Source: Sediminispirochaeta bajacaliforniensis DSM 16054
GTDB lineage: Bacteria; Spirochaetota; Spirochaetia; DSM-16054; Sediminispirochaetaceae
Reading direction: 5' to 3'
NCBI RefSeq assembly: GCF_000378205.1
Contig: NZ_KB899415.1
Coordinates: 62,001 to 126,000, forward strand
Length of the DNA: 64,000 bases
Below the pieces are notes generated by a model. The model was not told the origin of the DNA. It saw only the letters and a list, made by a program, of their open reading frames with translations, and searched no databases. A program made the position numbers and the translations under genes. Positions 1 to 64,000 of the stretch are shown here, in pieces; the first letter of the stretch is position 1; the number at the start of each line of letters is the position of its first letter.

Positions 1-137
1 AAGGAGGAATCGGCTTGAAAATCATGGAGTTTCGTTCCAGTATGATAGCTGGTAGGCTGAGTATTTACGGTGAACCCGAAAAGGGAAGCAGTATTACCTG
101 CCGAGTTCCAAAAATCGGTTCAGTAGGCGGGACATGA
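1..137 (+). CDS. Sensor histidine kinase, C-terminal end only (partial)
   Basis: The reading frame enters from the left edge and stops with TGA at 135-137. The visible residues begin GGIGLKIMEFRSSMIAG and end with a short beta-strand segment (SIYGEPEKGSSITCRVP). This is the G2 box and last strand of a HATPase_c domain of the NarX/DegS-like kind. The stop overlaps the next ATG (134) as ATGA, so kinase and regulator are translationally coupled and very likely a cognate pair. The input domains lie outside the window. Confidence 0.8.
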   Translation, partial: GGIGLKIMEFRSSMIAGRLSIYGEPEKGSSITCRVPKIGSVGGT

Positions 138-784
138 AAAAACGTATCGTGGTTGTCGATGATCATCCCATTGTCAGGCAGGGCTTTGTTCTGCTCATCA
201 ATCAGGAAGCCGATCTCGAAGTGGTAGGACAGGCAGAAGATCCCTCGGCTGCTTTGACGATTATTTCCGCGACCAAGCCTGACCTTGTGTTGGTGGACCT
301 TTCGTTGAAGAACGGGGACGGGCTTGAAATGATCAAGGATTTGTCTCGCCTCTATCCCGAACTGCTGATGCTGGCTGTAAGCCTTCATGATGAAAATGTC
401 TATGCGGAACGAGCTTTACGTGCCGGTGCCAAGGGCTATATCATGAAAAGTGAGGCCACCGACAGCGTGATGATAGCGATTCGACAGGTTTTGTCGGGAG
501 GTTTTTTCCTTAGTGCCAAGATGAATGAAAGGCTACTGACCCGCCTTACCACTGCCGGTAAGCAGGATACGATAGATCCGATGGCCCGTTTAAGCGATAG
601 AGAGTTTGAAGTGTTTCAGCTTATCGGACAAGGCTATGATACCCGGCTCATTGCAGAGTCCCTTTGTCTCAGCATCAAGACGATCGAAACCTATAAGTCT
701 CATCTGAAAACAAAGCTCGATCTGAAAAACTCGACGGAGCTTATGCAGCGGGCCGTTGAATGGAGTGTGAAGCATCGAAGATAA
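134..784 (+). CDS. NarL/FixJ-family response regulator
   Basis: A 216-residue DNA-binding response regulator. The receiver domain covers about 4-120, with acidic residues DD at 9-10, phosphoacceptor D55 in LVLVDLSL and the conserved lysine in YIMKSE. A LuxR-type helix-turn-helix follows at about 150-210 (LSDREFEVFQLIGQG, then IKTIETYKSHLKTKL). It should be phosphorylated by the kinase whose end precedes it, with which it shares an ATGA overlap. Only 4 bases separate it from the next kinase, so 1-4126 reads as one signalling operon. The target genes cannot be told from the sequence. Confidence 0.92.
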   Translation: MKKRIVVVDDHPIVRQGFVLLINQEADLEVVGQAEDPSAALTIISATKPDLVLVDLSLKNGDGLEMIKDLSRLYPELLMLAVSLHDENVYAERALRAGAKGYIMKSEATDSVMIAIRQVLSGGFFLSAKMNERLLTRLTTAGKQDTIDPMARLSDREFEVFQLIGQGYDTRLIAESLCLSIKTIETYKSHLKTKLDLKNSTELMQRAVEWSVKHRR

Positions 785-788
785 AAGT

Positions 789-2216
789 ATGCATGAAACA
801 GAACAGAAAGCTCCCTCCATCCTTGTTGTAGAAGATGAAAGCATAGTAGCCATGGATATGGAACGTCGGCTGCGGGGATTGGGCTACCATGTGGTCGGGC
901 GTGTCCTTACCGGAAAAGATGCTGTTCAGCAGGATGATCTGTTGCATCCTGATATTGTGCTTATGGATATTCATCTAAAGGGCGATATGGACGGTATCGA
1001 GGCCTCTACATACATTCGAAGCAAACGTGATGTTCCCATTATCTACATCACTGCCTATTCAGATGATAAAACCCTTGAGCGAGCCAAGGCGACCCAACCT
1101 TACGGATATATCTTGAAGCCATTTCAGGAACGCGAAATCCATTCGGTTATCGAGATGGCCCTTTACAAACATCATGCCGAGACGGAGTTGAAGCGCGCCA
1201 AGCGGGAAGCGGAAGAGGGGCTGCGGGCGAGAAACGAGTTTCTTGCGAATATGAGCCATGAGTTTCGTACTCCGATTAATTCAATACTGGGTATGGCTAC
1301 GCTTGCCAAGGAACGAAGCGATTCGTCCGAGGTAGGGGAGTATCTTGATCTTTTGATTGAGTCGGGAAAAGGCCTGTTGGATATGGTCAGTTCGGTTCTC
1401 GATTATGCAAAGATAGAATCGGACCGATTTAAACTTGTCATGTCGAATCTTAATGTTTCTTCAATGGTGAAGAAGATACGGGAACGGTTTGCCTATCAAA
1501 TTGCCCAAAGCGATGTTGATTTTTCCATCACCGTCGCGCCGGGGGTTCCGAAACTTCTCTGGTGTGATGAGGAGAAATATTATCAGATCATATTGAATTT
1601 GGTTTCAAATGCCTTGAAGTTTACCTCTCGGGGGGAGGTTTCGGTGACAATTTCCGCCGGAGAAAAAATTGATCAGGCAGGCGGTTCTCTTTTGCTTAAG
1701 GTGGTGGATACAGGGGTGGGAATTGCCAAAGATCAACAGGACCACATCTTTCGGGCCTTTACCCAGGTAGACGGTTCGGCGACAAGAACCTTCGGCGGAA
1801 CAGGCCTCGGTCTTACAATCGTAAAGCAATTCGTCGATCAGGTCGGAGGTTCTATCGAGCTTACAAGTGATACGGGAAAGGGCACGGAGGTTGTGGTGAA
1901 GCTGCCTGTCAGAATCTCTACCGGAGCGGAACATCGTATTGGCCACGACGAAGGCTCCACATTTCCCGATACGCCCATCAATATGTCTGATTTTGCCGAG
2001 CATTGTCGTCGTTTACTACGAGAACAAGCATATGAACAGATAGAACATGAGGCGTATGTGATAAAAAATCATTTTGCCAAGCTTGGTTATGGAAAAGTCG
2101 TAGACGATCTATTAAGAGTAATATTAGGGACGCGGAAACGTTCTGAAAAGAGCGTTCTTAAAGCCCTTATCCTTCTTGATGAGGATACGGGACAATCTGC
2201 GGAAAGCGAAGTATAA
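789..2216 (+). CDS. REC-histidine kinase hybrid
   Basis: A 475-residue cytoplasmic signalling protein with no membrane segment. An N-terminal receiver domain (about 10-125, D60) is followed by a short coiled linker and a HisKA domain (H157 in NMSHEFRTPINSILG). The HATPase_c domain spans about 250-375, with N box LNLVSNALKF, G1 DTGVGI and G2 GGTGLGLTIVKQF. Residues 395-475 are helical and look like an HPt domain, but where HPt proteins have the phosphorylated His (AHSLKG) this one reads AYVIKN. A receiver domain placed before the kinase suggests it is switched by another phosphodonor. The start at 789 follows the previous stop by 4 nt. Confidence 0.9.
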   Translation: MHETEQKAPSILVVEDESIVAMDMERRLRGLGYHVVGRVLTGKDAVQQDDLLHPDIVLMDIHLKGDMDGIEASTYIRSKRDVPIIYITAYSDDKTLERAKATQPYGYILKPFQEREIHSVIEMALYKHHAETELKRAKREAEEGLRARNEFLANMSHEFRTPINSILGMATLAKERSDSSEVGEYLDLLIESGKGLLDMVSSVLDYAKIESDRFKLVMSNLNVSSMVKKIRERFAYQIAQSDVDFSITVAPGVPKLLWCDEEKYYQIILNLVSNALKFTSRGEVSVTISAGEKIDQAGGSLLLKVVDTGVGIAKDQQDHIFRAFTQVDGSATRTFGGTGLGLTIVKQFVDQVGGSIELTSDTGKGTEVVVKLPVRISTGAEHRIGHDEGSTFPDTPINMSDFAEHCRRLLREQAYEQIEHEAYVIKNHFAKLGYGKVVDDLLRVILGTRKRSEKSVLKALILLDEDTGQSAESEV

Positions 2217-2233
2217 AAACGGGGATAGTTCGG

Positions 2234-4126
2234 ATGGCATCCATTTTTGTTGTGGAAGATGAAGGTATTGTTGCTCTGGATATTAAACGCCATCTTGAGA
2301 ATTACGGTTATGATGTGCCCGGACTCTTTGCCAGCGGGGAAGAGGTTGTCGCTGCAGTCAAACAGCAGATCCCCGATCTGATTTTGATGGATATCAGCCT
2401 GCAGGGGAGCATGGATGGGCTGGAGGCCGCTTCAATCATTCGAGAATCCTATCATGTACCTGTTATCTTACTCACCGCCTATGCCGACGAGAGGACCATT
2501 GAACGTGCCAAGATATCGGCTCCTTTCGGCTATATTATTAAGCCCTTTGAAGCGAGGGAACTGCGAACTACCATTGAAATGGCACTTCATCGCGCCGTTC
2601 TTGAACGACGGCTCCATGAGAGTGAGGAGCGCTATCGACGCTTTTTTCAGGACGATCTCTCGGCGGATTTTATCTGTGATGCGGACGGGCGTCTAATCGA
2701 TTGCAACAATGCTTATCTGGAACTATACGGCTTTCATTCCGATGAAGAGGCTGCGCTTGTCGGTATTAACGATCTTTTTATCGATGAAGACGAGAAAAAA
2801 CGTTTTTGGAATGGGATAGATAGTAAACGTAAGCTTGGGCTGGCGGAATTTTCCATGCGTAAAAACAATGGGAAAAGTTTGATGGTTCGGGCAAATATCG
2901 TCCCTCGTTTCGATAATTCCGGGAACCTGACCGAGATTAATGGTTTTGTCTTTGATACTACCAGGTTACGGGAATTGGAAGATCAACTTCGCCAGGCCCA
3001 GAAAATGGAGGCAATCGGTCGGCTTGCCGGTGGGGTTGCCCATGATTTCAACAACATCCTTACGGTCATCATGGGCTATACGACAATGCTGGAAGAGAAG
3101 CTTAACTCCGGTGAGGATGTTGCTTCCGATATAGACGGCATTCAGAAGGCTGCTAAAAAGGCAACGGCCCTTACCAGACAGCTTCTTGCCTTCAGCCGAC
3201 GGCAGGTTCTGAAACCGAAACAGATCGATCTGAACAGACTGGTTCGTGAGATGGAAAAGATGTTGCAGCGACTTGTGAGTGAGGATATCACCATGACGCT
3301 CCTTCCGTCTGCCGAACGGTCGGACGTGTATGTAGATCCTGGCCAAATTGAGCAAGTTCTTATGAATCTCGTGGTTAATGCTCGGGACGCTATGCCAGGC
3401 GGTGGTAAAGTCTTTATCACTACCAAAAATCACGAAGTGGAGAGAGCCTTTCCTTCAGCCATGGGGACGGTTGTACCGGGCGACTATGTCGTTCTATCTG
3501 TTTCCGATACCGGTACCGGTATTAATGATCAGGATCTTGAAATGATTTTTGAGCCCTTCTATACCACGAAGCCTGACGAGAAGGGAACCGGTCTTGGTCT
3601 TTCGACCGTGTACGGTATTGTAAGACAGTCTAACGGAAATATTGTAGTGGAAACATCAAGTGATCGGGGAACAAGTTTCCATGTATATCTCCCCATATCG
3701 GGCAAGGCTGTTGAAGAGAGTGTTTCTTCTTCTGAAGAAACGGCAAGTGTCGGTGGGAACGAAACGATCCTTGTAGTTGAGGATGAAGAAGGTGTGTTGG
3801 AATTGGTGGAACGAATTCTTGCCAAGGCCGGTTATCATGTTCTTACCGCACGCAACGGGGGAGAGGCCCTTCTTATTCAGGAACGGCATGATGCCGCTTT
3901 GGATCTATTGATAACGGACCTTATCATGCCCCATCTAAACGGCGGTGAGCTTGCTGCGCGTATGCGGCAGACCGACGGAGGCTTGAAGGTCCTTTTTATG
4001 AGTGGATACCCCGAGCGTACCATCTGGGAGCGTAAGATCGATATAAGTCGCGAAGTCTTCTTGCGGAAGCCCTTTGAGCCTGTTGAATTATTGAAAAGGG
4101 TTCGCCTGCTCATCGATCGAGAATAG
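2234..4126 (+). CDS. REC-PAS-histidine kinase-REC hybrid
   Basis: A 630-residue soluble hybrid kinase. The order is receiver 1 (about 1-120, D53), PAS (about 127-248), HisKA (H270 in [12 protein letters not shown]), HATPase_c (N box [13 protein letters not shown] near 380, G1 DTGTGI near 425, G2 [13 protein letters not shown] near 452) and receiver 2 (about 511-630, D562 in [14 protein letters not shown]). The first receiver closely resembles that of the preceding gene (both have the GSMDG or GDMDG stretch and TAY then K-P-F), so the two probably arose by tandem duplication. It is the last gene of the signalling operon. No DNA-binding output domain is present, so output must go through another regulator. 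Confidence 0.92.
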
Positions 4127-4139
4127 AAAAACGTGTAGC

Positions 4140-4168
4140 TTGAAGAAAGATGTTTCTTCAGATATAGT
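4140..4168 (+). promoter_or_regulatory. Sigma70-type promoter of lepA
   Basis: TTGAAG (4140-4145), a 17-bp spacer and TATAGT (4163-4168). The -35 and spacer contain an 8-bp inverted repeat (TGAAGAAA/TTTCTTCA, 4141-4160). Only 8 nt separate the -10 from the lepA ATG at 4177 and no Shine-Dalgarno is present, so the mRNA may be leaderless. Confidence 0.55.
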
Positions 4169-4176
4169 ACACCCCA

Positions 4177-5985
4177 ATGGCAATATCTCGCGAACGAATG
4201 CGCAATTTTTGTATTATTGCGCACATTGATCATGGAAAATCTACCCTCGCCGACCGTTTTATCCAAAAGGCGAAGGTGATCGACAGCAGAAAATTCAAGG
4301 ACCAGTTCCTCGACAGCATGGATATCGAAAGGGAACGGGGAATAACCATCAAAAGTCAGGCTATTACCATTCCCTATCAGGGCATGGACGGCCAGATTTA
4401 CGAGCTAAACCTTGTCGACACGCCGGGGCATGTCGATTTTTCCTACGAGGTTTCGAGGGCCATCAGTGCCTGTGAAGGGGCTCTCCTGCTGATTGATGCG
4501 AGTCAGGGGGTTGAGGCTCAAACCTTTGCAAATATGTATATGGCCGTGGAACTCGACCTCGAAATCATTCCTGTGGTCAATAAAATTGACCTTCCCAGTG
4601 CGAATATCGAGATGGTTAAGCATCAGATTGATCATGACCTCGGCCTTGACCCCGACACCGCCGTTCTTGTTTCTGCTAAGACCGGCGAAGGGGTTGATGA
4701 GCTTCTGGAACGGCTGGTTGAGCTGATTCCTCCTCCCGACGGGTCGGAAGACGAGCCCTTGAAGGCCCTGATTTTCGATAGTCACTACGACCCTTATCGT
4801 GGTGTCGTCGTTCATCTGCGGCTCTACGACGGTATCATGAAACGTGGTGATGAGATCAAGCTGATGAACAATGGGGCGGTCTACGGTATAGAAGAGGTGG
4901 GAATGTTCCGAGGTGATTTGCTCCCTACCGAATCGCTTAGAGCCGGTGAAGTGGGCTATATGATCGCCGGAATTAAGACCATCAGCGATATAACTGTCGG
5001 AGATACCGTAACGCATCCCGAGCGTCCCTGTAGTGTGGCCCGCCATGGATTTAAAGAGGTTAAGCCGGTCGTTTTTTCTTCCATCTATCCCATCGACAGC
5101 GATGACTATGAACTGCTTCTTAGCGCGCTGGATAAACTGAAACTCAATGATGCCTCCCTTGTCTATGAAAAGGACTCTTCGGCGGCCCTCGGGTTTGGAT
5201 TTCGGTGCGGTTTCCTCGGTCTTTTGCATCTGGAAGTGATTCAGGAGCGACTGGAAAGGGAGTTCGGACTCTCCGTTGTATTTACCAGCCCCTCTGTTCG
5301 TTATCGCGTTACCATGAAAAGCGGAGAGCGCTTTTCCCTTGATAATCCGCTTTCCTTTCCCGATCAGGTAAAGATCGAGACAATCGAAGAGCCTTATATC
5401 CATGCAACCATCATTACCCCCTCCGACTACCTTGGGCCCATCATGAATCTGTGTCTTGAAAAGCGGGGTGTGCAGCAGTCGATGACCTACCTCGATGAAA
5501 AACGGGTAGAGATGGTTTACGAGATGCCTCTTGCCGAGGTTTTGTATGAGTTTTACGACAGGCTTAAATCGGTAAGCCGCGGCTACGCTTCCTTTGATTA
5601 TGAACTTTCCGATCTCAAGGTAACCGATCTTGTCAGGCTCGATATCCTTGTCAACGGTGAGATTGTCGATGCCCTCAGTCAGCTTGTGTTTCGCGAAAAT
5701 GCCGCTTATCGTGCAAGGATTATCTGCAAAAAGCTGCGGGAAGAGATCCCCAGGCAGCAATTCAAGATTCCGATTCAGGGTTCCGTCGGCAGCACCATTA
5801 TCGCGCGGGAGACCATCAGTGCCTTACGAAAAGATGTTACGGCAAAGTGTTACGGCGGTGATATCAGCAGAAAGCGCAAGCTATTGGAGAAGCAGAAAGA
5901 GGGAAAGAAGCGAATGAAGATGGTCGGAAGTGTCGAGGTTCCCCAGAGCGCCTTTCTTTCGGTTCTCAAGAGCGAAGAACGCTAA
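4177..5985 (+). CDS. lepA: Elongation factor 4 (LepA)
   Basis: A ribosomal back-translocating GTPase of 602 residues, the usual family length. G1 is AHIDHGKST (near 15), G3 is DTPGHVDF and G4 is NKIDLP. The LepA-specific C-terminal domain follows, with the basic stretch GGDISRKRKLLEKQKEGKKRMK. The ATG at 4177 starts MAISRERMRNFCIIAHIDHGKS, which fits the family N-terminus, although the upstream bases contain no Shine-Dalgarno. The 3' end overlaps the convergent DUF115 gene by 20 bp. Confidence 0.97.
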   Translation: MAISRERMRNFCIIAHIDHGKSTLADRFIQKAKVIDSRKFKDQFLDSMDIERERGITIKSQAITIPYQGMDGQIYELNLVDTPGHVDFSYEVSRAISACEGALLLIDASQGVEAQTFANMYMAVELDLEIIPVVNKIDLPSANIEMVKHQIDHDLGLDPDTAVLVSAKTGEGVDELLERLVELIPPPDGSEDEPLKALIFDSHYDPYRGVVVHLRLYDGIMKRGDEIKLMNNGAVYGIEEVGMFRGDLLPTESLRAGEVGYMIAGIKTISDITVGDTVTHPERPCSVARHGFKEVKPVVFSSIYPIDSDDYELLLSALDKLKLNDASLVYEKDSSAALGFGFRCGFLGLLHLEVIQERLEREFGLSVVFTSPSVRYRVTMKSGERFSLDNPLSFPDQVKIETIEEPYIHATIITPSDYLGPIMNLCLEKRGVQQSMTYLDEKRVEMVYEMPLAEVLYEFYDRLKSVSRGYASFDYELSDLKVTDLVRLDILVNGEIVDALSQLVFRENAAYRARIICKKLREEIPRQQFKIPIQGSVGSTIIARETISALRKDVTAKCYGGDISRKRKLLEKQKEGKKRMKMVGSVEVPQSAFLSVLKSEER

Positions 5986-7591
5986 GGGCCTGTTCGATAA
6001 TACGGATAAATCTCTGAGCCGAGGCGATGGCTCGACGGTGGAAGCCATCGTCCGGCTGTTCTGGATCGATACGATGAAAGTCGGGAAAGAAGCGATAAAG
6101 ATAGTCAAGCTCCTTCCATAAGCGCCTGTCTTCCTGAACAAATTGCTTCAGTAAACGCTGCTCGGAGAGAAGAAAGCCCTGCACATCTCTTCCTGTATTT
6201 CGGTCGTCGCCGTTTCCCCGGGCGAAGAGGGGGGCTGAAGAGCCGTGCCTCTTTTCCAGCTCAGAAAGAAAACGAGCGGGATCATGGTCGTACCTTTTTC
6301 CCGTTTTACCTCTCAGTTTGCGTGTTGGCAGGCTTCCCGGAAAGATACAGATAGGCATTGCTGACTTTAGGGCGGAAAGTCGTTCGGTAAAATTTTCTTC
6401 ATAGCCTGAGAGAACGAGGTCGCTTATTACCGGGGGAACCTGCTCCTCGTCGAGGCAAAAGGGATGGCGTTGCAGTATGGCTGAGAAATCTCCCTCCGGG
6501 CTTAGCCTCTTTCGGTTTTGAAGTTCCCGGTGATGGAAAGGGGTACCCCGACAATGGCTTTTGCCCAGCCGGTATGAGAAATCGAGGCCTGCAAGCAGCA
6601 GTGCAGGCGGTTTCATCTTTTGGGCCAATAGCAGAGCCGTCACCCCGACCGAGCCGACCGGGGGCAGAAGCGGTATCTCCGGTACGGCGTGCGAGAAGCG
6701 GGCTATAAGCTGCGAAGAATCAAAGGACGATAGAAAGGGTAAGAGTGGGGCCTGTTGATGTCGTGGGACCCCTCTGAAGGCTGTGAGATCGAAAAGCAGC
6801 GGGGTGGAAAACCCCTTCGAAGTGATAAAATCACCCATGGTATAATACTGGCCGTCCTGGCAGACGATAAGATCGGGATCTAAGCCGTGCGCCTTCAGTG
6901 GCGATAGAGCCGTGTCAACCGCAAGCAAGAGGAATTGCTTGCGATAACGCTCTATGAGGGGGATGGCCTCATCAAGTGAGGGACCTGCTCCCGCAATCAA
7001 AATCGGGAGCTCGCTCTGTCGAAGCGGTATCGTTGCCTGGTTTGCAATCGCCGCGCAATTATAAAAGAAATTTTTCAACCAAAGCGGCCCAAACCATACG
7101 AGAGTCATCCTGTTTTGCCATTGGAGGCGTATATATCGTTCATAATGAGCGACCAGCCGGCGGTATGATGCAGGAGCAAGGGCGTAGCCCCCGTTCAACG
7201 TGACCAAGCGCACCCTTCGAATGGTGCTTAGCGAGATCGGCGGGGGGATTCCAAGGGCTTGATCTTCTTTGAGAAATATAAGCCGTTCGTTCTTGCAAAG
7301 GGAGGAAGGCCTTCTATTCTCTGCGAGGTTGTAGAGCTCTTCATCGATTTCGACGGCAAGGATCAGAGATGATGCATCGATCCTTTCAAGCAATTTGTCA
7401 ACACCGTACCAAAGTAGAGGAGAAGGAAGAATATAAAGTGTCTGAGGGGAAATAGGTGCGGCATCGGCTCTCTGACGCGCTTTCTCGACTGGTTCTTTGT
7501 AATGATAGAGATTCCTGTTCGCATAAAAACAGGAAAGCCCTCCGCCTGCGGCTTGCAGGAGAGGGCCTTTTGACGAAGAGGTCTCAGCCAC
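5966..7591 (-). CDS. DUF115 / MptE-like protein, motility-associated type
   Basis: About 541 residues with the DUF115 (6-hydroxymethylpterin pyrophosphokinase MptE-like) core. The core reads LPILIAGAGPSLDEAIPLIERY, then LLAVDTALSPLKAHGLDPDLIVCQDGQ. In spirochaetes and Campylobacterota such proteins are often linked to flagellar glycosylation (motility accessory factors), which is family knowledge and not shown here. I place the start at a GTG (7591-7589) whose frame overlaps the TGA of the upstream chaperone gene. An open frame reaches back to 7675, but that would overlap the neighbour by 92 bp. The GTG has a poor ribosome site, so coupled re-initiation is likely. Confidence 0.75.
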   Translation of the reverse strand: MAETSSSKGPLLQAAGGGLSCFYANRNLYHYKEPVEKARQRADAAPISPQTLYILPSPLLWYGVDKLLERIDASSLILAVEIDEELYNLAENRRPSSLCKNERLIFLKEDQALGIPPPISLSTIRRVRLVTLNGGYALAPASYRRLVAHYERYIRLQWQNRMTLVWFGPLWLKNFFYNCAAIANQATIPLRQSELPILIAGAGPSLDEAIPLIERYRKQFLLLAVDTALSPLKAHGLDPDLIVCQDGQYYTMGDFITSKGFSTPLLFDLTAFRGVPRHQQAPLLPFLSSFDSSQLIARFSHAVPEIPLLPPVGSVGVTALLLAQKMKPPALLLAGLDFSYRLGKSHCRGTPFHHRELQNRKRLSPEGDFSAILQRHPFCLDEEQVPPVISDLVLSGYEENFTERLSALKSAMPICIFPGSLPTRKLRGKTGKRYDHDPARFLSELEKRHGSSAPLFARGNGDDRNTGRDVQGFLLSEQRLLKQFVQEDRRLWKELDYLYRFFPDFHRIDPEQPDDGFHRRAIASAQRFIRIIEQALSVLRS

Positions 7592-9119
7592 GATTGAGAA
7601 TACGGGTGCTGAAGACCTCCATGAAATTGTTTTCCAGCTTCTTGGAGCCCAGAAAAAGTCTTCTGACCTGATCATCGGTCATATTGGTAATGACGGATCG
7701 GTAACGTTGATCGATGGTATCCTTTACGGTCTGCGGAGCATCACGCTCGTCTATCATCTGAAAGACAATAACGTTGTTGCCGACAACCTGCGGTTCACTT
7801 ACACCTTCCGGTTCAAGGGAAAAAAGCAATTTCAGAATACGGTCATTGTTACCGATGCTCTGCAGGTAATTGGAATTATCTATGGTCCTGATTACCTTCA
7901 GAAAACCGACGGAGCCGAAGTTAATGGGGAAATAATCGGTAAGATGTTCGGTAAGGCCCATCGAATCACTCGTTTCGGAAAACGAACTCTTTTCGGCACT
8001 TTCTCCAAACGTTTTTCCCAAATCGAGAAAATAGTCCTCGACGATTCCCCGATCATTTACCAGCATGTAGCTTCTAACTTTATCGATGGTCTCGTCATTA
8101 GTGAAGTCCGCGTCGCGGATGGGACCGTTGCTTCTGTATATGGCCCAGCCGTAGGGGGTTTCCACCAGCCCGCTTACCGTCCCTGGAGCAAGGGAAAACA
8201 CTTCATCAAGATCCTTATCATTACTAATATCCGACTGGAGCGCATAACGCATCACATAGCCCATCTCTCCGCCTTTGTCGGCATAGATATCGGTTGAATG
8301 AGCAGTGGCCAGTTCTTCGAAGGTCGAGGTTTCCTCTCGAAGCTGCTTTAAAACGGCTTCTGCCGATTTTTTATCATCTTTGAGACTGATCCTGCTGAAG
8401 CTTCCCTCAGCAAAAAGGTCTCCCTTTTCTCTCCCGTATTCGGCGACCTTTTCCGCCGGGTAGCTGTTTAAATCCCAGTTGACAAACCGAAAGTTGCGTT
8501 CGGGAGATGCAAGGGAGAGCAGAAACGCTTTTTCTGCACTGCTTGAGCGGGTGCTGAAGACATCACCCACCCATTGCTGGTGAATGAGACTTTCATGGTA
8601 ATAGTTTCTGACGGAAAATTTCTCGCTGCTCGGGGTATTCCTGTACGCCTCCGGACTGAATTTTCCGTTTTCCCAGTAGCCTTCATAGTAGGTCAGGGCT
8701 CTGTCTACGCGCTCGTCGCTTACCTGTAAACCACTCTTTTTTGCTTCTTCCATGATGGCCGAATGTATGACCGTTAACTCGAAAGCCCCATTCCAAACCT
8801 GGAATAGCTGCCAATCTATATTGTCCTGTCCCTGGGATTGCTGAAACATTGCCTGATAACGTTTGGCAACCATATCTCTCTGGCGTGAAAGATAGTTATC
8901 CGGACGATATTCAATCGGTTCTCCGTTCCAGCTTCCGAAAACGATACTTCCCCTCTGACTTCCGAAATGGGATATTGCCGGGGCCCCGACAAACGTAACA
9001 ACAATGAGCACCAGGATGAAAACACTGAAAGCCCAAAGCATAGGGTGCTGGTCTCGTTTTTTTTCTACGACATTGGGTTTGTCGATATGATCCTTATGAT
9101 CCTTCGATTTGCTTGGCAT
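7584..9119 (-). CDS. Membrane-anchored parvulin-type peptidyl-prolyl isomerase (SurA/PpiD-like)
   Basis: A 511-residue periplasmic folding factor. A short charged cytoplasmic tail is followed by one membrane segment (about 27-48, LWAFSVFILVLIVVTFVGA), a SurA_N-like helical region and a parvulin domain. The parvulin domain lies at about 230-340 (ELATAHSTDIYADKGGEMGYV, then LAPGTVSGLVETPYGWAIYR). The layout is that of PpiD more than soluble SurA. The start at 9119 has GGAAAGG 7 nt upstream. An in-frame ATG at 9173 would overlap the promoter and is rejected. Likely clients are outer-membrane or flagellar proteins, which is inference. Confidence 0.85.
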   Translation of the reverse strand: MPSKSKDHKDHIDKPNVVEKKRDQHPMLWAFSVFILVLIVVTFVGAPAISHFGSQRGSIVFGSWNGEPIEYRPDNYLSRQRDMVAKRYQAMFQQSQGQDNIDWQLFQVWNGAFELTVIHSAIMEEAKKSGLQVSDERVDRALTYYEGYWENGKFSPEAYRNTPSSEKFSVRNYYHESLIHQQWVGDVFSTRSSSAEKAFLLSLASPERNFRFVNWDLNSYPAEKVAEYGREKGDLFAEGSFSRISLKDDKKSAEAVLKQLREETSTFEELATAHSTDIYADKGGEMGYVMRYALQSDISNDKDLDEVFSLAPGTVSGLVETPYGWAIYRSNGPIRDADFTNDETIDKVRSYMLVNDRGIVEDYFLDLGKTFGESAEKSSFSETSDSMGLTEHLTDYFPINFGSVGFLKVIRTIDNSNYLQSIGNNDRILKLLFSLEPEGVSEPQVVGNNVIVFQMIDERDAPQTVKDTIDQRYRSVITNMTDDQVRRLFLGSKKLENNFMEVFSTRILNRG

Positions 9120-9163
9120 CGCATTACCTTTCCGATCTTCTATTGGTGTAAACGTATCGAAGA

Positions 9164-9192
9164 ACAGTAGCATGGGAGATTGCTATTGTCAA
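9164..9192 (-). promoter_or_regulatory. Promoter of the parvulin gene
   Basis: Read on the minus strand: TTGACA (9192-9187), a 17-bp spacer, TACTGT (9169-9164) with an upstream TG. It lies about 45 bp before the chosen start at 9119 and probably drives both minus-strand genes, the parvulin and the DUF115 protein. Confidence 0.65.
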
Positions 9193-9215
9193 TGAATGGC
9201 CCCTTTTGTCTCATG

Positions 9216-9224
9216 TGCTATACT
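9216..9224 (+). promoter_or_regulatory. Extended -10 promoter of the J-domain gene
   Basis: TGC-TATACT at 9216-9224 is an extended -10 element; there is no good -35 at 17 bp. The ATG at 9233 follows after exactly 8 nt, the same spacing as at lepA and coaD. Confidence 0.45.
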
Positions 9225-9232
9225 GCGGTATC

Positions 9233-10033
9233 ATGAGTGGAGCTTCCCGACGTCGACAGCATAGCTACACCATCGCAGGGCTGCTTGCCCACCAACCCGC
9301 TGGGATGCAGAGGCTTCCCGGATATCGTGATCTTCTGGCCCACTATCGAATATCCGCCAGACTGAAACAGGTCAGACTTTCGCGGCGAGGCTATTCCGTG
9401 CTTCTCCACGCCCGGGTTTCTCCCGATCGGCTGCGGCTCTTTCTTCGGGCTCAGCATCTTCCCGTCGATCCCTTTTTTCCCCTTTATCTGGCGTTGAAAC
9501 AGGACTATCTTTCGACTTTGGAACGAAAACGTGAGGAAAAACGACGCTGGATTATCCATTGCTTGCAATCCCTGCCGCAGCCGCTTTTTCACTCATTTCT
9601 TTCCCTTGCATACCTGGAGCAGTACCTTGCAGGAAGCGACGAAACCCCTATTTGGGCTGAAGAGCTTGTTCCAAAAACAAAGAAAGCCGCACGTCATCTT
9701 ATCGGCCTTTCCAGACTCCAATGGATGGACCGCTTCGAAGAGCATTTGAATTTACTTGTGCAAAGGTACCGCAACTTCTCGGCTGAAGAAGCCGAGCTCT
9801 TTCTTGCCTTGTTCGTTCTCGAGCTTCCTCCTTCCAAGAAGCTTTCCCTGCCGGTCCCTCTACCGGCGCCCACATGCATAAAGGAGGCTTTTAGACGATT
9901 GAGTAAAAGGGAGCATCCCGATGCCGGTGGGGACAAAATGCTCTTTGTTAAGCTAAAGTGGGCGGCCGACATTCTTGTCTCCCGCCCTGCTGATAGCTAT
10001 TCACGTAGAGAGTGTGGAAAGAAACATAGGTGA
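9233..10033 (+). CDS. Protein with C-terminal J-domain-like segment
   Basis: About 266 residues, basic and arginine-rich, without signal or membrane segment. The last 45 residues read FRRLSKREHPDAGGDKMLFVKLKWAADIL. This carries the HPD triplet and the following GGD typical of a J-domain, the Hsp70-stimulating module. The first 220 residues are helical and I do not recognise them. The start is uncertain: ATG 9233 follows an extended -10 by 8 nt, while an in-frame ATG at 9206 lies upstream of that promoter. A co-chaperone role is inferred only from the HPD segment. It converges with the next gene, leaving 14 bp. Confidence 0.65.
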   Translation: MSGASRRRQHSYTIAGLLAHQPAGMQRLPGYRDLLAHYRISARLKQVRLSRRGYSVLLHARVSPDRLRLFLRAQHLPVDPFFPLYLALKQDYLSTLERKREEKRRWIIHCLQSLPQPLFHSFLSLAYLEQYLAGSDETPIWAEELVPKTKKAARHLIGLSRLQWMDRFEEHLNLLVQRYRNFSAEEAELFLALFVLELPPSKKLSLPVPLPAPTCIKEAFRRLSKREHPDAGGDKMLFVKLKWAADILVSRPADSYSRRECGKKHR

Positions 10034-10047
10034 ATGGTTATCTGTAG

Positions 10048-10731
10048 CTATCGCACCGCATGTACGGAAAGGTTGTCAAAGCTCACTGCCATACTGTTCG
10101 TCCTGAGAGCAATATAGGCTCCTTTGCCAGGTGCCTTATCGAGGAAGAAGCGATAGTATGTCCCGCTTTGCAGAGGGTTCCATACCTTTACCTCTCCGGT
10201 ATCACCGTTGACGGTTAATCTGACGGGGACCACCCGATCGAGATGTTCTTCCGTCAGCATGGCACTATCCAGGGGAATATCATAGCCTTTCATGAGGGTC
10301 ATGGTGTGATGGTTTATACTCTTGTAGACTTGGGCGCGAAAGCCTTTTCCTCCATAGGTCGCATGTTCGTCGTAATTAAGCCAGAGGAGGTAGGAGCGAC
10401 CGTCGCCCCAGGATTTTCCGGGGTGGGCTCTATCAACAAAAACCTGTATTCCAAAGCCTCCCTTTCGATCTTCTATAGCACCTCCCTCATAATGCACATC
10501 AAAGGAGTAGACCATCTCCCCGCTTTGGGGAATTCTGAAATTGATCTTGGCAAGGGGCTGCTGTACATCATTCTGGACGAGCCTCCCCGAAGAGCTGCTC
10601 CATGCACCGTAGTGACTGGCATCCTCTGTCTTTGATTTGAAATCAACATAAAGCGATTGGGCCGATAGAGGTAAAATCGTTAGGAGCATCAGCAGCACAG
10701 CCATCGGGAAGAGGAAAAAACGACAATTCAT
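10048..10731 (-). CDS. Exported protein, probable beta-sandwich (unknown function)
   Basis: A 227-residue protein with a clear signal peptide (FLFPMAVLLMLLTILPLSAQS) and no lipobox. The mature part is rich in short beta-strand patterns with aromatic residues (YSFDVHYEGG, RSYLLWLNYDE, YIALRTNSMAVSFDNLSVH). This pattern, ending in SFDNLSV, recalls concanavalin-like or DUF1080-type folds. The start at 10731 has GGAGAAGCAG just upstream; the in-frame ATG at 10773 does not. FlaA sheath protein was considered, but nothing FlaA-specific is visible. The function is unknown. Confidence 0.7.
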   Translation of the reverse strand: MNCRFFLFPMAVLLMLLTILPLSAQSLYVDFKSKTEDASHYGAWSSSSGRLVQNDVQQPLAKINFRIPQSGEMVYSFDVHYEGGAIEDRKGGFGIQVFVDRAHPGKSWGDGRSYLLWLNYDEHATYGGKGFRAQVYKSINHHTMTLMKGYDIPLDSAMLTEEHLDRVVPVRLTVNGDTGEVKVWNPLQSGTYYRFFLDKAPGKGAYIALRTNSMAVSFDNLSVHAVR

Positions 10732-10821
10732 CTGCTTCTCCTTTAAAAAAAACTTTGTTTCTTGTATATACATAAAACCAGGAGCATGTCGCAGCGGTTA
10801 CAGGTAAAAGGGAGGCTTTTT

Positions 10822-11970
10822 GTGAAATTCTGGTTTGTTGCGGTGCTTATGTTTTATAGCGCCTTTTCAATGCCTCTTTTTTCTTTAACCGCCGCCGATA
10901 TTGAATACTACGGAGAGATTGGGTGCTCCCATTGCGATACCTTTCGTCAGAGGCTTCTGCCTCGGATCGAAGCAGAAACCGGGGTCGATGTCAGAGCCGA
11001 ATACTATGATATTCTTTCTGAAGAAGGTTTTATCCATTGTAAGGAACGTTTAACCCAAATGGGGCAGCATTTCGACATTTTTCCTGTTTTGATTATTGGA
11101 AATAATGCGTATCAAGGCAATAATGCTGTGGAGTCCGGACTGCTTCGCGAATTGAGTTTCTTTGCAAAGCACGGAGACTATCTGAAACGACAAGGAAAAT
11201 TTCGCATTCATCGCGAATCGTACGGCCAGCAGTTTACCTGGCTTCCGGTTTTTTTCGCCGGTCTTGTCGATGGTGTGAACCCCTGTGCATTTACAACTAT
11301 GCTTTTCTTTTTGTCATGGATTGCATCGAGAGGTGGAGGGCGCCGCAAGCTCCTGCTTTCGGGAGGAAGTTTTATCACGGGGATTTTCCTCTCGTACCTC
11401 GCTATCGGCGGTGGCCTTTTTACCCTTTTCCGCACGGCCGAAGGCCTGGTTATCCTACGGGAAGCTTTTCGGTATGGTTTTTCCATCCTTGCCTTTCTTC
11501 TCGCTTTTCTTTCTTGCCTCGATGCTGTGATGGTTCGGCGGGGAACTCGGTCGCGGATGATATTGCAGCTACCGCGTCCGATCAAGCTTCTGATCCATGC
11601 TCACGTTCGAAAGTATGACGGAAAGGAACCATCCTCGACGCCTGCCTGTTTTTCTTTGCTTCTTCATATTGTTCTCCCTCTCGTCGTTACTGGTATGATC
11701 GTCTCACTTTTGGAATTGGCTTGTACCGGCCAGGTTTATTTTCCGACCATCGCTTTCATGGTCCAGAGCAAAAACAAAGCAGCTTTGCTCCTCTTGTTGC
11801 TTTACAATGCCGCATTTATCGTGCCTCTCGTCCTTTTGCTATTGCTTGTCGTTGCGGGTGTCTCTCATCAGCTTATAGTCAGATGGTTCAACAGAAATCT
11901 ATTTTGGGGCAAATTGGGCCTTGCTCTCCTATTTTTTGTCTTGGCACTCTTACTTTTCCTTGCTCCATAG
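10822..11970 (+). CDS. Thioredoxin-like / CcdA-DsbD-like membrane protein
   Basis: About 382 residues. A signal or anchor sequence is followed by a thioredoxin-like domain (EYYGEIGCSHCDTF, a CxxC with SH between the cysteines). A polytopic membrane domain then begins VFFAGLVDGVNPCAFTTMLFFLSW, whose NPC segment is a hallmark of the CcdA/DsbD electron-relay family. At least six hydrophobic segments run to the C-terminus. The expected role is moving reducing power across the inner membrane to periplasmic disulfides. GTG 10822 is chosen because GGGAGG lies 6 nt upstream; ATGs at 10762 and 10786 have poor sites. A TGTATATACA palindrome sits in the divergent gap. Confidence 0.8.
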   Translation: MKFWFVAVLMFYSAFSMPLFSLTAADIEYYGEIGCSHCDTFRQRLLPRIEAETGVDVRAEYYDILSEEGFIHCKERLTQMGQHFDIFPVLIIGNNAYQGNNAVESGLLRELSFFAKHGDYLKRQGKFRIHRESYGQQFTWLPVFFAGLVDGVNPCAFTTMLFFLSWIASRGGGRRKLLLSGGSFITGIFLSYLAIGGGLFTLFRTAEGLVILREAFRYGFSILAFLLAFLSCLDAVMVRRGTRSRMILQLPRPIKLLIHAHVRKYDGKEPSSTPACFSLLLHIVLPLVVTGMIVSLLELACTGQVYFPTIAFMVQSKNKAALLLLLLYNAAFIVPLVLLLLLVVAGVSHQLIVRWFNRNLFWGKLGLALLFFVLALLLFLAP

Positions 11971-12087
11971 TCTTCGTTGATTTTCGATCTTCTTTCATGA
12001 AAAATTTCCAATTCCCTTGCGTTTCGCAAATATATCAAAAGAATAGTAAGAAAAGGCTATGTGCAGCATGCACGGGGAGGCTCTGGA

Positions 12088-14196
12088 ATGATAAAAAATC
12101 TCAAACTCGGAGTAAAGATGACCTTAGGGTTTGGTTTTATCATACTTCTTGTGGCTATTGTCGGAGGTCTTTCAATCGTCAATATGTCAAGGATCACTGT
12201 TCTGTCGGAAAGGCTCAAGGATGCATATATTCCCGAAGTGCGAGTTGCAAATGAACTTGAGCGGGAATCATTAAGAACCATGCGCTACTTCTCCGAGTAT
12301 TCGCTTAGCTTTGATCCCGATCTCTACAAAGAGGGGATGAACAATCACAGTGTAGTGGTTGGGGCCCTGGATGACGCACTGGCATTGTCCGAGCAGTATT
12401 CCTATCTCTCATCCCTTAAGACTGAGGCCGAAATTGCCAGCCAAAATGTGGATGAATACGGACGACAAATTGCTCTTCTAAAGAATTCAGTTGATGCCAT
12501 AGAGGCCGCAAGGATGCAGATGGATGCCGCTGCGGCAAAGTTGCTTGATCAGGCAGAGGAGTACCTCAGCGGCCAGGCAAGCATCCAGGGGGAGGAGTTT
12601 GCCGCTTCGGATGTCGGAGAGTCTGCCTTGCTTCTCAGAGCCTGGAAAAGCAGGACTATGAATGCGGTGATTGACATGGTCAACTCTGCTCGCGTTCTCA
12701 ATTTTAAGGCTCAGGCGACAAAAGACTATTCATACATGAAAGAAGCCGTGGATGCCTTGGATCAAACAGCAACGCTTGTTCAAAGTATTAGGGCAGAAAC
12801 CAAACGAAGTTCGGATATTAATTTTCTGGGAGAGATTGAAAAGTCCGCCAAGAGCTATCAGGAGGCCGTTCGTGCGGCTTACAATGGATTTTTAGAAGTA
12901 GAAAAAATCCGTAATGACAGTACGGAAGCCGGCAACAAAGTCCTTGAGGCTGCAAAAGCGACTGCATCTGCCGGGGTTGGAGCGACCCAGGATATTGCAA
13001 ATACTACCGCAGATAGTTTGCTTGCCTCCATGTCTCTTATTCTGATTGGTGTGGCTGTAGCCCTTATCCTTGCCCTGATTATTGCCGTTTTGTTGACACG
13101 ATCGATTGTCAATGGTCTGAAACAGGGGGTTGCCTTTGCCGAAGAGATTGCTTTGGGTAATCTTGAGGTACAACTTGATATCAATCAGAAGGACGAAATC
13201 GGTATCTTAGCGGACGCGCTTCGTTCAATGCTTGTGGCATTACAGGAAAAGGGACGGGTGATAGAACGTATTGCAGAAGGCGATTTGACCGTTCAGTTTT
13301 CAAAAACATCGGAAAAAGACGGTTTGGGCGAATCTCTTACTATTATGAAACGCTCACTGACCGATATTCTTTCCAATGTAAAAGGGGCGGTGGAACAGGT
13401 CGCTTCGGGGGCCGATCAGGTAAGTCAGGCCTCTCAGGAATTAAGCCAGGGAGCTACGGAACAGGCCTCCAGCCTGGAAGAGATAACCTCTTCAATTAAT
13501 GAGATTAATGCACAGGCAAAGCAAAATGCGGAGAATGCAATGGAGGCCAACGGTATCGCAAAGTCGGCCGTAACCACTGCGGGGGATGGCAATCGCGAGA
13601 TGACATCGCTTCAGGATGCGATGGCGGCTATTAATAAATCGAGTGATCAGATAAAGAAAGTTGTAAAGGTGATCGACGATATTGCGTTCCAGATCAATTT
13701 ACTGGCTTTAAACGCCAATGTAGAAGCGGCCCGGGCAGGAAAGTATGGAAAGGGCTTTGCCGTTGTTGCCGAAGAGGTACGAAATCTCGCGGTCAAGAGT
13801 GGCGGAGCTGTTCAGGAAACAACCATGATGGTTGAGGAATCCATAGGCAATATCGAACTTGGAAATAAATACGTGGAAAGTACCGCAGGTAAGTTGAAAG
13901 ATATTGTTAACGGTGTTGAAAAGGTTGCGCATTTTCTCGAAGAGATATCGGTTGCCAGCAGAGAGCAAGCTCAGGGTATTGATCAGATTACCGAGGGGTT
14001 GGATCAAATCGATCAGGTAACCCAGAGCAATACAGCAAGTGCCGAAGAAAGTGCCTCGGCCAGCGAAGAACTTGCGGGTCAGGCCGATCAGCTGCAGTCG
14101 CTGATTCAGCGTTTTCGTCTGGAGGACAGACATCTTGCTCTTGATGCACCTCGTTCTGATGTGTCCTTTGAAGATGAGGATTTTGATCGCCTCTGA
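12088..14196 (+). CDS. Methyl-accepting chemotaxis protein
   Basis: A 702-residue transmembrane chemoreceptor. TM1 is at about 9-31 (MTLGFGFIILLVAIVGGLSIV) and a long helical periplasmic sensor of about 270 residues follows. TM2 is at about 310-335 (SMSLILIGVAVALILALIIAVLL), then HAMP and a signalling domain with the CheA/CheW tip IAFQINLLALNANVEAARAGKYGKGFAVVAEEVRNLA. The sensor contains no Cache motif and looks like an extended four-helix bundle. The C-terminus carries no CheR-docking pentapeptide. The start at 12088 has GGGGAGG 7 nt upstream, unlike the in-frame ATG at 12061. It is monocistronic and converges on the methyltransferase gene with 8 bp between. Confidence 0.95.
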   Translation: MIKNLKLGVKMTLGFGFIILLVAIVGGLSIVNMSRITVLSERLKDAYIPEVRVANELERESLRTMRYFSEYSLSFDPDLYKEGMNNHSVVVGALDDALALSEQYSYLSSLKTEAEIASQNVDEYGRQIALLKNSVDAIEAARMQMDAAAAKLLDQAEEYLSGQASIQGEEFAASDVGESALLLRAWKSRTMNAVIDMVNSARVLNFKAQATKDYSYMKEAVDALDQTATLVQSIRAETKRSSDINFLGEIEKSAKSYQEAVRAAYNGFLEVEKIRNDSTEAGNKVLEAAKATASAGVGATQDIANTTADSLLASMSLILIGVAVALILALIIAVLLTRSIVNGLKQGVAFAEEIALGNLEVQLDINQKDEIGILADALRSMLVALQEKGRVIERIAEGDLTVQFSKTSEKDGLGESLTIMKRSLTDILSNVKGAVEQVASGADQVSQASQELSQGATEQASSLEEITSSINEINAQAKQNAENAMEANGIAKSAVTTAGDGNREMTSLQDAMAAINKSSDQIKKVVKVIDDIAFQINLLALNANVEAARAGKYGKGFAVVAEEVRNLAVKSGGAVQETTMMVEESIGNIELGNKYVESTAGKLKDIVNGVEKVAHFLEEISVASREQAQGIDQITEGLDQIDQVTQSNTASAEESASASEELAGQADQLQSLIQRFRLEDRHLALDAPRSDVSFEDEDFDRL

Positions 14197-14204
14197 CGAT
14201 GCGC

Positions 14205-15257
14205 TTATAGCCCTGAAGCTTCGTAAAAATCGTGATCGCTGCAATATCGGAGTCGGGAAGGCGATGAAGGAGGTGTTTGTTCGGTCGTTACGCTTCGCGG
14301 CAGGCGTAAGGCCGTTTCCTGGGCGGTTACCACCGGAAAGCTATAGAAGCTGTTGCAATGCTTAAGTTCCTTACCTTCGGCAAAGTGGAGATGGTCCGAC
14401 AGTCGTTTTGATTGGCGCTTATTCCCGGCTTCGGTCGCGGCCGTGATGGTTCCTTTGATAAGTCCGCATAACCCTGTATCTATTTCGATACCCACGGAAT
14501 TCCGTGCCGAGGCAATGGCCGCAGCCGTAACGGTACCTGTTCCGAGAAACGGGTCCAACACCGTATCGTTTTGGATTGAGTACATATTAATGAGGCGAAA
14601 GGCCAGCTCGAATGGAAAGGCAGCACTTCTTGATCGGCATCCCTTCTGGGACAGTGGCTGCCGTATTCCTTTAAAATCCCATAGATCGGAAAACCAACTA
14701 TTTCGTTCTTCCCAGAAAAGGGCGCTTCTTTTTCTGATCATGCGTCCATCTTCGGAAAAACGACGATTCCCTCCTTTCCGAAATACAAGAATATACTCAT
14801 GCTCAAGGGTGACATATGCTCCGGCCGGAAGCATACCCGAACCCATGAACTTGGTTGGGCTATTGGTTTGTTTCCTCCACAGGAGTGGCGGGAGGGAGTG
14901 AAAGCCCAAAGCCTCACAGCTTGAAATGATACGGGCATGATTGGTGAAGAGGCGAAAATGAGCACCTATTTTTCTTGTGGCATCTCCTATGTTGATGCAA
15001 AGAAAACCTCCCGGGATGAGCACTCTTGAGCACTCACGCCAGACCTCGTCAAGAATGGAATGCATTGCTTCGAAGGCCTTGTACCCATTTCCGTTTTCGA
15101 GAGCGACCTTGATGTCGGGGTTTTGAAGAGCAAAAAGAAGGTCCCACATACTAATCATCGGGTAGGGAGGGGAGGTAACCACCAAATCGATAGTTTCCGC
15201 TTCAATTGCACTCATGTTTCGAGCCGATCCAAACAAGATGTCGTGAGTAGTCTGCAT
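14205..15257 (-). CDS. DNA amino-methyltransferase (N4-C or N6-A), beta class, orphan
   Basis: A 350-residue site-specific DNA methyltransferase. Catalytic motif IV (DLVVTSPPYP, near 30) comes before the AdoMet-binding motif I (VLDPFLGTGTVTAAA, near 237), which defines the beta class. TSPPY is compatible with N4-cytosine or N6-adenine methylation. No restriction endonuclease is visible within 5 kb on either side, so it is an orphan or regulatory methylase. It lies 14 nt downstream of the degenerate sensor kinase gene on the same strand, suggesting co-transcription. The target sequence cannot be deduced. Confidence 0.85.
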   Translation of the reverse strand: MQTTHDILFGSARNMSAIEAETIDLVVTSPPYPMISMWDLLFALQNPDIKVALENGNGYKAFEAMHSILDEVWRECSRVLIPGGFLCINIGDATRKIGAHFRLFTNHARIISSCEALGFHSLPPLLWRKQTNSPTKFMGSGMLPAGAYVTLEHEYILVFRKGGNRRFSEDGRMIRKRSALFWEERNSWFSDLWDFKGIRQPLSQKGCRSRSAAFPFELAFRLINMYSIQNDTVLDPFLGTGTVTAAAIASARNSVGIEIDTGLCGLIKGTITAATEAGNKRQSKRLSDHLHFAEGKELKHCNSFYSFPVVTAQETALRLPRSVTTEQTPPSSPSRLRYCSDHDFYEASGL

Positions 15258-15271
15258 GGCTCATTGTATCC

Positions 15272-16120
15272 TCATTTCCTCGGATTAAACCAGAGTTCCG
15301 TCGGTAGTTCGTGAAAGTGGGGAGGATATGCTGTTCTTATCGTATTTTCAAAATGTCGTATTCTTTTTTCAAATTGAATGTCGACATTTTCTTTTTCCCG
15401 TAAGGGGAAGGACAAGGAAATGTTTGAAAAGGTGTTTTCTGAAAAAGTGAGAATTCCGTTCAGCTCCCGAACGAGGATATCCTTCAATCCCGCATCATCT
15501 TGGTAATCTATGGTTTCATATGCCGATTCGAAGAGGCTTGAAATTGATACGTCGGCTCTCTCGCATTGTCTCCGGATTTCGATGGAGAGCATGACGCTCG
15601 TTTTTCGTCTCGACAATAGGAACTTCACTGTTTTACTAAGTATTTCCGTGAAAAAAAGGGCAAGCGGTAACGCTTGACTGAGTGCAATTTCAGGGATTTT
15701 ACTCTCGACCTGAATAGACATACGACGAGCAGAAGCGAGAAATTGATACTTGTGCTGCATAGCGATTTTTTCAAAAAGTAGAGGGAGTTTAACCGATATG
15801 TGCGAATGAGAGAATTTCGAGCATGATGATACCGCTGTAATGGAATACAAACGCAATTCCGTTGCGGTTAATGCGGCCCTTAATTCTTCATTGTCGGTAT
15901 TGTTTTGCTCTATGGAGAGCAGACTGAACATGACTTGCAGGTTGGCGTAGATATGTTTGTCGATGTTTTGCTTGATATTGAGAACTGCCGCTTCCGCTTT
16001 TTCTATGGTACGATTTCGTGATCGAAGGATAAGAGAAAGTATGAGGATGAAACCGGCCTGGAAAAAGACCAGCAGGCAGAGAAGCCTGTTTGCATCGGAA
16101 AATAGCAACTTCAGTGACAT
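15272..16120 (-). CDS. Degenerate sensor-kinase-like membrane protein
   Basis: About 282 residues. One N-terminal membrane segment (LLCLLVFFQAGFILILSLIL) is followed by a region like the HisKA_2 dimerisation helix (YANLQVMFSLLSIEQN; active relatives read HHRVKNNLQVISSLLNLQ). The position of the phosphorylated His is occupied by Asp/Lys. The ATPase half keeps only a vague N-box-like helix (PLALFFTEILSKTVKFLL) and lacks both the DxGxG and the GxGLGL loops. It is therefore probably inactive as a kinase and may act as a dimer partner or scaffold. The start is uncertain: a TTG at 16180 is also open; ATG 16120 immediately precedes the membrane helix. Confidence 0.55.
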   Translation of the reverse strand: MSLKLLFSDANRLLCLLVFFQAGFILILSLILRSRNRTIEKAEAAVLNIKQNIDKHIYANLQVMFSLLSIEQNNTDNEELRAALTATELRLYSITAVSSCSKFSHSHISVKLPLLFEKIAMQHKYQFLASARRMSIQVESKIPEIALSQALPLALFFTEILSKTVKFLLSRRKTSVMLSIEIRRQCERADVSISSLFESAYETIDYQDDAGLKDILVRELNGILTFSENTFSNISLSFPLREKENVDIQFEKRIRHFENTIRTAYPPHFHELPTELWFNPRK

Positions 16121-16268
16121 CTTTATCGCTTTACAAAAGCAAAAAATCCGATTGTTGATGACAGAAGGAAGAGAGAACAATCATTCTGTACCATACGAGA
16201 ACTCCTTTTTGTATTCGTATATAACGGTGATGATGGTAGATGGTATGAGGCCCTTCGGACAATGGAAA

Positions 16269-16290
16269 ATAATGCCAGTATAATGCCAGT
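16269..16290. repeat. Tandem 11-bp direct repeat
   Basis: Two perfect head-to-tail copies of ATAATGCCAGT (16269-16279, 16280-16290) lie in the gap between the PAS-LuxR gene and the degenerate kinase gene. Read on the minus strand each contains TGGCATTAT, which resembles an extended -10. One-helical-turn spacing would also suit a transcription factor. Confidence 0.6.
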
Positions 16291-16308
16291 TTATTGACAG
16301 ATTTCGTG

Positions 16309-17436
16309 TTAGTCCTGATAGAAAAGCTCAAGAAGCCGTTCTCGCAGGTTTTCTTTTCGATTTTTGATGCCCAACTTTTCCCTTATCTGCTCCCTGTGGA
16401 ATTGAACGGTGCGGAGAGTAAGGCTCAAGGTCGAAGCAATTTCTTTTGATGTTTTTCCCTTTAGGATGAAATCGATGATCTGGATTTCCCTGTGGGTGAA
16501 TTGTTTCAGCAAAGCAAGGGGACTTGCCGTTTGTGTTTCTGCTATAGCATCTTTACCTCCCCAGGTAGAATCGGGTGATTCACTTTTTATCTCCCTGTTC
16601 GGAGTAAGATTGCTGTAAAGTGCAGTTGATAAATCAAGCTGCTTTTTGTGGATGAATTCCTGTTGTTTTTCGAGTACAACCTGCAATGCGGTATTAAGTT
16701 CGTCTATTTTCTGCTCCTTTTCTTTGAGATCATGCTCAAATTTTCTGTATACACTAACATCTTTGCATATGCCTCTAATTCCTTTATACACTCCCATTAT
16801 GTCGATTTGAGCAGCAAAACGTATCAGTGTTTCCCGTTGGGGAATTTGCTGTGTCTCTATAACTACCTCAATCTCCTCATGTCCGGAGGATTGTTGTTCT
16901 TTTAGCTTTTGGATAAGTATTGAGATCTCTTTCCGACTTTGTTGGTGGATAATGGAAACAAGATGCTTACCGATGAGGGTTCCAGGGTGATAACCTGTGA
17001 AGGTTATTGCAGATTGCGAAACATAGCGAAAGTATCCCTTTGTGTCGCATTCGAAAAACCAATCAAAGGAATGACTGGAGAGAAAAATGTTACGGCTTCG
17101 CAGGTTAATCATTTCGGTAATATCTTGAAACGAGGAGAGGAAATAACCCTTTTTGTGTCCTTTTCTGTAAAAGAGGGAAAGCGTTGCATCAATTGCAAGC
17201 TCCTTATCGGCGTTGGTAAAGGCTCCCAGAAGTCCTTGCCATGTCCCCTGTTGTTTCACCATGTCATAGGCTTGCTGTGCGTTCGACTTATCTTTCCAAA
17301 GGCTCAGGACACTTATTCCGATGACTTGTCCGATTCTGGAATATCCCCACAAGGTAAGGAAAGCATGATTGGCATAGACTATCTTTCCTGCCCAATCAGA
17401 AATGACTACGGGATTGTGGAAGTAGTCAAAAATCAT
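16309..17436 (-). CDS. PAS-PAS-LuxR-type transcriptional regulator
   Basis: A 375-residue soluble regulator. PAS 1 is at about 1-115 (FHNPVVISDWAGKIVYANHAFLTLWGYS) and PAS 2 at about 118-235 (FFECDTKGYFRYVSQSAITFTGYHPG, ending with a PAC-like ICKDVSVYRKFEH). A coiled coil at about 235-270 precedes a C-terminal LuxR helix-turn-helix (FTHREIQIIDFILKGKTSKEIASTLSLTLRTVQFHREQIREKLGIKNR). It has no receiver domain, so it senses a small ligand or a partner directly. ATG 17436 has AAGGAG 14 nt upstream, which is longer than ideal. It is the first gene of a minus-strand set with the degenerate kinase and the methyltransferase. Confidence 0.88.
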   Translation of the reverse strand: MIFDYFHNPVVISDWAGKIVYANHAFLTLWGYSRIGQVIGISVLSLWKDKSNAQQAYDMVKQQGTWQGLLGAFTNADKELAIDATLSLFYRKGHKKGYFLSSFQDITEMINLRSRNIFLSSHSFDWFFECDTKGYFRYVSQSAITFTGYHPGTLIGKHLVSIIHQQSRKEISILIQKLKEQQSSGHEEIEVVIETQQIPQRETLIRFAAQIDIMGVYKGIRGICKDVSVYRKFEHDLKEKEQKIDELNTALQVVLEKQQEFIHKKQLDLSTALYSNLTPNREIKSESPDSTWGGKDAIAETQTASPLALLKQFTHREIQIIDFILKGKTSKEIASTLSLTLRTVQFHREQIREKLGIKNRKENLRERLLELFYQD

Positions 17437-17555
17437 TGTGAAAATTGTGCTCCTTTGTTACATGCCCGTGCATATGACAATTATGAAGATATTCACTTTC
17501 CGAGGGAATTCATTGTGTAGCCTATCACGGATAAAAAAAACTTAGGCTATAGAAA

Positions 17556-17591
17556 AGTACCAGTACAGTACCAGGAAAAACTATTGGTACT
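17556..17591. promoter_or_regulatory. Triple AGTACCA repeat, candidate binding site
   Basis: AGTACCA occurs at 17556-17562 and 17567-17573, 11 bp apart (one helical turn), and inverted as TGGTACT at 17585-17591. It lies upstream of the PAS-LuxR gene start (17436, minus strand). This arrangement suits a dimeric regulator. Confidence 0.4.
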
Positions 17592-17679
17592 ATTTTGTTT
17601 GCGTGATATTGAATATATTAGATATTTTTGTGTTTTAATTAATGGCGATCTTGCACACAGTGGCGAACGGGAGAGGGAA

Positions 17680-18777
17680 TCATTCTTGGCCTAACACTAT
17701 TTTTGATTGGAGAACGATCTGTCGTGTTTGCTGGAGTTTTTCTTCTATTGTTTGCGTAAGAAGCCTTGCCGCCTCTTTTCCTACCTCGTAGTCGGGCTGG
17801 ATGATTTGGTACACCCTTTCCTTGCAGGGAAGATCGACTACCAACTGATCATGGAGTGCAATGACGATGTCGTTGTACCACTCTTCAGAGAGTAAATTCA
17901 TTGCAGTGATAAATCCTTTGAGTAATCGGTTGTTTAGGACCACGATTGAATGTAACGTACCTATTCGCCTTAATGCCAATTTTAGTTTCTCAATCTCTTG
18001 CACATCTATGGATGTAAAGAGTCTGTTGTCATTTAGTTGGATTATCCACTTCTCGGGAACGGAGATTCCTGCCTCATGCATTGCATCGAGATATCCTGCC
18101 TCCCGTTCTTCCATACTTGAGCAGGGCAGGCCTTTTAATAGGATATTTTTCCTATGCCCCCGGGCAATAAGCGCCTTTGTCAAATTATATGTACTTTCAC
18201 GGTGATTGGAAGAGACATAATTGGCATCGATGCCTGCAACATTTCGATCAACGAGAACAAAAGGAACATTCTTTTCTTGGAGCAACTTGATGATGTTCCG
18301 GTTATGATCCTGGTAGGATTCCTCGGTTATGACAGGAGAAAGAATGACACCGTCGATGTTGTTCTGCAAGAGTGATTGAAAGTAATCCTCGACTTTTTTG
18401 AAATCCCGATCACCATTGCATATGACTGTATGAATTCTCTGATTCCATAAGAAGTCTTCAATACCGCGTAAAAGAGTGGAACCGAAGCGATCGGAGACAT
18501 CATCGATGGCAACGCCGATGAGTTTTGCAGGTGATGGCCTTTCTTCGGCCTCTTCCTTTGCCGCGTGTACGAAGGTACCGCGACGCTGCGGGTAGCGTAC
18601 CAATACTCCGCGGGACACCAATTCCTGCAGTGCTTTCTTTATCGTTATCCGGCTTACATCAAAGTAGACTACTAAATCTCTTTCCGAAGGAATTTGTGAT
18701 CCAGGTTTCCAATTATTCGATGTTATCTCGTTTTGGATTTTTTCTATAATTTGCTCATATTTATATACTTGCATCAT
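17680..18777 (-). CDS. GntR-type repressor with LacI-like sensor domain (AraR-like)
   Basis: About 365 residues. An N-terminal winged helix-turn-helix of the GntR family (KIQNEITSNNWKPGSQIPSERDLVVYFDVSRITIKKALQELVSRGVLVRYPQRRGTFV) is fused to a periplasmic-binding-protein/LacI sugar-sensor domain from about 85 onward. This architecture is that of AraR. It is divergent from system 1 (SBP1, permease, ATPase, GH63-like enzyme). The palindrome TGGATATATCCA occurs at its own start site and next to the SBP1 start site, so it probably represses both and is released by the imported sugar. ATG 18777 or 18774 is preceded by GGTAGG. Confidence 0.9.
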   Translation of the reverse strand: MMQVYKYEQIIEKIQNEITSNNWKPGSQIPSERDLVVYFDVSRITIKKALQELVSRGVLVRYPQRRGTFVHAAKEEAEERPSPAKLIGVAIDDVSDRFGSTLLRGIEDFLWNQRIHTVICNGDRDFKKVEDYFQSLLQNNIDGVILSPVITEESYQDHNRNIIKLLQEKNVPFVLVDRNVAGIDANYVSSNHRESTYNLTKALIARGHRKNILLKGLPCSSMEEREAGYLDAMHEAGISVPEKWIIQLNDNRLFTSIDVQEIEKLKLALRRIGTLHSIVVLNNRLLKGFITAMNLLSEEWYNDIVIALHDQLVVDLPCKERVYQIIQPDYEVGKEAARLLTQTIEEKLQQTRQIVLQSKIVLGQE

Positions 18778-18789
18778 ACCTACCAAAAA

Positions 18790-18803
18790 ATGGATATATC
18801 CAT
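18790..18803. promoter_or_regulatory. Operator 1 of the GntR/LacI regulator
   Basis: ATGGATATATCCAT is a perfect 14-bp palindrome directly after the regulator's own -10 box, covering the expected start of transcription. The 12-bp core TGGATATATCCA recurs at 18995-19006. Confidence 0.75.
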
Positions 18804-18832
18804 ATATTCACCAATCATAAAATAAATGTCAA
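18804..18832 (-). promoter_or_regulatory. Promoter of the GntR/LacI regulator
   Basis: Minus strand: TTGACA (18832-18827), a 17-bp spacer, GAATAT (18809-18804). The operator palindrome abuts the -10, which fits autorepression. Confidence 0.6.
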
Positions 18833-18945
18833 TCCTTTTTTGTATTTTGGGTATGAAAAAGGTACTTTATAGAAAATAACGTGTTTTGAGGTGAATGATA
18901 GACCTTATTTACACCCTTTACCCCAGTTCTGCTTCGACTTTCTTA

Positions 18946-18974
18946 TTGACAGTGTCATAAAGCTATTTTAGAAT
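18946..18974 (+). promoter_or_regulatory. Promoter of transport system 1
   Basis: TTGACA (18946-18951), a 17-bp spacer and TAGAAT (18969-18974). The expected transcription start is near 18981, 14 bp before the operator core. Confidence 0.7.
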
Positions 18975-18994
18975 GGTGATACCCAAAAAATATA

Positions 18995-19006
18995 TGGATA
19001 TATCCA
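18995..19006. promoter_or_regulatory. Operator 2 of the GntR/LacI regulator
   Basis: TGGATATATCCA, a perfect 12-bp palindrome identical to the core at the regulator's own promoter. It lies just downstream of the system 1 promoter and just upstream of the Shine-Dalgarno, a roadblock position. Confidence 0.75.
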
Positions 19007-19018
19007 AAAGGAGACCTT

Positions 19019-20005
19019 ATGAGAAAACCATTGATGTTCCTTATTGTGCTATTGGCAGCTGGGGGATTGCTCTATGCCGGTGGCCAAACGGAAGGTTCCT
19101 CACCGGAAGCTGCTTCAGGCTTAAGTGGGGTTGTCACCTTGTATACGCCCCATGGAGCCGAGATCACCGATCCCATCTTAGATGCGTTTCATGCGAAGTA
19201 TCCTGATATCAAGATCCAAATTGTAAGCGCAGGAACCGGAGAACTGCTGTCGAGGCTTGAGGCCGAAAAAGATAATCCGACCGCCGATGTCATGTGGGGT
19301 GGCGATACGATTTCTTTTGAGTCCTACTCGCATCTATTTGCTTCTTATGAATCTCCCGAAGATGCCTCTATGATGAAAAGCGATCCTGCTCATAAATGGC
19401 ATCCCTTTTCCGTTCTTTGCCAGCCGATCCTTGTCAATACGGATTTAGTGGCGGCAGATGTCTATCCCTCTACCGTTAAGCAGTTAGCCGATGCGGCGTG
19501 GAAGGATGGAAAGATTGCCCTTGCCGATCCGAATAAATCTGGCACCGGTTATACCATTGTATCTGGACTTGTCAATGCCTATGGCTGGGATTTCGTTGGG
19601 AAACTACTTGATAACTGTGTCGTCACTCCCGGTTCCGATGCTATGTTCAAGGCCGTCAAAGACGGTGAAGTTGCGGTCGGTTTTATCAACGAGGATTTGG
19701 GGGCAAAATGGGAGCAGGAAGGCCTGCCGGTTAAAATGATCTATGCGAAGGATGCTGTTACGGTTCAGATGGATGCCGTTGCATTGGTTGCGAATTCCCC
19801 GAGCCCTGAAATTGGCAAAGTTGTTCTTGATTTTATTTGTTCGGCGGATGCACATAAGATAGCAGTGGAGCAGATTTCTCGCCGTTCCGCACGAATCGAT
19901 GTAGATCCCCCTTCCATTCTTCCCGCATTGGGTCAGCTCAATCTTTTTCCTGCAAATGAGCCCCGACAGGTTGTTAATGCGAAGTTTGAAAAATTGGCGC
20001 AGTGA
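19019..20005 (+). CDS. ABC transporter substrate-binding protein 1 (FbpA/AfuA-like)
   Basis: A 328-residue periplasmic binding protein with an N-terminal signal peptide (PLMFLIVLLAAGGLLYAGGQ) and no cysteine lipobox, so soluble or signal-anchored. The fold signature is that of family-1 anion-binding proteins (COG1840): VTLYTPHGAEITDPILDAF, then GTGELLSRLEAEKDNPTADVMWGGD. Family members bind Fe3+, hexose phosphates (AfuA), phosphonates or polyamines, so the ligand cannot be read from the family alone. The linked cytoplasmic GH63-like enzyme points to an anionic sugar. AAAGGAG lies 7 nt before ATG 19019. It is expressed from the GntR-controlled promoter. Confidence 0.88.
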   Translation: MRKPLMFLIVLLAAGGLLYAGGQTEGSSPEAASGLSGVVTLYTPHGAEITDPILDAFHAKYPDIKIQIVSAGTGELLSRLEAEKDNPTADVMWGGDTISFESYSHLFASYESPEDASMMKSDPAHKWHPFSVLCQPILVNTDLVAADVYPSTVKQLADAAWKDGKIALADPNKSGTGYTIVSGLVNAYGWDFVGKLLDNCVVTPGSDAMFKAVKDGEVAVGFINEDLGAKWEQEGLPVKMIYAKDAVTVQMDAVALVANSPSPEIGKVVLDFICSADAHKIAVEQISRRSARIDVDPPSILPALGQLNLFPANEPRQVVNAKFEKLAQ

Positions 20006-20015
20006 TTTTTCTTAT

Positions 20016-20047
20016 AAAGCACCTTGATACATCAGGGTGCTTTTTTT
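20016..20047 (+). terminator. Intercistronic terminator after SBP1
   Basis: AAAGCACCTTGA and TCAGGGTGCTTT form a stem of about 11 bp followed by seven T. It sits between the binding-protein and permease genes, so only part of transcription would continue into the permease, giving excess binding protein. Confidence 0.8.
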
Positions 20048-20067
20048 CCTAAAAAAAGGAGTACATC

Positions 20068-22113
20068 TTGAGCCGTATTTTGATCTTCTTTAGGGACCCC
20101 TGGAAAATTTTTACTGCAATCGCTCTTGTTTTGCTCATTTCCCTTGTGCTTTTCTCACAGGTATGGATCTGTAAATCCTCCTTTCAAAGAAACGGCGGAG
20201 AATTTACCATCAGTACTTCGACCGACGGCGAGCTTCTGTTGGAAGATGAGACGGTGAAAGGATTTTCTTTGTCTCAGGTTTCCGACGGCCGTTATCGTGT
20301 AAACCAGGGACATACTCCGCTTTATATCATTACAAGCATGGGGCCTGGTATGCTTGAAATAAAAGCGGTAAATGGAAATATAGCGGACAATACGTCCCTC
20401 CAGGAGGGTGCCGCCTCTCTATCAACCGGACCGGATACACTCTGGATATCACAAAAAATTTTTACCGGATTATTTGATGACGGAAGTGATCATCAACCGT
20501 TGACACTGCAGAAAAACGCCGAAAACATGGTACGCCTGCAATACCATCCTGGGGCCTTTCTTCTTTTTGCTGATAAGAAAACCCATTATACTCTGTCCAA
20601 TTATGTGACCTTTTTCCGAAATTCAAAATATCTAAGTGCGGTAAAGAATAGTTTCCTGGTAATGATATTCTCCACACTTATTGCTTCATTTTTTGGTGTC
20701 GGACTTGCATACCTTTATGCCAGATATAAGGTTCCGGGCACGAGTTCCGTCTTGACGATTATTACGATGGCCTCCGTTTCTCCTCCTTTCCTTGGTGCAT
20801 ATGCATGGCGAATGTTGTTGGGCAGTTCCGGAGTGATTACCCGGCTTTTTCACCTCAATTGGACCATTGTCGGTTTGCACGGGGTCGTCTGGGTCATAAG
20901 CTGGTTGGTTTTTCCCATTATATTTTTACTAACCTATGATGCTTTTATTTCTTTGGACCACTCTTTACGAGAGTGTTCGATGAGTTTAGGGGGGGATCGA
21001 AAAAAAACGTTTTTTCGAATCGAACTGCCGATGGCCATGCCCGGAATCCTAAACGGGCTCTATCTTGCAATGATGACTGCGTTTACCGATTTTGGTACCC
21101 CATATGTTATTTCGCTGAATTTAAATGTGCTTCCCGTCATGATCTATAAGGAATATATGAATGAGGTCGGCGGAAATCTTTCAATTGCCAGTACGGGAAG
21201 CATGCTTATGATTTTTTTCTCCTCGTTGATTCTCATGGCACAGCGGATTTACCTTGCCCGACGCTCTTATGCATCTGTTAAATCGCATCAGCCTTCAGCA
21301 CGACAGGCGGGAAAGGGAAAAAAACGGCTGATTTATTCTTTGACGGCTGTTGTCCTTGCTTTTGCGTTTCTTCCTCACATTACCGTGGCGATTTCTGCTT
21401 TTTTTAAGTGGAAGGTCGGGATTCTGACTTCCACCTTTACTCTGGATAATTTTACGAGATTATTCAGAAGCAACCTCAGTTCTGTCGGCGTGACCTTATT
21501 CACAGGAGGTACGGCAACCCTCTTGGATTTTGTCTTCGGGATCGGTATTGCCTTTGTCGTGGTCAAAAAGCGTTACCCCGTTGTTACAAATCTTCTTAAT
21601 CAACTTGTAATGGTTCCTTATCTGATTCCAGGAACTGTACTTGGTATCGGGTTTATCCTTTTATTCAACCAGCCTCCTATTGTCTTAACAGGGACATGGT
21701 TGATTTTGGTTCTTGCCTATTTTATCAGAAAGTTGCCGTATTCGGTAAAGAGTGCAGAATCTGCTTTATATCAGGTCCACTCGGCCTTGGGAGAGGCTGC
21801 GGAAAGTCTTGGCGCAAAGCCTATGAGGAGTTTTTGGCAGATTACCTTTCCGCTGATTATCGGTGGTGTTATCAGCGGGGCAACGCTTTCGTTTCTTCAG
21901 ATAATGACGGAAATAAGTGCTTCTATCATTCTCTATCGTCCTCCGTGGAAGCCCATGACTGCCGTAATTTTTGAGAATACCATCGACGCCGGGGCCGACT
22001 TTGGGATTGCATCGGCCATGACTGTGCTGCTGATGGTGATGCTCTATGTGCCCCTCTATATTGTAACCATCAAAGCTCGAAAACCTAAGGAGGTCCGCAT
22101 TGAAAGTATCTGA
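20068..22113 (+). CDS. ABC transporter permease 1 (fused, with periplasmic insert)
   Basis: A 681-residue inner-membrane permease with two binding-protein-dependent transport domains in one chain (FbpB type). EAA-like loops read ECSMSLGGDRKKTFFRIELPMAMPGIL near 305-330 and EAAESLGAKPMRSFWQITFPLIIGG near 575-600. Unlike permeases 2 and 3 in this window, TM1 (about 13-33) is followed by a segment of about 150 residues, predicted extracytoplasmic, before the next membrane helix near 192. That insert has an alternating beta pattern. The start is TTG 20068 with AAAGGAG 6 nt upstream. The 3' end overlaps the ATPase gene by 14 bp. Confidence 0.9.
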   Translation: MSRILIFFRDPWKIFTAIALVLLISLVLFSQVWICKSSFQRNGGEFTISTSTDGELLLEDETVKGFSLSQVSDGRYRVNQGHTPLYIITSMGPGMLEIKAVNGNIADNTSLQEGAASLSTGPDTLWISQKIFTGLFDDGSDHQPLTLQKNAENMVRLQYHPGAFLLFADKKTHYTLSNYVTFFRNSKYLSAVKNSFLVMIFSTLIASFFGVGLAYLYARYKVPGTSSVLTIITMASVSPPFLGAYAWRMLLGSSGVITRLFHLNWTIVGLHGVVWVISWLVFPIIFLLTYDAFISLDHSLRECSMSLGGDRKKTFFRIELPMAMPGILNGLYLAMMTAFTDFGTPYVISLNLNVLPVMIYKEYMNEVGGNLSIASTGSMLMIFFSSLILMAQRIYLARRSYASVKSHQPSARQAGKGKKRLIYSLTAVVLAFAFLPHITVAISAFFKWKVGILTSTFTLDNFTRLFRSNLSSVGVTLFTGGTATLLDFVFGIGIAFVVVKKRYPVVTNLLNQLVMVPYLIPGTVLGIGFILLFNQPPIVLTGTWLILVLAYFIRKLPYSVKSAESALYQVHSALGEAAESLGAKPMRSFWQITFPLIIGGVISGATLSFLQIMTEISASIILYRPPWKPMTAVIFENTIDAGADFGIASAMTVLLMVMLYVPLYIVTIKARKPKEVRIESI

Positions 22114-23152
22114 TACAAATCGGAAAACTACCTCGGTATCAATAAACGAGGTCCAGAAAAATTTCGGTGCTATTCAGGCACTTCGTAATGTTTCACTGGA
22201 GATCCATGAAAAAGAGTTTTTCACTCTGTTGGGGCCTTCGGGGTGCGGAAAGACTACTCTTTTACGTAGCATCGCCGGTTTTGAGAAAACGACAAAGGGC
22301 GATATCTTTTTTAACGAGGAAAATACGACAAATATTCCGCCGTGGGATAAGAATATCGGTTTTGTCTTTCAAAACTATGCTCTATGGCCGAATAAGAGTG
22401 TTTATCGAAATATAGCTTATGGATTGGAACTCAGAAAAAAGGATGCTTCATATATAAAAGAAAAGATCTCATGGGCCCTCGATATGGTTGAGCTTAGCGG
22501 AATAGAGAAAAAGTTTCCCGAAGAGTTGAGTGGGGGGCAACAGCAGCGTGTGGCAATCGCTCGTGCCTTGGTAATCGATCCCGATATCCTTCTTTTGGAC
22601 GAGCCTTTATCCAACCTCGACGCAAAATTACGTATATCATTACGACAGCAAATCAGAAATATACAACGTTCTCTCGAGATCACGGCAGTATACGTGACTC
22701 ATGATCAGGAGGAGGCCCTCGAGATCTCCGATAGAATCGCCGTGATGAATAAGGGTGAAGTTTTACAGGTCGGTCCGCCGGAAGAAATTTATCAGCGGCC
22801 AAGTGACCTCTTTGTAGCGGACTTTATCGGAAAAGCCAATTTTCTTGAGGGCGAATTGCATGGATCAGACTTTAAGCTTCCTGGCAACTTGGTAATAACA
22901 CTTCAGCCGAAAAACTGTAAGGCTGGTAAGGGAATTCTTTTTACAAGGCCAGAATCCTTCTCTCATTCAAAGGACGAAGGCTTTGGTGGAATTCGCGGAC
23001 GAATAATTCAGCGATACTATCTTGGTAACTTATATCGATACCGAGTTGATATCGGTAATGAGATGTCTATTCTTCTGGAGACAGGAGAAGAATATAACGA
23101 AGGTGATTTGATACAGCTAAAGGTGAACAACTATGAAATCTTTAACCAATAG
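22100..23152 (+). CDS. ABC transporter ATP-binding protein 1
   Basis: A 350-residue ATPase for permease 1. Walker A is GPSGCGKTT (near 46), the Q-loop region is [11 protein letters not shown], the signature is [14 protein letters not shown], Walker B is [12 protein letters not shown], and the H-loop is [13 protein letters not shown]-like C-terminal domain (about 240-350) is present as in FbpC/PotA-type proteins. It starts at TTG 22100 with AAGGAGG 6 nt upstream, inside the permease gene, and overlaps the following glycosidase gene by 20 bp, so the operon is tightly coupled. Confidence 0.94.
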
Positions 23153-25427
23153 AGAATCTTTTTTCGCATCCCTTCCCGAAATGAAAGCGTTATTTGGCAA
23201 CCTTGTTACAGTAAAGGATAAGGAAGGTTGTCACTGTCCCGGCATTCACCAGGGATTTATTGCATCGATCATACAGTTTCAGCCATTGCTTGAAATAGCA
23301 GTTTTTACTTCCGATGGCACTAAGGTCGAGTTTACTCTCAAGGAAGCAATATCGACTCCAATAGAGATATGCAAAACCTTCACTTCTTCGCTTGGACTCA
23401 TTATGGACCAACGCTTTTCCGTATTAGGAAATCAGGTCTTTCTTCACGTTGAATTTTCAAGAGATCCGGATGCGGGAATAAGGGATTTCTCTGTGGATTT
23501 TTCGGGAGCGTTACTTTTTTCACCGCAAGGTGTTCCCTATCATTGGGAAGATGAAAAAAAGGTGAACGCTTATATAAAAAGTACCCAAGAGCTCCATGGT
23601 ATATGGAAAGAGACAAGCTTTGTACTTCGATTTTCCAAAACACTAAAAGGGCTTGCTTTGCATAAGATCAATGCCGAGGAGATAAAAAGGGAACAGTATT
23701 TTTCCAGTCACAACCTTAAAAAGCGGTATACCTATTGGGTCGAGAGGCCTCAACGGGGAGGCTATGATGAAGCATCATCTCTTTGCAGCAGAAATATGGG
23801 ATATGCCGGAGCATGGATTCCGGACTTTGCCGACGGGAAAAAGGCAAGTATCGATATCAATTTTTCCGTTTTATCAACAAATGAAGTTGCTGACTCTGAT
23901 AGCCCAAAACCGATCGAAGAGGTAACTACTTTACTCAATAATGAATGGGAAGAATATATCAAGAAAATTCCAAATTTTCGGTGTTCGGAAAAAAATCTTG
24001 AAAAAATTTATTACACAAGTTGGTATATTCTAAAATCCGGTAGAATCCACTTTCCGGAAAAGCGTTTTACATACCCGTTCACTTCGGTAAATAAATTTCA
24101 CTACTATAATCAATTTTTTTGGGATTCTGCCTTTCAAGCGATTGCCTGGCTTTGGTTTAACGATCCCGACCCTTCTGAAAGTGAGATGAAAAATTTTGTT
24201 GCTCACCAATGGCGAAACGGAATGATTCCCTACGAACTTTTTATGTATCCGGTAAATGGTCGGGAATGGATGGATGGTGATTCTCTCACCTCGGGGACAA
24301 CGCAACCTCCTGTAATCGGCATCACCTTGAAGGAGGTTTTTACAAAATTCGGCAACAAGGCCTATCTCCATTTTTTCTATGATTCCCTGGTCGAGTATGA
24401 AAGGTGGTTGAGCCTTTACCGAGATTTGGGGAAAAGGGGGCTTTCCTCTTATGTAAATATCTGGGAAACGGGTTGGGATAATAGTCCCCGTTTCGATGCT
24501 GCGGCCCGGAATAGGGTCCTTGACCCCTTTATTGAGGGGGTTGATTTTAACGTTTATATCTACATCTTGCGCGAGACCATTCTCCAGATTGCTTCTGTTC
24601 TTGGTAAGCCTGAACCGCAGGGAATCCGGGAGCATCAGGCAATGACAAAACGCAGCATGAATGAGCTGATGTACAACCAGGAAGATCACTTTTATTACGA
24701 TTTGGAAGCGGCAACGGATCACAGAATTCCGGTCAAGACTGCGGCCGGGCTTCTCCCTTTGATGACTGATATTCCATCGGCGGCGCAACGTTCGGCTCTC
24801 ATCGATCGCTATCTATGTTCGGAAAAGGAGTTTCTAACGACCGCTCCCGTGCCGTCGGTAAGCCAGAGTGAAGAAAGTTATAGTTCTTACGATTTTTGGC
24901 GGGGAGCGAACTGGCCGCAAATAACCTGGTCCGTGTTGTATGGAATCTGTGAAAGTGAACCGGATGAAGCAGGGAAGGTACTCGATCGATTCCTCCATTC
25001 CACAAGTGCAAATGAAAACTGCTATGAATACTACGATTCGGCCACAGGGGAGGGGGCCGGATTACCTTTTCAGGGGTGGGGTGCACTATATACCGATTTT
25101 ATTATTCGCTTTGTTGTCGGCATACATCCGACGAAAGAAGGGTTCCGATTTAATCCAATTTCCAAAGAATACAGAAATTTTCAGCTTGATAATCTTATCT
25201 TGAAGGGGAGAAAAATTTCCATAGAGCGAAAAGGTCAGACGTGGAATATAGGAATTGCAGGATATGGTGTCATTACGTATGTCGAAACTCTCATATGTGA
25301 TGTTGATCTTTCCGGCGTGGAAATCGCGATCTCTTTTGACCCCAAAAAAGCCGATCTCTCTTCGATTTCTTTTTCCGGTGCCTCTTATTGGCAGGAAAAC
25401 ACGCTTTTTCTAAAAGCTGAATGTTAA
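23133..25427 (+). CDS. GH63-like glycosidase, cytoplasmic (glucosyl-/mannosylglycerate hydrolase-like)
   Basis: A 764-residue enzyme without signal peptide. An N-terminal beta domain (about 1-290) is followed by an (alpha/alpha)6 barrel with NQFFWDSAFQAIAWLW (near 328-343) and WETGWDNSPRFD (near 443-454). Both segments match the GH63 group that includes mannosylglycerate and glucosylglycerate hydrolases, whose substrates are anionic sugar glycerates. Trehalase (GH37) is a more distant alternative. Overlap with the ATPase gene and the absence of a signal indicate hydrolysis after import by system 1. The substrate is inferred. ATG 23133 lies 20 bp inside the preceding gene. Confidence 0.72.
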   Translation: MKSLTNRESFFASLPEMKALFGNLVTVKDKEGCHCPGIHQGFIASIIQFQPLLEIAVFTSDGTKVEFTLKEAISTPIEICKTFTSSLGLIMDQRFSVLGNQVFLHVEFSRDPDAGIRDFSVDFSGALLFSPQGVPYHWEDEKKVNAYIKSTQELHGIWKETSFVLRFSKTLKGLALHKINAEEIKREQYFSSHNLKKRYTYWVERPQRGGYDEASSLCSRNMGYAGAWIPDFADGKKASIDINFSVLSTNEVADSDSPKPIEEVTTLLNNEWEEYIKKIPNFRCSEKNLEKIYYTSWYILKSGRIHFPEKRFTYPFTSVNKFHYYNQFFWDSAFQAIAWLWFNDPDPSESEMKNFVAHQWRNGMIPYELFMYPVNGREWMDGDSLTSGTTQPPVIGITLKEVFTKFGNKAYLHFFYDSLVEYERWLSLYRDLGKRGLSSYVNIWETGWDNSPRFDAAARNRVLDPFIEGVDFNVYIYILRETILQIASVLGKPEPQGIREHQAMTKRSMNELMYNQEDHFYYDLEAATDHRIPVKTAAGLLPLMTDIPSAAQRSALIDRYLCSEKEFLTTAPVPSVSQSEESYSSYDFWRGANWPQITWSVLYGICESEPDEAGKVLDRFLHSTSANENCYEYYDSATGEGAGLPFQGWGALYTDFIIRFVVGIHPTKEGFRFNPISKEYRNFQLDNLILKGRKISIERKGQTWNIGIAGYGVITYVETLICDVDLSGVEIAISFDPKKADLSSISFSGASYWQENTLFLKAEC

Positions 25428-25446
25428 ACACACAGTTATTGTGTCT

Positions 25447-25477
25447 TAGGGCCCCATGTTGTTGACATGGGGCCCTA
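25447..25477. terminator. Strong hairpin after system 1
   Basis: A 13-bp perfect stem (TAGGGCCCCATGT / ACATGGGGCCCTA) with a 5-nt loop, 20 bp after the glycosidase stop. It has no T tract on either strand, so it is either an atypical terminator or an mRNA 3'-end stabiliser separating system 1 from the LacI gene. Confidence 0.55.
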
Positions 25478-25559
25478 CCTCTTGCATGGCAAGTTTCATT
25501 TCTTTATTCTTATTATATTGTGCAGCATATCTAACGCCTTTTTCGATTAAGGAATATCT

Positions 25560-26570
25560 ATGGCCGTTACAATAAAGGATATTGCCAAGATTGCCGGTGT
25601 CACGCATTCAACCGTTTCGAGATGTTTAAATGATAAGCCGGGAGTTTCCGACGCTATGAGGGCGGAAATAAAACGTATAGCCCAAGATCTCGGCTTTGAA
25701 TTTAATGCTAATGCGCGGAGTTTGCATACCAGCAAGACGGAGACGATAGGAATTATTCTCAATGAGGCAAATGATGATAATCAACCTCATCTATTTACAA
25801 ATAATTTTCTTCGGCATATTAGACATCAGCTGGAAGAAGAGGATTTGGATACGATCACGACCTTTCCCCACAATGACTATTCGGGAAAAGATAATATTCA
25901 AAAAATTGTCAACAGGCGAAAGGTTGATGGCCTTATACTTCTTACTTCTTCAATCGAAAAAGAAACCGTTGATTTTTTACGGGATGCTGAGATCCCGTTT
26001 GTTTTTTCCCACCAGATCCCTCCTGACGAATTTGGTAAGGTTAATGCTGTCTATTGTGACCATCGAAAGGGGGGGTATTTGGCGACTAAACATTTGATCG
26101 ATTGCGGATACCGGAGGATTCTCTGTGTCACCCGACCCGATCAACGTTTGGAGTTTGCATTACGAACAGATGGCTATCGGCAGGCCTTGGAAGAGGCTGG
26201 AATAGCCGTTGATGAGACGATGATCTTAAAGGGGGGATCCTCCTTTGATTTCTGCCCGGAGGATGTGGAACGGGAAATCCTGCAGGTTTCAAAATACGAT
26301 GCCATCTTTGCCCATACCGATCTTATCGCTCTTGAGATCATGAAAGAATTAGTCAAACATGGTGTTTCTGTTCCTAAGGATATTGCCCTTATGGGCTATG
26401 ATAATATTGAATTGTGTACCTTTTTTGAACCGCATCTCTCGTCGGTTGCACAACCCCTGGAAGACATATCGATAAAGACCTGTGAAATCCTGATTAAGCA
26501 ACTCGCCGGTGATAATACGGTAAAACGGTTTGTTTTTCAGCCCCGTTTAATTCCTCGCGAAACGACCTAA
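25560..26570 (+). CDS. LacI-family transcriptional regulator 1
   Basis: A 336-residue LacI-type repressor. The N-terminal HTH reads TIKDIAKIAGVTHSTVSRCLNDKPGVS, the hinge helix NANARSLHTSKTETIG, and a sugar-binding-protein-like sensor fills about 60-336. The following phosphatase gene (26817) and system 2 (28414) both carry the palindrome CACACGTGTG upstream, with the central CG step that LacI hinge helices typically contact, so this gene is the likely regulator of both. AAGGA precedes ATG 25560. A weak promoter (TTGCAT, 17 bp, TATTCT; 25482-25510) can be seen. No CACACGTGTG occurs upstream of the gene itself. Confidence 0.92.
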   Translation: MAVTIKDIAKIAGVTHSTVSRCLNDKPGVSDAMRAEIKRIAQDLGFEFNANARSLHTSKTETIGIILNEANDDNQPHLFTNNFLRHIRHQLEEEDLDTITTFPHNDYSGKDNIQKIVNRRKVDGLILLTSSIEKETVDFLRDAEIPFVFSHQIPPDEFGKVNAVYCDHRKGGYLATKHLIDCGYRRILCVTRPDQRLEFALRTDGYRQALEEAGIAVDETMILKGGSSFDFCPEDVEREILQVSKYDAIFAHTDLIALEIMKELVKHGVSVPKDIALMGYDNIELCTFFEPHLSSVAQPLEDISIKTCEILIKQLAGDNTVKRFVFQPRLIPRETT

Positions 26571-26632
26571 AACATAAGAAAAAAATTCCTTTACAAGAGA
26601 AGAATTCGGGAATAGCATAAAGCACATCTACT

Positions 26633-26642
26633 CACACGTGTG
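26633..26642. promoter_or_regulatory. Candidate LacI-1 operator upstream of the phosphatase gene
   Basis: CACACGTGTG, a perfect 10-bp palindrome, is repeated exactly upstream of SBP2 (28367-28376). Flanking bases also allow an 8-bp stem (AAAGCACA/TGTGCTTT). Confidence 0.6.
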
Positions 26643-26690
26643 CTTTGTGCTATGGAGGAGTGGCCTCTGGTTATACTGTTTGATTGTGTA

Positions 26691-26754
26691 AAAACAACAG
26701 CTGTTTTGTTGATGTGATTATTAATGTGTACAAAGAATAAGTTTTATTCTTTGT
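26691..26754. promoter_or_regulatory. Two further symmetrical sequences before the phosphatase gene
   Basis: An imperfect 20-bp palindrome centred at 26700/26701 (AACAG|CTGTT core) is followed by a perfect 11-bp inverted repeat with a 3-nt spacer (ACAAAGAATAA / TTATTCTTTGT, 26730-26754). No T tract follows. They may be operators or an mRNA leader hairpin; the nearest -10-like sequence is TATACT at 26672-26677. Confidence 0.4.
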
Positions 26755-26816
26755 CGCATCTGTTTTGTGGGTACCCATTGCATAGAACTCTTTTCAATTT
26801 CTAAGGAGATATACCC

Positions 26817-28247
26817 ATGAAAAAAAGGTTCTTATGGGGCGTTCTTGCATCGGTTTTTTTGTTGTGTACTTCGGCTTGTAACACCACGGGAAACCATGCC
26901 GAGAGCGGTAAGTCGGAAGTATCTGGATCATTGTTCCTTGGCTCAAAAAGTCCGTACCCGGTACCTACTAATCTTGTCTACACAGAAGCTCCTGCTGGTT
27001 ATGAGGCCTCGTTTTTGTATGTACTGCATCGACACGGATCTAGAAATTTATCAGGTTTCAAATATGACAAGGCATGGCTTGAATTATTGGATGCTGCTCG
27101 AAAAGACGGGCAATTAACAGAAGCCGGGACCATGCTCTATGGGGAAATAAAGCAGATCGCAGATTACGAAATTGGTAAATACGGTCTTTTGACAAACCTC
27201 GGGAAAGATGAACTTTTCGGCATCGGAAAAAGGGCTGGAGAAAATTTCAGCGATCTCTTCTGTACTGGAAGCCCTCTTTTCGCCGATGCTACCTACAAAG
27301 AGAGAACGCAAGAGTCGAGGGACAGCTTCTTGGCGGGGCTTGTGGCTTCAGGTTATCATGGAGAAATAGATAAAACTTTCTATGAAAAGAAAAAAGATCC
27401 CTATCTGCGTCCCATGGATTTGGCAAAGAAGTATAGCGATTATTTTGACAATGGCCTCTGGCATGAAACGATAAAAAAATATCAAAATTGTGATGCTGTA
27501 CGGCTGATGGCTGAAAGGGTCTGTTCTCAATTTTTTGGAACGCGTTTTCTACGAAAATTGGACAGAGGTGAGATGGAATTCTATGATGAGAAGGGAAAGG
27601 TCATAATTGACAGCACTGCTACGGCAAGCTCGGCATTGTATGAACTCTACATCATTCTTCCTGCACTACGTGAAGACGGATTTGCAGATATTAATCTGAA
27701 AAAATATTTTCAGGATGACGAGCTTCAGATGTTTGAAACAATACAAAATGCGAAGTCGTTTTATACATATGGCAGTGGAGATCCAGCTTCAGAAAATATC
27801 TCACTTAATATTATGGCCCCACTGGCTAAGCACATGATTAATGCTATTGACGAATCTTTGGATGGAAGTTCTCCGTATCTTGCAGTATGTAGTTTTGCTC
27901 ATGCAGAAACTCTGGTCCCTCTCGTCGGATTTCTTGATATTGAGAATGCCGGTAAGGCTTATGATTCCGTTGAAGAAGCGGTAAAAAACTGGAACACCGC
28001 CTATTATGGACCGATGGGCGGAAATTTGCAATTAGTTGTCTATAGGTCACCCGGTAAAGAAGCTCTTATAAAAGTTCTTCTTAACGAAAGAGAAAGCCGA
28101 TTTTCTGAAGAGATATCCCCTTCCCAGGGGCCTTACTATCGTTGGTCCGAGATCAGACAGTATTATCTTAAAAAGGTAGAGGCTTTGGGCATAGTTCCAA
28201 ACAGTAGTGTTGAAGATGATATTTTCAATCTGAAGAACAATTTCTAA
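26817..28247 (+). CDS. MINPP/phytase-like histidine phosphatase lipoprotein
   Basis: A 476-residue lipoprotein (CTSAC lipobox, Cys21) of the branch-2 histidine phosphatase clan. The catalytic LHRHGSR is at 71-76 (phosphorylated His73). The C-terminal proton donor motif is HAE at 362-364 (SFAHAETLVPLVGFL) rather than the HD of AppA/PhyA-type phytases. HAE is the hallmark of multiple inositol-polyphosphate phosphatases. A supporting segment reads RTQESRDSFLAGLV. It would strip phosphates from phytate or a similar polyphosphate outside the cytoplasm. Its own operator (CACACGTGTG) and terminator frame it as a single transcript beside system 2. AAGGAG lies before ATG 26817. Confidence 0.85.
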   Translation: MKKRFLWGVLASVFLLCTSACNTTGNHAESGKSEVSGSLFLGSKSPYPVPTNLVYTEAPAGYEASFLYVLHRHGSRNLSGFKYDKAWLELLDAARKDGQLTEAGTMLYGEIKQIADYEIGKYGLLTNLGKDELFGIGKRAGENFSDLFCTGSPLFADATYKERTQESRDSFLAGLVASGYHGEIDKTFYEKKKDPYLRPMDLAKKYSDYFDNGLWHETIKKYQNCDAVRLMAERVCSQFFGTRFLRKLDRGEMEFYDEKGKVIIDSTATASSALYELYIILPALREDGFADINLKKYFQDDELQMFETIQNAKSFYTYGSGDPASENISLNIMAPLAKHMINAIDESLDGSSPYLAVCSFAHAETLVPLVGFLDIENAGKAYDSVEEAVKNWNTAYYGPMGGNLQLVVYRSPGKEALIKVLLNERESRFSEEISPSQGPYYRWSEIRQYYLKKVEALGIVPNSSVEDDIFNLKNNF

Positions 28248-28270
28248 CCGCATACGAAAGGCTTGCTCAT

Positions 28271-28301
28271 GGGACACATTCCTCAAAAATGTGTCCCTTT
28301 T
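28271..28301 (+). terminator. Rho-independent terminator of the phosphatase gene
   Basis: A 10-bp stem GGGACACATT/AATGTGTCCC with a 7-nt loop, then TTTT, 24 bp after the stop codon. It separates the phosphatase gene from system 2. Confidence 0.85.
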
Positions 28302-28331
28302 GACTTTACCATTTGGGCTTTAACATTTTTC

Positions 28332-28360
28332 TTTACAAATGCAAGAAACGAAGCTACCAT
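28332..28360 (+). promoter_or_regulatory. Promoter of transport system 2
   Basis: TTTACA (28332-28337), a 17-bp spacer and TACCAT (28355-28360). The expected start of transcription falls inside the palindrome 28363-28380. Confidence 0.55.
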
Positions 28361-28362
28361 AT

Positions 28363-28399
28363 AACACACACGTGTGCGTTATATGAACAAACGTGTGTT
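28363..28399. promoter_or_regulatory. Double operator at system 2
   Basis: AACACACACGTGTGCGTT (28363-28380) is an 18-bp palindrome with a single mismatched pair and the core CACACGTGTG. A second site AACAAACGTGTGTT (28386-28399) is a 14-bp palindrome with one mismatch; the centres are 21 bp apart (two helical turns). Their position over the transcription start fits repression by LacI regulator 1. Confidence 0.65.
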
Positions 28400-28413
28400 T
28401 TAGGAGGGAAAAC

Positions 28414-29475
28414 ATGAAAAAACGAGTGATGCTTTTTTTGACTGCGACGATTTTAGGGACAGCTCTTTTACTGAGTTGTGGTGGACGTTCCGCAGAAAAA
28501 AGTGACGGAGAAGGAAAAGCTGAGTCGACACACCTTACTATGTATTGTGCTCTTCCAGAAACGGAAATTCCTTCATACCTTGAGGCCTTCAAGGAAGACA
28601 CCGGGATTACCGTCGATTTTGTACGCTTGTCGGCTGGGGAAGTATTATCAAAGGTTCAGGTTGAAAAGAACAATCCGCAGGCAAGCATTTGGTATGGCGG
28701 TAATTGCGATACCTTTATTGCTGCTGCTGCCAATGACCTTCTTGAGCCCTATAAGTCATCGGAGCTGATCAATATTCCTGCCAGTTATCAGGATCCTGAT
28801 GGCTATTGGTCTCCTGTCTATGTTGGGGCTTTGGCCTTTGCCGTCAACAAGGAGTGGTTTGCGGACCATTCACTTTCCTATCCTACATCCTGGAACGATC
28901 TTCTGGATCCGCAATACAAGGATCAGATTTCAATGGCTCATCCCGGATCTTCAGGTACGGCATATACCATTCTGGCCACAATGGTGCAGATGCTTGGAGA
29001 GGAAGAGGCCATGGCCTATATGAAGGAACTGGACAAGAATATTCGGCAGTATACAAAATCAGGTTCCGCACCCCCTAAGAATGTTGGGTTGGGGGAGGCC
29101 TCCATCGGTCTGGCCTTTTCTCATGATTGTTTAAAGCCGGCCGTTCAAGGATATCCTGTGGAGACTGTCTTTCCGAAGGACGGTACTGGTTATGAGATTG
29201 GTGCCATTGCAATTATAAAGAATGGGCCAAAAGAGGAACACGAGAATGCAAAAAAATTCATTGACTGGGTTTTAAGCGAACGAGCTCAGGATATCTATTC
29301 GCAAAACAGCTCTTTTCGTCTGCCGGTTAATATGCATGCGCAGGTTCCCTCCGGTGCCATCAGCATCGATAAGCTTCCGATAATAGAATACGATTTTATT
29401 TGGGCTGGAGAGAATCGTAAACGACTCATTGAGAAATTCAGCGATGTCGTTTCCAACGCAAATAATCTTAAATAG
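28414..29475 (+). CDS. ABC transporter substrate-binding lipoprotein 2 (FbpA/AfuA-like)
   Basis: A 353-residue lipoprotein (ALLLSC lipobox near residue 20). The COG1840 fold signature reads LTMYCALPETEIPSYLEAF, then SAGEVLSKVQVEKNNPQASIWYGG, and the hinge segment KDQISMAHPGSSGTAYTILATM parallels SBP1. The AfuA branch of this family binds sugar phosphates. In this operon the downstream partners are a permease, an ATPase, a HAD phosphatase and a PfkB kinase, which fits a phosphorylated polyol better than iron. The start at 28414 has AGGAGGGAAAAC upstream; the in-frame ATG at 28393 lies inside the operator. Confidence 0.88.
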   Translation: MKKRVMLFLTATILGTALLLSCGGRSAEKSDGEGKAESTHLTMYCALPETEIPSYLEAFKEDTGITVDFVRLSAGEVLSKVQVEKNNPQASIWYGGNCDTFIAAAANDLLEPYKSSELINIPASYQDPDGYWSPVYVGALAFAVNKEWFADHSLSYPTSWNDLLDPQYKDQISMAHPGSSGTAYTILATMVQMLGEEEAMAYMKELDKNIRQYTKSGSAPPKNVGLGEASIGLAFSHDCLKPAVQGYPVETVFPKDGTGYEIGAIAIIKNGPKEEHENAKKFIDWVLSERAQDIYSQNSSFRLPVNMHAQVPSGAISIDKLPIIEYDFIWAGENRKRLIEKFSDVVSNANNLK

Positions 29476-29485
29476 ATGAACCTAT

Positions 29486-29509
29486 CCGGAAGCCTTTTCC
29501 GGCTTCCGG
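29486..29509. terminator. Intercistronic hairpin after SBP2
   Basis: A 9-bp stem CCGGAAGCC/GGCTTCCGG with a 6-nt loop, 10 bp after the SBP2 stop. It has no T tract. It is probably a partial attenuator or an mRNA stabiliser that keeps binding-protein mRNA in excess. Confidence 0.55.
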
Positions 29510-29527
29510 TATCTTGAAGGAAGTATT

Positions 29528-31213
29528 ATGAGAAACGGCACCAACGATCTTATGTGGAAGATGAAAATGATAATAAAAGAGCCCATTTTGATTATTTTCA
29601 TTCTTCTTTTGTTGTTACTTTTAACCGTTTTTGTTTTTTATCCATTATTAATGCTGATAAAATATAGTATCACTGCGGATGGCGGCGAGCTTTCTCTTCA
29701 AACCATCTGGGCCGTGGTAAAAAATGGTTCGTATAGAATCATCTTTAGCAACAGCATTAAACTCGGGCTCATCTCGGCATGTATAGCGACGATTATCGGA
29801 TATATCTTTGCTTTTGCCATTACCCGAACCGAACTCCCCATGAAGGGCTTCATGAAAACAATGGCGACGTTGCCAATTGTATCGCCGCCGTTTGTACTCT
29901 CTCTTTCTATTATTTTCCTTTTTGGCAGGAAAGGATTGATTACAAACGGACTGCTGGGGCTCACGGATTTTAATGTATATGGCATGCATAGTTTGATTTT
30001 GGTCCAAACAATTTCTTTTTTTCCTGTTGCCTATCTGACGCTTTCTGGTATTTTGCAAGCTATAGACTCTTCGGTGGAAGATGCTGCACTTAACCTTGGG
30101 GCTTCACGGTGGAAAATTTTCTGGACCGTGACGTTTCCTTTATCTCTTCCGGGTATCTTTAGTGCATTTCTTTTGGTATTCATACAATCCTTACAGGATT
30201 TTAGTAACCCGGCCGTTATCGGTGGGGGATTTCCTACATTGGGCGTTGAAGCGTATCGCGTAATTACCGGCATGTATGATCTAAGAACAGGTGCAATTCT
30301 CTCTATCATGTTGTTGATTCCCAGTTTGATGGCCTTTCTCCTCCAGCGATACTGGATAAGCGGAAAGGGGTTTGTCACTGTAACCGGTAAGCCCTCTCAG
30401 AATAGAACCAAGTTGAATCAGAGGCACATTGTCATACCGCTTTTTGCGGTTTGCTTACTTTTTTGCGCCGTCATTGTACTTTTCTATGGAACGGTCATTG
30501 TCGGAGCCTTTGTAAAAGTTTGGGGCGTAAATTATTCCTTTACCCTTGATCATTTTCGGTATGTCTTTTCCATAGGCTTCAAACCACTGAGGAATGCGGT
30601 TACTCTGGCAATTATTGCGACACCTATTACCGGTCTGACAGGGATGGCAATTGCTTTCTTAACGGTCAGAAAAAGTTTCTTTGGTAAGCGCTATATGAGT
30701 CTTGCTTCGTTGCTCACCTTTGCCCTTCCCGGGACCGTTGTCGGTATCAGCTATATTCTTGCGTTCAACGATCGTCCTTTTTTGCTGACGGGGACGGCGG
30801 TGATTCTTATCTGTGTATTTGTTTTCAGAAATCTTCCGGTAGGAATTGAGGGAGCAAGTTCCGCTCTTATGCAGATTGATCCTTCAATTGAAGAGGCCTC
30901 TATAAACATGGGTGCAGGTAGTTTCTATACCTTTTTCCATATAACCCTTCCGTTGATTCGGGGAGCCTTTTTTTCCGGGCTGGTATATTCGTTTGTCAGA
31001 GCCATGACGGCGGTGAGTGCCATTATTTTTCTCGTTTCGGCGCGTTGGAATGTTGTCACGACCAGGATTTTTTCACTTTTTGAGGTGAGCCAGTATAGTG
31101 ATGCCGCAGCGTATATTGTGATAATGATCATCGTAATAGTATGTGCAATTTATGTTCTTAGTTTTCTTGTAAACAAGATGGATCCCGAAAAAAACGCTAT
31201 GGTAAGGAAATAA
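29528..31213 (+). CDS. ABC transporter permease 2 (fused two-domain)
   Basis: A 561-residue inner-membrane protein with about 12 hydrophobic segments and two transport domains in one chain. The EAA loops are EDAALNLGASRWKIFWTVTFPLSLPG (near 180-205) and EEASINMGAGSFYTFFHITLPLIRG (near 455-480). It has a short first periplasmic loop, unlike permease 1. AAGGAAG lies before ATG 29528. Only 4 bp separate it from the ATPase gene. Confidence 0.93.
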   Translation: MRNGTNDLMWKMKMIIKEPILIIFILLLLLLLTVFVFYPLLMLIKYSITADGGELSLQTIWAVVKNGSYRIIFSNSIKLGLISACIATIIGYIFAFAITRTELPMKGFMKTMATLPIVSPPFVLSLSIIFLFGRKGLITNGLLGLTDFNVYGMHSLILVQTISFFPVAYLTLSGILQAIDSSVEDAALNLGASRWKIFWTVTFPLSLPGIFSAFLLVFIQSLQDFSNPAVIGGGFPTLGVEAYRVITGMYDLRTGAILSIMLLIPSLMAFLLQRYWISGKGFVTVTGKPSQNRTKLNQRHIVIPLFAVCLLFCAVIVLFYGTVIVGAFVKVWGVNYSFTLDHFRYVFSIGFKPLRNAVTLAIIATPITGLTGMAIAFLTVRKSFFGKRYMSLASLLTFALPGTVVGISYILAFNDRPFLLTGTAVILICVFVFRNLPVGIEGASSALMQIDPSIEEASINMGAGSFYTFFHITLPLIRGAFFSGLVYSFVRAMTAVSAIIFLVSARWNVVTTRIFSLFEVSQYSDAAAYIVIMIIVIVCAIYVLSFLVNKMDPEKNAMVRK

Positions 31214-31217
31214 AAAG

Positions 31218-32357
31218 ATGAGAAACCGAATTGAGGATGCAATTAAGGCAAAAAGCAGTAGCCTTCGTCTGGTAGATGTGACAAAAAAGTTTCGTCAAAT
31301 AGGGGGATCAGGAGAGGTTATTGCCGTTGATAATGTTAATCTTTCGATCGAATCAGGTGAGCTTGTTACCCTTTTAGGACCTTCCGGTTGTGGAAAAACT
31401 ACAACGTTGAGAATGGTTGCAGGATTCGAGAGTGTGACCTCCGGCAAGCTTTTTCTCGGAGATGAAATGATAGAATCCGTACCTCCGAATAAGCGTGATA
31501 TGGCTATGATGTTTCAGAGCTATGCACTTTTTCCTCATATGACCGTATATAACAATATACGTTATGGTTTGAAGCTAAAAAAACTTCCCGAGGCTGAGAT
31601 AAAACAGCGGACGAATCAGATAATCGAGCTTATGCAAATCAAAGGTATGGAAAACAGGCTTCCTTCGCAAATCTCCGGGGGACAACAGCAGCGCGTCGCA
31701 TTAGCAAGGGCTGTCGTCATTGAGCCCAAGGTCTTGCTGTTTGATGAACCTCTTTCAAACCTTGATGCAAAACTTAGGGAATATATGCGTGATGAGCTTC
31801 GTGCTCTTCAAAAGCGGTTGGGTATAACCAGCCTGTATGTCACTCACGATCAATCCGAGGCTATGGCTATATCGGATAAAGTGGTACTCATGAATGCCGG
31901 GAGGATCGTTCAGGTAGGAACCCCGTTGGATTTGTATAATGAACCGGCGAGCCTTTTTGTTGCAGAGTTTATAGGAAAGTCCAATTTTCTTCCCTGCGAA
32001 ATAAAGGAAAAAAGTGACGACGGTATTGAGTCGGTTATTCTTGGTGCCAGAATTACCGTACCCTCGCCGGGAAAGCATTTTTCCTTTTTCAAAGGAGAGG
32101 CCACTGCCGTAATTCGGCCCGAATTTATTAGGGTATTAGAAAAAGAAGATGGGCAGTTTACAGGAGTAGTACGAAAAACGGTTTTCTTCGGTAATTTTGT
32201 CGAATACGAAATAGAAATTAAAAATAGGATCATCAAAGTTGAATCATATTGTCCACTTGAAAAGAAAATATATCAAGTAGAGGATATCGTCGGCATAGCC
32301 GTGAATATCGATGGTATACGTTTGCTGAAAAATAACGATGGGGAAGCGGATGCTTGA
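31218..32357 (+). CDS. ABC transporter ATP-binding protein 2
   Basis: A 379-residue ATPase of system 2. Walker A is GPSGCGKTT (near 55), the signature [14 protein letters not shown], Walker [15 protein letters not shown], the H-loop VTHDQSEA, followed by a TOBE-like C-terminal domain (about 265-379) as in sugar and FbpC-type importers. The stop overlaps the start of the HAD gene (ATGCTTGA), so the two are coupled. Confidence 0.94.
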   Translation: MRNRIEDAIKAKSSSLRLVDVTKKFRQIGGSGEVIAVDNVNLSIESGELVTLLGPSGCGKTTTLRMVAGFESVTSGKLFLGDEMIESVPPNKRDMAMMFQSYALFPHMTVYNNIRYGLKLKKLPEAEIKQRTNQIIELMQIKGMENRLPSQISGGQQQRVALARAVVIEPKVLLFDEPLSNLDAKLREYMRDELRALQKRLGITSLYVTHDQSEAMAISDKVVLMNAGRIVQVGTPLDLYNEPASLFVAEFIGKSNFLPCEIKEKSDDGIESVILGARITVPSPGKHFSFFKGEATAVIRPEFIRVLEKEDGQFTGVVRKTVFFGNFVEYEIEIKNRIIKVESYCPLEKKIYQVEDIVGIAVNIDGIRLLKNNDGEADA

Positions 32358-33156
32358 GTACACACTTGCAATATGTGACATCGACGGGACATTGGTAGAT
32401 GCTGAGAAAAAGATTTCTTCATTTAATAAAAAGATGATAAAAGAGTTTTGCCGCTGCGGAGGAATGCTCTCTTTTGCAACGGGAAGAATCGAGAAATCGG
32501 CGATTCCCTATTACGAAGAATTGGAGATGCATATCCCGATTATTTTATATAACGGGGCAAGAATTTATCACCCCGATACCAAAACGGCGATCTATGATTC
32601 CTTTCTTACCACGTGTGATGTCGATAGGGCCATAGATCTTTTACCACAATTCCCTTTTGATTATGTTTTTTATTCGAATGGAGAGGCTTATACCCTGAAG
32701 AGGTCCGATAATGTACGCCGATACGAAGAGGGTGATAGAATTACTTGTGCCTTGATCGACAGTGTGGACGTGCTAAAAGAAAGGGAGATAACAAAAATTC
32801 TGATGATCGGTGATAATAGTTTGTTTAAGAAATTTCGGGACCTTTTCTCGGATGATGCTGCTACCTCTGCCCGACTTGTGCAATCTGAATTAAATTTCCT
32901 TGAAATTCTTCCAAGTGCTGTGAGCAAAGGAAGTTCGTTATTGCATTTGGCCGACTACCTCGGGATCAATATAAAACGGATTGCCTGTTTTGGCGACGGC
33001 TTGAATGACATGGAGATGATACGCAATGCGGGACTGGGGGTTGCCATGGGCAATGCTCGTCAGGAATTAAAAGATGCTGCCGATATAGTTGCTCCTTCCA
33101 ATACCGAAGATGGAGTTGGAAAGATCTTAAAAGCCATCATGGAGAAAAAAATATGA
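32350..33156 (+). CDS. Cof-type HAD phosphatase
   Basis: A 268-residue class IIB HAD hydrolase. Motif I is ICDIDGTLVD with both aspartates, motif II is FATGRIEK, the motif III lysine lies in SKGSSLLHLADYLGI and motif IV is CFGDGLNDMEM. Cof-type enzymes dephosphorylate sugar phosphates and similar small esters. Its place between the ATPase and kinase genes suggests it removes phosphate from the imported substrate. ATG 32350 is chosen because it is preceded by GGGGAAG and overlaps the ATPase stop; an ATG 12 bp upstream lacks a site. The 3' end overlaps the kinase gene as ATGA. Confidence 0.88.
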   Translation: MLEYTLAICDIDGTLVDAEKKISSFNKKMIKEFCRCGGMLSFATGRIEKSAIPYYEELEMHIPIILYNGARIYHPDTKTAIYDSFLTTCDVDRAIDLLPQFPFDYVFYSNGEAYTLKRSDNVRRYEEGDRITCALIDSVDVLKEREITKILMIGDNSLFKKFRDLFSDDAATSARLVQSELNFLEILPSAVSKGSSLLHLADYLGINIKRIACFGDGLNDMEMIRNAGLGVAMGNARQELKDAADIVAPSNTEDGVGKILKAIMEKKI

Positions 33157-34046
33157 CATACGATATAACAATGATCGGGCATATCTCAAAAGATGTCATG
33201 ATTTACCCTGAAGAGGAGCAAAGATTTATCGGAGGACCTGTCATCTATTCCTCAATCGCCGCTACTCGTTCGGGAAAACGGATACATGTTATTACAAAAT
33301 GTTCGGAAAAAGATAAAGCGGCGCTATGCGGTATGGAAGCGGAGGGCGTGAAGGTTAGCTGGTTAGCTTCGCCCGATACAACCAGTATAGAAAATATATA
33401 TCTTTCCGATGATCGCGAAAGGCGAAAGGTTCGGCTTTTAAGTAAAGCCTCTTCTTTTTCTCTCGAAGAACTCCCGGAAGCAGGAAGCCTCATCTTCCAT
33501 TTGGCAGGTTTATTTAAGGACGAGATACCTGATGCCATTATTCCTCATCTTGCAAAGAAAGGGAGTGTCGGTGTCGATGCCCAGGGCCTTCTTCGATGCA
33601 ACGAGAAAGGAGCGCTTTTTTTCAAGAACTGGGAAAACGCCCATCAGCTCATGCCCCATATCAGCTATTTTAAGGCGGATGCAATGGAGGCTGAAATCCT
33701 AACCGGAACCTCTGATAGAAAAGATGCCGCACGGATTCTTGCGGATATGGGGGCAAAAGAGATCGTCATTACCCATCATGACGGAGTTCTCGTTTTGGTA
33801 AACGGCGAATTTTTCTATGCTCCCTATACTGCTGCAAACCTGTCCGGCAGGACTGGCCGGGGTGATACCACCTTTGCCGCCTACATGGCTGTTCGACTTG
33901 ATTCCGATCCCTCTTGGGCAACGGCTTATGCCGCCGCCCTCTGTTCCATGAAAATGGAAGCCCCTGGCCCATTCTCGGGGACTGAGGAAATGGTATATGA
34001 ACGAATGAAGCATATGGGATTTTCTCGTGAGAGCCAGGAAAAATAG
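33153..34046 (+). CDS. PfkB-family kinase 1 (TM0415-like, inositol-linked)
   Basis: A 297-residue ribokinase-fold kinase. It begins TYDITMIGHISKDV, has VITKC near 47 and the C-terminal signature LSGRTGRGDTTFAAYM with catalytic base D238. The usual NxxE magnesium motif reads DAME (176-179). Together with GRTGRGDT this resembles Thermotoga maritima TM0415 as I remember it. TM0415 is encoded in the inositol cluster next to a transporter (InoEFGK, TM0418-0421) reported to recognise myo-inositol phosphate. The most likely substrate is myo-inositol or a related polyol, which is inference. It is the last gene of system 2. Confidence 0.82.
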   Translation: MTYDITMIGHISKDVMIYPEEEQRFIGGPVIYSSIAATRSGKRIHVITKCSEKDKAALCGMEAEGVKVSWLASPDTTSIENIYLSDDRERRKVRLLSKASSFSLEELPEAGSLIFHLAGLFKDEIPDAIIPHLAKKGSVGVDAQGLLRCNEKGALFFKNWENAHQLMPHISYFKADAMEAEILTGTSDRKDAARILADMGAKEIVITHHDGVLVLVNGEFFYAPYTAANLSGRTGRGDTTFAAYMAVRLDSDPSWATAYAAALCSMKMEAPGPFSGTEEMVYERMKHMGFSRESQEK

Positions 34047-34060
34047 TCAAGCGAAAAAAA

Positions 34061-34089
34061 TTGACCGCTGTACATATGCATGCTATAAT
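34061..34089 (+). promoter_or_regulatory. Promoter of LacI regulator 2
   Basis: TTGACC (34061-34066), a 17-bp spacer and a consensus TATAAT (34084-34089) with TGC in front. A strong promoter, abutted by an operator. Confidence 0.8.
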
Positions 34090-34107
34090 TACTTAAACGT
34101 TTGAGTT
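34090..34107. promoter_or_regulatory. LacI-2 operator at its own promoter
   Basis: TACTTAAACGTTTGAGTT is an 18-bp imperfect palindrome directly after the -10 box, over the expected transcription start. It matches the perfect palindrome at 35136-35155 in its left half and core, pointing to autoregulation. Confidence 0.7.
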
Positions 34108-34118
34108 GAGGGATTGTC

Positions 34119-35123
34119 ATGCGAGTGACCATCAAAGATATTGCGAGAGAGGCGGGGGTCTCGACTGCTGCCGTGTCCAAGGCCTTGAATGGACAACCGG
34201 ATATTGGCGAAACAACACGGTTACGAATTATCCGGATAAGTCGTGAATTGGGTTATACCCCGAATATGATTGCCCGCAATTTGGTAACAAAGGGGAATAA
34301 GACCATTGGTGTATTAATTCCCGATATTTCCACGCCCATCTATCCTCGTATCTATAAGGGGATAAATGAAACGGCCATGAAGTACGGATATACACTTTTG
34401 CTTGGCGACACCAAGCGGAGCATAGAAAGCGAAAAGAAATATATCATGACGATGATGGAGAACCGGGTGGCCGGGCTCCTTGTCAGTCCTGTTAGCAATG
34501 ATATCTCTCATATTGTACAGGTTGTTCGGGGACAGATACCGATCATCTATTTCGGTGGAAAGGTCAACGATGCAATGAAGAATTCCATCGGTATCGATAA
34601 TTATCACGGCGCCATGCTCGCCATTGATTATCTAACGGGGCTTGGACATAAGGATATTATCATGATCTGTGATGATCTTGATACGAAAACACGACACGAT
34701 CGAGTCGATGGATATAGGGAGGCAATGGAAAAAAAAGGGTTGAAGCCTCTTGTCGTTTTTAACAATGAAGGTTTAAAAGGTCGTCAGTGTGGTGTTTCGG
34801 CCATACGCCATATCATTGCGGGGAGGACACTTCCTACGGCTGTTTTTGCCTTGAACGATTTGATGGCGATAGGGGCTATGGAGGCTCTCTCCGAGGCGGG
34901 GCTACGGGTTCCCGAGGCTGTTTCCGTGATGGGTTATGATGATATTTCATTTGCATCTCTCCCGATGATAGGACTTTCTACCATCTGGCAACCAAAGTTC
35001 AAAACAGGAGAGATGGCCCTTGAGCTGTTACATAAAAAGTTGCAGGACGATCCTGTAACAGAAGATCGCAAGATTGTCTTGCAGCCTGAACTGAGGATCA
35101 GGACATCGACCTGTCGAATATAA
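34119..35123 (+). CDS. LacI-family transcriptional regulator 2
   Basis: A 334-residue LacI-type repressor. The HTH reads TIKDIAREAGVSTAAVSKALNGQPDIG, the hinge region PNMIARNLVTKGNKTIGVLIPD, and a sensor domain follows. It lies between systems 2 and 3. The palindrome with core TTAAACGTTT flanks it on both sides, at its own promoter and before the PHP gene, so it probably represses itself and system 3. GAGGG lies 6 nt before ATG 34119. Confidence 0.94.
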   Translation: MRVTIKDIAREAGVSTAAVSKALNGQPDIGETTRLRIIRISRELGYTPNMIARNLVTKGNKTIGVLIPDISTPIYPRIYKGINETAMKYGYTLLLGDTKRSIESEKKYIMTMMENRVAGLLVSPVSNDISHIVQVVRGQIPIIYFGGKVNDAMKNSIGIDNYHGAMLAIDYLTGLGHKDIIMICDDLDTKTRHDRVDGYREAMEKKGLKPLVVFNNEGLKGRQCGVSAIRHIIAGRTLPTAVFALNDLMAIGAMEALSEAGLRVPEAVSVMGYDDISFASLPMIGLSTIWQPKFKTGEMALELLHKKLQDDPVTEDRKIVLQPELRIRTSTCRI

Positions 35124-35135
35124 ATTTTTTGTTTA

Positions 35136-35155
35136 ATACTTAAACGTTTAAGTAT
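35136..35155. promoter_or_regulatory. Perfect 20-bp LacI-2 operator before system 3
   Basis: ATACTTAAACGTTTAAGTAT is a perfect palindrome with a central CG, 16 bp before the PHP gene start. It is the classic shape of a LacI-family operator. Confidence 0.85.
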
Positions 35156-35171
35156 GAAGGAGTTTAGATAC

Positions 35172-35867
35172 ATGAAAAGATCGTATGCATATGAAACTCA
35201 TGCTCATACGACCGAAGTAAGCAGTTGTGGCCGAGTAAGAGCTGCCGATGCTCTTCGAATGTACAAGCGTGCCGGCTACCAGGGCATTATTTTTACCGAC
35301 CATTTTCATGACGATTATTTCTCTTCTCTTGGAGAGATGCCTTGGGAGGCCAAGATCGATTGCTATCTTACAGGCTATCGGGAAGCTGTCAAAGTGGCCC
35401 GGACATTGGACATGGATGTTTTATGGGGAATGGAGCTGCGCTTTACCGAAAACGATAACGATTACCTTGTCTATGGAATAGATAGCGACTTCTTGAAGGG
35501 GTGGGAAGATCTTCATCGTTCATCAATCAGCATATTCATGGAATCAATTAAGAGTAGGACAGATGTTCTGGTGTATCAGGCTCATCCTTTTCGCGATGGC
35601 TGTCGGTTGGTAGATCCTGTGATCGTCCATGGCTTGGAAATCTATAACGGAAATCCTCGACATGATTCAAGAAATAATCTTGCCGCACAGGCGGCTGCGG
35701 AAAACCGTACGCTTATCTTGTCCGGTTCTGATTTTCACAGGCCCGGCGATCTGGCAAGCGGCGGGGTGTTCCTGCCTGAACGTATCTCCTGTAATGCCGA
35801 ACTTATTGCCGCTTTGAAAGCTATTCGTTATGACGCTTTAATCATAAAGGAACCTGCATGCAAATAG
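35172..35867 (+). CDS. PHP-domain metal-dependent phosphoesterase
   Basis: A 231-residue PHP-fold hydrolase. Metal-binding motifs are THAHTTEVSS (near 9-18), FTDHFHDDY, YQAHPFRDG and GSDFHRPGD near the C-terminus. PHP enzymes include histidinol phosphatase and cyclic-phosphate or trinucleotide phosphoesterases. Here it leads transport system 3, so it likely acts on an imported phosphoester. ATG 35172 is preceded by AAGGAG at 9 nt; the in-frame ATG at 35154 lies in the operator. It overlaps the HAD gene by 10 bp. Confidence 0.82.
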   Translation: MKRSYAYETHAHTTEVSSCGRVRAADALRMYKRAGYQGIIFTDHFHDDYFSSLGEMPWEAKIDCYLTGYREAVKVARTLDMDVLWGMELRFTENDNDYLVYGIDSDFLKGWEDLHRSSISIFMESIKSRTDVLVYQAHPFRDGCRLVDPVIVHGLEIYNGNPRHDSRNNLAAQAAAENRTLILSGSDFHRPGDLASGGVFLPERISCNAELIAALKAIRYDALIIKEPACK

Positions 35868-36619
35868 ATACCGTACTCTTTGATATGGGGGGAACACTGG
35901 AAGAGATTTCGTATTCCTCTACTGTAGGATCGATGATTGAAAAACGTTTTGAAAACATTTTAAAGGTTCCTTTTTCGTCGATTACGACGGAAGGAGGCGA
36001 TGCTTTCTATAAGATACTCCTTGAGCGATATAGCGAATATCGTTGTTTTAGGGAAAGAACCTGTATCGAGGTTCATCCAGCCATGGTATGGAGGGATTGG
36101 ATTCTGAAAGGACTTGCGATTCCAGATAATGTTATTTTTGATCATTGTGAAGAACTTGCCTATTTCTGGGAAACAGAAGTAATCAACCGCTGTTGCCGGA
36201 AAAATACCGCAGTGATGCTTGAGAAATTACATTCTCGAGATATCAAGATGGGTATTATCAGTAATACTGGCAGCTTCACTCAGGTGTATAAATCACTGGA
36301 CCGATACGGAATCCGTTCTTTTTTTGACAAGATCGCACTTTCCTGCGCCTATGGTATTCGTAAGCCACATGGATTCTTGTTCAGGGATATTCTGAATCAG
36401 ATGGGTGCCGATGCGAAAAAGACACTCTTTGTGGGCGATACAATAACTCGAGATGTACTTGGAGCAAAAAATGCAGGTCTGTTCGGATCGATTCAAATTC
36501 AGTCCGATTTTACAAAACTCAGTGACGGTACACTCTCCGAAGATAGCCGACCTGATTATATCATCCAGGATCTCATGAGCATTCCATCGATCATCGATGA
36601 GATCAATCAACGTCAATAA
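35858..36619 (+). CDS. HAD-superfamily hydrolase (DxGGT type)
   Basis: A 253-residue class I HAD protein with a helical cap. Motif I is LFDMGGTLEE, so the nucleophile D9 is present but the usual second aspartate is Gly11. Motif II is GIISNTGS, the lysine lies in YGIRKPHGFLF and motif IV is FVGDTITRDVLGAKNAG. The missing acid/base Asp is seen in dehalogenase-like and some phosphatase subgroups, so the reaction is uncertain. AAGGAACC lies before ATG 35858. It is coupled to the PHP gene. Confidence 0.82.
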   Translation: MQIDTVLFDMGGTLEEISYSSTVGSMIEKRFENILKVPFSSITTEGGDAFYKILLERYSEYRCFRERTCIEVHPAMVWRDWILKGLAIPDNVIFDHCEELAYFWETEVINRCCRKNTAVMLEKLHSRDIKMGIISNTGSFTQVYKSLDRYGIRSFFDKIALSCAYGIRKPHGFLFRDILNQMGADAKKTLFVGDTITRDVLGAKNAGLFGSIQIQSDFTKLSDGTLSEDSRPDYIIQDLMSIPSIIDEINQRQ

Positions 36620-36649
36620 AAACATCATACCGAAAAAGGGGGGTATGTA

Positions 36650-38485
36650 ATGGTTCCTTCTGAAATTTCAGCGATGGGGAAATTTAGTAAAAAAATGCAT
36701 TATAATAAAACCAGATTATTTAATTACCTGCGGAATCCCCCGAATCTGATTACCATCGTATCTATTATTGTCCTATTATATTTGGTAGTCATTCCGTTGT
36801 GGGAAATTCTTAGTAATACGTTTCAACTACAATTCCGTGATGCAATGAAAACCGGTCTCTCCGAAGGCTCCTTTACCTTACGCTATTGGATACAGACTTT
36901 TGCCAGTACCATAAGTAAGGCAATGTTTTATAAACCCCTGGTTAATTCTTTGCTCATCTCCCTGAATGTTTCTATATTCGGTATCCTCATCGGTGGAATC
37001 CTGGCGTGGCTGGTTACCCGTACAGATCTACCTTTGAAGAACTTTTTTTCATTTATTCTTGTTGTTGCGTATATGGTTCCCTCGTGGTGTAAGGCTCTGT
37101 CTTGGCAGATTATCTTTAAAAACGATAGGATCGGCGGATATCCTGGTATGTTTCAGTCTATCTTCAAGATAGCGCCACCCAACTGGATATCATATGGCTT
37201 TTTTCCAATCGTCATTACGTTGTCCTTGCATTATTTTGTGTTTTCTTTCCTACTCATTTCCGCGGCGCTGTCCTCCATCGGAGGGGATCTTGAAGAGATG
37301 GCGGAGATAACAGGAGCAAAACGAAGTACCATTTTACGGAAGATTACCTTTCCTTTGGTCATGCCGGCCATCCTGTCCTCGTTTATTTTGACCTTCTCAA
37401 AGGCAATAGGCTCTTTCGGTGCACCGGCGTTTTTGGGGCTAAAGGTGAACTATTACACCTTGTCGACCATGATCTATGCCAATATCCGTAACCGTATGAC
37501 CACTCAGGCGTTTACTTTGTCGATTATATTGATTCTCGTTGCCAGTTTTACGGTTTATCTCAACCAGAAGGCCATTGGAAAACGAAAGAGCTTTACGACA
37601 ATTGGCGGAAAGAGTACACGTAAAAATTTTATTAGGCTCAAGAAATTTAAACCCCTGGTTACCATCGCGGTTTTCCTCTTTGTCGTTTTGGGCGTCATTA
37701 TGCCGCTGGTCGTTTTGGTCCTTCAAAGCCTCATGTTGAAGAAAGGGGTCTACAGCCCGAGTAATTTGACTTTCCATTTCTGGATTGGTGAGAGTAATCC
37801 CGCTATAGCCGATGGAGAAGCAGGTATTTTTCATAATCCGAGAATCTGGCTTGCTCTTGTCAATACGATGAAGCTTGTTATTATAACGTCTTTAATCGCA
37901 ACTGTTGTCGGTCTTCTTTTGGGATACATCATCTCAAGAGGACGCAAGAAAATCAGCGGTCGGTTTATCGAGCAAATTTCTTTTACCCCTATGCTGATTC
38001 CTTCTATTGCGTTGAGTACCATCTATCTTTCAATGTTTTCCAAACAGCAGCTCTTCCTGCCTGTTCTGTACGGCACCTTTTCGTTGCTCGTTCTGATCAG
38101 CATTGTGAAATATCTGCCCTTTGCCGTTCGATCGGGAACCAGTAGCATGATGCAAATTAATAGTGAACTTGAAGAGGCCGCAAAGATAGAGGGAACACCA
38201 TGGAGGAAAATTTTTTCAAGGCTGATCCTCCCTCTCGCCAAAGGAGGAATTTTTAGTGCCTTTTTATTGATCTTTATTAGCGGAATGAAAGAGTTGGCAT
38301 TAATTATGCTGTTAGTCACGCCCGAAACCGCCACCCTGACGACCTTAACCTATTCGTATACGGAGTCGGGTTTTGAGCAGTTTTCCGATGCAATTACAAC
38401 ATTAATTATTTTTATCATTATCGCTGTTAATTTCATTGCCAGAAAAGTCAGTAAAGCGGACATTTCCCAAGGAATAGGAGGTTGA
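36650..38485 (+). CDS. ABC transporter permease 3 (fused two-domain)
   Basis: A 611-residue inner-membrane permease of the FbpB type. The EAA loops are EEMAEITGAKRSTILRKITFPLVMP (near 210-235) and EEAAKIEGTPWRKIFSRLILPLAKGG (near 505-530). About 12 hydrophobic segments are visible, with a basic cytoplasmic linker near 300-335. GGGGGG lies 6 nt before ATG 36650. The ATPase gene begins 1 bp after the stop codon. Confidence 0.92.
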   Translation: MVPSEISAMGKFSKKMHYNKTRLFNYLRNPPNLITIVSIIVLLYLVVIPLWEILSNTFQLQFRDAMKTGLSEGSFTLRYWIQTFASTISKAMFYKPLVNSLLISLNVSIFGILIGGILAWLVTRTDLPLKNFFSFILVVAYMVPSWCKALSWQIIFKNDRIGGYPGMFQSIFKIAPPNWISYGFFPIVITLSLHYFVFSFLLISAALSSIGGDLEEMAEITGAKRSTILRKITFPLVMPAILSSFILTFSKAIGSFGAPAFLGLKVNYYTLSTMIYANIRNRMTTQAFTLSIILILVASFTVYLNQKAIGKRKSFTTIGGKSTRKNFIRLKKFKPLVTIAVFLFVVLGVIMPLVVLVLQSLMLKKGVYSPSNLTFHFWIGESNPAIADGEAGIFHNPRIWLALVNTMKLVIITSLIATVVGLLLGYIISRGRKKISGRFIEQISFTPMLIPSIALSTIYLSMFSKQQLFLPVLYGTFSLLVLISIVKYLPFAVRSGTSSMMQINSELEEAAKIEGTPWRKIFSRLILPLAKGGIFSAFLLIFISGMKELALIMLLVTPETATLTTLTYSYTESGFEQFSDAITTLIIFIIIAVNFIARKVSKADISQGIGG

Positions 38486-38486
38486 T

Positions 38487-39626
38487 ATGAGCCGTATAGA
38501 ACTGAATAAGGTAAATAAATACTATGATAAAGCACTTATCCTGAAGGATGTTGACCTTGTAGTAGAGGAGGGGGATTTCATGACCCTTCTTGGTCCGTCG
38601 GGATGTGGAAAGACCACCACGTTGCGTGTTATTTCCGGCTTGGAGAATCCTCAAAGTGGCACGGTGTCTATCGATGGCAGGGTTGTGGCCGACCCGAAAA
38701 GTGGTAGGTTTGAGCCGCCCGCCAAACGGGATCTCAACCTTGTTTTTCAAAGCTATGCTCTTTGGCCCCATATGACCGTTTTTGAAAATGTTGCCTTTGG
38801 TCTGACCGTAAAAAAAGTTCCCAAAAACGAGATTAAGAGGAGCGTAATGTCCGCATTGGAGAGGATGCAAATCGGGCAGTACGCCGATCGCTATCCTTCG
38901 GAATTATCAGGTGGGCAACAACAGCGGGTTGCCATAGCACGAGCCATTGTTTCCCAACCTAAAATTCTTCTTTTAGATGAACCGCTTTCCAATTTAGATG
39001 CAAAACTCCGTATAGATATGCGTGCCGAATTAAAGCGCCTGCACAAAGAGTTGAAGACCACAATCATCTACGTAACCCACGACCAGGTCGAAGCGCTTAC
39101 CCTTTCTTCCAAAATTGCCGTCTATTTTGAAGGGGTGCTTACACAATGCAATACACCAAGCGAAATTTACAACAACCCTGCTACATTGCGGGTTGCAGAG
39201 TTTATTGGTAATCCGAAGATTAATTTCCTTTCGGGTACCCTCGCGGATATAACAGATAATCAATTAACTGTTCAATGCAGTTTCGGATCTCTTACATGTA
39301 AGAATATCAATGAAAGAGGCAACGACTCCGTACACATCGTTTCCGAATCATTTTCCGGGCTTGAGGTAACCGTTGCTATTCGTCCCGAAGACATCCTTAT
39401 CGAAAAAAGTGAGCAAGACGGATATATCCCATGTTGCATTTCTTCTATTCTCCCTGCCGGATCGGAAACACTGCTGGAGCTTGAATTAGTAAATACTCTT
39501 CTCATGGTGAAAGAGGTTGGACCTCAACGCTTTGATGTCGGCGATACGGTCTGGGTCTACATGAAGCAGGAGCGAATGAATTTATATGAAACTGAAAACG
39601 GCACTTTGATTATGCGTGCTCAATGA
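38487..39626 (+). CDS. ABC transporter ATP-binding protein 3
   Basis: A 379-residue ATPase of system 3. Walker A is GPSGCGKTT (near 38), the Q-loop FQSYALWPHMTV, the signature [14 protein letters not shown], Walker [13 protein letters not shown], the H-loop VTHDQVEA, with a TOBE-like C-terminal domain. AGGAGG precedes ATG 38487. It closely resembles ATPases 1 and 2. Confidence 0.94.
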   Translation: MSRIELNKVNKYYDKALILKDVDLVVEEGDFMTLLGPSGCGKTTTLRVISGLENPQSGTVSIDGRVVADPKSGRFEPPAKRDLNLVFQSYALWPHMTVFENVAFGLTVKKVPKNEIKRSVMSALERMQIGQYADRYPSELSGGQQQRVAIARAIVSQPKILLLDEPLSNLDAKLRIDMRAELKRLHKELKTTIIYVTHDQVEALTLSSKIAVYFEGVLTQCNTPSEIYNNPATLRVAEFIGNPKINFLSGTLADITDNQLTVQCSFGSLTCKNINERGNDSVHIVSESFSGLEVTVAIRPEDILIEKSEQDGYIPCCISSILPAGSETLLELELVNTLLMVKEVGPQRFDVGDTVWVYMKQERMNLYETENGTLIMRAQ

Positions 39627-39634
39627 TGGAATCT

Positions 39635-39673
39635 ATCGGAACCAAATACATACACGGGTCCGATTAATTTTTT
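39635..39673 (+). terminator. Weak terminator-like hairpin before SBP3
   Basis: ATCGGA (39635-39640) can pair with TCCGAT (39659-39664), extended by two G-C pairs inside, followed by TTAATTTTTT. This may be an attenuator between the ATPase and binding-protein genes. Confidence 0.4.
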
Positions 39674-39689
39674 GTAAAGGAGAAGATCG

Positions 39690-40868
39690 ATGAAGCATGT
39701 AAAACGATTAGGTATTCTGGCAGTTATCCTTCTTTTGGTGTTTGCATTTTCTTCCTGCTCGAATAGTAAGAGCGAGAAGGGGACAGCCTCCATTTCGGAT
39801 GGGAAAAGTTGGGAGGAAACTTCAGGATTTAATGACAACCTAAGTGTGGAAGAACTTTACGAAAAAGCCAAAGAAGAGAAAACCGTTACGATTTATTCTA
39901 TGTCCAGCAGACTTAACGACGTTAAAGAGAGCTTTGAAGCGCAATATCCGGGGGTTGAAGTCGTTGTCTACGATATGAGAAATTCCGAAATTTTAGAAAA
40001 GTTCCAAAGAGAATACAACGCCGGTATCCATACTGCAGACGTGCTTTTTATAAAGGACACCGATGGGGCTGTTTACAATGAGTTTGTTAAAATGGGGCTT
40101 TTGAAAGAATACATTCCCCAGAATATGATGAAGAGTGCTCTTCCCGAGTACCAAAAAGGCGCCTATGTTCCTTACTTTGAGATGAAGCAAATTTTCTACA
40201 ATTCAGAAGTGTACGATTCTTGCCCCATTGATAATTGGTGGGATCTGACACGCCCTGAATACAACGGTAAGATTATTCTGAGGAGTCCAATAGAAAATTC
40301 CGAAATCATGGGACTGTTTATTGCCTTTGTAAAGAATAGTGATGATATGGCTTCTGCTTATGAAAAAGAGTTTGGTGAAAAGCTGGTTTTAAACGGAACG
40401 GAAAATGCCGGTTATGAATTTTTAAAACGTCTTATCAATAATGATTTGATTATCATGACGTCAGATACCGATATTACTGAGGCTGTCGGGGCTCCTGGAC
40501 AAAGTGATCCTCCTTTCGGGATTGCAACCTCCAGCAAGATGCGTAAAGCAGGTGATGATCTGCTGATTAATGTTGCCAATGATTTGTTACCTCGTTTGGG
40601 CGTGCTTGATCCTGCATATCTCTATATTACCGATCAATCGGAACATGTGAATGCTGCAAAACTTCTACTTCGTTGGATTGGCGGTGAGGCCGATGGAACG
40701 GGTGAGGGATTTAAACCCTTTCATGTCAGAGGTTCCTGGCCTTCACGTACGGACGTTGCTCCTATCGACACACCTCCCCTGAATTCCCTGAACCTATGGC
40801 CCTTGGATCTTAACTATAACTACATGATCCTTGATGATATGCGGAATTTCTGGCTTACCTTGCAATAA
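39690..40868 (+). CDS. ABC transporter substrate-binding lipoprotein 3
   Basis: A 392-residue lipoprotein (FAFSSC lipobox). The family-1 binding-protein core reads VTIYSMSSRLNDVKESFEAQYPGVEVVVYDMRNSEILEKFQREYNAGIHTADVLFI. It is more diverged from SBP1 and SBP2 than those are from each other, and is encoded after its ATPase instead of first. The final region (WPSRTDVAPIDTPPLNSLNLWPLDL) is rich in Pro and Trp. AAGGAG lies 7 nt before ATG 39690. Confidence 0.87.
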   Translation: MKHVKRLGILAVILLLVFAFSSCSNSKSEKGTASISDGKSWEETSGFNDNLSVEELYEKAKEEKTVTIYSMSSRLNDVKESFEAQYPGVEVVVYDMRNSEILEKFQREYNAGIHTADVLFIKDTDGAVYNEFVKMGLLKEYIPQNMMKSALPEYQKGAYVPYFEMKQIFYNSEVYDSCPIDNWWDLTRPEYNGKIILRSPIENSEIMGLFIAFVKNSDDMASAYEKEFGEKLVLNGTENAGYEFLKRLINNDLIIMTSDTDITEAVGAPGQSDPPFGIATSSKMRKAGDDLLINVANDLLPRLGVLDPAYLYITDQSEHVNAAKLLLRWIGGEADGTGEGFKPFHVRGSWPSRTDVAPIDTPPLNSLNLWPLDLNYNYMILDDMRNFWLTLQ

Positions 40869-40880
40869 TTCTTTTCGCTT

Positions 40881-40916
40881 CGCAACCGGGATGTACATAA
40901 GGCATCTCCGGTTGCG
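40881..40916. terminator. Intercistronic hairpin after SBP3
   Basis: A 9-bp stem CGCAACCGG (40881-40889) / CCGGTTGCG (40908-40916), without a T tract, lies between SBP3 and kinase 2. It parallels the hairpins after SBP1 and SBP2. Confidence 0.55.
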
Positions 40917-40934
40917 TGCTCCAAGGACAAAAAA

Positions 40935-41807
40935 ATGCTATACGATATAACAATGATCGGTCATGTCTGCAAAGACACTGTATTTGATGTGGGAGTTCGC
41001 TCCGAAAGTCTGGGTGGGGCGGTCTATTTCTCTTCTGCCGCCGTATCACGATCGGGAAAGCATGTTCATGTTATTACAAAGGCTGCAGAACAAGATGATG
41101 TATTGCTTGATGAGATGAGACAAAGTGGAATAGCGGTTACAAGGCAGGATTCGCCTCAAACAACCTGTATGGCGTTGCATTATGATTCGGCTGATCGTGA
41201 GCGACGTGAGATTCTTTTGGCCGCTCAGGCATCGTCGTTTTCTATTGCTTCCTTTCCGCTTGTCGAAAGCCGGATTTTTCACTTGGCAGGATTGGTAAGA
41301 GGAGAGATTCCGGAAGCTTTTATCCCCCACTTGGCTCAAAAGGGTGATCTTGCCGTGGATGTTCAGGGTTTTATCCGCTGCAATGAAGGAGAAAGGCTCT
41401 TATTTAAACCCTGGGAAAATGCTGATACATTGCTTCCTTTTATTAAATTTTTGAAAACGGATGCTGCCGAGGCGGAAATTCTCACAGGAGAGAAGGACCG
41501 AGAGAAGGCTGCTATATTGTTGAATAGAAAAGGGGCGAAAGAGGTCCTCATCACGCATAACAGTGAGGCCCTTTTGTTCGTTGATGGTAAGATCTATACG
41601 GCTCCATTTACTCCCTCAAATTTATCCGGCCGTACAGGGCGGGGAGACACCACTTTTGCCGCTTATCTTGCAAGACGTGTGGAAGATGCACACCCAGCCG
41701 AGGCTCTGCGGTATGCCGCTGCGCTCTGCTCTATTAAGATGGAGCATCCCGGTCCCTTTGAGGGAAATATCAGTGACGTATATGCGCGGATGAAAACAAT
41801 GATATAA
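40935..41807 (+). CDS. PfkB-family kinase 2 (TM0415-like)
   Basis: A 290-residue paralogue of the kinase at 33153. The two share LYDITMIGH or TYDITMIGH at the start, the HVITK block, FHLAGL, a DxxE motif (DAAEAEILTG) and the signature LSGRTGRGDTTFAAYL with its catalytic Asp. It closes system 3. Having one such kinase at the end of each of two transporter operons argues that both operons feed chemically related polyols into the cell. AAGGAC lies before ATG 40935. Confidence 0.82.
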   Translation: MLYDITMIGHVCKDTVFDVGVRSESLGGAVYFSSAAVSRSGKHVHVITKAAEQDDVLLDEMRQSGIAVTRQDSPQTTCMALHYDSADRERREILLAAQASSFSIASFPLVESRIFHLAGLVRGEIPEAFIPHLAQKGDLAVDVQGFIRCNEGERLLFKPWENADTLLPFIKFLKTDAAEAEILTGEKDREKAAILLNRKGAKEVLITHNSEALLFVDGKIYTAPFTPSNLSGRTGRGDTTFAAYLARRVEDAHPAEALRYAAALCSIKMEHPGPFEGNISDVYARMKTMI

Positions 41808-41857
41808 TTTCTCGAAAAATGGTAAAATTTTCCTTAAAAAGAGGTGGAATGTATAAA

Positions 41858-41889
41858 GTACCATTGTATATTTAAATATATAATGGTAC
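41858..41889. repeat. 32-bp near-perfect palindrome
   Basis: The arms 41858-41873 and 41874-41889 are inverted copies with one mismatched pair, outer sequence GTACCATT and an AT-rich centre (TATATTTAAATATA). It lies after the kinase 2 gene and before two terminators. It shares TACCA/TGGTA with the repeats at 17556-17591. Confidence 0.6.
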
Positions 41890-41900
41890 ACTTCCTAAAC

Positions 41901-41926
41901 GGTTCGTTGAACCAAATCTTTTTTTT
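41901..41926 (+). terminator. Terminator of system 3 (first)
   Basis: GGTTC-GTT-GAACC stem-loop followed by AAATC and eight T. Confidence 0.7.
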
Positions 41927-41934
41927 CGGCTGTG

Positions 41935-41960
41935 CCCCGGTTCCCGCCGGGGACTTTTTT
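41935..41960 (+). terminator. Terminator of system 3 (second)
   Basis: CCCCGG-TTCCCG-CCGGGG stem-loop followed by AC and six T. With the preceding hairpin it forms a tandem terminator isolating system 3 from the convergent DUF362 gene. Confidence 0.8.
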
Positions 41961-42023
41961 ACATATCATGATGGCAAAAATCGAATCCCGAACGGTCTGC
42001 TTTGATGCTGTCGACGGCATTGC

Positions 42024-43157
42024 TCATTTCATTATAACAAGCTCATAATCCCGGGTGCCTATGCCGATTTTCTCTGCATGCGCTAAGCAGGTATGCCATT
42101 CGGATTCGGGAGTGGAGTTGATGAAATGATCATGTTGATCAATGAAGCCCGGTTTTGCCATGTTCTCAGATAGTTGACTACCAGGAAGCGGTGCAGCCTT
42201 CAGACAGGCATCTGCACAAGCCTGGTCCAGAGCCAGGGGATCAAAGGATGCAAACATGCCTAAATTAGGGAGAATGGGTGCATCATTTTCTCCGTGACAA
42301 TCACAGTTGGGCGAGACATCCACTACCAAAGAAATGTGAAAGTTAGGCCGACCATCAAGCACTGCCTTGGTATATTCGGCCATGCGGCGGTTCAAGAGTT
42401 CAACAGCGTTGTCGCCACTGAAAGTAATGGCATCAAAATTGCATGCACCCAGACAGCGTCCGCAGCCAACACAATGTTCCTGATTAACATGCATCTTTTT
42501 TGCGGTCGCATCAAACTCCAGACCGTTGTTGGCGCACTCCCGTTCGCATCTTCGACAGCCACGGCAAAGAGCCTGGTCGATGTGTGGCTTACCACTGCTG
42601 TGCTGATCGGTTTTTCCTGCACGGGAGCCGCAGCCCATGCCGATGTTTTTAATGGTACCGCCGAAGCCCGTCATCTCATGCCCCTTGAAATGGGTCAGAC
42701 TGATAAACACATCGGCGTCCATAATGGTTCGTCCGATTCGGGCTTCTTTTACATATTCCCCTCCTGACACGGGCACTGCGATATCGTCGGTCCCTTTTAA
42801 CCCGTCTCCTATCAGGACAGGACAGCCCACGGTCAGAGGGGTAAATCCGTTCTCCCATGCACATTCCAAATGCTCTATCGCATTTTTTCGACTGCCGGGG
42901 TACATAGTGTTGCAGTCTGTCAAAAAAGGCTTACCGCCAAGCTCCTTCACGACGTCGACCACGGCTTTAGCATAATTAGGGCGAAGGTAGCTGATATTTC
43001 CCAGTTCACCGAAATGCATCTTGATGGCTGCAAACTTGCCATCCATATCGATTTTCCCGATACCGGCTCGTTTTAGTAACTTTTTCAGCTTGGTGGGAAG
43101 TCCGTCTCCGAACGCTATAGTGCGAAAATCCGTAAAATAGACCTTTGGTTTTTCCAT
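42024..43157 (-). CDS. DUF362 protein with two 4Fe-4S clusters
   Basis: A 377-residue cytoplasmic protein. The DUF362 domain is split around a ferredoxin module with two CxxCxxC...C clusters (CRGCRRCERECA and CVGCGRCLGACN, about 198-245). The flanking DUF362 segments include LTHFKGHEMTGFGGTIKNIGMGCGSRAGK and FASFDPLALDQACADAC. Members are often annotated as iron-sulfur proteins of unknown reaction, possibly electron transfer. AGGAG lies 11 nt before ATG 43157. Monocistronic. Confidence 0.88.
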   Translation of the reverse strand: MEKPKVYFTDFRTIAFGDGLPTKLKKLLKRAGIGKIDMDGKFAAIKMHFGELGNISYLRPNYAKAVVDVVKELGGKPFLTDCNTMYPGSRKNAIEHLECAWENGFTPLTVGCPVLIGDGLKGTDDIAVPVSGGEYVKEARIGRTIMDADVFISLTHFKGHEMTGFGGTIKNIGMGCGSRAGKTDQHSSGKPHIDQALCRGCRRCERECANNGLEFDATAKKMHVNQEHCVGCGRCLGACNFDAITFSGDNAVELLNRRMAEYTKAVLDGRPNFHISLVVDVSPNCDCHGENDAPILPNLGMFASFDPLALDQACADACLKAAPLPGSQLSENMAKPGFIDQHDHFINSTPESEWHTCLAHAEKIGIGTRDYELVIMK

Positions 43158-43313
43158 TCTTCATTTACTCCTGTTTTGAAAACGTATCCACTGATATATC
43201 TGGGTTTTCTATCCCCTGAATAAAACGTAGCAGCTGTAGTTTACTCTAAGTCAATAGTGCAACTGTCGAAAATTCCTTCGTGGAGGAAATCCTACCTGAT
43301 GGGCCTCGATCTC

Positions 43314-43342
43314 TTGCTAAAACGCAAAATGAGGACAATACT
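43314..43342 (+). promoter_or_regulatory. Possible promoter of the lipoprotein at 43372
   Basis: TTGCTA (43314-43319), a 17-bp spacer and AATACT (43337-43342); the start codon follows 29 bp later. Confidence 0.4.
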
Positions 43343-43371
43343 TGTACTAAGTTGACTCGAAAGGAGAGAGT

Positions 43372-43758
43372 ATGAAGAAATTATTGTATTTGGTATGTGC
43401 TGCCATGCTTGTAACGTTAGTTGCATCCTGTACCACCTTCAAATTGTCCGGTTTGCAGATGGATATAGAGCGGCAGTCTTACCAGACAGTGGGAGAGCTT
43501 GATCTGAAAATAACGGTCCATGAGTTCCTGGGAAATTCAGGGGGAAGCAACCTTGCAAACGTGTCAGCCGATAACATGGACACTGTTATTTACGATGCAA
43601 TTCAGAGAGAAGTTTCAAAGTTTTCCGGTGATGCGGCAGTTAACGTAACCGTTGAATATCAGGCTTCGGTCGTCGATATTCTTTTGAATGCGATAACTTT
43701 CGGCATTTATGCACCTGCCGAGGCGCATGTGACCGGGACCATCATCAAATATCAGTAG
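43372..43758 (+). CDS. Small lipoprotein, unknown function
   Basis: A 128-residue lipoprotein with a strong lipobox (LVASC, Cys20). The mature part begins TTFKLSGLQMD and contains a conserved-looking stretch (NVTVEYQASVVDILLNAITFGIYAPAEAHVTGTII) typical of TRL-like or Bor-like small lipoproteins. AAGGAGAGAG precedes ATG 43372. I cannot assign a function. Confidence 0.75.
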   Translation: MKKLLYLVCAAMLVTLVASCTTFKLSGLQMDIERQSYQTVGELDLKITVHEFLGNSGGSNLANVSADNMDTVIYDAIQREVSKFSGDAAVNVTVEYQASVVDILLNAITFGIYAPAEAHVTGTIIKYQ

Positions 43759-43825
43759 ACATCAAACAGGGGAGGGGGGATCCATCCTCTCTCCCTAAAA
43801 CGATTTGTCGTACGTTAAGGCAATA

Positions 43826-44260
43826 GTGCACAAAAGAAAACTTCTTTTTTTTATCTTTCTCTTTTCGCTCGTATCCTTTTCGTGTTCGGGACCGAGTAAT
43901 GAGGCATTGGAAGCGGCGGTCGGCGATTTTTTTGCTGCTGTGCAATCTCATGATTTTGATCGGCTCGAGAAAATTCTTCTTCATTCTGCTCCCCTGAATC
44001 AAGAACGAAAAGCCGCCTTGTCCGCTATTGCCGGGGACATTAAAACGTGGAAGGTGAAAAATATCGATCATCGTGGCGGTGCAAGTTATGTTGATGTCGT
44101 TATTTCTAAAGATGGACGAGATGTGATAATGACCTTCGTTCTTGTCAAAAAGGGTAAAGCAATTTTGATAAAGGATGACATACGGGTGAAGCAATTTTAC
44201 GATATCATTCCTGCACAAAAAGAAAAGATGAGTGAAACTCAGGCTTTAGAGACTTCGTAA
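43826..44260 (+). CDS. Small lipoprotein with NTF2/DUF4878-like fold
   Basis: About 144 residues with a signal peptide and a lipobox (VSFSC). The mature domain starts with EALEAAVGDFFAAVQSHDFDRLEKIL and ends with short strands, the pattern of DUF4878 or NTF2-like lipoproteins. GTG 43826 is chosen because TAAGG lies about 6 nt upstream; a TTG at 43805 is the alternative. Function unknown. Confidence 0.65.
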   Translation: MHKRKLLFFIFLFSLVSFSCSGPSNEALEAAVGDFFAAVQSHDFDRLEKILLHSAPLNQERKAALSAIAGDIKTWKVKNIDHRGGASYVDVVISKDGRDVIMTFVLVKKGKAILIKDDIRVKQFYDIIPAQKEKMSETQALETS

Positions 44261-44311
44261 CCTACTTTTGTACAATTTCCACCCCTAAGATTAGCTAAAA
44301 TTACAAGACAT

Positions 44312-44338
44312 AAAAAAGTCCTTGCACTGCAAGGACTT
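44312..44338 (-). terminator. Terminator of tRNA-Gly
   Basis: An 11-bp inverted repeat (AAGTCCTTGCA/TGCAAGGACTT) with a minimal loop. On the minus strand it is followed by six T, 7 nt after the tRNA 3' end. Confidence 0.85.
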
Positions 44339-44344
44339 AAAAAG

Positions 44345-44416
<72 letters not shown>

Positions 44417-44450
44417 ATATTGGAATGTATTACATTCCTCTGTGGCAATG

Positions 44451-44479
44451 TTTTTACGTGAAAACCGGAAAAAAGTCAA
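44451..44479 (-). promoter_or_regulatory. Possible promoter of tRNA-Gly
   Basis: Minus strand: TTGACT (44479-44474), a 17-bp spacer, TAAAAA (44456-44451). A GGAATGT-ATT-ACATTCC inverted repeat (44422-44438) lies between it and the tRNA. Confidence 0.4.
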
Positions 44480-44514
44480 GGCCCCCCTTTTAGACAATTG
44501 TGGGGTAATGTGCC

Positions 44515-44543
44515 TTGAAAGGTTTTTTTTGATGCGGTAGTAT
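44515..44543 (+). promoter_or_regulatory. Promoter of the Pur-domain gene
   Basis: TTGAAA (44515-44520), a 17-bp spacer and TAGTAT (44538-44543), 44 bp before ATG 44588. Confidence 0.6.
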
Positions 44544-44587
44544 CGGCGAACCAGAAAACCATGTCAGATATAGAGAAGGAATGAGTT

Positions 44588-44821
44588 ATGGGATTACGAG
44601 GGGAAGTTTTTTCAAGCAGGTTCAGTACGGAAAAGCGCACCTACTTTTTCAATGTAAAAGAGAATAGAAAGGGTGATCTGTTTCTCAATATCGTGGAAAG
44701 CAAAAAGCATGGCGATATTGGTGGGTACGAACGTCAGTCGGTAATTGTCTTCGACGATGAGCTGGAGGATTTTACCAGAGAACTCAACAAGGCAATCGAT
44801 TTCATGAAGAAAAAATCCTGA
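44588..44821 (+). CDS. Pur-domain nucleic-acid-binding protein (DUF3276, BpuR-like)
   Basis: A 77-residue protein matching the single-repeat PUR fold (EVFSSRFSTEKRTYFFNVKENRKGDLFLNIVESKK, then a helix DELEDFTRELNKAIDFMKKK). The Borrelia relative BpuR binds RNA and DNA and regulates expression. The arrangement Pur protein, rnhB, smc is, as I recall, the same in Borrelia, which supports both the call and the spirochaete assignment. AAGGAATGAG lies before ATG 44588. The 3' end overlaps the convergent rnhB gene by 20 bp. Confidence 0.88.
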   Translation: MGLRGEVFSSRFSTEKRTYFFNVKENRKGDLFLNIVESKKHGDIGGYERQSVIVFDDELEDFTRELNKAIDFMKKKS

Positions 44822-45374
44822 AGCTTTTGCGATGGATCTCACTCAGGCCGTAGCGGCGGCAGAGTTCTCTGTGCAGTTTTGTTGGATAGCCTTTGTGCTG
44901 TTCAAAGTGCCATGCCGGTTCGATCCAGCTGTAGCGAATCATCCAGCGGTCTCGTGTTTCCTTAGCGAGGATTGAGGCCGCTTGTATGTGGGGGTGGGTC
45001 TGGTCGCCCCTGATGATGGCTTCTATTCGCGGGTGGTCGAGTTTCGGAGAAAATTTCCCATCGACCTGAACGATTTTTACGAGTTTGCGGGTCTTCTGAT
45101 CTATGGCTTCGAAAGCACGTTTCATGGCAAGGAGAGAGGCGTTGTGGATGTTGATCCTGTCGATCTCTTCAGGCCACACCCAACCGACACCGTAGCTGCA
45201 GGAGGAAAGAATCTCCTTCAGGGCGATGTTTCGTTTGGCTGGTGAGAGTTTCTTCGAATCGTCGAGTAGCTCGATAGGAAAAGCTGCAGGTAGAATAACA
45301 GCTGCAGCGGTTACCGGGCCCGCAAGAGGGCCCCTGCCTGCTTCGTCGATACCGCAGTATTCAATTGTTGTCAT
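44802..45374 (-). CDS. rnhB: Ribonuclease HII
   Basis: A 190-residue enzyme that cleaves RNA in RNA-DNA hybrids and single ribonucleotides. Signature CGIDEAGRGPLAGPVTAAAVIL, with the DE catalytic pair near 9-10 and further acidic residues in QVDGKFSP and AASILAKETRD. An open frame reaches 45461, but the family N-terminus fits ATG 45374 (MTTIEYCGIDEAG). No Shine-Dalgarno is present. A TAGTAT -10-like box lies 7 nt upstream, so a leaderless start is possible. Confidence 0.93.
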   Translation of the reverse strand: MTTIEYCGIDEAGRGPLAGPVTAAAVILPAAFPIELLDDSKKLSPAKRNIALKEILSSCSYGVGWVWPEEIDRINIHNASLLAMKRAFEAIDQKTRKLVKIVQVDGKFSPKLDHPRIEAIIRGDQTHPHIQAASILAKETRDRWMIRYSWIEPAWHFEQHKGYPTKLHRELCRRYGLSEIHRKSFRIFSS

Positions 45375-45393
45375 ACCGGGTATACTACGATAG

Positions 45394-45422
45394 TTGGAGT
45401 CTATTTGTATACGTGGTATAGT
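45394..45422 (+). promoter_or_regulatory. Promoter of smc
   Basis: TTGGAG (45394-45399), a 17-bp spacer and TATAGT (45417-45422), overlapping on the other strand a possible rnhB promoter (TTGATA, 18 bp, TAGACT). Confidence 0.55.
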
Positions 45423-45463
45423 ATCAAAAGAAACAGGTAAGCTTTTAGTATACGGGAGCATCG

Positions 45464-48289
45464 GTGTTTTTAAAAAGCATTCAAATATTCGGCTTTAAAT
45501 CCTTTGCCGATAGGAGCGTTATCGAATTTCGTGACGGTATCAGTGCCTTGCTCGGGCCAAACGGTTGCGGTAAGAGCAACGTCGTGGATTCTATCAAATG
45601 GGTTCTCGGAGAACAGTCGACCAAGACCCTGCGAGCCGAAAAAATGGAAGATGTCATCTTCAACGGGACGGAAAATCGAAAGGCGCTTAATGTTGCTGAG
45701 GTGACCCTCACGTTAAGCAATGATGATGGTGTCCTTCCCATAGAGATACCCGAAATCGAGGTGAAACGTCGCCTTCATCGTTCCGGCGAATCGGAATACT
45801 TTATTAATTCTGCTCCGGTAAAGCTTCGTGAGGTTCGTGAGCTTTTCTTCGATACCGGGATAGGAAAATCATCGTATTCCATCATGGAGCAGGGAAAGAT
45901 CGATCAGATCCTTTCCAACAAGCCCGAAGAGCGTCGCTATATCTTTGAAGAAGCCGCAGGCATCACCAAATATAAGCTCAAGGGCGCGGAGGCCGAACGA
46001 AAGCTTCAGCGGACCGAAGAGAATATGCGTCAGGTGGAGGGCATCCTTCGGGAGGTTAAGCGCTCCTACGACACCCTCAAGGTGCAGTCGGAAAAGACTT
46101 TTTCCTATCGTGATTTGAAAGAACGTATTTTCGGCCTTGAACTTGATATTCAGCTGTTAAAATTAAAGGGAATCCTCGACGATCAGCATCAAAAAGAGGA
46201 AAAGTTAAAGGAAAAGAGCCAAAAGCGGGATGAATTGCGATCCGCCATCGATACCATCAATAATCTGCTCGAAGAAAATCTTGACCAGGTCAATAGCATG
46301 GAGTCGAGTCTTATAGAGGCCCAGAAAAAGCTTTACGGTATTGATATTGAGAAGAGCAATAGAGAGAGTCGCAGGCAGATATTGACCGAGCGCTCGTCCG
46401 AGCTCGAACAGCAGGCTAAGACTGCCGTGGAACGCCAATCTTCCATCCGGGAAAAGATTGCAAGTACCGGAGAGGGTATTAGCGCCAGGGAGGCCTCCCT
46501 GGCTGATTTCGATAAGCGTATCGGTGAGATCGAGGAACACATAGCCTCCTTTACCCGGAATATCGAATCTGCCAACGGTAGGATCGGTGAAAATGAGAAG
46601 CGAATCGCCCAGAATGAAAAAACGGTCCTTTCTCTTGAAAAACAGCGTGAGGATTTGCAGGTCAAACTCAGGGAAATTACCGACGATATCGTAACGCAAC
46701 TCGACAGCAAACTGAAGGAGACCGGTTATTCCCGCCAGGAGCGGGCGGACATGGAAGAAGAGATTCTCAATACCATTGAGTCTCTCTCGATTCAATTGAA
46801 GGGAAAGCAGTCGTTGGTCGAGGACGCCATTAAGCTCGACGAGAGTGAAAAACAGAAGACTCTTTCACTGGTGCGGGATGCTTTTGAGGCTACCGGATTG
46901 GCGACAAAGAAGCTTTCTGAGCTTTTTACCCGTTATCGCAGCGCCGTTCCTTCCTTTATCGATGAATTTCTTGCACCCGAGGGAATTATCACCATAAAAC
47001 GTGAGATCGACCGTAATATCGAGGATGCCGGAGCGGAAATGACCCGCCGGAGGGAAGAGATCGCCGCTCTTCGCGAGGAAAACAAGAATCTTTCTTCGAA
47101 GATAGAGGAATATCGACGTACCTTGGAAGATCTGCGTATCAACCGTGCCCAACTGGACACCCAGAAAGGGGCGATGAAGGAGAGCCTTGCGACCCTGAAG
47201 CGGGAGTTGACCGATCTGGAAAAGCAGCTTGCCGCTGCAGAGGCGGAGGCACAGCGCTGTAAGCTTAGCATTGAGGAAAACCATGCCAAGATTAAGGCCC
47301 TTGACGAGGAGCGGATGGAGCTCGACCGTCAGGAAGTTGCGCTGAAAAAGGAACTGACGAGCCTTGAGGCAGGGATCAACGACCGCAATAAAGAACTGCT
47401 GAAAAAAGAAGACAACCTCAAACAGCAGATGGACCAACTTGGAAAGATCCAAAGTCAGGTCGAACAACTCCAGGTGAATCTTGCCGGCCTCAACGCCGAG
47501 GTCCGTAATATCTACGACAATTTTCGTGATCGTCATTCAAGGGATTTAAACGAGTACGACTCTCGTATGTTCGAAATACGCGAGGATGCAAAGGACCTGC
47601 GGGATAACCTTTCCAAGGCCAAAGAGGAGCTCAAAGCCCTGGGCCAGGTGAATTTGATGGCTCCCGAGGAGTTTTCCGAGGTCAAAGAGCGTTACGACTT
47701 TCTTAATGGTCAACTTGATGATCTCTACAAGGCCAGAGAGGATCTTACCCGCATTACCAAACAAATCAGGGTCGAGTCTACCGAACTTTTCCTCGACACC
47801 TACGAAAAGATAAAGAAAAATTTTCATTCGATGTTTCGCCGTCTTTTCGGAGGAGGAAGGGGAGAGCTTCAGCTTACAGAACCCAATGAGGTCCTCACCA
47901 GCGGTATTGAGATATACGCCCAGCCTCCGGGAAAGAAACTTGAGAATATCTCCCTGCTTTCCGGTGGAGAGCGGAGCCTGACAGCCGTCGGACTGCTGTT
48001 CGCCACCTATATGGTGAAGCCTTCTCCATTTTGTATTCTTGATGAGATCGATGCTGCCCTTGACGAATCGAACGTCGGTCGTTTTGTCAATGTGTTGATG
48101 GAATTCGGTAACAAGAGCCAGTTTATCGTTATTACTCATAACAAGAAGACGGTCGCCGGTGCGAAAACCCTTCTCGGTGTAACCATGGAGGAGTCCGGTG
48201 TTTCGAAGATCATCGCCGTCAGACTGGCCGACGATGGAAATGTGGTTGAAGAGGAAGCCGATGAGCCGGATGGAGTTCCTACAGAGTAG
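45464..48289 (+). CDS. smc: SMC-family chromosome partition ATPase, short form
   Basis: A 941-residue SMC protein. The N-terminal head has Walker A GPNGCGKSN (near 32) and RRYIFEEAAGITKYK. The C-terminal head has the signature LLSGGERSLTAVGLLFA and Walker B FCILDEIDAALDESN. Long coiled coils fill the middle. The central region (about 405-525) contains a helical stretch but none of the glycine-rich hinge sequence of canonical bacterial SMC, and the protein is about 240 residues shorter than usual. GTG 45464 is preceded by GGGAG. It is expected to compact and segregate DNA; no scpA or scpB is in the window. Confidence 0.92.
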   Translation: MFLKSIQIFGFKSFADRSVIEFRDGISALLGPNGCGKSNVVDSIKWVLGEQSTKTLRAEKMEDVIFNGTENRKALNVAEVTLTLSNDDGVLPIEIPEIEVKRRLHRSGESEYFINSAPVKLREVRELFFDTGIGKSSYSIMEQGKIDQILSNKPEERRYIFEEAAGITKYKLKGAEAERKLQRTEENMRQVEGILREVKRSYDTLKVQSEKTFSYRDLKERIFGLELDIQLLKLKGILDDQHQKEEKLKEKSQKRDELRSAIDTINNLLEENLDQVNSMESSLIEAQKKLYGIDIEKSNRESRRQILTERSSELEQQAKTAVERQSSIREKIASTGEGISAREASLADFDKRIGEIEEHIASFTRNIESANGRIGENEKRIAQNEKTVLSLEKQREDLQVKLREITDDIVTQLDSKLKETGYSRQERADMEEEILNTIESLSIQLKGKQSLVEDAIKLDESEKQKTLSLVRDAFEATGLATKKLSELFTRYRSAVPSFIDEFLAPEGIITIKREIDRNIEDAGAEMTRRREEIAALREENKNLSSKIEEYRRTLEDLRINRAQLDTQKGAMKESLATLKRELTDLEKQLAAAEAEAQRCKLSIEENHAKIKALDEERMELDRQEVALKKELTSLEAGINDRNKELLKKEDNLKQQMDQLGKIQSQVEQLQVNLAGLNAEVRNIYDNFRDRHSRDLNEYDSRMFEIREDAKDLRDNLSKAKEELKALGQVNLMAPEEFSEVKERYDFLNGQLDDLYKAREDLTRITKQIRVESTELFLDTYEKIKKNFHSMFRRLFGGGRGELQLTEPNEVLTSGIEIYAQPPGKKLENISLLSGGERSLTAVGLLFATYMVKPSPFCILDEIDAALDESNVGRFVNVLMEFGNKSQFIVITHNKKTVAGAKTLLGVTMEESGVSKIIAVRLADDGNVVEEEADEPDGVPTE

Positions 48290-48644
48290 GGCCTTTCGTA
48301 TTTATCTTACGGTGACCCTCTCGGTTGCCGTTCTCGCTCTTTTGGTGACCATTGTCGTTGCCTTGGCATTTTCTGCCCATGCTCCGCAGAGAAGCAGGAT
48401 AACTTCTCCCCGACCACAATCTGTGACAGGGGAGAAAGCGCAGATTGCTCCCGAATCCATGCTCCTGCCCCAAAGCTGGAAAAGTCCCGATACGGTCGAG
48501 TTGATTCCTTACCACCAATCCTCCGGAACCTGGGATGATGAGCGAATCAAGCCCTTTTGGGTTGCTCCTGGTCAGGTGGAACAGGAATCCCTGCAGGAGA
48601 AAAGCGATGAGGCCGTAGAGCAATTTCTGGGGACATTGCCGTGA
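48261..48644 (+). CDS. Small membrane protein, unknown function
   Basis: A 127-residue protein with one N-terminal membrane helix (IYLTVTLSVAVLALLVTIVVALAF) and a Pro/Ser/Gln-rich periplasmic part ending in an acidic helix (EQESLQEKSDEAVEQFLGTLP). ATG 48261 lies 29 bp inside smc, with GAGGAAG just upstream. The next gene begins at its stop (GTGA). It is translationally coupled to both neighbours. No recognisable domain. Confidence 0.65.
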   Translation: MSRMEFLQSRAFRIYLTVTLSVAVLALLVTIVVALAFSAHAPQRSRITSPRPQSVTGEKAQIAPESMLLPQSWKSPDTVELIPYHQSSGTWDDERIKPFWVAPGQVEQESLQEKSDEAVEQFLGTLP

Positions 48645-50068
48645 TCGGACGATCCCTCGGGCTGGGCCTTGCATTCTTGTTGGCCCTTGCCTCGTGTGCC
48701 TCCGGCCCCGCTCCTCAACAGTCTGTCGATCTGAGGATCGACACAGGGGGACAGGCGGGGGATACTGCTCCGATGAAAGCTTCTATAACGGAGCCGGCGC
48801 CCATCTTGATTTCCGATCTGCTCAGGCCGGCGGGCTGGGGAAATGAGCCATATTCGGTCGATTTACCCCTTCCCGAACTTCCTGCTCCACGCCTTCCCCA
48901 ATGTATTTCGGTTTCCATGCTTCCGGCTTCTTCCGAATATGATTTTTCCCAATTGGAGGATATCGATGAGCCTGTTCCTCCTTTTGTGCCGGAGGTCAGC
49001 GAGCCAAAGATCAGTACCCCGAACCTAAGCGAGTCCGAAATTGGGACAGTTCCCCGCCCCTCGGCGATTCCCAAACCAACGGCTGCCGTGGACGCTGATT
49101 CTGAACCGAGCAGCGAATCCGGGGCCGCTGCCGCGGAAGGCTCTGCAGCGGTGAAAGCGCCGTCTGCTGTTCCGGCATCCTCTTCTTCCGTTTCTTCCAT
49201 CGTTACTCCTCCTTCAGCAAACCTGGATTCGCAGGAGAATCCCATCGCCTCAGAGCTGACTGCGGCGGTAGGCGAAAATGTGACAATTATCCTCGATGGA
49301 AGGGGGTGGATCTATCTGGGAGCAAAATCCCAGTCGCCTGTCGGAGCCTCGGGCGAAAGTCCCGTGGAATTTATGGAACGCAGCTTTGGCGAAAACAACA
49401 GCCGCTTTCTTTTCCTTACCGTAGCCGAGGGGGATATGCTCCTCAGCTTCCAAAAACAGGAGGCAACAACGGGGAAAAGCCTATCCAAACGCTATCTCGT
49501 GACAGTTACCGGCCCCAAAGAGGATACCGCTTTCCAGGGGCAGGGACACCCGGCATCTGTAGGAAATAGCTCCGAGGGGGGGGGGGAACAGGATGGGACA
49601 CTTGTTCCTTCTTTCAGTATAGACGAGTTGACCACGGCCTACCGGGAGGGGCGGCAAACAGAGGCCCTTTCCCACCTTTTCGAGCTCCTTGATGCCGAAA
49701 AAGAGGAAAACGATCCGCCTCTCGGACTTTCCCGATTCGCCATACTTGAGAAGCCCGAATCCGACGCTGTTTCGGTGCTTCCGGCCTCTTCACTTCTCGA
49801 GCTCCTTGATAGCCAGGTTGAACGGGGTGGGGCAAAGGAGGTGCTCGACTTTTTGCTTTGGTTTGTACCTTCTGTTCCGTCCGCTCAGCGGGATGAATTC
49901 TACTATCGTATCGGCCGTCTTTATGAGGAGACACTGCGTCCGCAAAACCCCGAACAGGCGGTGGAGTACTATCGAAAAATCAGGGAAGCTTATCCTTGGA
50001 GTCGCTACTGGAATGATGCCGTAAAACGGGAACGCTACCTGCGCCGTCACTTTTTAGAACTACGTTAG
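48641..50068 (+). CDS. Lipoprotein with TPR-like C-terminus and an 11-G tract
   Basis: A 475-residue lipoprotein (LALASC lipobox, Cys19). The first 200 residues are Pro/Ser/Ala/Glu-rich and probably unstructured. A beta-rich region follows (GENVTIILDGRGWIYLGAKSQSPVG, about 208-285) and then a helical TPR-like C-terminus (YYRIGRLYEETLRPQNPEQAVEYYRKIREAYPWSRYW). It starts at GTG 48641 overlapping the previous stop. Codons 312-316 lie in a run of 11 G (49576-49586), where a one-base change would truncate the TPR part. It may be a cell-envelope scaffold; function unknown. Confidence 0.75.
   Translation: MIGRSLGLGLAFLLALASCASGPAPQQSVDLRIDTGGQAGDTAPMKASITEPAPILISDLLRPAGWGNEPYSVDLPLPELPAPRLPQCISVSMLPASSEYDFSQLEDIDEPVPPFVPEVSEPKISTPNLSESEIGTVPRPSAIPKPTAAVDADSEPSSESGAAAAEGSAAVKAPSAVPASSSSVSSIVTPPSANLDSQENPIASELTAAVGENVTIILDGRGWIYLGAKSQSPVGASGESPVEFMERSFGENNSRFLFLTVAEGDMLLSFQKQEATTGKSLSKRYLVTVTGPKEDTAFQGQGHPASVGNSSEGGGEQDGTLVPSFSIDELTTAYREGRQTEALSHLFELLDAEKEENDPPLGLSRFAILEKPESDAVSVLPASSLLELLDSQVERGGAKEVLDFLLWFVPSVPSAQRDEFYYRIGRLYEETLRPQNPEQAVEYYRKIREAYPWSRYWNDAVKRERYLRRHFLELR
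49576..49586 (+). repeat. Poly-G tract (11 G) inside a lipoprotein gene
   Basis: Eleven consecutive G encode Glu(last base)-Gly-Gly-Gly-Glu(first base). Homopolymeric G tracts of this length are known slippage sites for phase variation in spirochaetes and other bacteria. Confidence 0.85.
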
Positions 50069-50071
50069 GCG

Positions 50072-50101
50072 TTGACACGGCTTTGCAAAATGCGGTATAA
50101 A
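50072..50101 (+). promoter_or_regulatory. Promoter of the ffh operon
   Basis: TTGACA (50072-50077), an 18-bp spacer and TATAAA (50096-50101), 28 bp before ATG 50130. Confidence 0.75.
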
Positions 50102-50129
50102 AACTAGAACTGCGGACGATGGGATTGGT

Positions 50130-51461
50130 ATGTTAGAAAGAATTTCCGATAAGTTTTCAGATATTTTTAGGCAACTCTCGGGTAAGGCAACTATTTCTGA
50201 GAAAAATATTCAGGATGCCGTCGAAGAGATTAAGGTTGCATTGCTCGAGGCTGATGTAAACCTTCGGGTTGTTCGACGATTTGTGAATCGAACCATCGAA
50301 GATGCTAAAGGTGAGGCCGTTCTCAAAGCGGTAAACCCCGGCCAGCAGTTTGTGAAGATTGTAAACGACAAGATCGTGCAACTGCTCGGCGACGAGCGAC
50401 AGGATCTTGAGCTTAAAGGGCCGGATACCCTCTCTTCCATTTTGATGATGGGACTTCAAGGTTCCGGAAAAACGACCACTTCTGCAAAGCTGGGGCTTCG
50501 CCTTAAAAAAGAGGGACGAAGGGTTCTGCTGGTTGCCGCCGACTTGGTTCGTCCTGCCGCTGTTGACCAGCTCAAGGTCCTTGGTAAGCAGGTCGAGCTT
50601 GAGGTCTTTTCCCTTGAGGGAGAGAAAGATCCGGTAAAGCTTGTCGGCGAAGCCAAAAAATATGCGATCAAGTCAAGTTTCAACACTATGATCGTAGATA
50701 CGTCGGGGCGTCTTCATCTGGATGAAGAGATGATGAAGCAGATCGTCGATATCAAGAAGGTCGTTGATCCTCAGGAACAACTTTTCGTTGCCGATTCAAT
50801 GACCGGACAGGAAGCGGTTACCATAGCAAAGTCGTTTGACGAACAGGTCGGTATCAGCGGTGTTGTGCTGACCAAGTTTGATTCCGATACTCGCGGGGGC
50901 GCCGCCCTTTCCCTTAAAAGCGTCACCGGTAAGCCGATCAAGTATGTCGGTGTGGGAGAGAAACCCGAGGATCTTGATCCCTTTTATCCCGAGCGGATCG
51001 CTTCCCGTATCCTTGGCATGGGAGATGTCGTCAGCCTGGTGGAAAAGGCTCAGGAAACCATCGATCTTGAAGAGGCTGCGGCCCTGCAGGAGAAAATGAT
51101 TTCTGCTACCTTTACCTTGGAGGACTATCTTGAATCCTTTGCACGGATGCGAAAGATGGGAAGTGTTCAGTCGCTTCTCGAGATGATCCCGGGTGCCAAG
51201 GGGGCCATCAGTGAGGACGACATCGACGAAAAGGAGATGAAAAAGGAAGAGGCGATTATTCTCTCCATGACCATTGTAGAGCGTCGCAATCACCGTATTA
51301 TCGGTCCTTCCCGCAGGAAGCGGATAGCAAAAGGAAGCGGTTCCTCTGTCGCCGAGGTAAACCGTCTGATCAAGCGTTTCGAAAAAATGCGACTTATGAT
51401 GAAAAAGGTTTCGAAGAATAAAAAATACCAAGCTAAGTTGATGCAAAATCTTGGTGTATAA
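50130..51461 (+). CDS. ffh: Signal recognition particle protein Ffh
   Basis: A 443-residue SRP GTPase that targets nascent membrane proteins. The N domain is helical, the G domain has GLQGSGKTTTSAKLG (near 108), DTSGRLHLDEEMM and TKFDSDTRGGAALS, and the M domain is rich in methionine and lysine (SFARMRKMGSVQSLLEMIPG, then KRFEKMRLMMKKV). The length is normal. It heads the set ffh-rpsP-khpA-rimM-trmD-rplS, a widespread gene order. Confidence 0.97.
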   Translation: MLERISDKFSDIFRQLSGKATISEKNIQDAVEEIKVALLEADVNLRVVRRFVNRTIEDAKGEAVLKAVNPGQQFVKIVNDKIVQLLGDERQDLELKGPDTLSSILMMGLQGSGKTTTSAKLGLRLKKEGRRVLLVAADLVRPAAVDQLKVLGKQVELEVFSLEGEKDPVKLVGEAKKYAIKSSFNTMIVDTSGRLHLDEEMMKQIVDIKKVVDPQEQLFVADSMTGQEAVTIAKSFDEQVGISGVVLTKFDSDTRGGAALSLKSVTGKPIKYVGVGEKPEDLDPFYPERIASRILGMGDVVSLVEKAQETIDLEEAAALQEKMISATFTLEDYLESFARMRKMGSVQSLLEMIPGAKGAISEDDIDEKEMKKEEAIILSMTIVERRNHRIIGPSRRKRIAKGSGSSVAEVNRLIKRFEKMRLMMKKVSKNKKYQAKLMQNLGV

Positions 51462-51489
51462 TTTTCAAGAACGCGTTAGGAGGTTCTAG

Positions 51490-51744
51490 TTGAGTGTTAA
51501 AATAAGACTGAAGCGGTTCGGGACCAAGAAACGGCCCTACTATCGAATTGTCGTTATGGATTCCAGGGCTCCCCGAGACGGCCGGACTCTGGATGAGGTT
51601 GGTCTCTATCATCCCATCGAGAATGCTGACCGTCAGCTTCGACTCGATGAGGAAAAGATCAAGGGATGGATTTCCAAAGGCGCGCAGCCGACCGATACGG
51701 TCAGAAAGCTGCTCAACAGCCGGGAAATCCGTATCGAACGTTAA
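51490..51744 (+). CDS. rpsP: 30S ribosomal protein S16
   Basis: An 84-residue ribosomal protein ([31 protein letters not shown], ending KLLNSREI). The start is TTG 51490 with AGGAGG 6 nt upstream. Second gene of the ffh set. Confidence 0.97.
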
Positions 51745-51773
51745 ACGGCGCCGTCGCCCTGGGAGTTAGAAAC

Positions 51774-52007
51774 GTGGAAAAAGATCTTGTTGAGTATATT
51801 GCAAAGTCCCTTGTTGACGATCCCGACGGGGTGGAAGTGAATTTGATTGAGGGTGAGAAATCCACTATTCTCGAACTACGGGTTTCTCAGGATGATATCG
51901 GAAAGGTGATTGGAAAACACGGCCGGATTGCTAAGGCGGTACGAACGATACTTAGTGCATCGGCTACCAAAACCGGTAAAAGGGTTGTGCTCGAGATCCT
52001 CGATTGA
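51774..52007 (+). CDS. khpA: KH-domain RNA-binding protein KhpA
   Basis: A 77-residue single KH-domain protein (YlqC/KhpA) with the loop [19 protein letters not shown] (GxxG = GKHG). It starts at GTG 51774 ([18 protein letters not shown]), preceded by GGGAG. An open frame runs back to 51666 but overlaps rpsP. The stop TGA overlaps the rimM ATG. The place between rpsP and rimM is typical. Confidence 0.92.
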
Positions 52008-52504
52008 TGGATACGGTTGTTATTGGTAAGGTGCGGACCTCACATGGGGTCCGCGGCTTATTGAAGGTACGAAGTCTTTCCGGAGAGACCGGCCACTTTC
52101 TTGCTCTTAAGGAAGTGGTATTGAAACGTGAGCGTGGTGTGCGCTCTTTTGTCGTTGAATCTGTTCGGGTCGCCGGCGGTGATCTGTTGATGAAGCTTCG
52201 GGGAATCGATTCTCCCGAAGAGGGAAAGCTCTGGGCCGGTGCCGATATGATCGTGTCAAAAGAGCTTGGAGCGGCCCTGCGGGAAGACGAATATTACTAT
52301 TCCGATCTTATAGGCTGTACGGTGGTGTGCCGAGGATCGGAGGTGGGAACGATTGTTTCGATCGTTGAGAACGGTGTTTCTGACCTTTTGGAGGTCAAGA
52401 CAGATGCGGGAAAACGGATTGTTCCCTTTCAGAAGCACTTTGTCGGTTCCGTGGATCTTGTTTCCCGGGCTGTGGAGCTTCTGGAACCGGGATTGTTGGA
52501 ATGA
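52007..52504 (+). CDS. rimM: Ribosome maturation factor RimM
   Basis: A 165-residue 16S-processing factor that binds S19. The N-terminal barrel reads VVIGKVRTSHGVRGLLKV and the PRC-barrel YYYSDLIGCTVV, then LLEVKTDAGKRIVPFQKHFV. ATG 52007 shares an A with the khpA stop, and the 3' end overlaps trmD as ATGA. Confidence 0.95.
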   Translation: MDTVVIGKVRTSHGVRGLLKVRSLSGETGHFLALKEVVLKRERGVRSFVVESVRVAGGDLLMKLRGIDSPEEGKLWAGADMIVSKELGAALREDEYYYSDLIGCTVVCRGSEVGTIVSIVENGVSDLLEVKTDAGKRIVPFQKHFVGSVDLVSRAVELLEPGLLE

Positions 52505-53199
52505 AATTTACCGTTCTGACGCTTTTTCCCGAGATTATTGAAGGGTTTTTCTCTTCGTCGATCATGGCAAAGGCTGTTGAGCGAGGTTTGATTGATCTTC
52601 GTCTGGTTGATGTGAGAGATTTTGCCTTTGATCGTCACAGAACCTGTGATGATGCACCCTACGGCGGCGGGGCTGGAATGGTCCTAAAGGCCGAACCTCT
52701 TGCCGGTGCTCTGGATTCGGTGGATGCGGCGGACAAGCGGGTCGTGTTTCCGACGCCTTCGGGAAGGCCCTTTACGCAGGAAAAGGCTTGTGAACTCTCC
52801 AGAGAGGGAGAGCTTGTTTTTATCTGCGGAAGATACGAGGGGATCGATCAGCGGATAATCGATCTCTATGTCGATGACGAGCTCTCTATCGGAGATTATG
52901 TGATTTCTTCCGGTGAAGTTGCAAGTTTGGTTATGATCGATGCGATCTATCGGCTTGTCGACGGGGTTATCAGCGGCGAATCACTCGAGGAAGAGAGTTT
53001 TACCGATGATTTGCTGGAATATCCGCATTATACGCGACCGCAGGTATTCCGCGGTCTTGCGGTTCCGGATATACTGCTATCCGGCCACCATGCCGAGATT
53101 GCTCGATGGCGTCACCAGCGACGTATCGAAAAGACGGCGGCAAATAGACCCGAACTGCTGAAACGCAGTGGGGACGAGGACAGAACGAATACGTATTGA
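52501..53199 (+). CDS. trmD: tRNA (guanine-N1)-methyltransferase TrmD
   Basis: A 232-residue SPOUT enzyme that makes m1G37. Diagnostic segments are [45 protein letters not shown] and [11 protein letters not shown], and the catalytic-region EDRTN-like end is altered. The length is slightly below the usual 240-250. ATG 52501 overlaps rimM. Confidence 0.97.
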
Positions 53200-53224
53200 A
53201 AAGGAAATACGAAAGGGGACGGCA

Positions 53225-53602
53225 ATGGATGTGATAAAAACGATCGAAGCAGAGCAGCTTACCGAAGGACGCGAGAATTTCCGCATCGGTGATACGGTGA
53301 AGGTCCACTACAAGATTGTTGAGGGACAGACCGAGCGGATTCAGGTCTATGAAGGCTTGGTGATCGCTATGAACAACGGCGGTGTCAGAAAAACCGTTAC
53401 CGTGCGCAAGATGTCGTACGGAGTGGGAGTGGAAAGGGTATTTCCTCTTCATAGCCCGAAGATCGAAAAGATTGAGTTGGTACGCCATGGGCGGGTTCGC
53501 CGTGCAAAGCTTTACTATATACGGGATCGTGTGGGAAAGGCTTCAAAGGTACGCGAGCTGATCAAAAAGAAGGGACAAAAGGCAAGCGAGGCTGCCAGAT
53601 AA
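53225..53602 (+). CDS. rplS: 50S ribosomal protein L19
   Basis: A 125-residue ribosomal protein ([35 protein letters not shown], then [33 protein letters not shown]). ATG 53225 is preceded by GGGGACGG; an earlier in-frame ATG at 53168 lies inside trmD. Confidence 0.97.
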
Positions 53603-53611
53603 GCCTGGCTC

Positions 53612-54616
53612 ATGTCCTCACTTGTTATCCCTCAGTCTGTATTAACACAAGCCGGATTGTACCCGATGGTGCGGTCCGGTCTTTTTGTCTCCTTTGAGGT
53701 TCTTGATACAGATGGGAAGGGTAAGTGGACCATTCTTTTGGAAGGAAAACGGTTGCAAGTCTCTTCTGATGTAATCCTTGAAAAGGGACGGCGATATGGG
53801 GCTTCTCTGCATGTTTCCAATGGTCAGGTACGATTGAAACTTAATGCCCTTACCCGCTCCGGTAGTGTGACTGATATGTTTAGCAATGCTGCGGGCAGTA
53901 AGCTTTCGATGGACGTGGTGCGAATCCTCACGGCCGCGGCTCTTCCGCTTCGAGGGGCGTTGGTGGATGAGGTTGTGAGCCTGCTTCGCCGCTTCCAAAG
54001 CGATCGTTTTGGTACCCGACTCATCTCGTTGTTACTTGGAAAGGACATTGATCCCGGGGCAGGAAATGCCTATCATACGCTTCTGCCTCTGTTCGATTTC
54101 GGTGGCGATGGGGGACAAGAGAAACGAAGGCAACACCGTCGGCGTCGCGAGAGGGCTTTCTCTCCGGAGCTTTTGAAAGAGGTGATCACTGATTCCTGTA
54201 AGGAGGGTTCTCTCCTTACCCTCTTTAACCAGCTAAAAGGACGTGGGGAAGATCATTGGATGCTTTTTCCCCTTCCCGAACTCCGTGAGGGGAAAGATAA
54301 TCTTTCAGGTGTTTTACGAATTCGTTTTAAGGGCATGCCTCCTGCAGTGAATTTTAGCCGTGCTGTTCTCGACCTTCGTCTTTGTGAGGCAGAACGGTTT
54401 TTCTTTATTGTGGAGCCTGCCGACGGTAGCTTGAGACTTTCGGCTTTTTTGCCGGAGGATCGTTTGAATCGATTGGATCATCGTCTGCTTGCAGATTTTC
54501 AGAAAAAATTGGATAACCTTGGGATTCGTTTTGACGATATTAAAAGTATGGAAGGGTTCGACGGTTGTGATTTCCCTGATGAAAAGGGGCCGGGAGGTTT
54601 TGATGCTTTGGTGTGA
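53612..54616 (+). CDS. FliK-like protein (YlqG-like), uncertain
   Basis: 334 residues, no signal. The N-terminus (about 1-70) is beta-rich (WTILLEGKRLQVSSDVILEKGRRY). The middle is helical with a basic stretch EKRRQHRRRRER. The C-terminal third (LSGVLRIRFKGM, RFFFIVEPADGSLRLSAFLPEDRLNRLDHRLLADFQKKLDNLGIRF) resembles the C-terminal domain of flagellar hook-length proteins. The adjacent gene is an FlhB C-terminal homologue, as in the ylqG-ylqH pair of Bacillus. That is context, not proof. ATG 53612 lacks a strong ribosome site, and the stop overlaps the next start (GTGA). Confidence 0.5.
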   Translation: MSSLVIPQSVLTQAGLYPMVRSGLFVSFEVLDTDGKGKWTILLEGKRLQVSSDVILEKGRRYGASLHVSNGQVRLKLNALTRSGSVTDMFSNAAGSKLSMDVVRILTAAALPLRGALVDEVVSLLRRFQSDRFGTRLISLLLGKDIDPGAGNAYHTLLPLFDFGGDGGQEKRRQHRRRRERAFSPELLKEVITDSCKEGSLLTLFNQLKGRGEDHWMLFPLPELREGKDNLSGVLRIRFKGMPPAVNFSRAVLDLRLCEAERFFFIVEPADGSLRLSAFLPEDRLNRLDHRLLADFQKKLDNLGIRFDDIKSMEGFDGCDFPDEKGPGGFDALV

Positions 54617-54879
54617 AGAAAAGGATGCTTGAAAAAGCCATAGCTCTTGCATATGATAGAGACACATATTCTGCACCGCGGATTACCGCCAAGGGAAGTG
54701 GTGAAGCGGCAAAGCGGCTTCTTGCCCTTGCCAAAAAACATGGTGTGCCTGTAATGGGTGACGAGGAACTTGTACAGCGGCTTTATCTCTTTGATCTTGA
54801 AGCGGTCATTCCGGAAGACCTCTATGAAGTTGTTGCGGAAATCTACAGTTTTGTTTGGAAATTACGGGAAGGCGCATGA
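54613..54879 (+). CDS. FlhB C-terminal-domain-like protein (YlqH/FhlB)
   Basis: An 88-residue stand-alone copy of the cytoplasmic FlhB/YscU domain (AIALAYDRDTYSAPRITAKGSGEAAKRLLALAKKHGVPVMGDEELVQRLY). True FlhB has an NPTH cleavage site at the matching place; here it reads DRDTYSAP, so there is no autocleavage motif. Such proteins partly replace cleaved FlhB-C in some bacteria (family knowledge). It is coupled to both neighbours (GTGA at the start, ATGA at the end). Confidence 0.82.
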   Translation: MKKRMLEKAIALAYDRDTYSAPRITAKGSGEAAKRLLALAKKHGVPVMGDEELVQRLYLFDLEAVIPEDLYEVVAEIYSFVWKLREGA

Positions 54880-56000
54880 AAAAATATAAAGTCAGTGAGC
54901 TTCAGGACGGTATGCAGTTTTCTGCCCCCGTTTATATTGATGAAGAGAGTCTCCTGGTCCCTGAAGGGGTGGTAATCCGCGAAAAAGATATTGAACGATT
55001 AAAACGTTGGGAGGTCGAGGTTGTCACCAGCGACGGTTCTCCCATCATTGAGCAGGATTTTCAGCAGCAGATATCTTCGATCGACGGTAATATCGGGAAA
55101 AAGCTACTCCAACTCTATTCCGATGCCTTGACCATTGCAGATCAGTTCTATGTTGATGCCGAACAGGGAAGCGGCCTTGATGCGGGAGCAGTCGATGAAT
55201 TGATGGCTAGTTATTATCCCGCCCTCCGCGACTCCGTTGACGATGCCATGGGATTGACCTTTCGCCAGAGTAAAACCGAAAGCCGTTATGCCGGTGGAGC
55301 CATCAATTGTATGATTCTTTCCATGGCCATAGGACAACGCATTAATCTTCCTGGGCACCGCTTGATGAATCTTGCTTTGGCAGCTTTTCTTCACGATATT
55401 GGCATGACAAGAATACCTCGTGCCATTGTCGAAAAGAAAGAGCGTTTGACAGAAGATGAGATGAAAGCGGTTATGGCCCATCCTATTCACTCCTACAGAA
55501 TCATTACAAAAGAGCTTGGACTTTCCGAAGAAGTGGGAAGAATTGTCCTTCTTCATCATGAGCGCTGGGACGGTAAGGGGTATCCAAAGGGCTTAACCGG
55601 AAAAGAAATCCCTGTAGCATCCAGAATTATCTCTGTTGCAGATGCTTATGAGGCAATGATTCGCGATCGTCCATATCGAGGGTCGATGATAGGCTATAAA
55701 GCGGTCCGCCAGGTCTTAAATGATAATGGGCGAAGGTATGATTCAGATATTCTGAAGGTCTTCATCAAGAGTATGGGAGTCTATCCCCCCGGAAGTGTGG
55801 TTATTCTGCAGGACGGGAGCGTCGGTAAGGTCATACGAAATCACAGGGATGTTCCTTTGCGCCCTGTGGTGCGTGTTTTGGTTAACAGCGATGGCGAGAG
55901 GCTTGTTTCTGGAAGACAGCGTGAGGTCGATCTCCTAGTAACTCCCGATGCTTTTATTGCCCGCGCCGTGCATCCCCGTGAGCTTGAGAACGCTTCGTGA
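54876..56000 (+). CDS. HD-GYP domain protein, putative c-di-GMP phosphodiesterase
   Basis: A 374-residue protein. The N-terminal segment (about 1-60, KVSELQDGMQFSAPVYIDEESLLVPEGVVIREKDIERL) is the DUF3391-like lead often found before HD-GYP. The HD-GYP domain follows, with FLHDIGMTRIP, AHPIHSYRII and LHHERWDGKGYPKGLTGKEIPVASRIISVADAYEAM. All motif residues are present. It probably hydrolyses c-di-GMP. ATG 54876 is preceded by GGGAAGG and overlaps the previous stop. Confidence 0.93.
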   Translation: MKKYKVSELQDGMQFSAPVYIDEESLLVPEGVVIREKDIERLKRWEVEVVTSDGSPIIEQDFQQQISSIDGNIGKKLLQLYSDALTIADQFYVDAEQGSGLDAGAVDELMASYYPALRDSVDDAMGLTFRQSKTESRYAGGAINCMILSMAIGQRINLPGHRLMNLALAAFLHDIGMTRIPRAIVEKKERLTEDEMKAVMAHPIHSYRIITKELGLSEEVGRIVLLHHERWDGKGYPKGLTGKEIPVASRIISVADAYEAMIRDRPYRGSMIGYKAVRQVLNDNGRRYDSDILKVFIKSMGVYPPGSVVILQDGSVGKVIRNHRDVPLRPVVRVLVNSDGERLVSGRQREVDLLVTPDAFIARAVHPRELENAS

Positions 56001-56359
56001 ATCGTGTCGCCCTGGGCAGGAAGGGGGAGGAGCATGCGGTGCATTTTCTTCTGGATAATGGGTATGAGATTCTTGCGAGAAACTATCGTTTCGGTGGTGG
56101 AGAGGTCGATATTATAGCCGGAAAGGATGATCGTATCCATTTCGTTGAGGTGAAAAGCTGGAAGGCATATGGTATGGAAAATCTGGAGTATGCGCTTAAT
56201 GCGAAAAAACAAGCACGGATTATTGCAGCTTCGAGGGGATATCTTGCCAAACATGCAAGCTTTGATAAAGACCGGATTTCTTTCGATTTTTTATTTCTTG
56301 ATGCTTCAGGAATAATAACACACCTGACGGATGTTTTTAGTGAAACGGGGATGGTATGA
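55997..56359 (+). CDS. yraN: YraN/UPF0102 nuclease-fold protein
   Basis: A 120-residue member of UPF0102 with the endonuclease-like core ALGRKGEEHAVHFLLDNGYEILARNYRFGGGEVDIIAGKDDRIHFVEVKSW (E..D..EVK catalytic pattern). The physiological role is unsettled. It starts at GTG 55997 overlapping the HD-GYP stop, and its stop overlaps the next ATG. Confidence 0.92.
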   Translation: MNRVALGRKGEEHAVHFLLDNGYEILARNYRFGGGEVDIIAGKDDRIHFVEVKSWKAYGMENLEYALNAKKQARIIAASRGYLAKHASFDKDRISFDFLFLDASGIITHLTDVFSETGMV

Positions 56360-56499
56360 GCCGTAAACAGAGAAAAATTGATCCGCGTAAGATCGAAGAG
56401 CTGAAACGGAAGATCAATGATCAGCGGTATATCAATGGTGCCATCGAGTCTCTTGCACTTGTCATTACGAAAGAATTGCTTCATTTAAACGGAGAATAG
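56356..56499 (+). CDS. 47-residue helical protein, unknown
   Basis: A short gene (SRKQRKIDPRKIEELKRKIN at the start, KELLHLNGE at the end) coupled upstream by ATGA with yraN and followed 2 bp later by the next start. The protein is basic at the N-terminus and then two amphipathic helices. A weak resemblance to Spo0E-like helical hairpins is visible but not convincing. Tight coupling on both sides is the main evidence that it is real. Confidence 0.6.
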   Translation: MSRKQRKIDPRKIEELKRKINDQRYINGAIESLALVITKELLHLNGE

Positions 56500-56501
56500 C
56501 C

Positions 56502-56891
56502 TTGGAAGAACAACAGAAACGCCAGAATAAGAGTACAGGCAAAAGAAGGCGCGGCAGACGGGGAAATCGGAGTCGTAAACCGCAGCGGCCGAAGCTCGAC
56601 CTGGTATGCTCGGTTTGCGGTAAGCCGATAAAGTATGTATACACCGCCATAGAGTATGGCGAAAAGCGGGAGCCCATACACTTTGATTGCATTCTCAAGA
56701 AGTTGGGAGAAGAAGAGGAGTTGGGCCCTAACGAGAAAATTTGCTATCTCGGTCAGGGAACCTTTGGTATAATACGATATCATAATGGTTCTGGTGGTAA
56801 GCGATTTTCTATTCGGAAAAAAATTGCGGTGGAAGAGCAAAATGGGATCGCCGAATGGCGAAAGGAGCTGGGTAAGGCGGTTCGCAGGTAG
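56502..56891 (+). CDS. Basic zinc-ribbon-like protein, unknown
   Basis: A 129-residue protein. A very basic N-terminus (KRQNKSTGKRRRGRRGNRSRKPQRPK) precedes a possible metal site (CSVCGKPI, then PIHFDC) and a C-terminal RYHNGSGGKRFSIRKKI. It probably binds nucleic acid. TTG 56502 is preceded by GGAGAATAG. It continues the run from rplS onward. No family name that I can support. Confidence 0.6.
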   Translation: MEEQQKRQNKSTGKRRRGRRGNRSRKPQRPKLDLVCSVCGKPIKYVYTAIEYGEKREPIHFDCILKKLGEEEELGPNEKICYLGQGTFGIIRYHNGSGGKRFSIRKKIAVEEQNGIAEWRKELGKAVRR

Positions 56892-56906
56892 GATGCCGGT
56901 TGCTAT

Positions 56907-57428
56907 ATGTCATTGAAGTACGCGATTTTGGGTTTTCTTGATGAAGAGCCCTGTTATGGTTATGAGATCAAGCATCGTTTTGAAGAAACAATGGGAGATC
57001 TTTGGCCCATTTCTTACGGACAGCTTTATCCCACGCTCCGCCGTTTGACTGGTGATAACCTTGTGACGGTACAAGTTGTTCAGGGTAAGAAAGCGGTCGA
57101 CAAACGTGTCTATTCGATAACCGAAAAAGGGAAGGCTCTTTTTAATCGCTGGCTTTTCGGTGAAGATAAAAAGATACAGACCTCCATCAAAGATGAGTTT
57201 TCTCTCAGCCTCTTTTTTGCCGAACGAATGAAACGGGATGAGCTTGCCTCCGCCATTCGTAACTTGCATAAAAAAACGATAAAGCGTCTTTCTTTGCTCC
57301 GTGGTGGTTCTGCGAAGAGTTCGGGATCTGATTCGCTCCATTATAAGAAGTTTCTTGTCAGAAAAATGGAGTTGATGATGGAGGCCGAGGAAATATGGCT
57401 TCGTGAGCTGCTCGAGGATGTGACGTAA
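56907..57428 (+). CDS. PadR-family transcriptional regulator
   Basis: A 173-residue regulator. The PadR winged helix (LKYAILGFLDEEPCYGYEIKHRFEETMGDLWPISYGQLYPTLRRLTGDNLV) is followed by a helical dimerisation domain (about 95-170). PadR proteins commonly repress detoxification or transport genes. The target is unknown; no obvious palindrome lies in the 15-bp gap upstream. Last gene before a bidirectional terminator. Confidence 0.92.
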   Translation: MSLKYAILGFLDEEPCYGYEIKHRFEETMGDLWPISYGQLYPTLRRLTGDNLVTVQVVQGKKAVDKRVYSITEKGKALFNRWLFGEDKKIQTSIKDEFSLSLFFAERMKRDELASAIRNLHKKTIKRLSLLRGGSAKSSGSDSLHYKKFLVRKMELMMEAEEIWLRELLEDVT

Positions 57429-57443
57429 CATTGGATCGATCAT

Positions 57444-57479
57444 AAAAAAAACTCCGCAGATATTTGGCGGAGTTTTTTT
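57444..57479. terminator. Bidirectional terminator
   Basis: ACTCCGC (57451-57457) and GCGGAGT (57467-57473) form a stem flanked by A-rich and T-rich tracts, so it has a T tract on both strands. It serves the convergent PadR and HEAT-repeat genes. Confidence 0.85.
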
Positions 57480-57507
57480 ATGTATCGTAAAAGAAAGGAG
57501 TAGATGG

Positions 57508-58242
57508 TTATAATTGCTGAAGCTTTTTAATGACTTCCTGTGCCTTTTGTTTGACTGGTCTGATGTAATTCCCTGAAGAGATACGGACCAGGGCTCGATA
57601 GACAGAGGCGTCGTTTAAAGTATCATTGCTGTCCAGAAGCTTTTCAAACGCAAGTAGCGAAGCAAAAGCAAAGTTATTATCCGGGGTCATGATATCATCA
57701 TTCAAAATGGAGAATGCAAGGGCTTCGGTTACCTGATTGTTCTCGTTATAACCGATTGAACCGAGAGCATAGGCAGCCTCCGCCTTAACCATTGGCTCTT
57801 CATCATTGAGAAGTATGTTGATCAAAGAATCCTTTGATTTTATACCGCCCATTTTCCCCAACAGCTCGCAGGCACGGCGTCGGATCTCCGGGAAATTGTT
57901 GATCATACGGCCGTTTTCCCGGTACTGAGCCCCTGTGCCTTCGAGAGAAAGGGCATCAAGGATATAGTGGACCTCTTCGTCTCCCTCTTGAACCCTTCCG
58001 TCATTGATCATCTCTTCGAGACTATCCAAGGCCTCAACTTTCATATCCCGGTCGGAACTGAAAGCAAGCTCGCCGATGATTTTCAGTTCGACACTCTGCA
58101 GAAAGATATCCTCGACCGTTTTCTCTTTCTCCTCCCCAGCCGCATCTTTACTCTTGTCCTGTTCCTGGGAAAAGAGGCTTATCGGGGCAAACAGAACCAT
58201 TGCCGAAACGATTAAGCCCCAAAATGCCATACTCTTCTTCAT
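57508..58242 (-). CDS. Exported HEAT-repeat protein
   Basis: A 244-residue protein with a signal peptide (MAFWGLIVSAMVLFAPISLFSQ) and no lipobox. The mature part is a set of HEAT-like helical repeats (MKVEALDSLEEMI, EIRRRACELLGKMG, PMVKAEAAYALGSIG, VKQKAQEVIKKLQQ), a protein-protein interaction scaffold in the periplasm. The start at 58242 has GGAG at 6 nt. It follows the next lipoprotein gene by 23 bp on the same strand. Confidence 0.8.
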   Translation of the reverse strand: MKKSMAFWGLIVSAMVLFAPISLFSQEQDKSKDAAGEEKEKTVEDIFLQSVELKIIGELAFSSDRDMKVEALDSLEEMINDGRVQEGDEEVHYILDALSLEGTGAQYRENGRMINNFPEIRRRACELLGKMGGIKSKDSLINILLNDEEPMVKAEAAYALGSIGYNENNQVTEALAFSILNDDIMTPDNNFAFASLLAFEKLLDSNDTLNDASVYRALVRISSGNYIRPVKQKAQEVIKKLQQL

Positions 58243-58265
58243 ACCATACTCCGTTTTTCCGTGGT

Positions 58266-58868
58266 TTATTCGATGATGCCGATCTTCCATTGGTTGTCGA
58301 CCTTTTGCAGTTCATAAATGATTACCGGCGTGTTGTCTACGTACATATAAGCCCGTACGCGGTTTTCATCCAGCGCCTTTATCTCGTCAAGTCGTACATT
58401 CTGCCTGCTCCCTACGACTACATAATGAAAATAGTCCTTTAAAGAACGTAAAACAACATTATATTTCTTGAGAAGGGGAGCTTCTGATTGTGCACGTAGA
58501 ACGGTGGGATCACTGTAATAGTCTCTATATTCCTTCGTCAGATACGTCAGCCACCTTTCATAGTCCTTCGCTGCAATAATTTTATTCAATTCCTGAACAA
58601 GATCGGATAAATCTCGTTTTGTTTCCTTGTAGGCCGTCTCTGAGAGAACAAATTCCGATTCTGCTTGGCCATTTGCCGGTGTTTGGGGCTTTGGCGGCTC
58701 CTGTACAGGAGGCTGTTCCTGAACGACCGGAACCTTGGGAGGTTCCTGCACCTCGGTTACTGCTTTGTTACCCGCACAGGAAGCGACTATCAATAGCACC
58801 AGCATCAGTGTGACCAACAGCCACAATGTATGAAAAGGCCTTTTCATACGTATAATCATTTTCATCAT
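58266..58868 (-). CDS. Lipoprotein with Pro-rich linker and NTF2-like domain
   Basis: About 200 residues. A signal peptide with lipobox (LIVASC) leads into a proline-rich linker (EPPKVPVVQEQPPVQEPPKPQTP) that could span envelope layers, then a domain with helix-strand pattern (LNKIIAAKDYERWLTYLTKEYRDYYSDP, ending QKVDNQWKIGIIE) like NTF2/SnoaL folds. Several in-frame ATGs (58868, 58865, 58859, 58847) make the start uncertain. Function unknown. Confidence 0.7.
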   Translation of the reverse strand: MMKMIIRMKRPFHTLWLLVTLMLVLLIVASCAGNKAVTEVQEPPKVPVVQEQPPVQEPPKPQTPANGQAESEFVLSETAYKETKRDLSDLVQELNKIIAAKDYERWLTYLTKEYRDYYSDPTVLRAQSEAPLLKKYNVVLRSLKDYFHYVVVGSRQNVRLDEIKALDENRVRAYMYVDNTPVIIYELQKVDNQWKIGIIE

Positions 58869-58924
58869 TACCACAAGTGTACCGAGCTGGGCCCTGTTTG
58901 TCAAAACCCTTTTTCGCTATCTTA

Positions 58925-58953
58925 TTGACGGGCGCTGGCTGATATCATAGACT
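58925..58953 (+). promoter_or_regulatory. Promoter of coaD
   Basis: TTGACG (58925-58930), a 17-bp spacer and TAGACT (58948-58953). The coaD ATG (58962) follows after 8 nt without a Shine-Dalgarno. Confidence 0.6.
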
Positions 58954-58961
58954 TTGCTATC

Positions 58962-59441
58962 ATGTTGAAAGCAATGTTTCCGGGGACCTTCGATCCCCCT
59001 ACAAACGGGCATTTAAACCTCATCACCAGAGCAGCAGCAATTTTTGAAAAGGTCTATGTTGTTATAGCGGTGAATAGAGGAAAAAGCTGTTTTTTCAGTG
59101 AACAGGAGCGTTTTGTGATGATGAAGGAGCTCCTGGCTCCCTATGGCAACGTCGAGGCGGTCCTCTGGGATCGGCTCGTTGTTGAATTTGCGGCCGAACA
59201 CGATGTGAAGGTCATGCTCAGAGGCGTAAGAGCCCTCGCCGATTTCGGTTATGAATTTGAACTGGCCATGACCAATAAGGGGCTTGCTCCGGATCTTGAG
59301 ATCATGTTTATGCCCACCGACCCGAAATACTTTGTCTTGAGATCTTCCGCTATCAAGGAGATTGCCGATTTCGGCGGTGATGTTTCATCGATGGTTCCTC
59401 CTTTGGTCGTAAAGGCCCTAAAGGAGCGTCATCAGCGGTGA
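58962..59441 (+). CDS. coaD: Phosphopantetheine adenylyltransferase
   Basis: A 159-residue nucleotidyltransferase making dephospho-CoA. It begins MLKAMFPGTFDPPTNGHLNLI with the (T/H)xGH motif as TNGH, and ends with LRSSAIKEIADFGGDVSSMVPPLV in place of ISSTxVR. KVMLRGVRALADFGYEFELAMTN is the family core. The family N-terminus supports ATG 58962, although no ribosome site precedes it and a promoter -10 ends only 8 nt before. Confidence 0.96.
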   Translation: MLKAMFPGTFDPPTNGHLNLITRAAAIFEKVYVVIAVNRGKSCFFSEQERFVMMKELLAPYGNVEAVLWDRLVVEFAAEHDVKVMLRGVRALADFGYEFELAMTNKGLAPDLEIMFMPTDPKYFVLRSSAIKEIADFGGDVSSMVPPLVVKALKERHQR

Positions 59442-59453
59442 TTTGCGGAGTAG

Positions 59454-59483
59454 TTGACATGGGGGGCGTATATGCGGTAGGCT
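59454..59483 (+). promoter_or_regulatory. Promoter of rpmF-acpP-rnc
   Basis: TTGACA (59454-59459), an 18-bp spacer and TAGGCT (59478-59483), 48 bp before rpmF. Confidence 0.6.
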
Positions 59484-59531
59484 CTTTTGACTGTTGTAAC
59501 ACGATAATTCTTACCGGAAGGAGAGGATATA

Positions 59532-59720
59532 ATGGCAGTACCCAAATATAAGACTTCCAAAGCTCGATCCAGATCCCGGCGATCGGCTAACATGAAGCTG
59601 AAGGCCCCGGGGCTTATTGAGTGCACAACCTGCGGGAATATGGTACTTCCCCACCACGTTTGTCCCAAGTGCGGACATTATCGGGGTAAGCAAGTTCTTG
59701 AACTGCAGGATATGGCGTAA
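59532..59720 (+). CDS. rpmF: 50S ribosomal protein L32
   Basis: A 62-residue ribosomal protein (AVPKYKTSKARSRSRRSANMKLKAP) with the zinc ribbon CTTCGN...CPKCGHYRG. AAGGAGAGG lies before ATG 59532. The order rpmF-acpP-rnc is a compressed version of the common rpmF-fab-acpP-rnc arrangement. Confidence 0.97.
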   Translation: MAVPKYKTSKARSRSRRSANMKLKAPGLIECTTCGNMVLPHHVCPKCGHYRGKQVLELQDMA

Positions 59721-59734
59721 GTAAGGAGAAGCAT

Positions 59735-59971
59735 ATGGACGAATTGTTTGAGAAAGTAAAAAAGCTTATTTCCGAAAAGCTTGAAGTGGAGCCCGAAAAG
59801 GTTACCATGGAGGCTTCTTTTCGACAGGATCTTGGTGCCGACAGCCTTGATACCTATGAGTTGGTTTATGCCATAGAGGAAGAGATGAAAATTACTATTC
59901 CCGATGAGAAGGCAAATGAGTTCGAAACTGTCGGCGATGCAGTGGAGTTCCTGCGAAGCCAGTCGAAGTAA
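59735..59971 (+). CDS. acpP: Acyl carrier protein
   Basis: A 78-residue acidic carrier of fatty-acid synthesis. The phosphopantetheine attachment site is GADSLDTYELV (Ser37). AAGGAG lies 7 nt before ATG 59735. coaD, which supplies the cofactor pathway, lies just upstream. Confidence 0.97.
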   Translation: MDELFEKVKKLISEKLEVEPEKVTMEASFRQDLGADSLDTYELVYAIEEEMKITIPDEKANEFETVGDAVEFLRSQSK

Positions 59972-59977
59972 ACGGCC

Positions 59978-60730
59978 GTGAGTCTTCTTCCGAAGATGCA
60001 GCCGCTCGATGCGCCTCCGATCAGTGCGGAGCGTAAGAGGGAGTTGCAGCTATTTGAAAAACATGTTGGTATCAGGTTCAGGAAGCTCGAATTCCTGAAC
60101 CTTGCTTTTTCCCATCGTTCTTTTGCAAACGAACAGGGGAGTAATATCGACAACAACGAAAAACTCGAATTCCTTGGCGACAGTGTTTTAGGGCTGGTAG
60201 TCAGTGAATATCTTTTTGCACTTCTTCCCGATAAGGCTGAAGGCGATCTTGCACGGGTAAAGTCTTTTGTTGTAAGTGAAGACAGCCTTGCCGAAATCGC
60301 CCGTAAGATTAAGGTTGATAATTATATTCTGATTGGTAAAGGGGAAGAATATTCGGGAGGTCGTAACAAAAAAGCGATTCTCGCCGATTGTATGGAAGCT
60401 ATTATCGGTTCTTTTTATCTCGATTCCGGTTTCAAGGCCGCACGTTCTTTTGTTTTGAAATACCTGATTCCTGAAATCAATAAGGTTCTTGAGAATCGGC
60501 ACAAAAAGGACTACAAGACGCTTCTGCAGGAATATGTGCAAAAGCAGTTTAAAAGTTATCCTCGTTACTCACTGGTGAAAAAGACGGGACCGGATCATGA
60601 TAGAACCTTCTGGATCGAAGTAAAGATCGACGGAAAGGTCTACGGTCCGGGAAAGGGAAAAAACAAGAAAGAGGCAGAGCAACATGCCGCCGGCTTGGCA
60701 TATCGCAAGCTAACCGGCGAAGAAGATTAG
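59978..60730 (+). CDS. rnc: Ribonuclease III
   Basis: A 250-residue double-strand-specific RNase. Catalytic signature NNEKLEFLGDSVLGLVVSEYLF, second acidic site AILADCMEAIIGSFYLDSGF, and a C-terminal dsRNA-binding domain (YKTLLQEYVQKQFKSYPRYSLV, ending KNKKEAEQHAAGLAYRKL). It starts at GTG 59978, 6 bp after acpP. Confidence 0.97.
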   Translation: MSLLPKMQPLDAPPISAERKRELQLFEKHVGIRFRKLEFLNLAFSHRSFANEQGSNIDNNEKLEFLGDSVLGLVVSEYLFALLPDKAEGDLARVKSFVVSEDSLAEIARKIKVDNYILIGKGEEYSGGRNKKAILADCMEAIIGSFYLDSGFKAARSFVLKYLIPEINKVLENRHKKDYKTLLQEYVQKQFKSYPRYSLVKKTGPDHDRTFWIEVKIDGKVYGPGKGKNKKEAEQHAAGLAYRKLTGEED

Positions 60731-60751
60731 GACGTCTGTCGGATCGTTCCT

Positions 60752-62107
60752 TTAATCAATTTGTTGATGGAGGCTCTTTGCTATGGCGAGGAGCCTCTCT
60801 TTTTTATTCATCTCAGGGTCATCGAGAACGGCTTCCAGAAGCTGATCCAAAATGGTTCCCAGCAGTGGGCCCGCAGGAATTCCCTCTTTCATCAAATCTT
60901 TTCCATTGACAGCAAGGTCTCGGAGCGTAAGTGCCGTATCCTTGTCCAGAACCGCTTGAATCCGTTTAGCGAAGGACGTAAGATTGGTTGCTTCCATTGT
61001 TCTTGCCGTCATGCCGTACTGATCGGCCAGCCGCAACGCAAAAAGATCGTTGATATGCTCCCTTCCGACCCGGGAGATGAAACGGCGTACTGCGGCATCG
61101 CTCCAATCGTCGGTGTAGTAGAACATGTGATGTTTTACGAGGTGACACACCGTATCGGTTTGGGCGTTGGAAAAACGAAGCCGCTGCATGATTTCTCGTG
61201 CAATCTTTTCCGATTCGATCTCATGACGATGGAAGGTGGGAAAGCCATCTTCATCGGTCGATAGCGTGACGGCCTTGCCAGTATCGTGGAACAGTGCCGC
61301 AAGACGAATGAGAAGTCTATCGGCCGGCGCACCGTCACAGGCGTAGAGACTATGATCGAGAACATCGAAGCTGTGAAATCCTTTTTGGGTGATTCCGCGG
61401 CAGCGTGAGAGTTCCGGTAGAATATCGGACAAGATACCGCTCTTTTCCATTACCAGGAAACCTATGGAAGGTTTTTCGGCATCGAGCATTTTGACGATCT
61501 CGTCGCGTATCCGTTCCAAAGAAACGTTGGAAAGCTGGAAGCGGCAGGAGCTGAGCGCTTTTTCTGTCTGCTCCTCAAGTCGAAAACCAAGTTGGGCGGT
61601 AAATCGACAGGCCCGTAAGAGACGCAGACCGTCTTCGGCAAAACGAATTTGGGGATCTCCTATGGCCCGTATCAGCTTACGCTTGATATCGGCTCGGCCG
61701 TCATGGGGATCGATAAGTTTTCCGGTATTCAGGTTGATGGCCATCGCATTGATGGTAAAATCCCGTCGGGATAAATCTTCATAAATATCGCCGGTATAGG
61801 TCACCGCATCAGGACGCCTGCCGTCGCTGTAATCCGCATCGATTCTGAAGGTGGTTACCTCGTATTTTTCCTGCTTGAAAAGAACCGTTACCGTCCCATG
61901 TTTTATTCCGGTGGGAATGACACGGCGAAACATCGAAATTACCTCGGCGGGGGGGGCATCGGTGGCGAAATCCCAATCACTTGGTTTCCAGCCGGCAACC
62001 ATATTGCGTACAGCACCGCCGACAAGATAGCATTCACGACCCCGTTGAAAAAAGATCTCACCGAATAAGCGTATATTCTTGGGTAAAGCAAAGTTTTTCC
62101 GAATCAT
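60752..62107 (-). CDS. CCA tRNA nucleotidyltransferase / poly(A) polymerase family
   Basis: A 451-residue class II nucleotidyltransferase. The head domain has YLVGGAVRNMVAGWKPSDWDFATDA (catalytic DxD as DWD), then DLSRRDFTINAMAINL and the DGLRLLRACRFTAQLGF block. An HD domain lies at about 255-355 (LAALFHDTGKAVTL, ending VCHLVKHHMFYYTD). The encoded tRNA-Gly lacks CCA, so such an enzyme is needed. CCA-adding versus poly(A) activity cannot be separated by eye. It converges on rnc with 21 bp between. Confidence 0.9.
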   Translation of the reverse strand: MIRKNFALPKNIRLFGEIFFQRGRECYLVGGAVRNMVAGWKPSDWDFATDAPPAEVISMFRRVIPTGIKHGTVTVLFKQEKYEVTTFRIDADYSDGRRPDAVTYTGDIYEDLSRRDFTINAMAINLNTGKLIDPHDGRADIKRKLIRAIGDPQIRFAEDGLRLLRACRFTAQLGFRLEEQTEKALSSCRFQLSNVSLERIRDEIVKMLDAEKPSIGFLVMEKSGILSDILPELSRCRGITQKGFHSFDVLDHSLYACDGAPADRLLIRLAALFHDTGKAVTLSTDEDGFPTFHRHEIESEKIAREIMQRLRFSNAQTDTVCHLVKHHMFYYTDDWSDAAVRRFISRVGREHINDLFALRLADQYGMTARTMEATNLTSFAKRIQAVLDKDTALTLRDLAVNGKDLMKEGIPAGPLLGTILDQLLEAVLDDPEMNKKERLLAIAKSLHQQID

Positions 62108-62147
62108 CTTTATTTTCTTATCAGCCAGCCTTGTTTTGTGTCAAGCG

Positions 62148-62176
62148 AAAAAAAGGACCGGCAGGAATGCCGGTCC
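62148..62176 (-). terminator. Terminator of flaB
   Basis: A 9-bp stem GGACCGGCA/TGCCGGTCC with a 4-nt loop, followed on the minus strand by seven T. Confidence 0.9.
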
Positions 62177-62199
62177 TTCGATTCGTGTTCCACTTTGTG

Positions 62200-63072
62200 T
62201 TACTGGAGCAGCTGGAGAACCGACTGGGTTTTCGTGTTTGCCTGGGCAAGCATGGCAGTTGAAGACTGGACGAGAATCTGGTTCTTTGTGTATCTAACCA
62301 TCTCATCTGCCATATCGGTGTCTCTGATTCTGCTTTCAGCCGCCTGCAGGTTTTCAGAACCTACAGCCAGACCCCTGGTAGCATGCTCAAGACGGTTCTG
62401 ATAGGCTCCGAGGTCCGCACGCTGCTTGTTGACCTTCCGAAGGGCCGAATCAATTACGGAGATCGAAATGTTGGCGCTGTCGGGGGTCGACATGGAGATG
62501 AAGGTAGCGGCGTGAGCCATGGCTCCGAGTCCCTGAATCCCGAGTCCCTGGGCGGTCATGGTGCCGATGAAAATGCGTTCCCGCTGATCCATGTTGGCAC
62601 CGATGTGGAGCCACATGCTTGCGGTTACCGAATTCTCTCCGGTTTCCCGCGCAAAACGGCCGGTAAGCATGTTCATGCCATTGAACTGTGCATGACTTGC
62701 GATTCTGTTGACTTCGTCGACCAGCTGGCTGATTTCGACCTGAATCTGCATGCGGTCTTCATCGGTGTATACACCGTTGGAACTCTGGACAGCCAATTCT
62801 CTCATCCTTTGAAGAATATCCTGAGTTTCCTGCAAATACCCTTCTGTACTCTGTATAAAAGAGATACCGTTCTGGGCATTTCGTTCCGCCTGGACCAGGC
62901 CCCTGATCTGGCTACGCATTTTCTCGCTTACGGCAAGTCCTGATGCATCGTCGCCGGCACGGTTTATACGAAGTCCAGAAGAGAGCTTTTCCATGTTCTT
63001 GTCGACATTGAAGTTGTTGAACTTGTTCTGGCGCTGAGCGAAGATGGCGCTCATGTTGTGATTGATAATCAT
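62200..63072 (-). CDS. flaB: Periplasmic flagellar core protein FlaB (flagellin)
   Basis: A 290-residue flagellin of the spirochaete core type. The N-terminal D0/D1 is [59 protein letters not shown] and the C-terminal D0 ends [20 protein letters not shown]. The variable centre is short, as in FlaB proteins that assemble without an outer domain. AAGGAGG lies 6 nt before ATG 63072, and a sigma28-like promoter sits 50 bp upstream. Only one copy is in this window; spirochaetes usually have several. Confidence 0.96.
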
Positions 63073-63121
63073 GCAATCCTCCTTGAAATGGTGAAGCGGA
63101 CATCCTTGTCCTTCATATTAG

Positions 63122-63148
63122 ATATCGGTAGTGTGAGGTGGAAGTTTA
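63122..63148 (-). promoter_or_regulatory. Sigma28-type promoter of flaB
   Basis: Minus strand: TAAA (63148-63145), a 15-bp spacer, ACCGATAT (63129-63122). The consensus is TAAA-N15-GCCGATAA, so six of eight -10 bases match, and the spacing is exact. Confidence 0.75.
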
Positions 63149-63215
63149 CCTTTTTTTTCAAGATACTTGAGACAAGCGATACTGTTAGAAATCCGTTAGT
63201 TGGGAATGGCTCCCG

Positions 63216-63244
63216 TTGAGAGGCAGCGCCGGATCGGATACACT
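63216..63244 (+). promoter_or_regulatory. Promoter of the phosphofructokinase gene
   Basis: TTGAGA (63216-63221), a 17-bp spacer and TACACT (63239-63244), 20 bp before ATG 63265. Confidence 0.6.
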
Positions 63245-63264
63245 ATGGGAACGAGAGGTGAGGA

Positions 63265-64000
63265 ATGAAGATTGGAATCCTTACGGCTGGTGGCGATTGC
63301 CCCGGTCTGAATGCGGCCATTCGCGGAGTGGGAAAGGCTGCGGTGCTTACCTACGGCATGGATGTGTATGGTATCTCGTCCGGTTTCCTCGGCATGATTG
63401 AGCTTGAATATAGAAATTTAAGTGAGCTGGACCTTTCAGGTATTCTGACCCTCGGTGGGACCATCCTTGGTACAAGCAGGGAAAAACCCTTCAAGGACCA
63501 ATCCTACGGCGAATATATTCGAAGTAAACCCGATATTATTTTCGACAATTACAAAAAGCTCGGGCTTGATTGTTTGGTCTGTATCGGCGGCAACGGGACC
63601 ATGAAAACGGCGTCGAAGCTTTCCGACTATGGTTTGAATATCATTGGCATTCCAAAAACAATTGACAACGATGTGTGGGGAACCGAACTCTCCTTCGGCT
63701 TTGATTCCGCCATGATGGTTGCGACCGAAGCCCTTGATCGGATCCATACCACCGCAAACAGCCACAAGCGGATCATGGTGATCGAGGTAATGGGACACCA
63801 TGCGGGCTGGCTCGCCCTTTATTCAGGGATTGCCGGGGGAGGGGATCTTATTCTTATTCCGGAGATTCCCTACGATGAATCGGTTGTGAGCGACTATCTA
63901 ACCGAGCGTAATCGTCAGGGAAAACCCTATTCGATCGTTGTTGTCGCAGAGGGAATAGATTTTCCTAAAAAGAAGAAAAAGAAAAAAAGTGCCGCGAACT
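63265..64000 (+). CDS. 6-phosphofructokinase family (partial, right edge)
   Basis: The frame is open to the window end (245 codons). It begins MKIGILTAGGDCPGLNAAIRG, then CIGGNGTMKTASKL, PKTIDNDVWGTELSFGFDSA and EVMGHHAGWLAL, all core PFK motifs. The cofactor positions (E. coli 104 and 124) read Gly (in GGNGT) and Lys (in PKTIDND). Gly suggests ATP, Lys is typical of PPi enzymes, and the combination occurs in ATP-using plant and trypanosome enzymes. Asp103 is replaced by Asn. A run of lysines (PKKKKKKKSAAN) lies at the cut end. GAGAGGTGAGG precedes the ATG. Confidence 0.9.
   Translation, partial: MKIGILTAGGDCPGLNAAIRGVGKAAVLTYGMDVYGISSGFLGMIELEYRNLSELDLSGILTLGGTILGTSREKPFKDQSYGEYIRSKPDIIFDNYKKLGLDCLVCIGGNGTMKTASKLSDYGLNIIGIPKTIDNDVWGTELSFGFDSAMMVATEALDRIHTTANSHKRIMVIEVMGHHAGWLALYSGIAGGGDLILIPEIPYDESVVSDYLTERNRQGKPYSIVVVAEGIDFPKKKKKKKSAAN

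Follow-up and report, generated by a model that had tools for sequence, protein, structure and literature searches.

Bacterial uptake of phytate-breakdown products is poorly known. InoEFGK, which corresponds to KEGG M00599, is an inositol-phosphate ABC system that has already been proposed (PMC3750489, PMC5237526), and the texts consulted report no phytase with it. A 2024 study of phytate-degrading gut bacteria proposed the uptake of Ins(2)P and inositol released by a periplasmic phytase, and the only transporter it named was one for inositol. AfuA is a binding protein for hexose and heptose 6-phosphates; its H/D/E residues are indispensable for binding G6P and serve as a sugar-phosphate motif, while an S37A variant still binds G6P at 0.9 uM (PMC4546632). 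Among the histidine phosphatases, the HD motif is replaced by HAE in MINPPs (PMC7762957). In the open-access literature, no description was found of a phytase–ABC transporter–IMPase operon or of phytase-linked transporters of the T3 family discussed below, and no paper was found on the binding of inositol phosphates by AfuA or by T3.

The window analyzed here is a stretch of 64,000 nucleotides from Sediminispirochaeta bajacaliforniensis DSM 16054. It contains a run of about 23 kb (19019-41807) with all genes on the forward strand, which encodes three ABC importers, each with one fused permease, three binding proteins, two HAD phosphatases, a PHP protein, two PfkB kinases, two LacI regulators, and a MINPP. 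The gene order of the run is kept in a second genome of the same genus (G371). Ahead of the run lies the divergently oriented gene of a GntR-type regulator, which combines a GntR DNA-binding domain with a LacI-type sugar-binding domain. The first operon (19019..25427, forward strand) encodes a binding protein (SBP1), a fused permease, an ATPase, and an MGH1-like glycoside hydrolase. The best matches of SBP1 are 6lki/6lkg, which we take to be Staphylococcus HptA entries, and P5PA. The upstream region as a whole (17680-25427) has an HptA/P5PA-like binding protein together with an MGH1-like glycoside hydrolase.

The MINPP gene (26817..28247, forward strand) starts with ATG, is preceded by a good ribosome-binding site, AAGGAG, and runs for 476 codons without an internal stop. 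The encoded clade-2 histidine phosphatase of 476 amino acids matches Pfam His_Phos_2 (PF00328) at E=2.3e-19 over profile positions 4-354 of 354, which is far beyond chance. Its best PDB match is BtMINPP, the MINPP of Bacteroides thetaiotaomicron (4fdt, E=2.7e-34, residues 39-456), and the other closest solved structures are histidine phosphatases named as MINPPs. No NCBIfam model scored above threshold for this protein, and a single-sequence AlphaFold2 model reached a pLDDT of 37. Residues 72-77 read RHGSRN, so that the RHGXRX catalytic motif is present. The translation bears out the two motifs named in the first-pass annotation of this DNA: RHGSR occupies residues 72-76 (nt 27030-27044), and HAE occupies residues 362-364 (nt 27900-27908). 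HAE pairs with the FAHAE of BtMINPP in the alignment; H73 is the predicted nucleophile, and E364 is the predicted proton donor. The N-terminus, MKKRFLWGVLASVFLLCTSAC-N, is a putative signal peptide (26817..26879) with a lipobox-like TSAC at residues 18-21, in which Thr stands at position -3 instead of the classical Leu. The lipobox-like sequence that the same annotation noted is thus in place, with Cys21 at 26877-26879, and both it and the cysteine are kept in the MINPP of the congeneric genome (MKKRFLWGVLASVLLLCTSAC), which at 89% identity is the sole close relative found. Lipid anchoring is plausible and would not be unusual, with lipobox-like signals also occurring in the MINPPs of Acinetobacter (LAAC), Burkholderia (LAAC), and Aureibacter (LQAC). 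A scan of the genome collection for close relatives turned up only a match by chance to the signal peptide (L002); that protein is no phosphatase and was rejected.

A tree was built from 13 histidine phosphatases, 11 of which belong to the HAE clade; the set included Klebsiella PhyK and the enzyme of one further genome of the phylum (G318), and its MINPPs were all bacterial. The MINPP joins the HAE clade, which is split from PhyK and the G318 enzyme at 100/100. HAE occurs in 11/11 rows of this clade, RHGSR in nine, and RHGAR in the other two. HAE is therefore expected in a MINPP, given the replacement of HD by HAE in these enzymes (PMC7762957), and the view that it departs from the family does not hold; likewise RHGSR, which had been taken for an unusual form, is the commonest one among the sampled bacterial MINPPs. 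The motifs, Pfam, the PDB neighbors, and the tree give good support to the claim that the protein is a MINPP-like histidine phosphatase located outside the cytoplasm. The split from the PhyK-type enzyme also means that a grouping with AppA or glucose-1-phosphatase, named beforehand as counter-evidence, did not occur. The HD proton-donor motif and the PhyK grouping, which mark the HD-type enzymes AppA, Agp, and PhyK, are both absent here. Action on inositol polyphosphates outside the cytoplasm is strongly indicated by what is known of the family, and specificity for inositol phosphates is a putative assignment from family membership. The enzyme alone is an ordinary further member of a known family.

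The MINPP and the operon that follows it carry the same LacI-type palindrome, with the core CACACGTGTG. One operator candidate, TCACACGTGTGC (26632..26643), lies upstream of the MINPP and is also kept in G371, and two others, ACACACGTGTGC (28366..28377) and ACAAACGTGTGT (28387..28398), lie upstream of SBP2, the binding protein of the next importer. Within one mismatch, the palindrome ACACACGTGTGY has only 8 sites in the 4.57-Mb genome, and three of them (26632, 28366, and 28387) fall within 1.8 kb, in the two intergenic regions flanking the MINPP. The window holds 5 matches, as against 0.76 expected. Counterparts of all three candidates are present in G371; the short segment with the operator upstream of the MINPP (26620-26660 and its G371 counterpart) is inverted between the two species, and the palindrome is kept. 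An intrinsic terminator-like hairpin follows the MINPP (28271..28297, forward strand; 10 pairs then TTTT, fold z=-3.1), so the MINPP and the next importer are apparently transcribed separately but controlled by one regulator. That regulator would most simply be the adjacent LacI1 (25560..26570, forward strand). Among 44 LacI-like matches in the genome, the paralogue nearest to LacI1 is encoded within the iol cluster (42%, 245.6 bits), and narrowly behind is a paralogue that adjoins a glycoside phosphorylase (38%, 240.3 bits). The likeness to the iol-cluster regulator is a weak hint. Control of the iol cluster by the same operator was looked for there and was not supported. A perfect inverted repeat, ACAAAGAATAAGTTTTATTCTTTGT, also lies upstream of the MINPP (26730-26754); it is identical in G371, does not occur in the other stretches checked, and is possibly the site of a second regulator.

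The co-regulated importer, T2, consists of the AfuA-like binding lipoprotein SBP2 (28414..29475; 4r72, E=8.7e-67), a fused two-domain ABC permease (29528..31213) that groups in the tree with AfuB-type permeases, and an ABC ATPase (31218..32357), all on the forward strand. The true start of SBP2 is the ATG at 28414 and not the GTG at 28393. In the alignment, AfuA H205/D206/E229 correspond to SBP2 H244/D245/E268 (numbering of the 360-aa ORF from 28393), the equivalent of T150 is Thr, and S37 is replaced by Ala with a Ser beside it. T2 is an AfuABC-like transporter. Downstream on the same strand follow a Cof-type HAD sugar-phosphatase-like protein (32338..33156; Hydrolase_3 E=1.2e-62, TIGR00099 over cut-off), PfkB-family kinase 1 (33153..34046), the LacI-family regulator LacI2 (34119..35123), a PHP-domain phosphoesterase-like protein (35154..35867), and the HAD hydrolase HAD2 (35858..36619). 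PfkB-family kinase 2 (40935..41807, forward strand) is about 54% identical to kinase 1, and the two kinase genes flank the T3 region.

The third importer, T3 (36650-40868), lies 8.4 kb downstream of the MINPP and comprises a fused permease (36650..38485), an ABC ATPase (38487..39626), and a binding lipoprotein, SBP3 (39690..40868), again on the forward strand. The operator occurs at the MINPP and T2 and was not found at T3 or the iol cluster, and T3 is therefore tied to the MINPP by proximity only. The relatives of T3 were traced because the MINPP of Vibrio sp. HDW18 proved to be divergent from a T3-type operon, which continues with an inositol monophosphatase (IMPase; the annotation of this family takes in other phosphatases too), a dual-specificity phosphatase (DSP), and a LacI-type regulator. 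On Klebsiella plasmids, the order is KdgM porin, PhyK-type 3-phytase (2wnh, E=6e-83), permease, ATPase, binding protein, IMPase/DSP fusion, and LacI. In one genome of the same phylum (G256), a beta-propeller phytase (PF02333 E=5.6e-57; 1cvm E=3e-49) stands immediately upstream of the T3 genes. In the assembly of this genome a single TAG interrupts the permease frame, and the operon (contig C20) also holds several phosphomannomutase-like genes, one sugar-phosphate-isomerase-like gene, and HAD genes. The T3 clade is linked independently to three phytase types: MINPP (here and in Vibrio), PhyK (Klebsiella), and beta-propeller (G256). In rhizobia, the T3 clusters also encode IMPase, DSP, a metallophosphoesterase, and a Na/Pi cotransporter. 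In 37/37 of the plasmid records listed in both searches, T3 and DSP are no more than 14 kb apart, and most of these records come from closely related Sinorhizobium strains. IMPase and the CX5R dual-specificity phosphatase are encoded by adjacent genes in Vibrio and form a fused protein in Klebsiella, which suggests that they catalyze consecutive steps. In the run of the window, no IMPase or DSP adjoins T3.

In the permease tree, T2 and T3 are split at 100/100, and phytase-linked members occur in at least three T3 lineages. The MINPP-linked Vibrio permease and the PhyK-linked Klebsiella permease are sisters, and a phytase swap is therefore indicated. T2 and T3 are neighbors also in G212 and Shinella. 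Linkage at 2/4 loci is unlikely by chance (P about 3e-4, a rough and post-hoc value), given how few genomes of the phylum sample have a phytase family. Near most T3 loci of the phylum there is no phytase. No T2 or T3 genes were found within 7-9 kb of the MINPPs of Acinetobacter, Burkholderia, Streptomyces, and Aeromonas, and E. coli genomes gave nothing close to the phytase-transporter cluster of Klebsiella. After the Cetobacterium MINPP (34%, the closest in the plasmid search) come a PhnD/PhnC/PhnE-type ABC transporter and an MBL hydrolase, and another Klebsiella PhyK-type cluster has the order LacI, IMPase, MFS transporter, and phytase. These importers are non-homologous, and their linkages point in the same direction as those of T3. 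A second T3-type transporter of the host (contig C10:21045-22838) is followed by a response regulator and a histidine kinase, PhoB/PhoR-like by look, and by a phosphohexomutase-like gene. It is tentatively proposed, at somewhat less than even confidence, that the "iron" ABC transporters with fused permeases that make up the T3 clade serve as dedicated and widespread importers of inositol phosphates, recruited repeatedly beside unrelated phytases (MINPP, PhyK, and beta-propeller), and that the local run would form a complete pathway from extracytoplasmic phytase to cytoplasm, made up of the MINPP, T3, and the co-regulated Afu-type pump.

Phytases are scarce in the sample of 393 genomes used for the phylum. 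By protein search, the MINPP is confined to the host and G371, and thus to one genus; a clade-2 histidine phosphatase occurs in one further genome, G318 (PF00328 in 3/393), and PF02333 occurs in 2/393. The host also encodes a beta-propeller phytase (contig C1:143063-144154, PF02333 346 bits), which is absent from G371. Neither this phytase nor the G318 histidine phosphatase adjoins T3. The iolD of the host scores over the curated cut-off, and its neighbors, named by eye from their sequences, are iolG-, iolB-, and iolE-like; myo-inositol is therefore probably usable by this organism.

Taken together, it is somewhat probable that the MINPP, the co-regulated T2, and the nearby T3 serve the use of phytate through import of its partly dephosphorylated products. 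The MINPP, exported over the inner membrane and probably a lipoprotein, would strip phosphates from inositol polyphosphates outside the cytoplasm. T2, T3, or both, to judge from their linkage, would import the lower inositol phosphates or other phosphorylated cyclitols or sugars. Cytoplasmic HAD and PHP phosphatases would take off the last phosphates, and myo-inositol would then enter the iol pathway of the host. The MINPP would be under the same LacI-family control as T2, with T3 in the same gene run, and the Na/Pi cotransporter of the rhizobial T3 clusters would fit an export of surplus phosphate. The observed basis of this proposal is the family membership, the motifs, the shared operators, the conserved gene order, the linkage of T3 to three phytase types and IMPase, and the iol genes. 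From it we infer the substrates of the MINPP, T2, and T3, the order of the steps, and the effector of the regulator. Several points speak against the proposal: AfuA binds hexose and heptose 6-phosphates, many T3 homologues of the phylum have no phytase nearby, the beta-propeller phytase of the host and the G318 enzyme lie away from T3, T3 lacks the operator, and IMPase annotation is broad; HAD and PHP proteins would also have to stand in for IMPase and DSP, and the two PfkB kinases are left unexplained.

Other explanations can be given for the same genes. The MINPP could serve a general scavenging of phosphate from organophosphates, perhaps from several polyphosphorylated compounds, while T2 independently imports hexose 6-phosphates, so that the regulator would be common and the substrate chain would not. 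This is rather unlikely, although the hexose-phosphate residues of AfuA are kept in SBP2, the SBP1 of the upstream operon is HptA/P5PA-like, and MINPPs are broad-specificity enzymes. Control appears to lie with a LacI-type sugar regulator and its specific operators, and not with an obvious phosphate-starvation system, and the linkage of T3 relatives with three types of phytase and with IMPase points to inositol phosphates. Alternatively, a common type of extracytoplasmic phytase might have landed by chance in a cluster for sugar-phosphate utilization, with its products lost or taken up as free inositol and not via the neighboring pumps. In favor of this reading, the MINPP is found in only one genus of the phylum sample, has its own terminator, and is missing from the T2 and T3 module of G212, and the MINPPs of Acinetobacter, Burkholderia, Streptomyces, and Aeromonas lack such neighbors. 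However, the shared operators are conserved between two species, and MINPP is linked independently to transporters in Vibrio and Cetobacterium, which makes a chance insertion improbable.

A further possibility concerns the enzyme itself, which might be an AppA- or glucose-1-phosphatase-like enzyme or another sugar-phosphate histidine phosphatase, and not an inositol polyphosphate phosphatase. HP2 enzymes are promiscuous, and sequence alone does not give the substrate; but HAE in place of HD, nearest solved structures that are all MINPPs, and the 100/100 split from PhyK make this highly improbable. The phytate pathway with import of partly dephosphorylated products is the preferred reading. Should inositol phosphates be imported by T3 or T2, a substrate could be assigned to a sizeable group of transporters now annotated as iron ABC systems. 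Phytase operons could then be understood to supply carbon in addition to phosphorus, and MINPPs would have a definite place in bacterial metabolism. The arrangement of MINPP and importer thus yields a testable prediction.

The enzyme family is known, and the arrangement of MINPP, T2, and T3 is a variant without a precedent found in the open-access literature. Its distinctive points, the operators common to the MINPP and an AfuABC-like importer and the phytase-linked transporter family nearby, were absent from the first-pass annotation. BtMINPP (4fdt; PMC3969271) and the Bifidobacterium longum MINPP (PMC7762957) share with the enzyme of the window the HP2 family, RHGXR and HAE, and probably secretion or membrane anchoring. 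In contrast to them, the window MINPP is without the DAAM signature of U-loop enzymes and is linked to Afu-type ABC importers under LacI-type operators. T2 resembles AfuABC (PMC4546632) as an ABC importer of the iron-ABC-like family whose SBP2 aligns with AfuA over its length and keeps the H/D/E triad and the T150 equivalent, whereas it differs in the Ala at the S37 equivalent and in a MINPP neighbor with shared operators. InoEFGK (M00599) is an ABC system proposed for the import of inositol or inositol phosphate and connected with inositol catabolism, and it is of another family; its four units are a binding protein, two separate permeases, and an ATPase, a layout not found here, where T2 and T3 each have one fused Fbp/Phn/Afu-type permease with two BPD_transp_1 stretches. 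The Klebsiella PhyK clusters also place a phytase beside an importer and a LacI-type regulator, and their KdgM form uses the T3 family, whereas their phytase is an unrelated HD-type enzyme and IMPase/DSP stand where the window run has HAD and PHP proteins.
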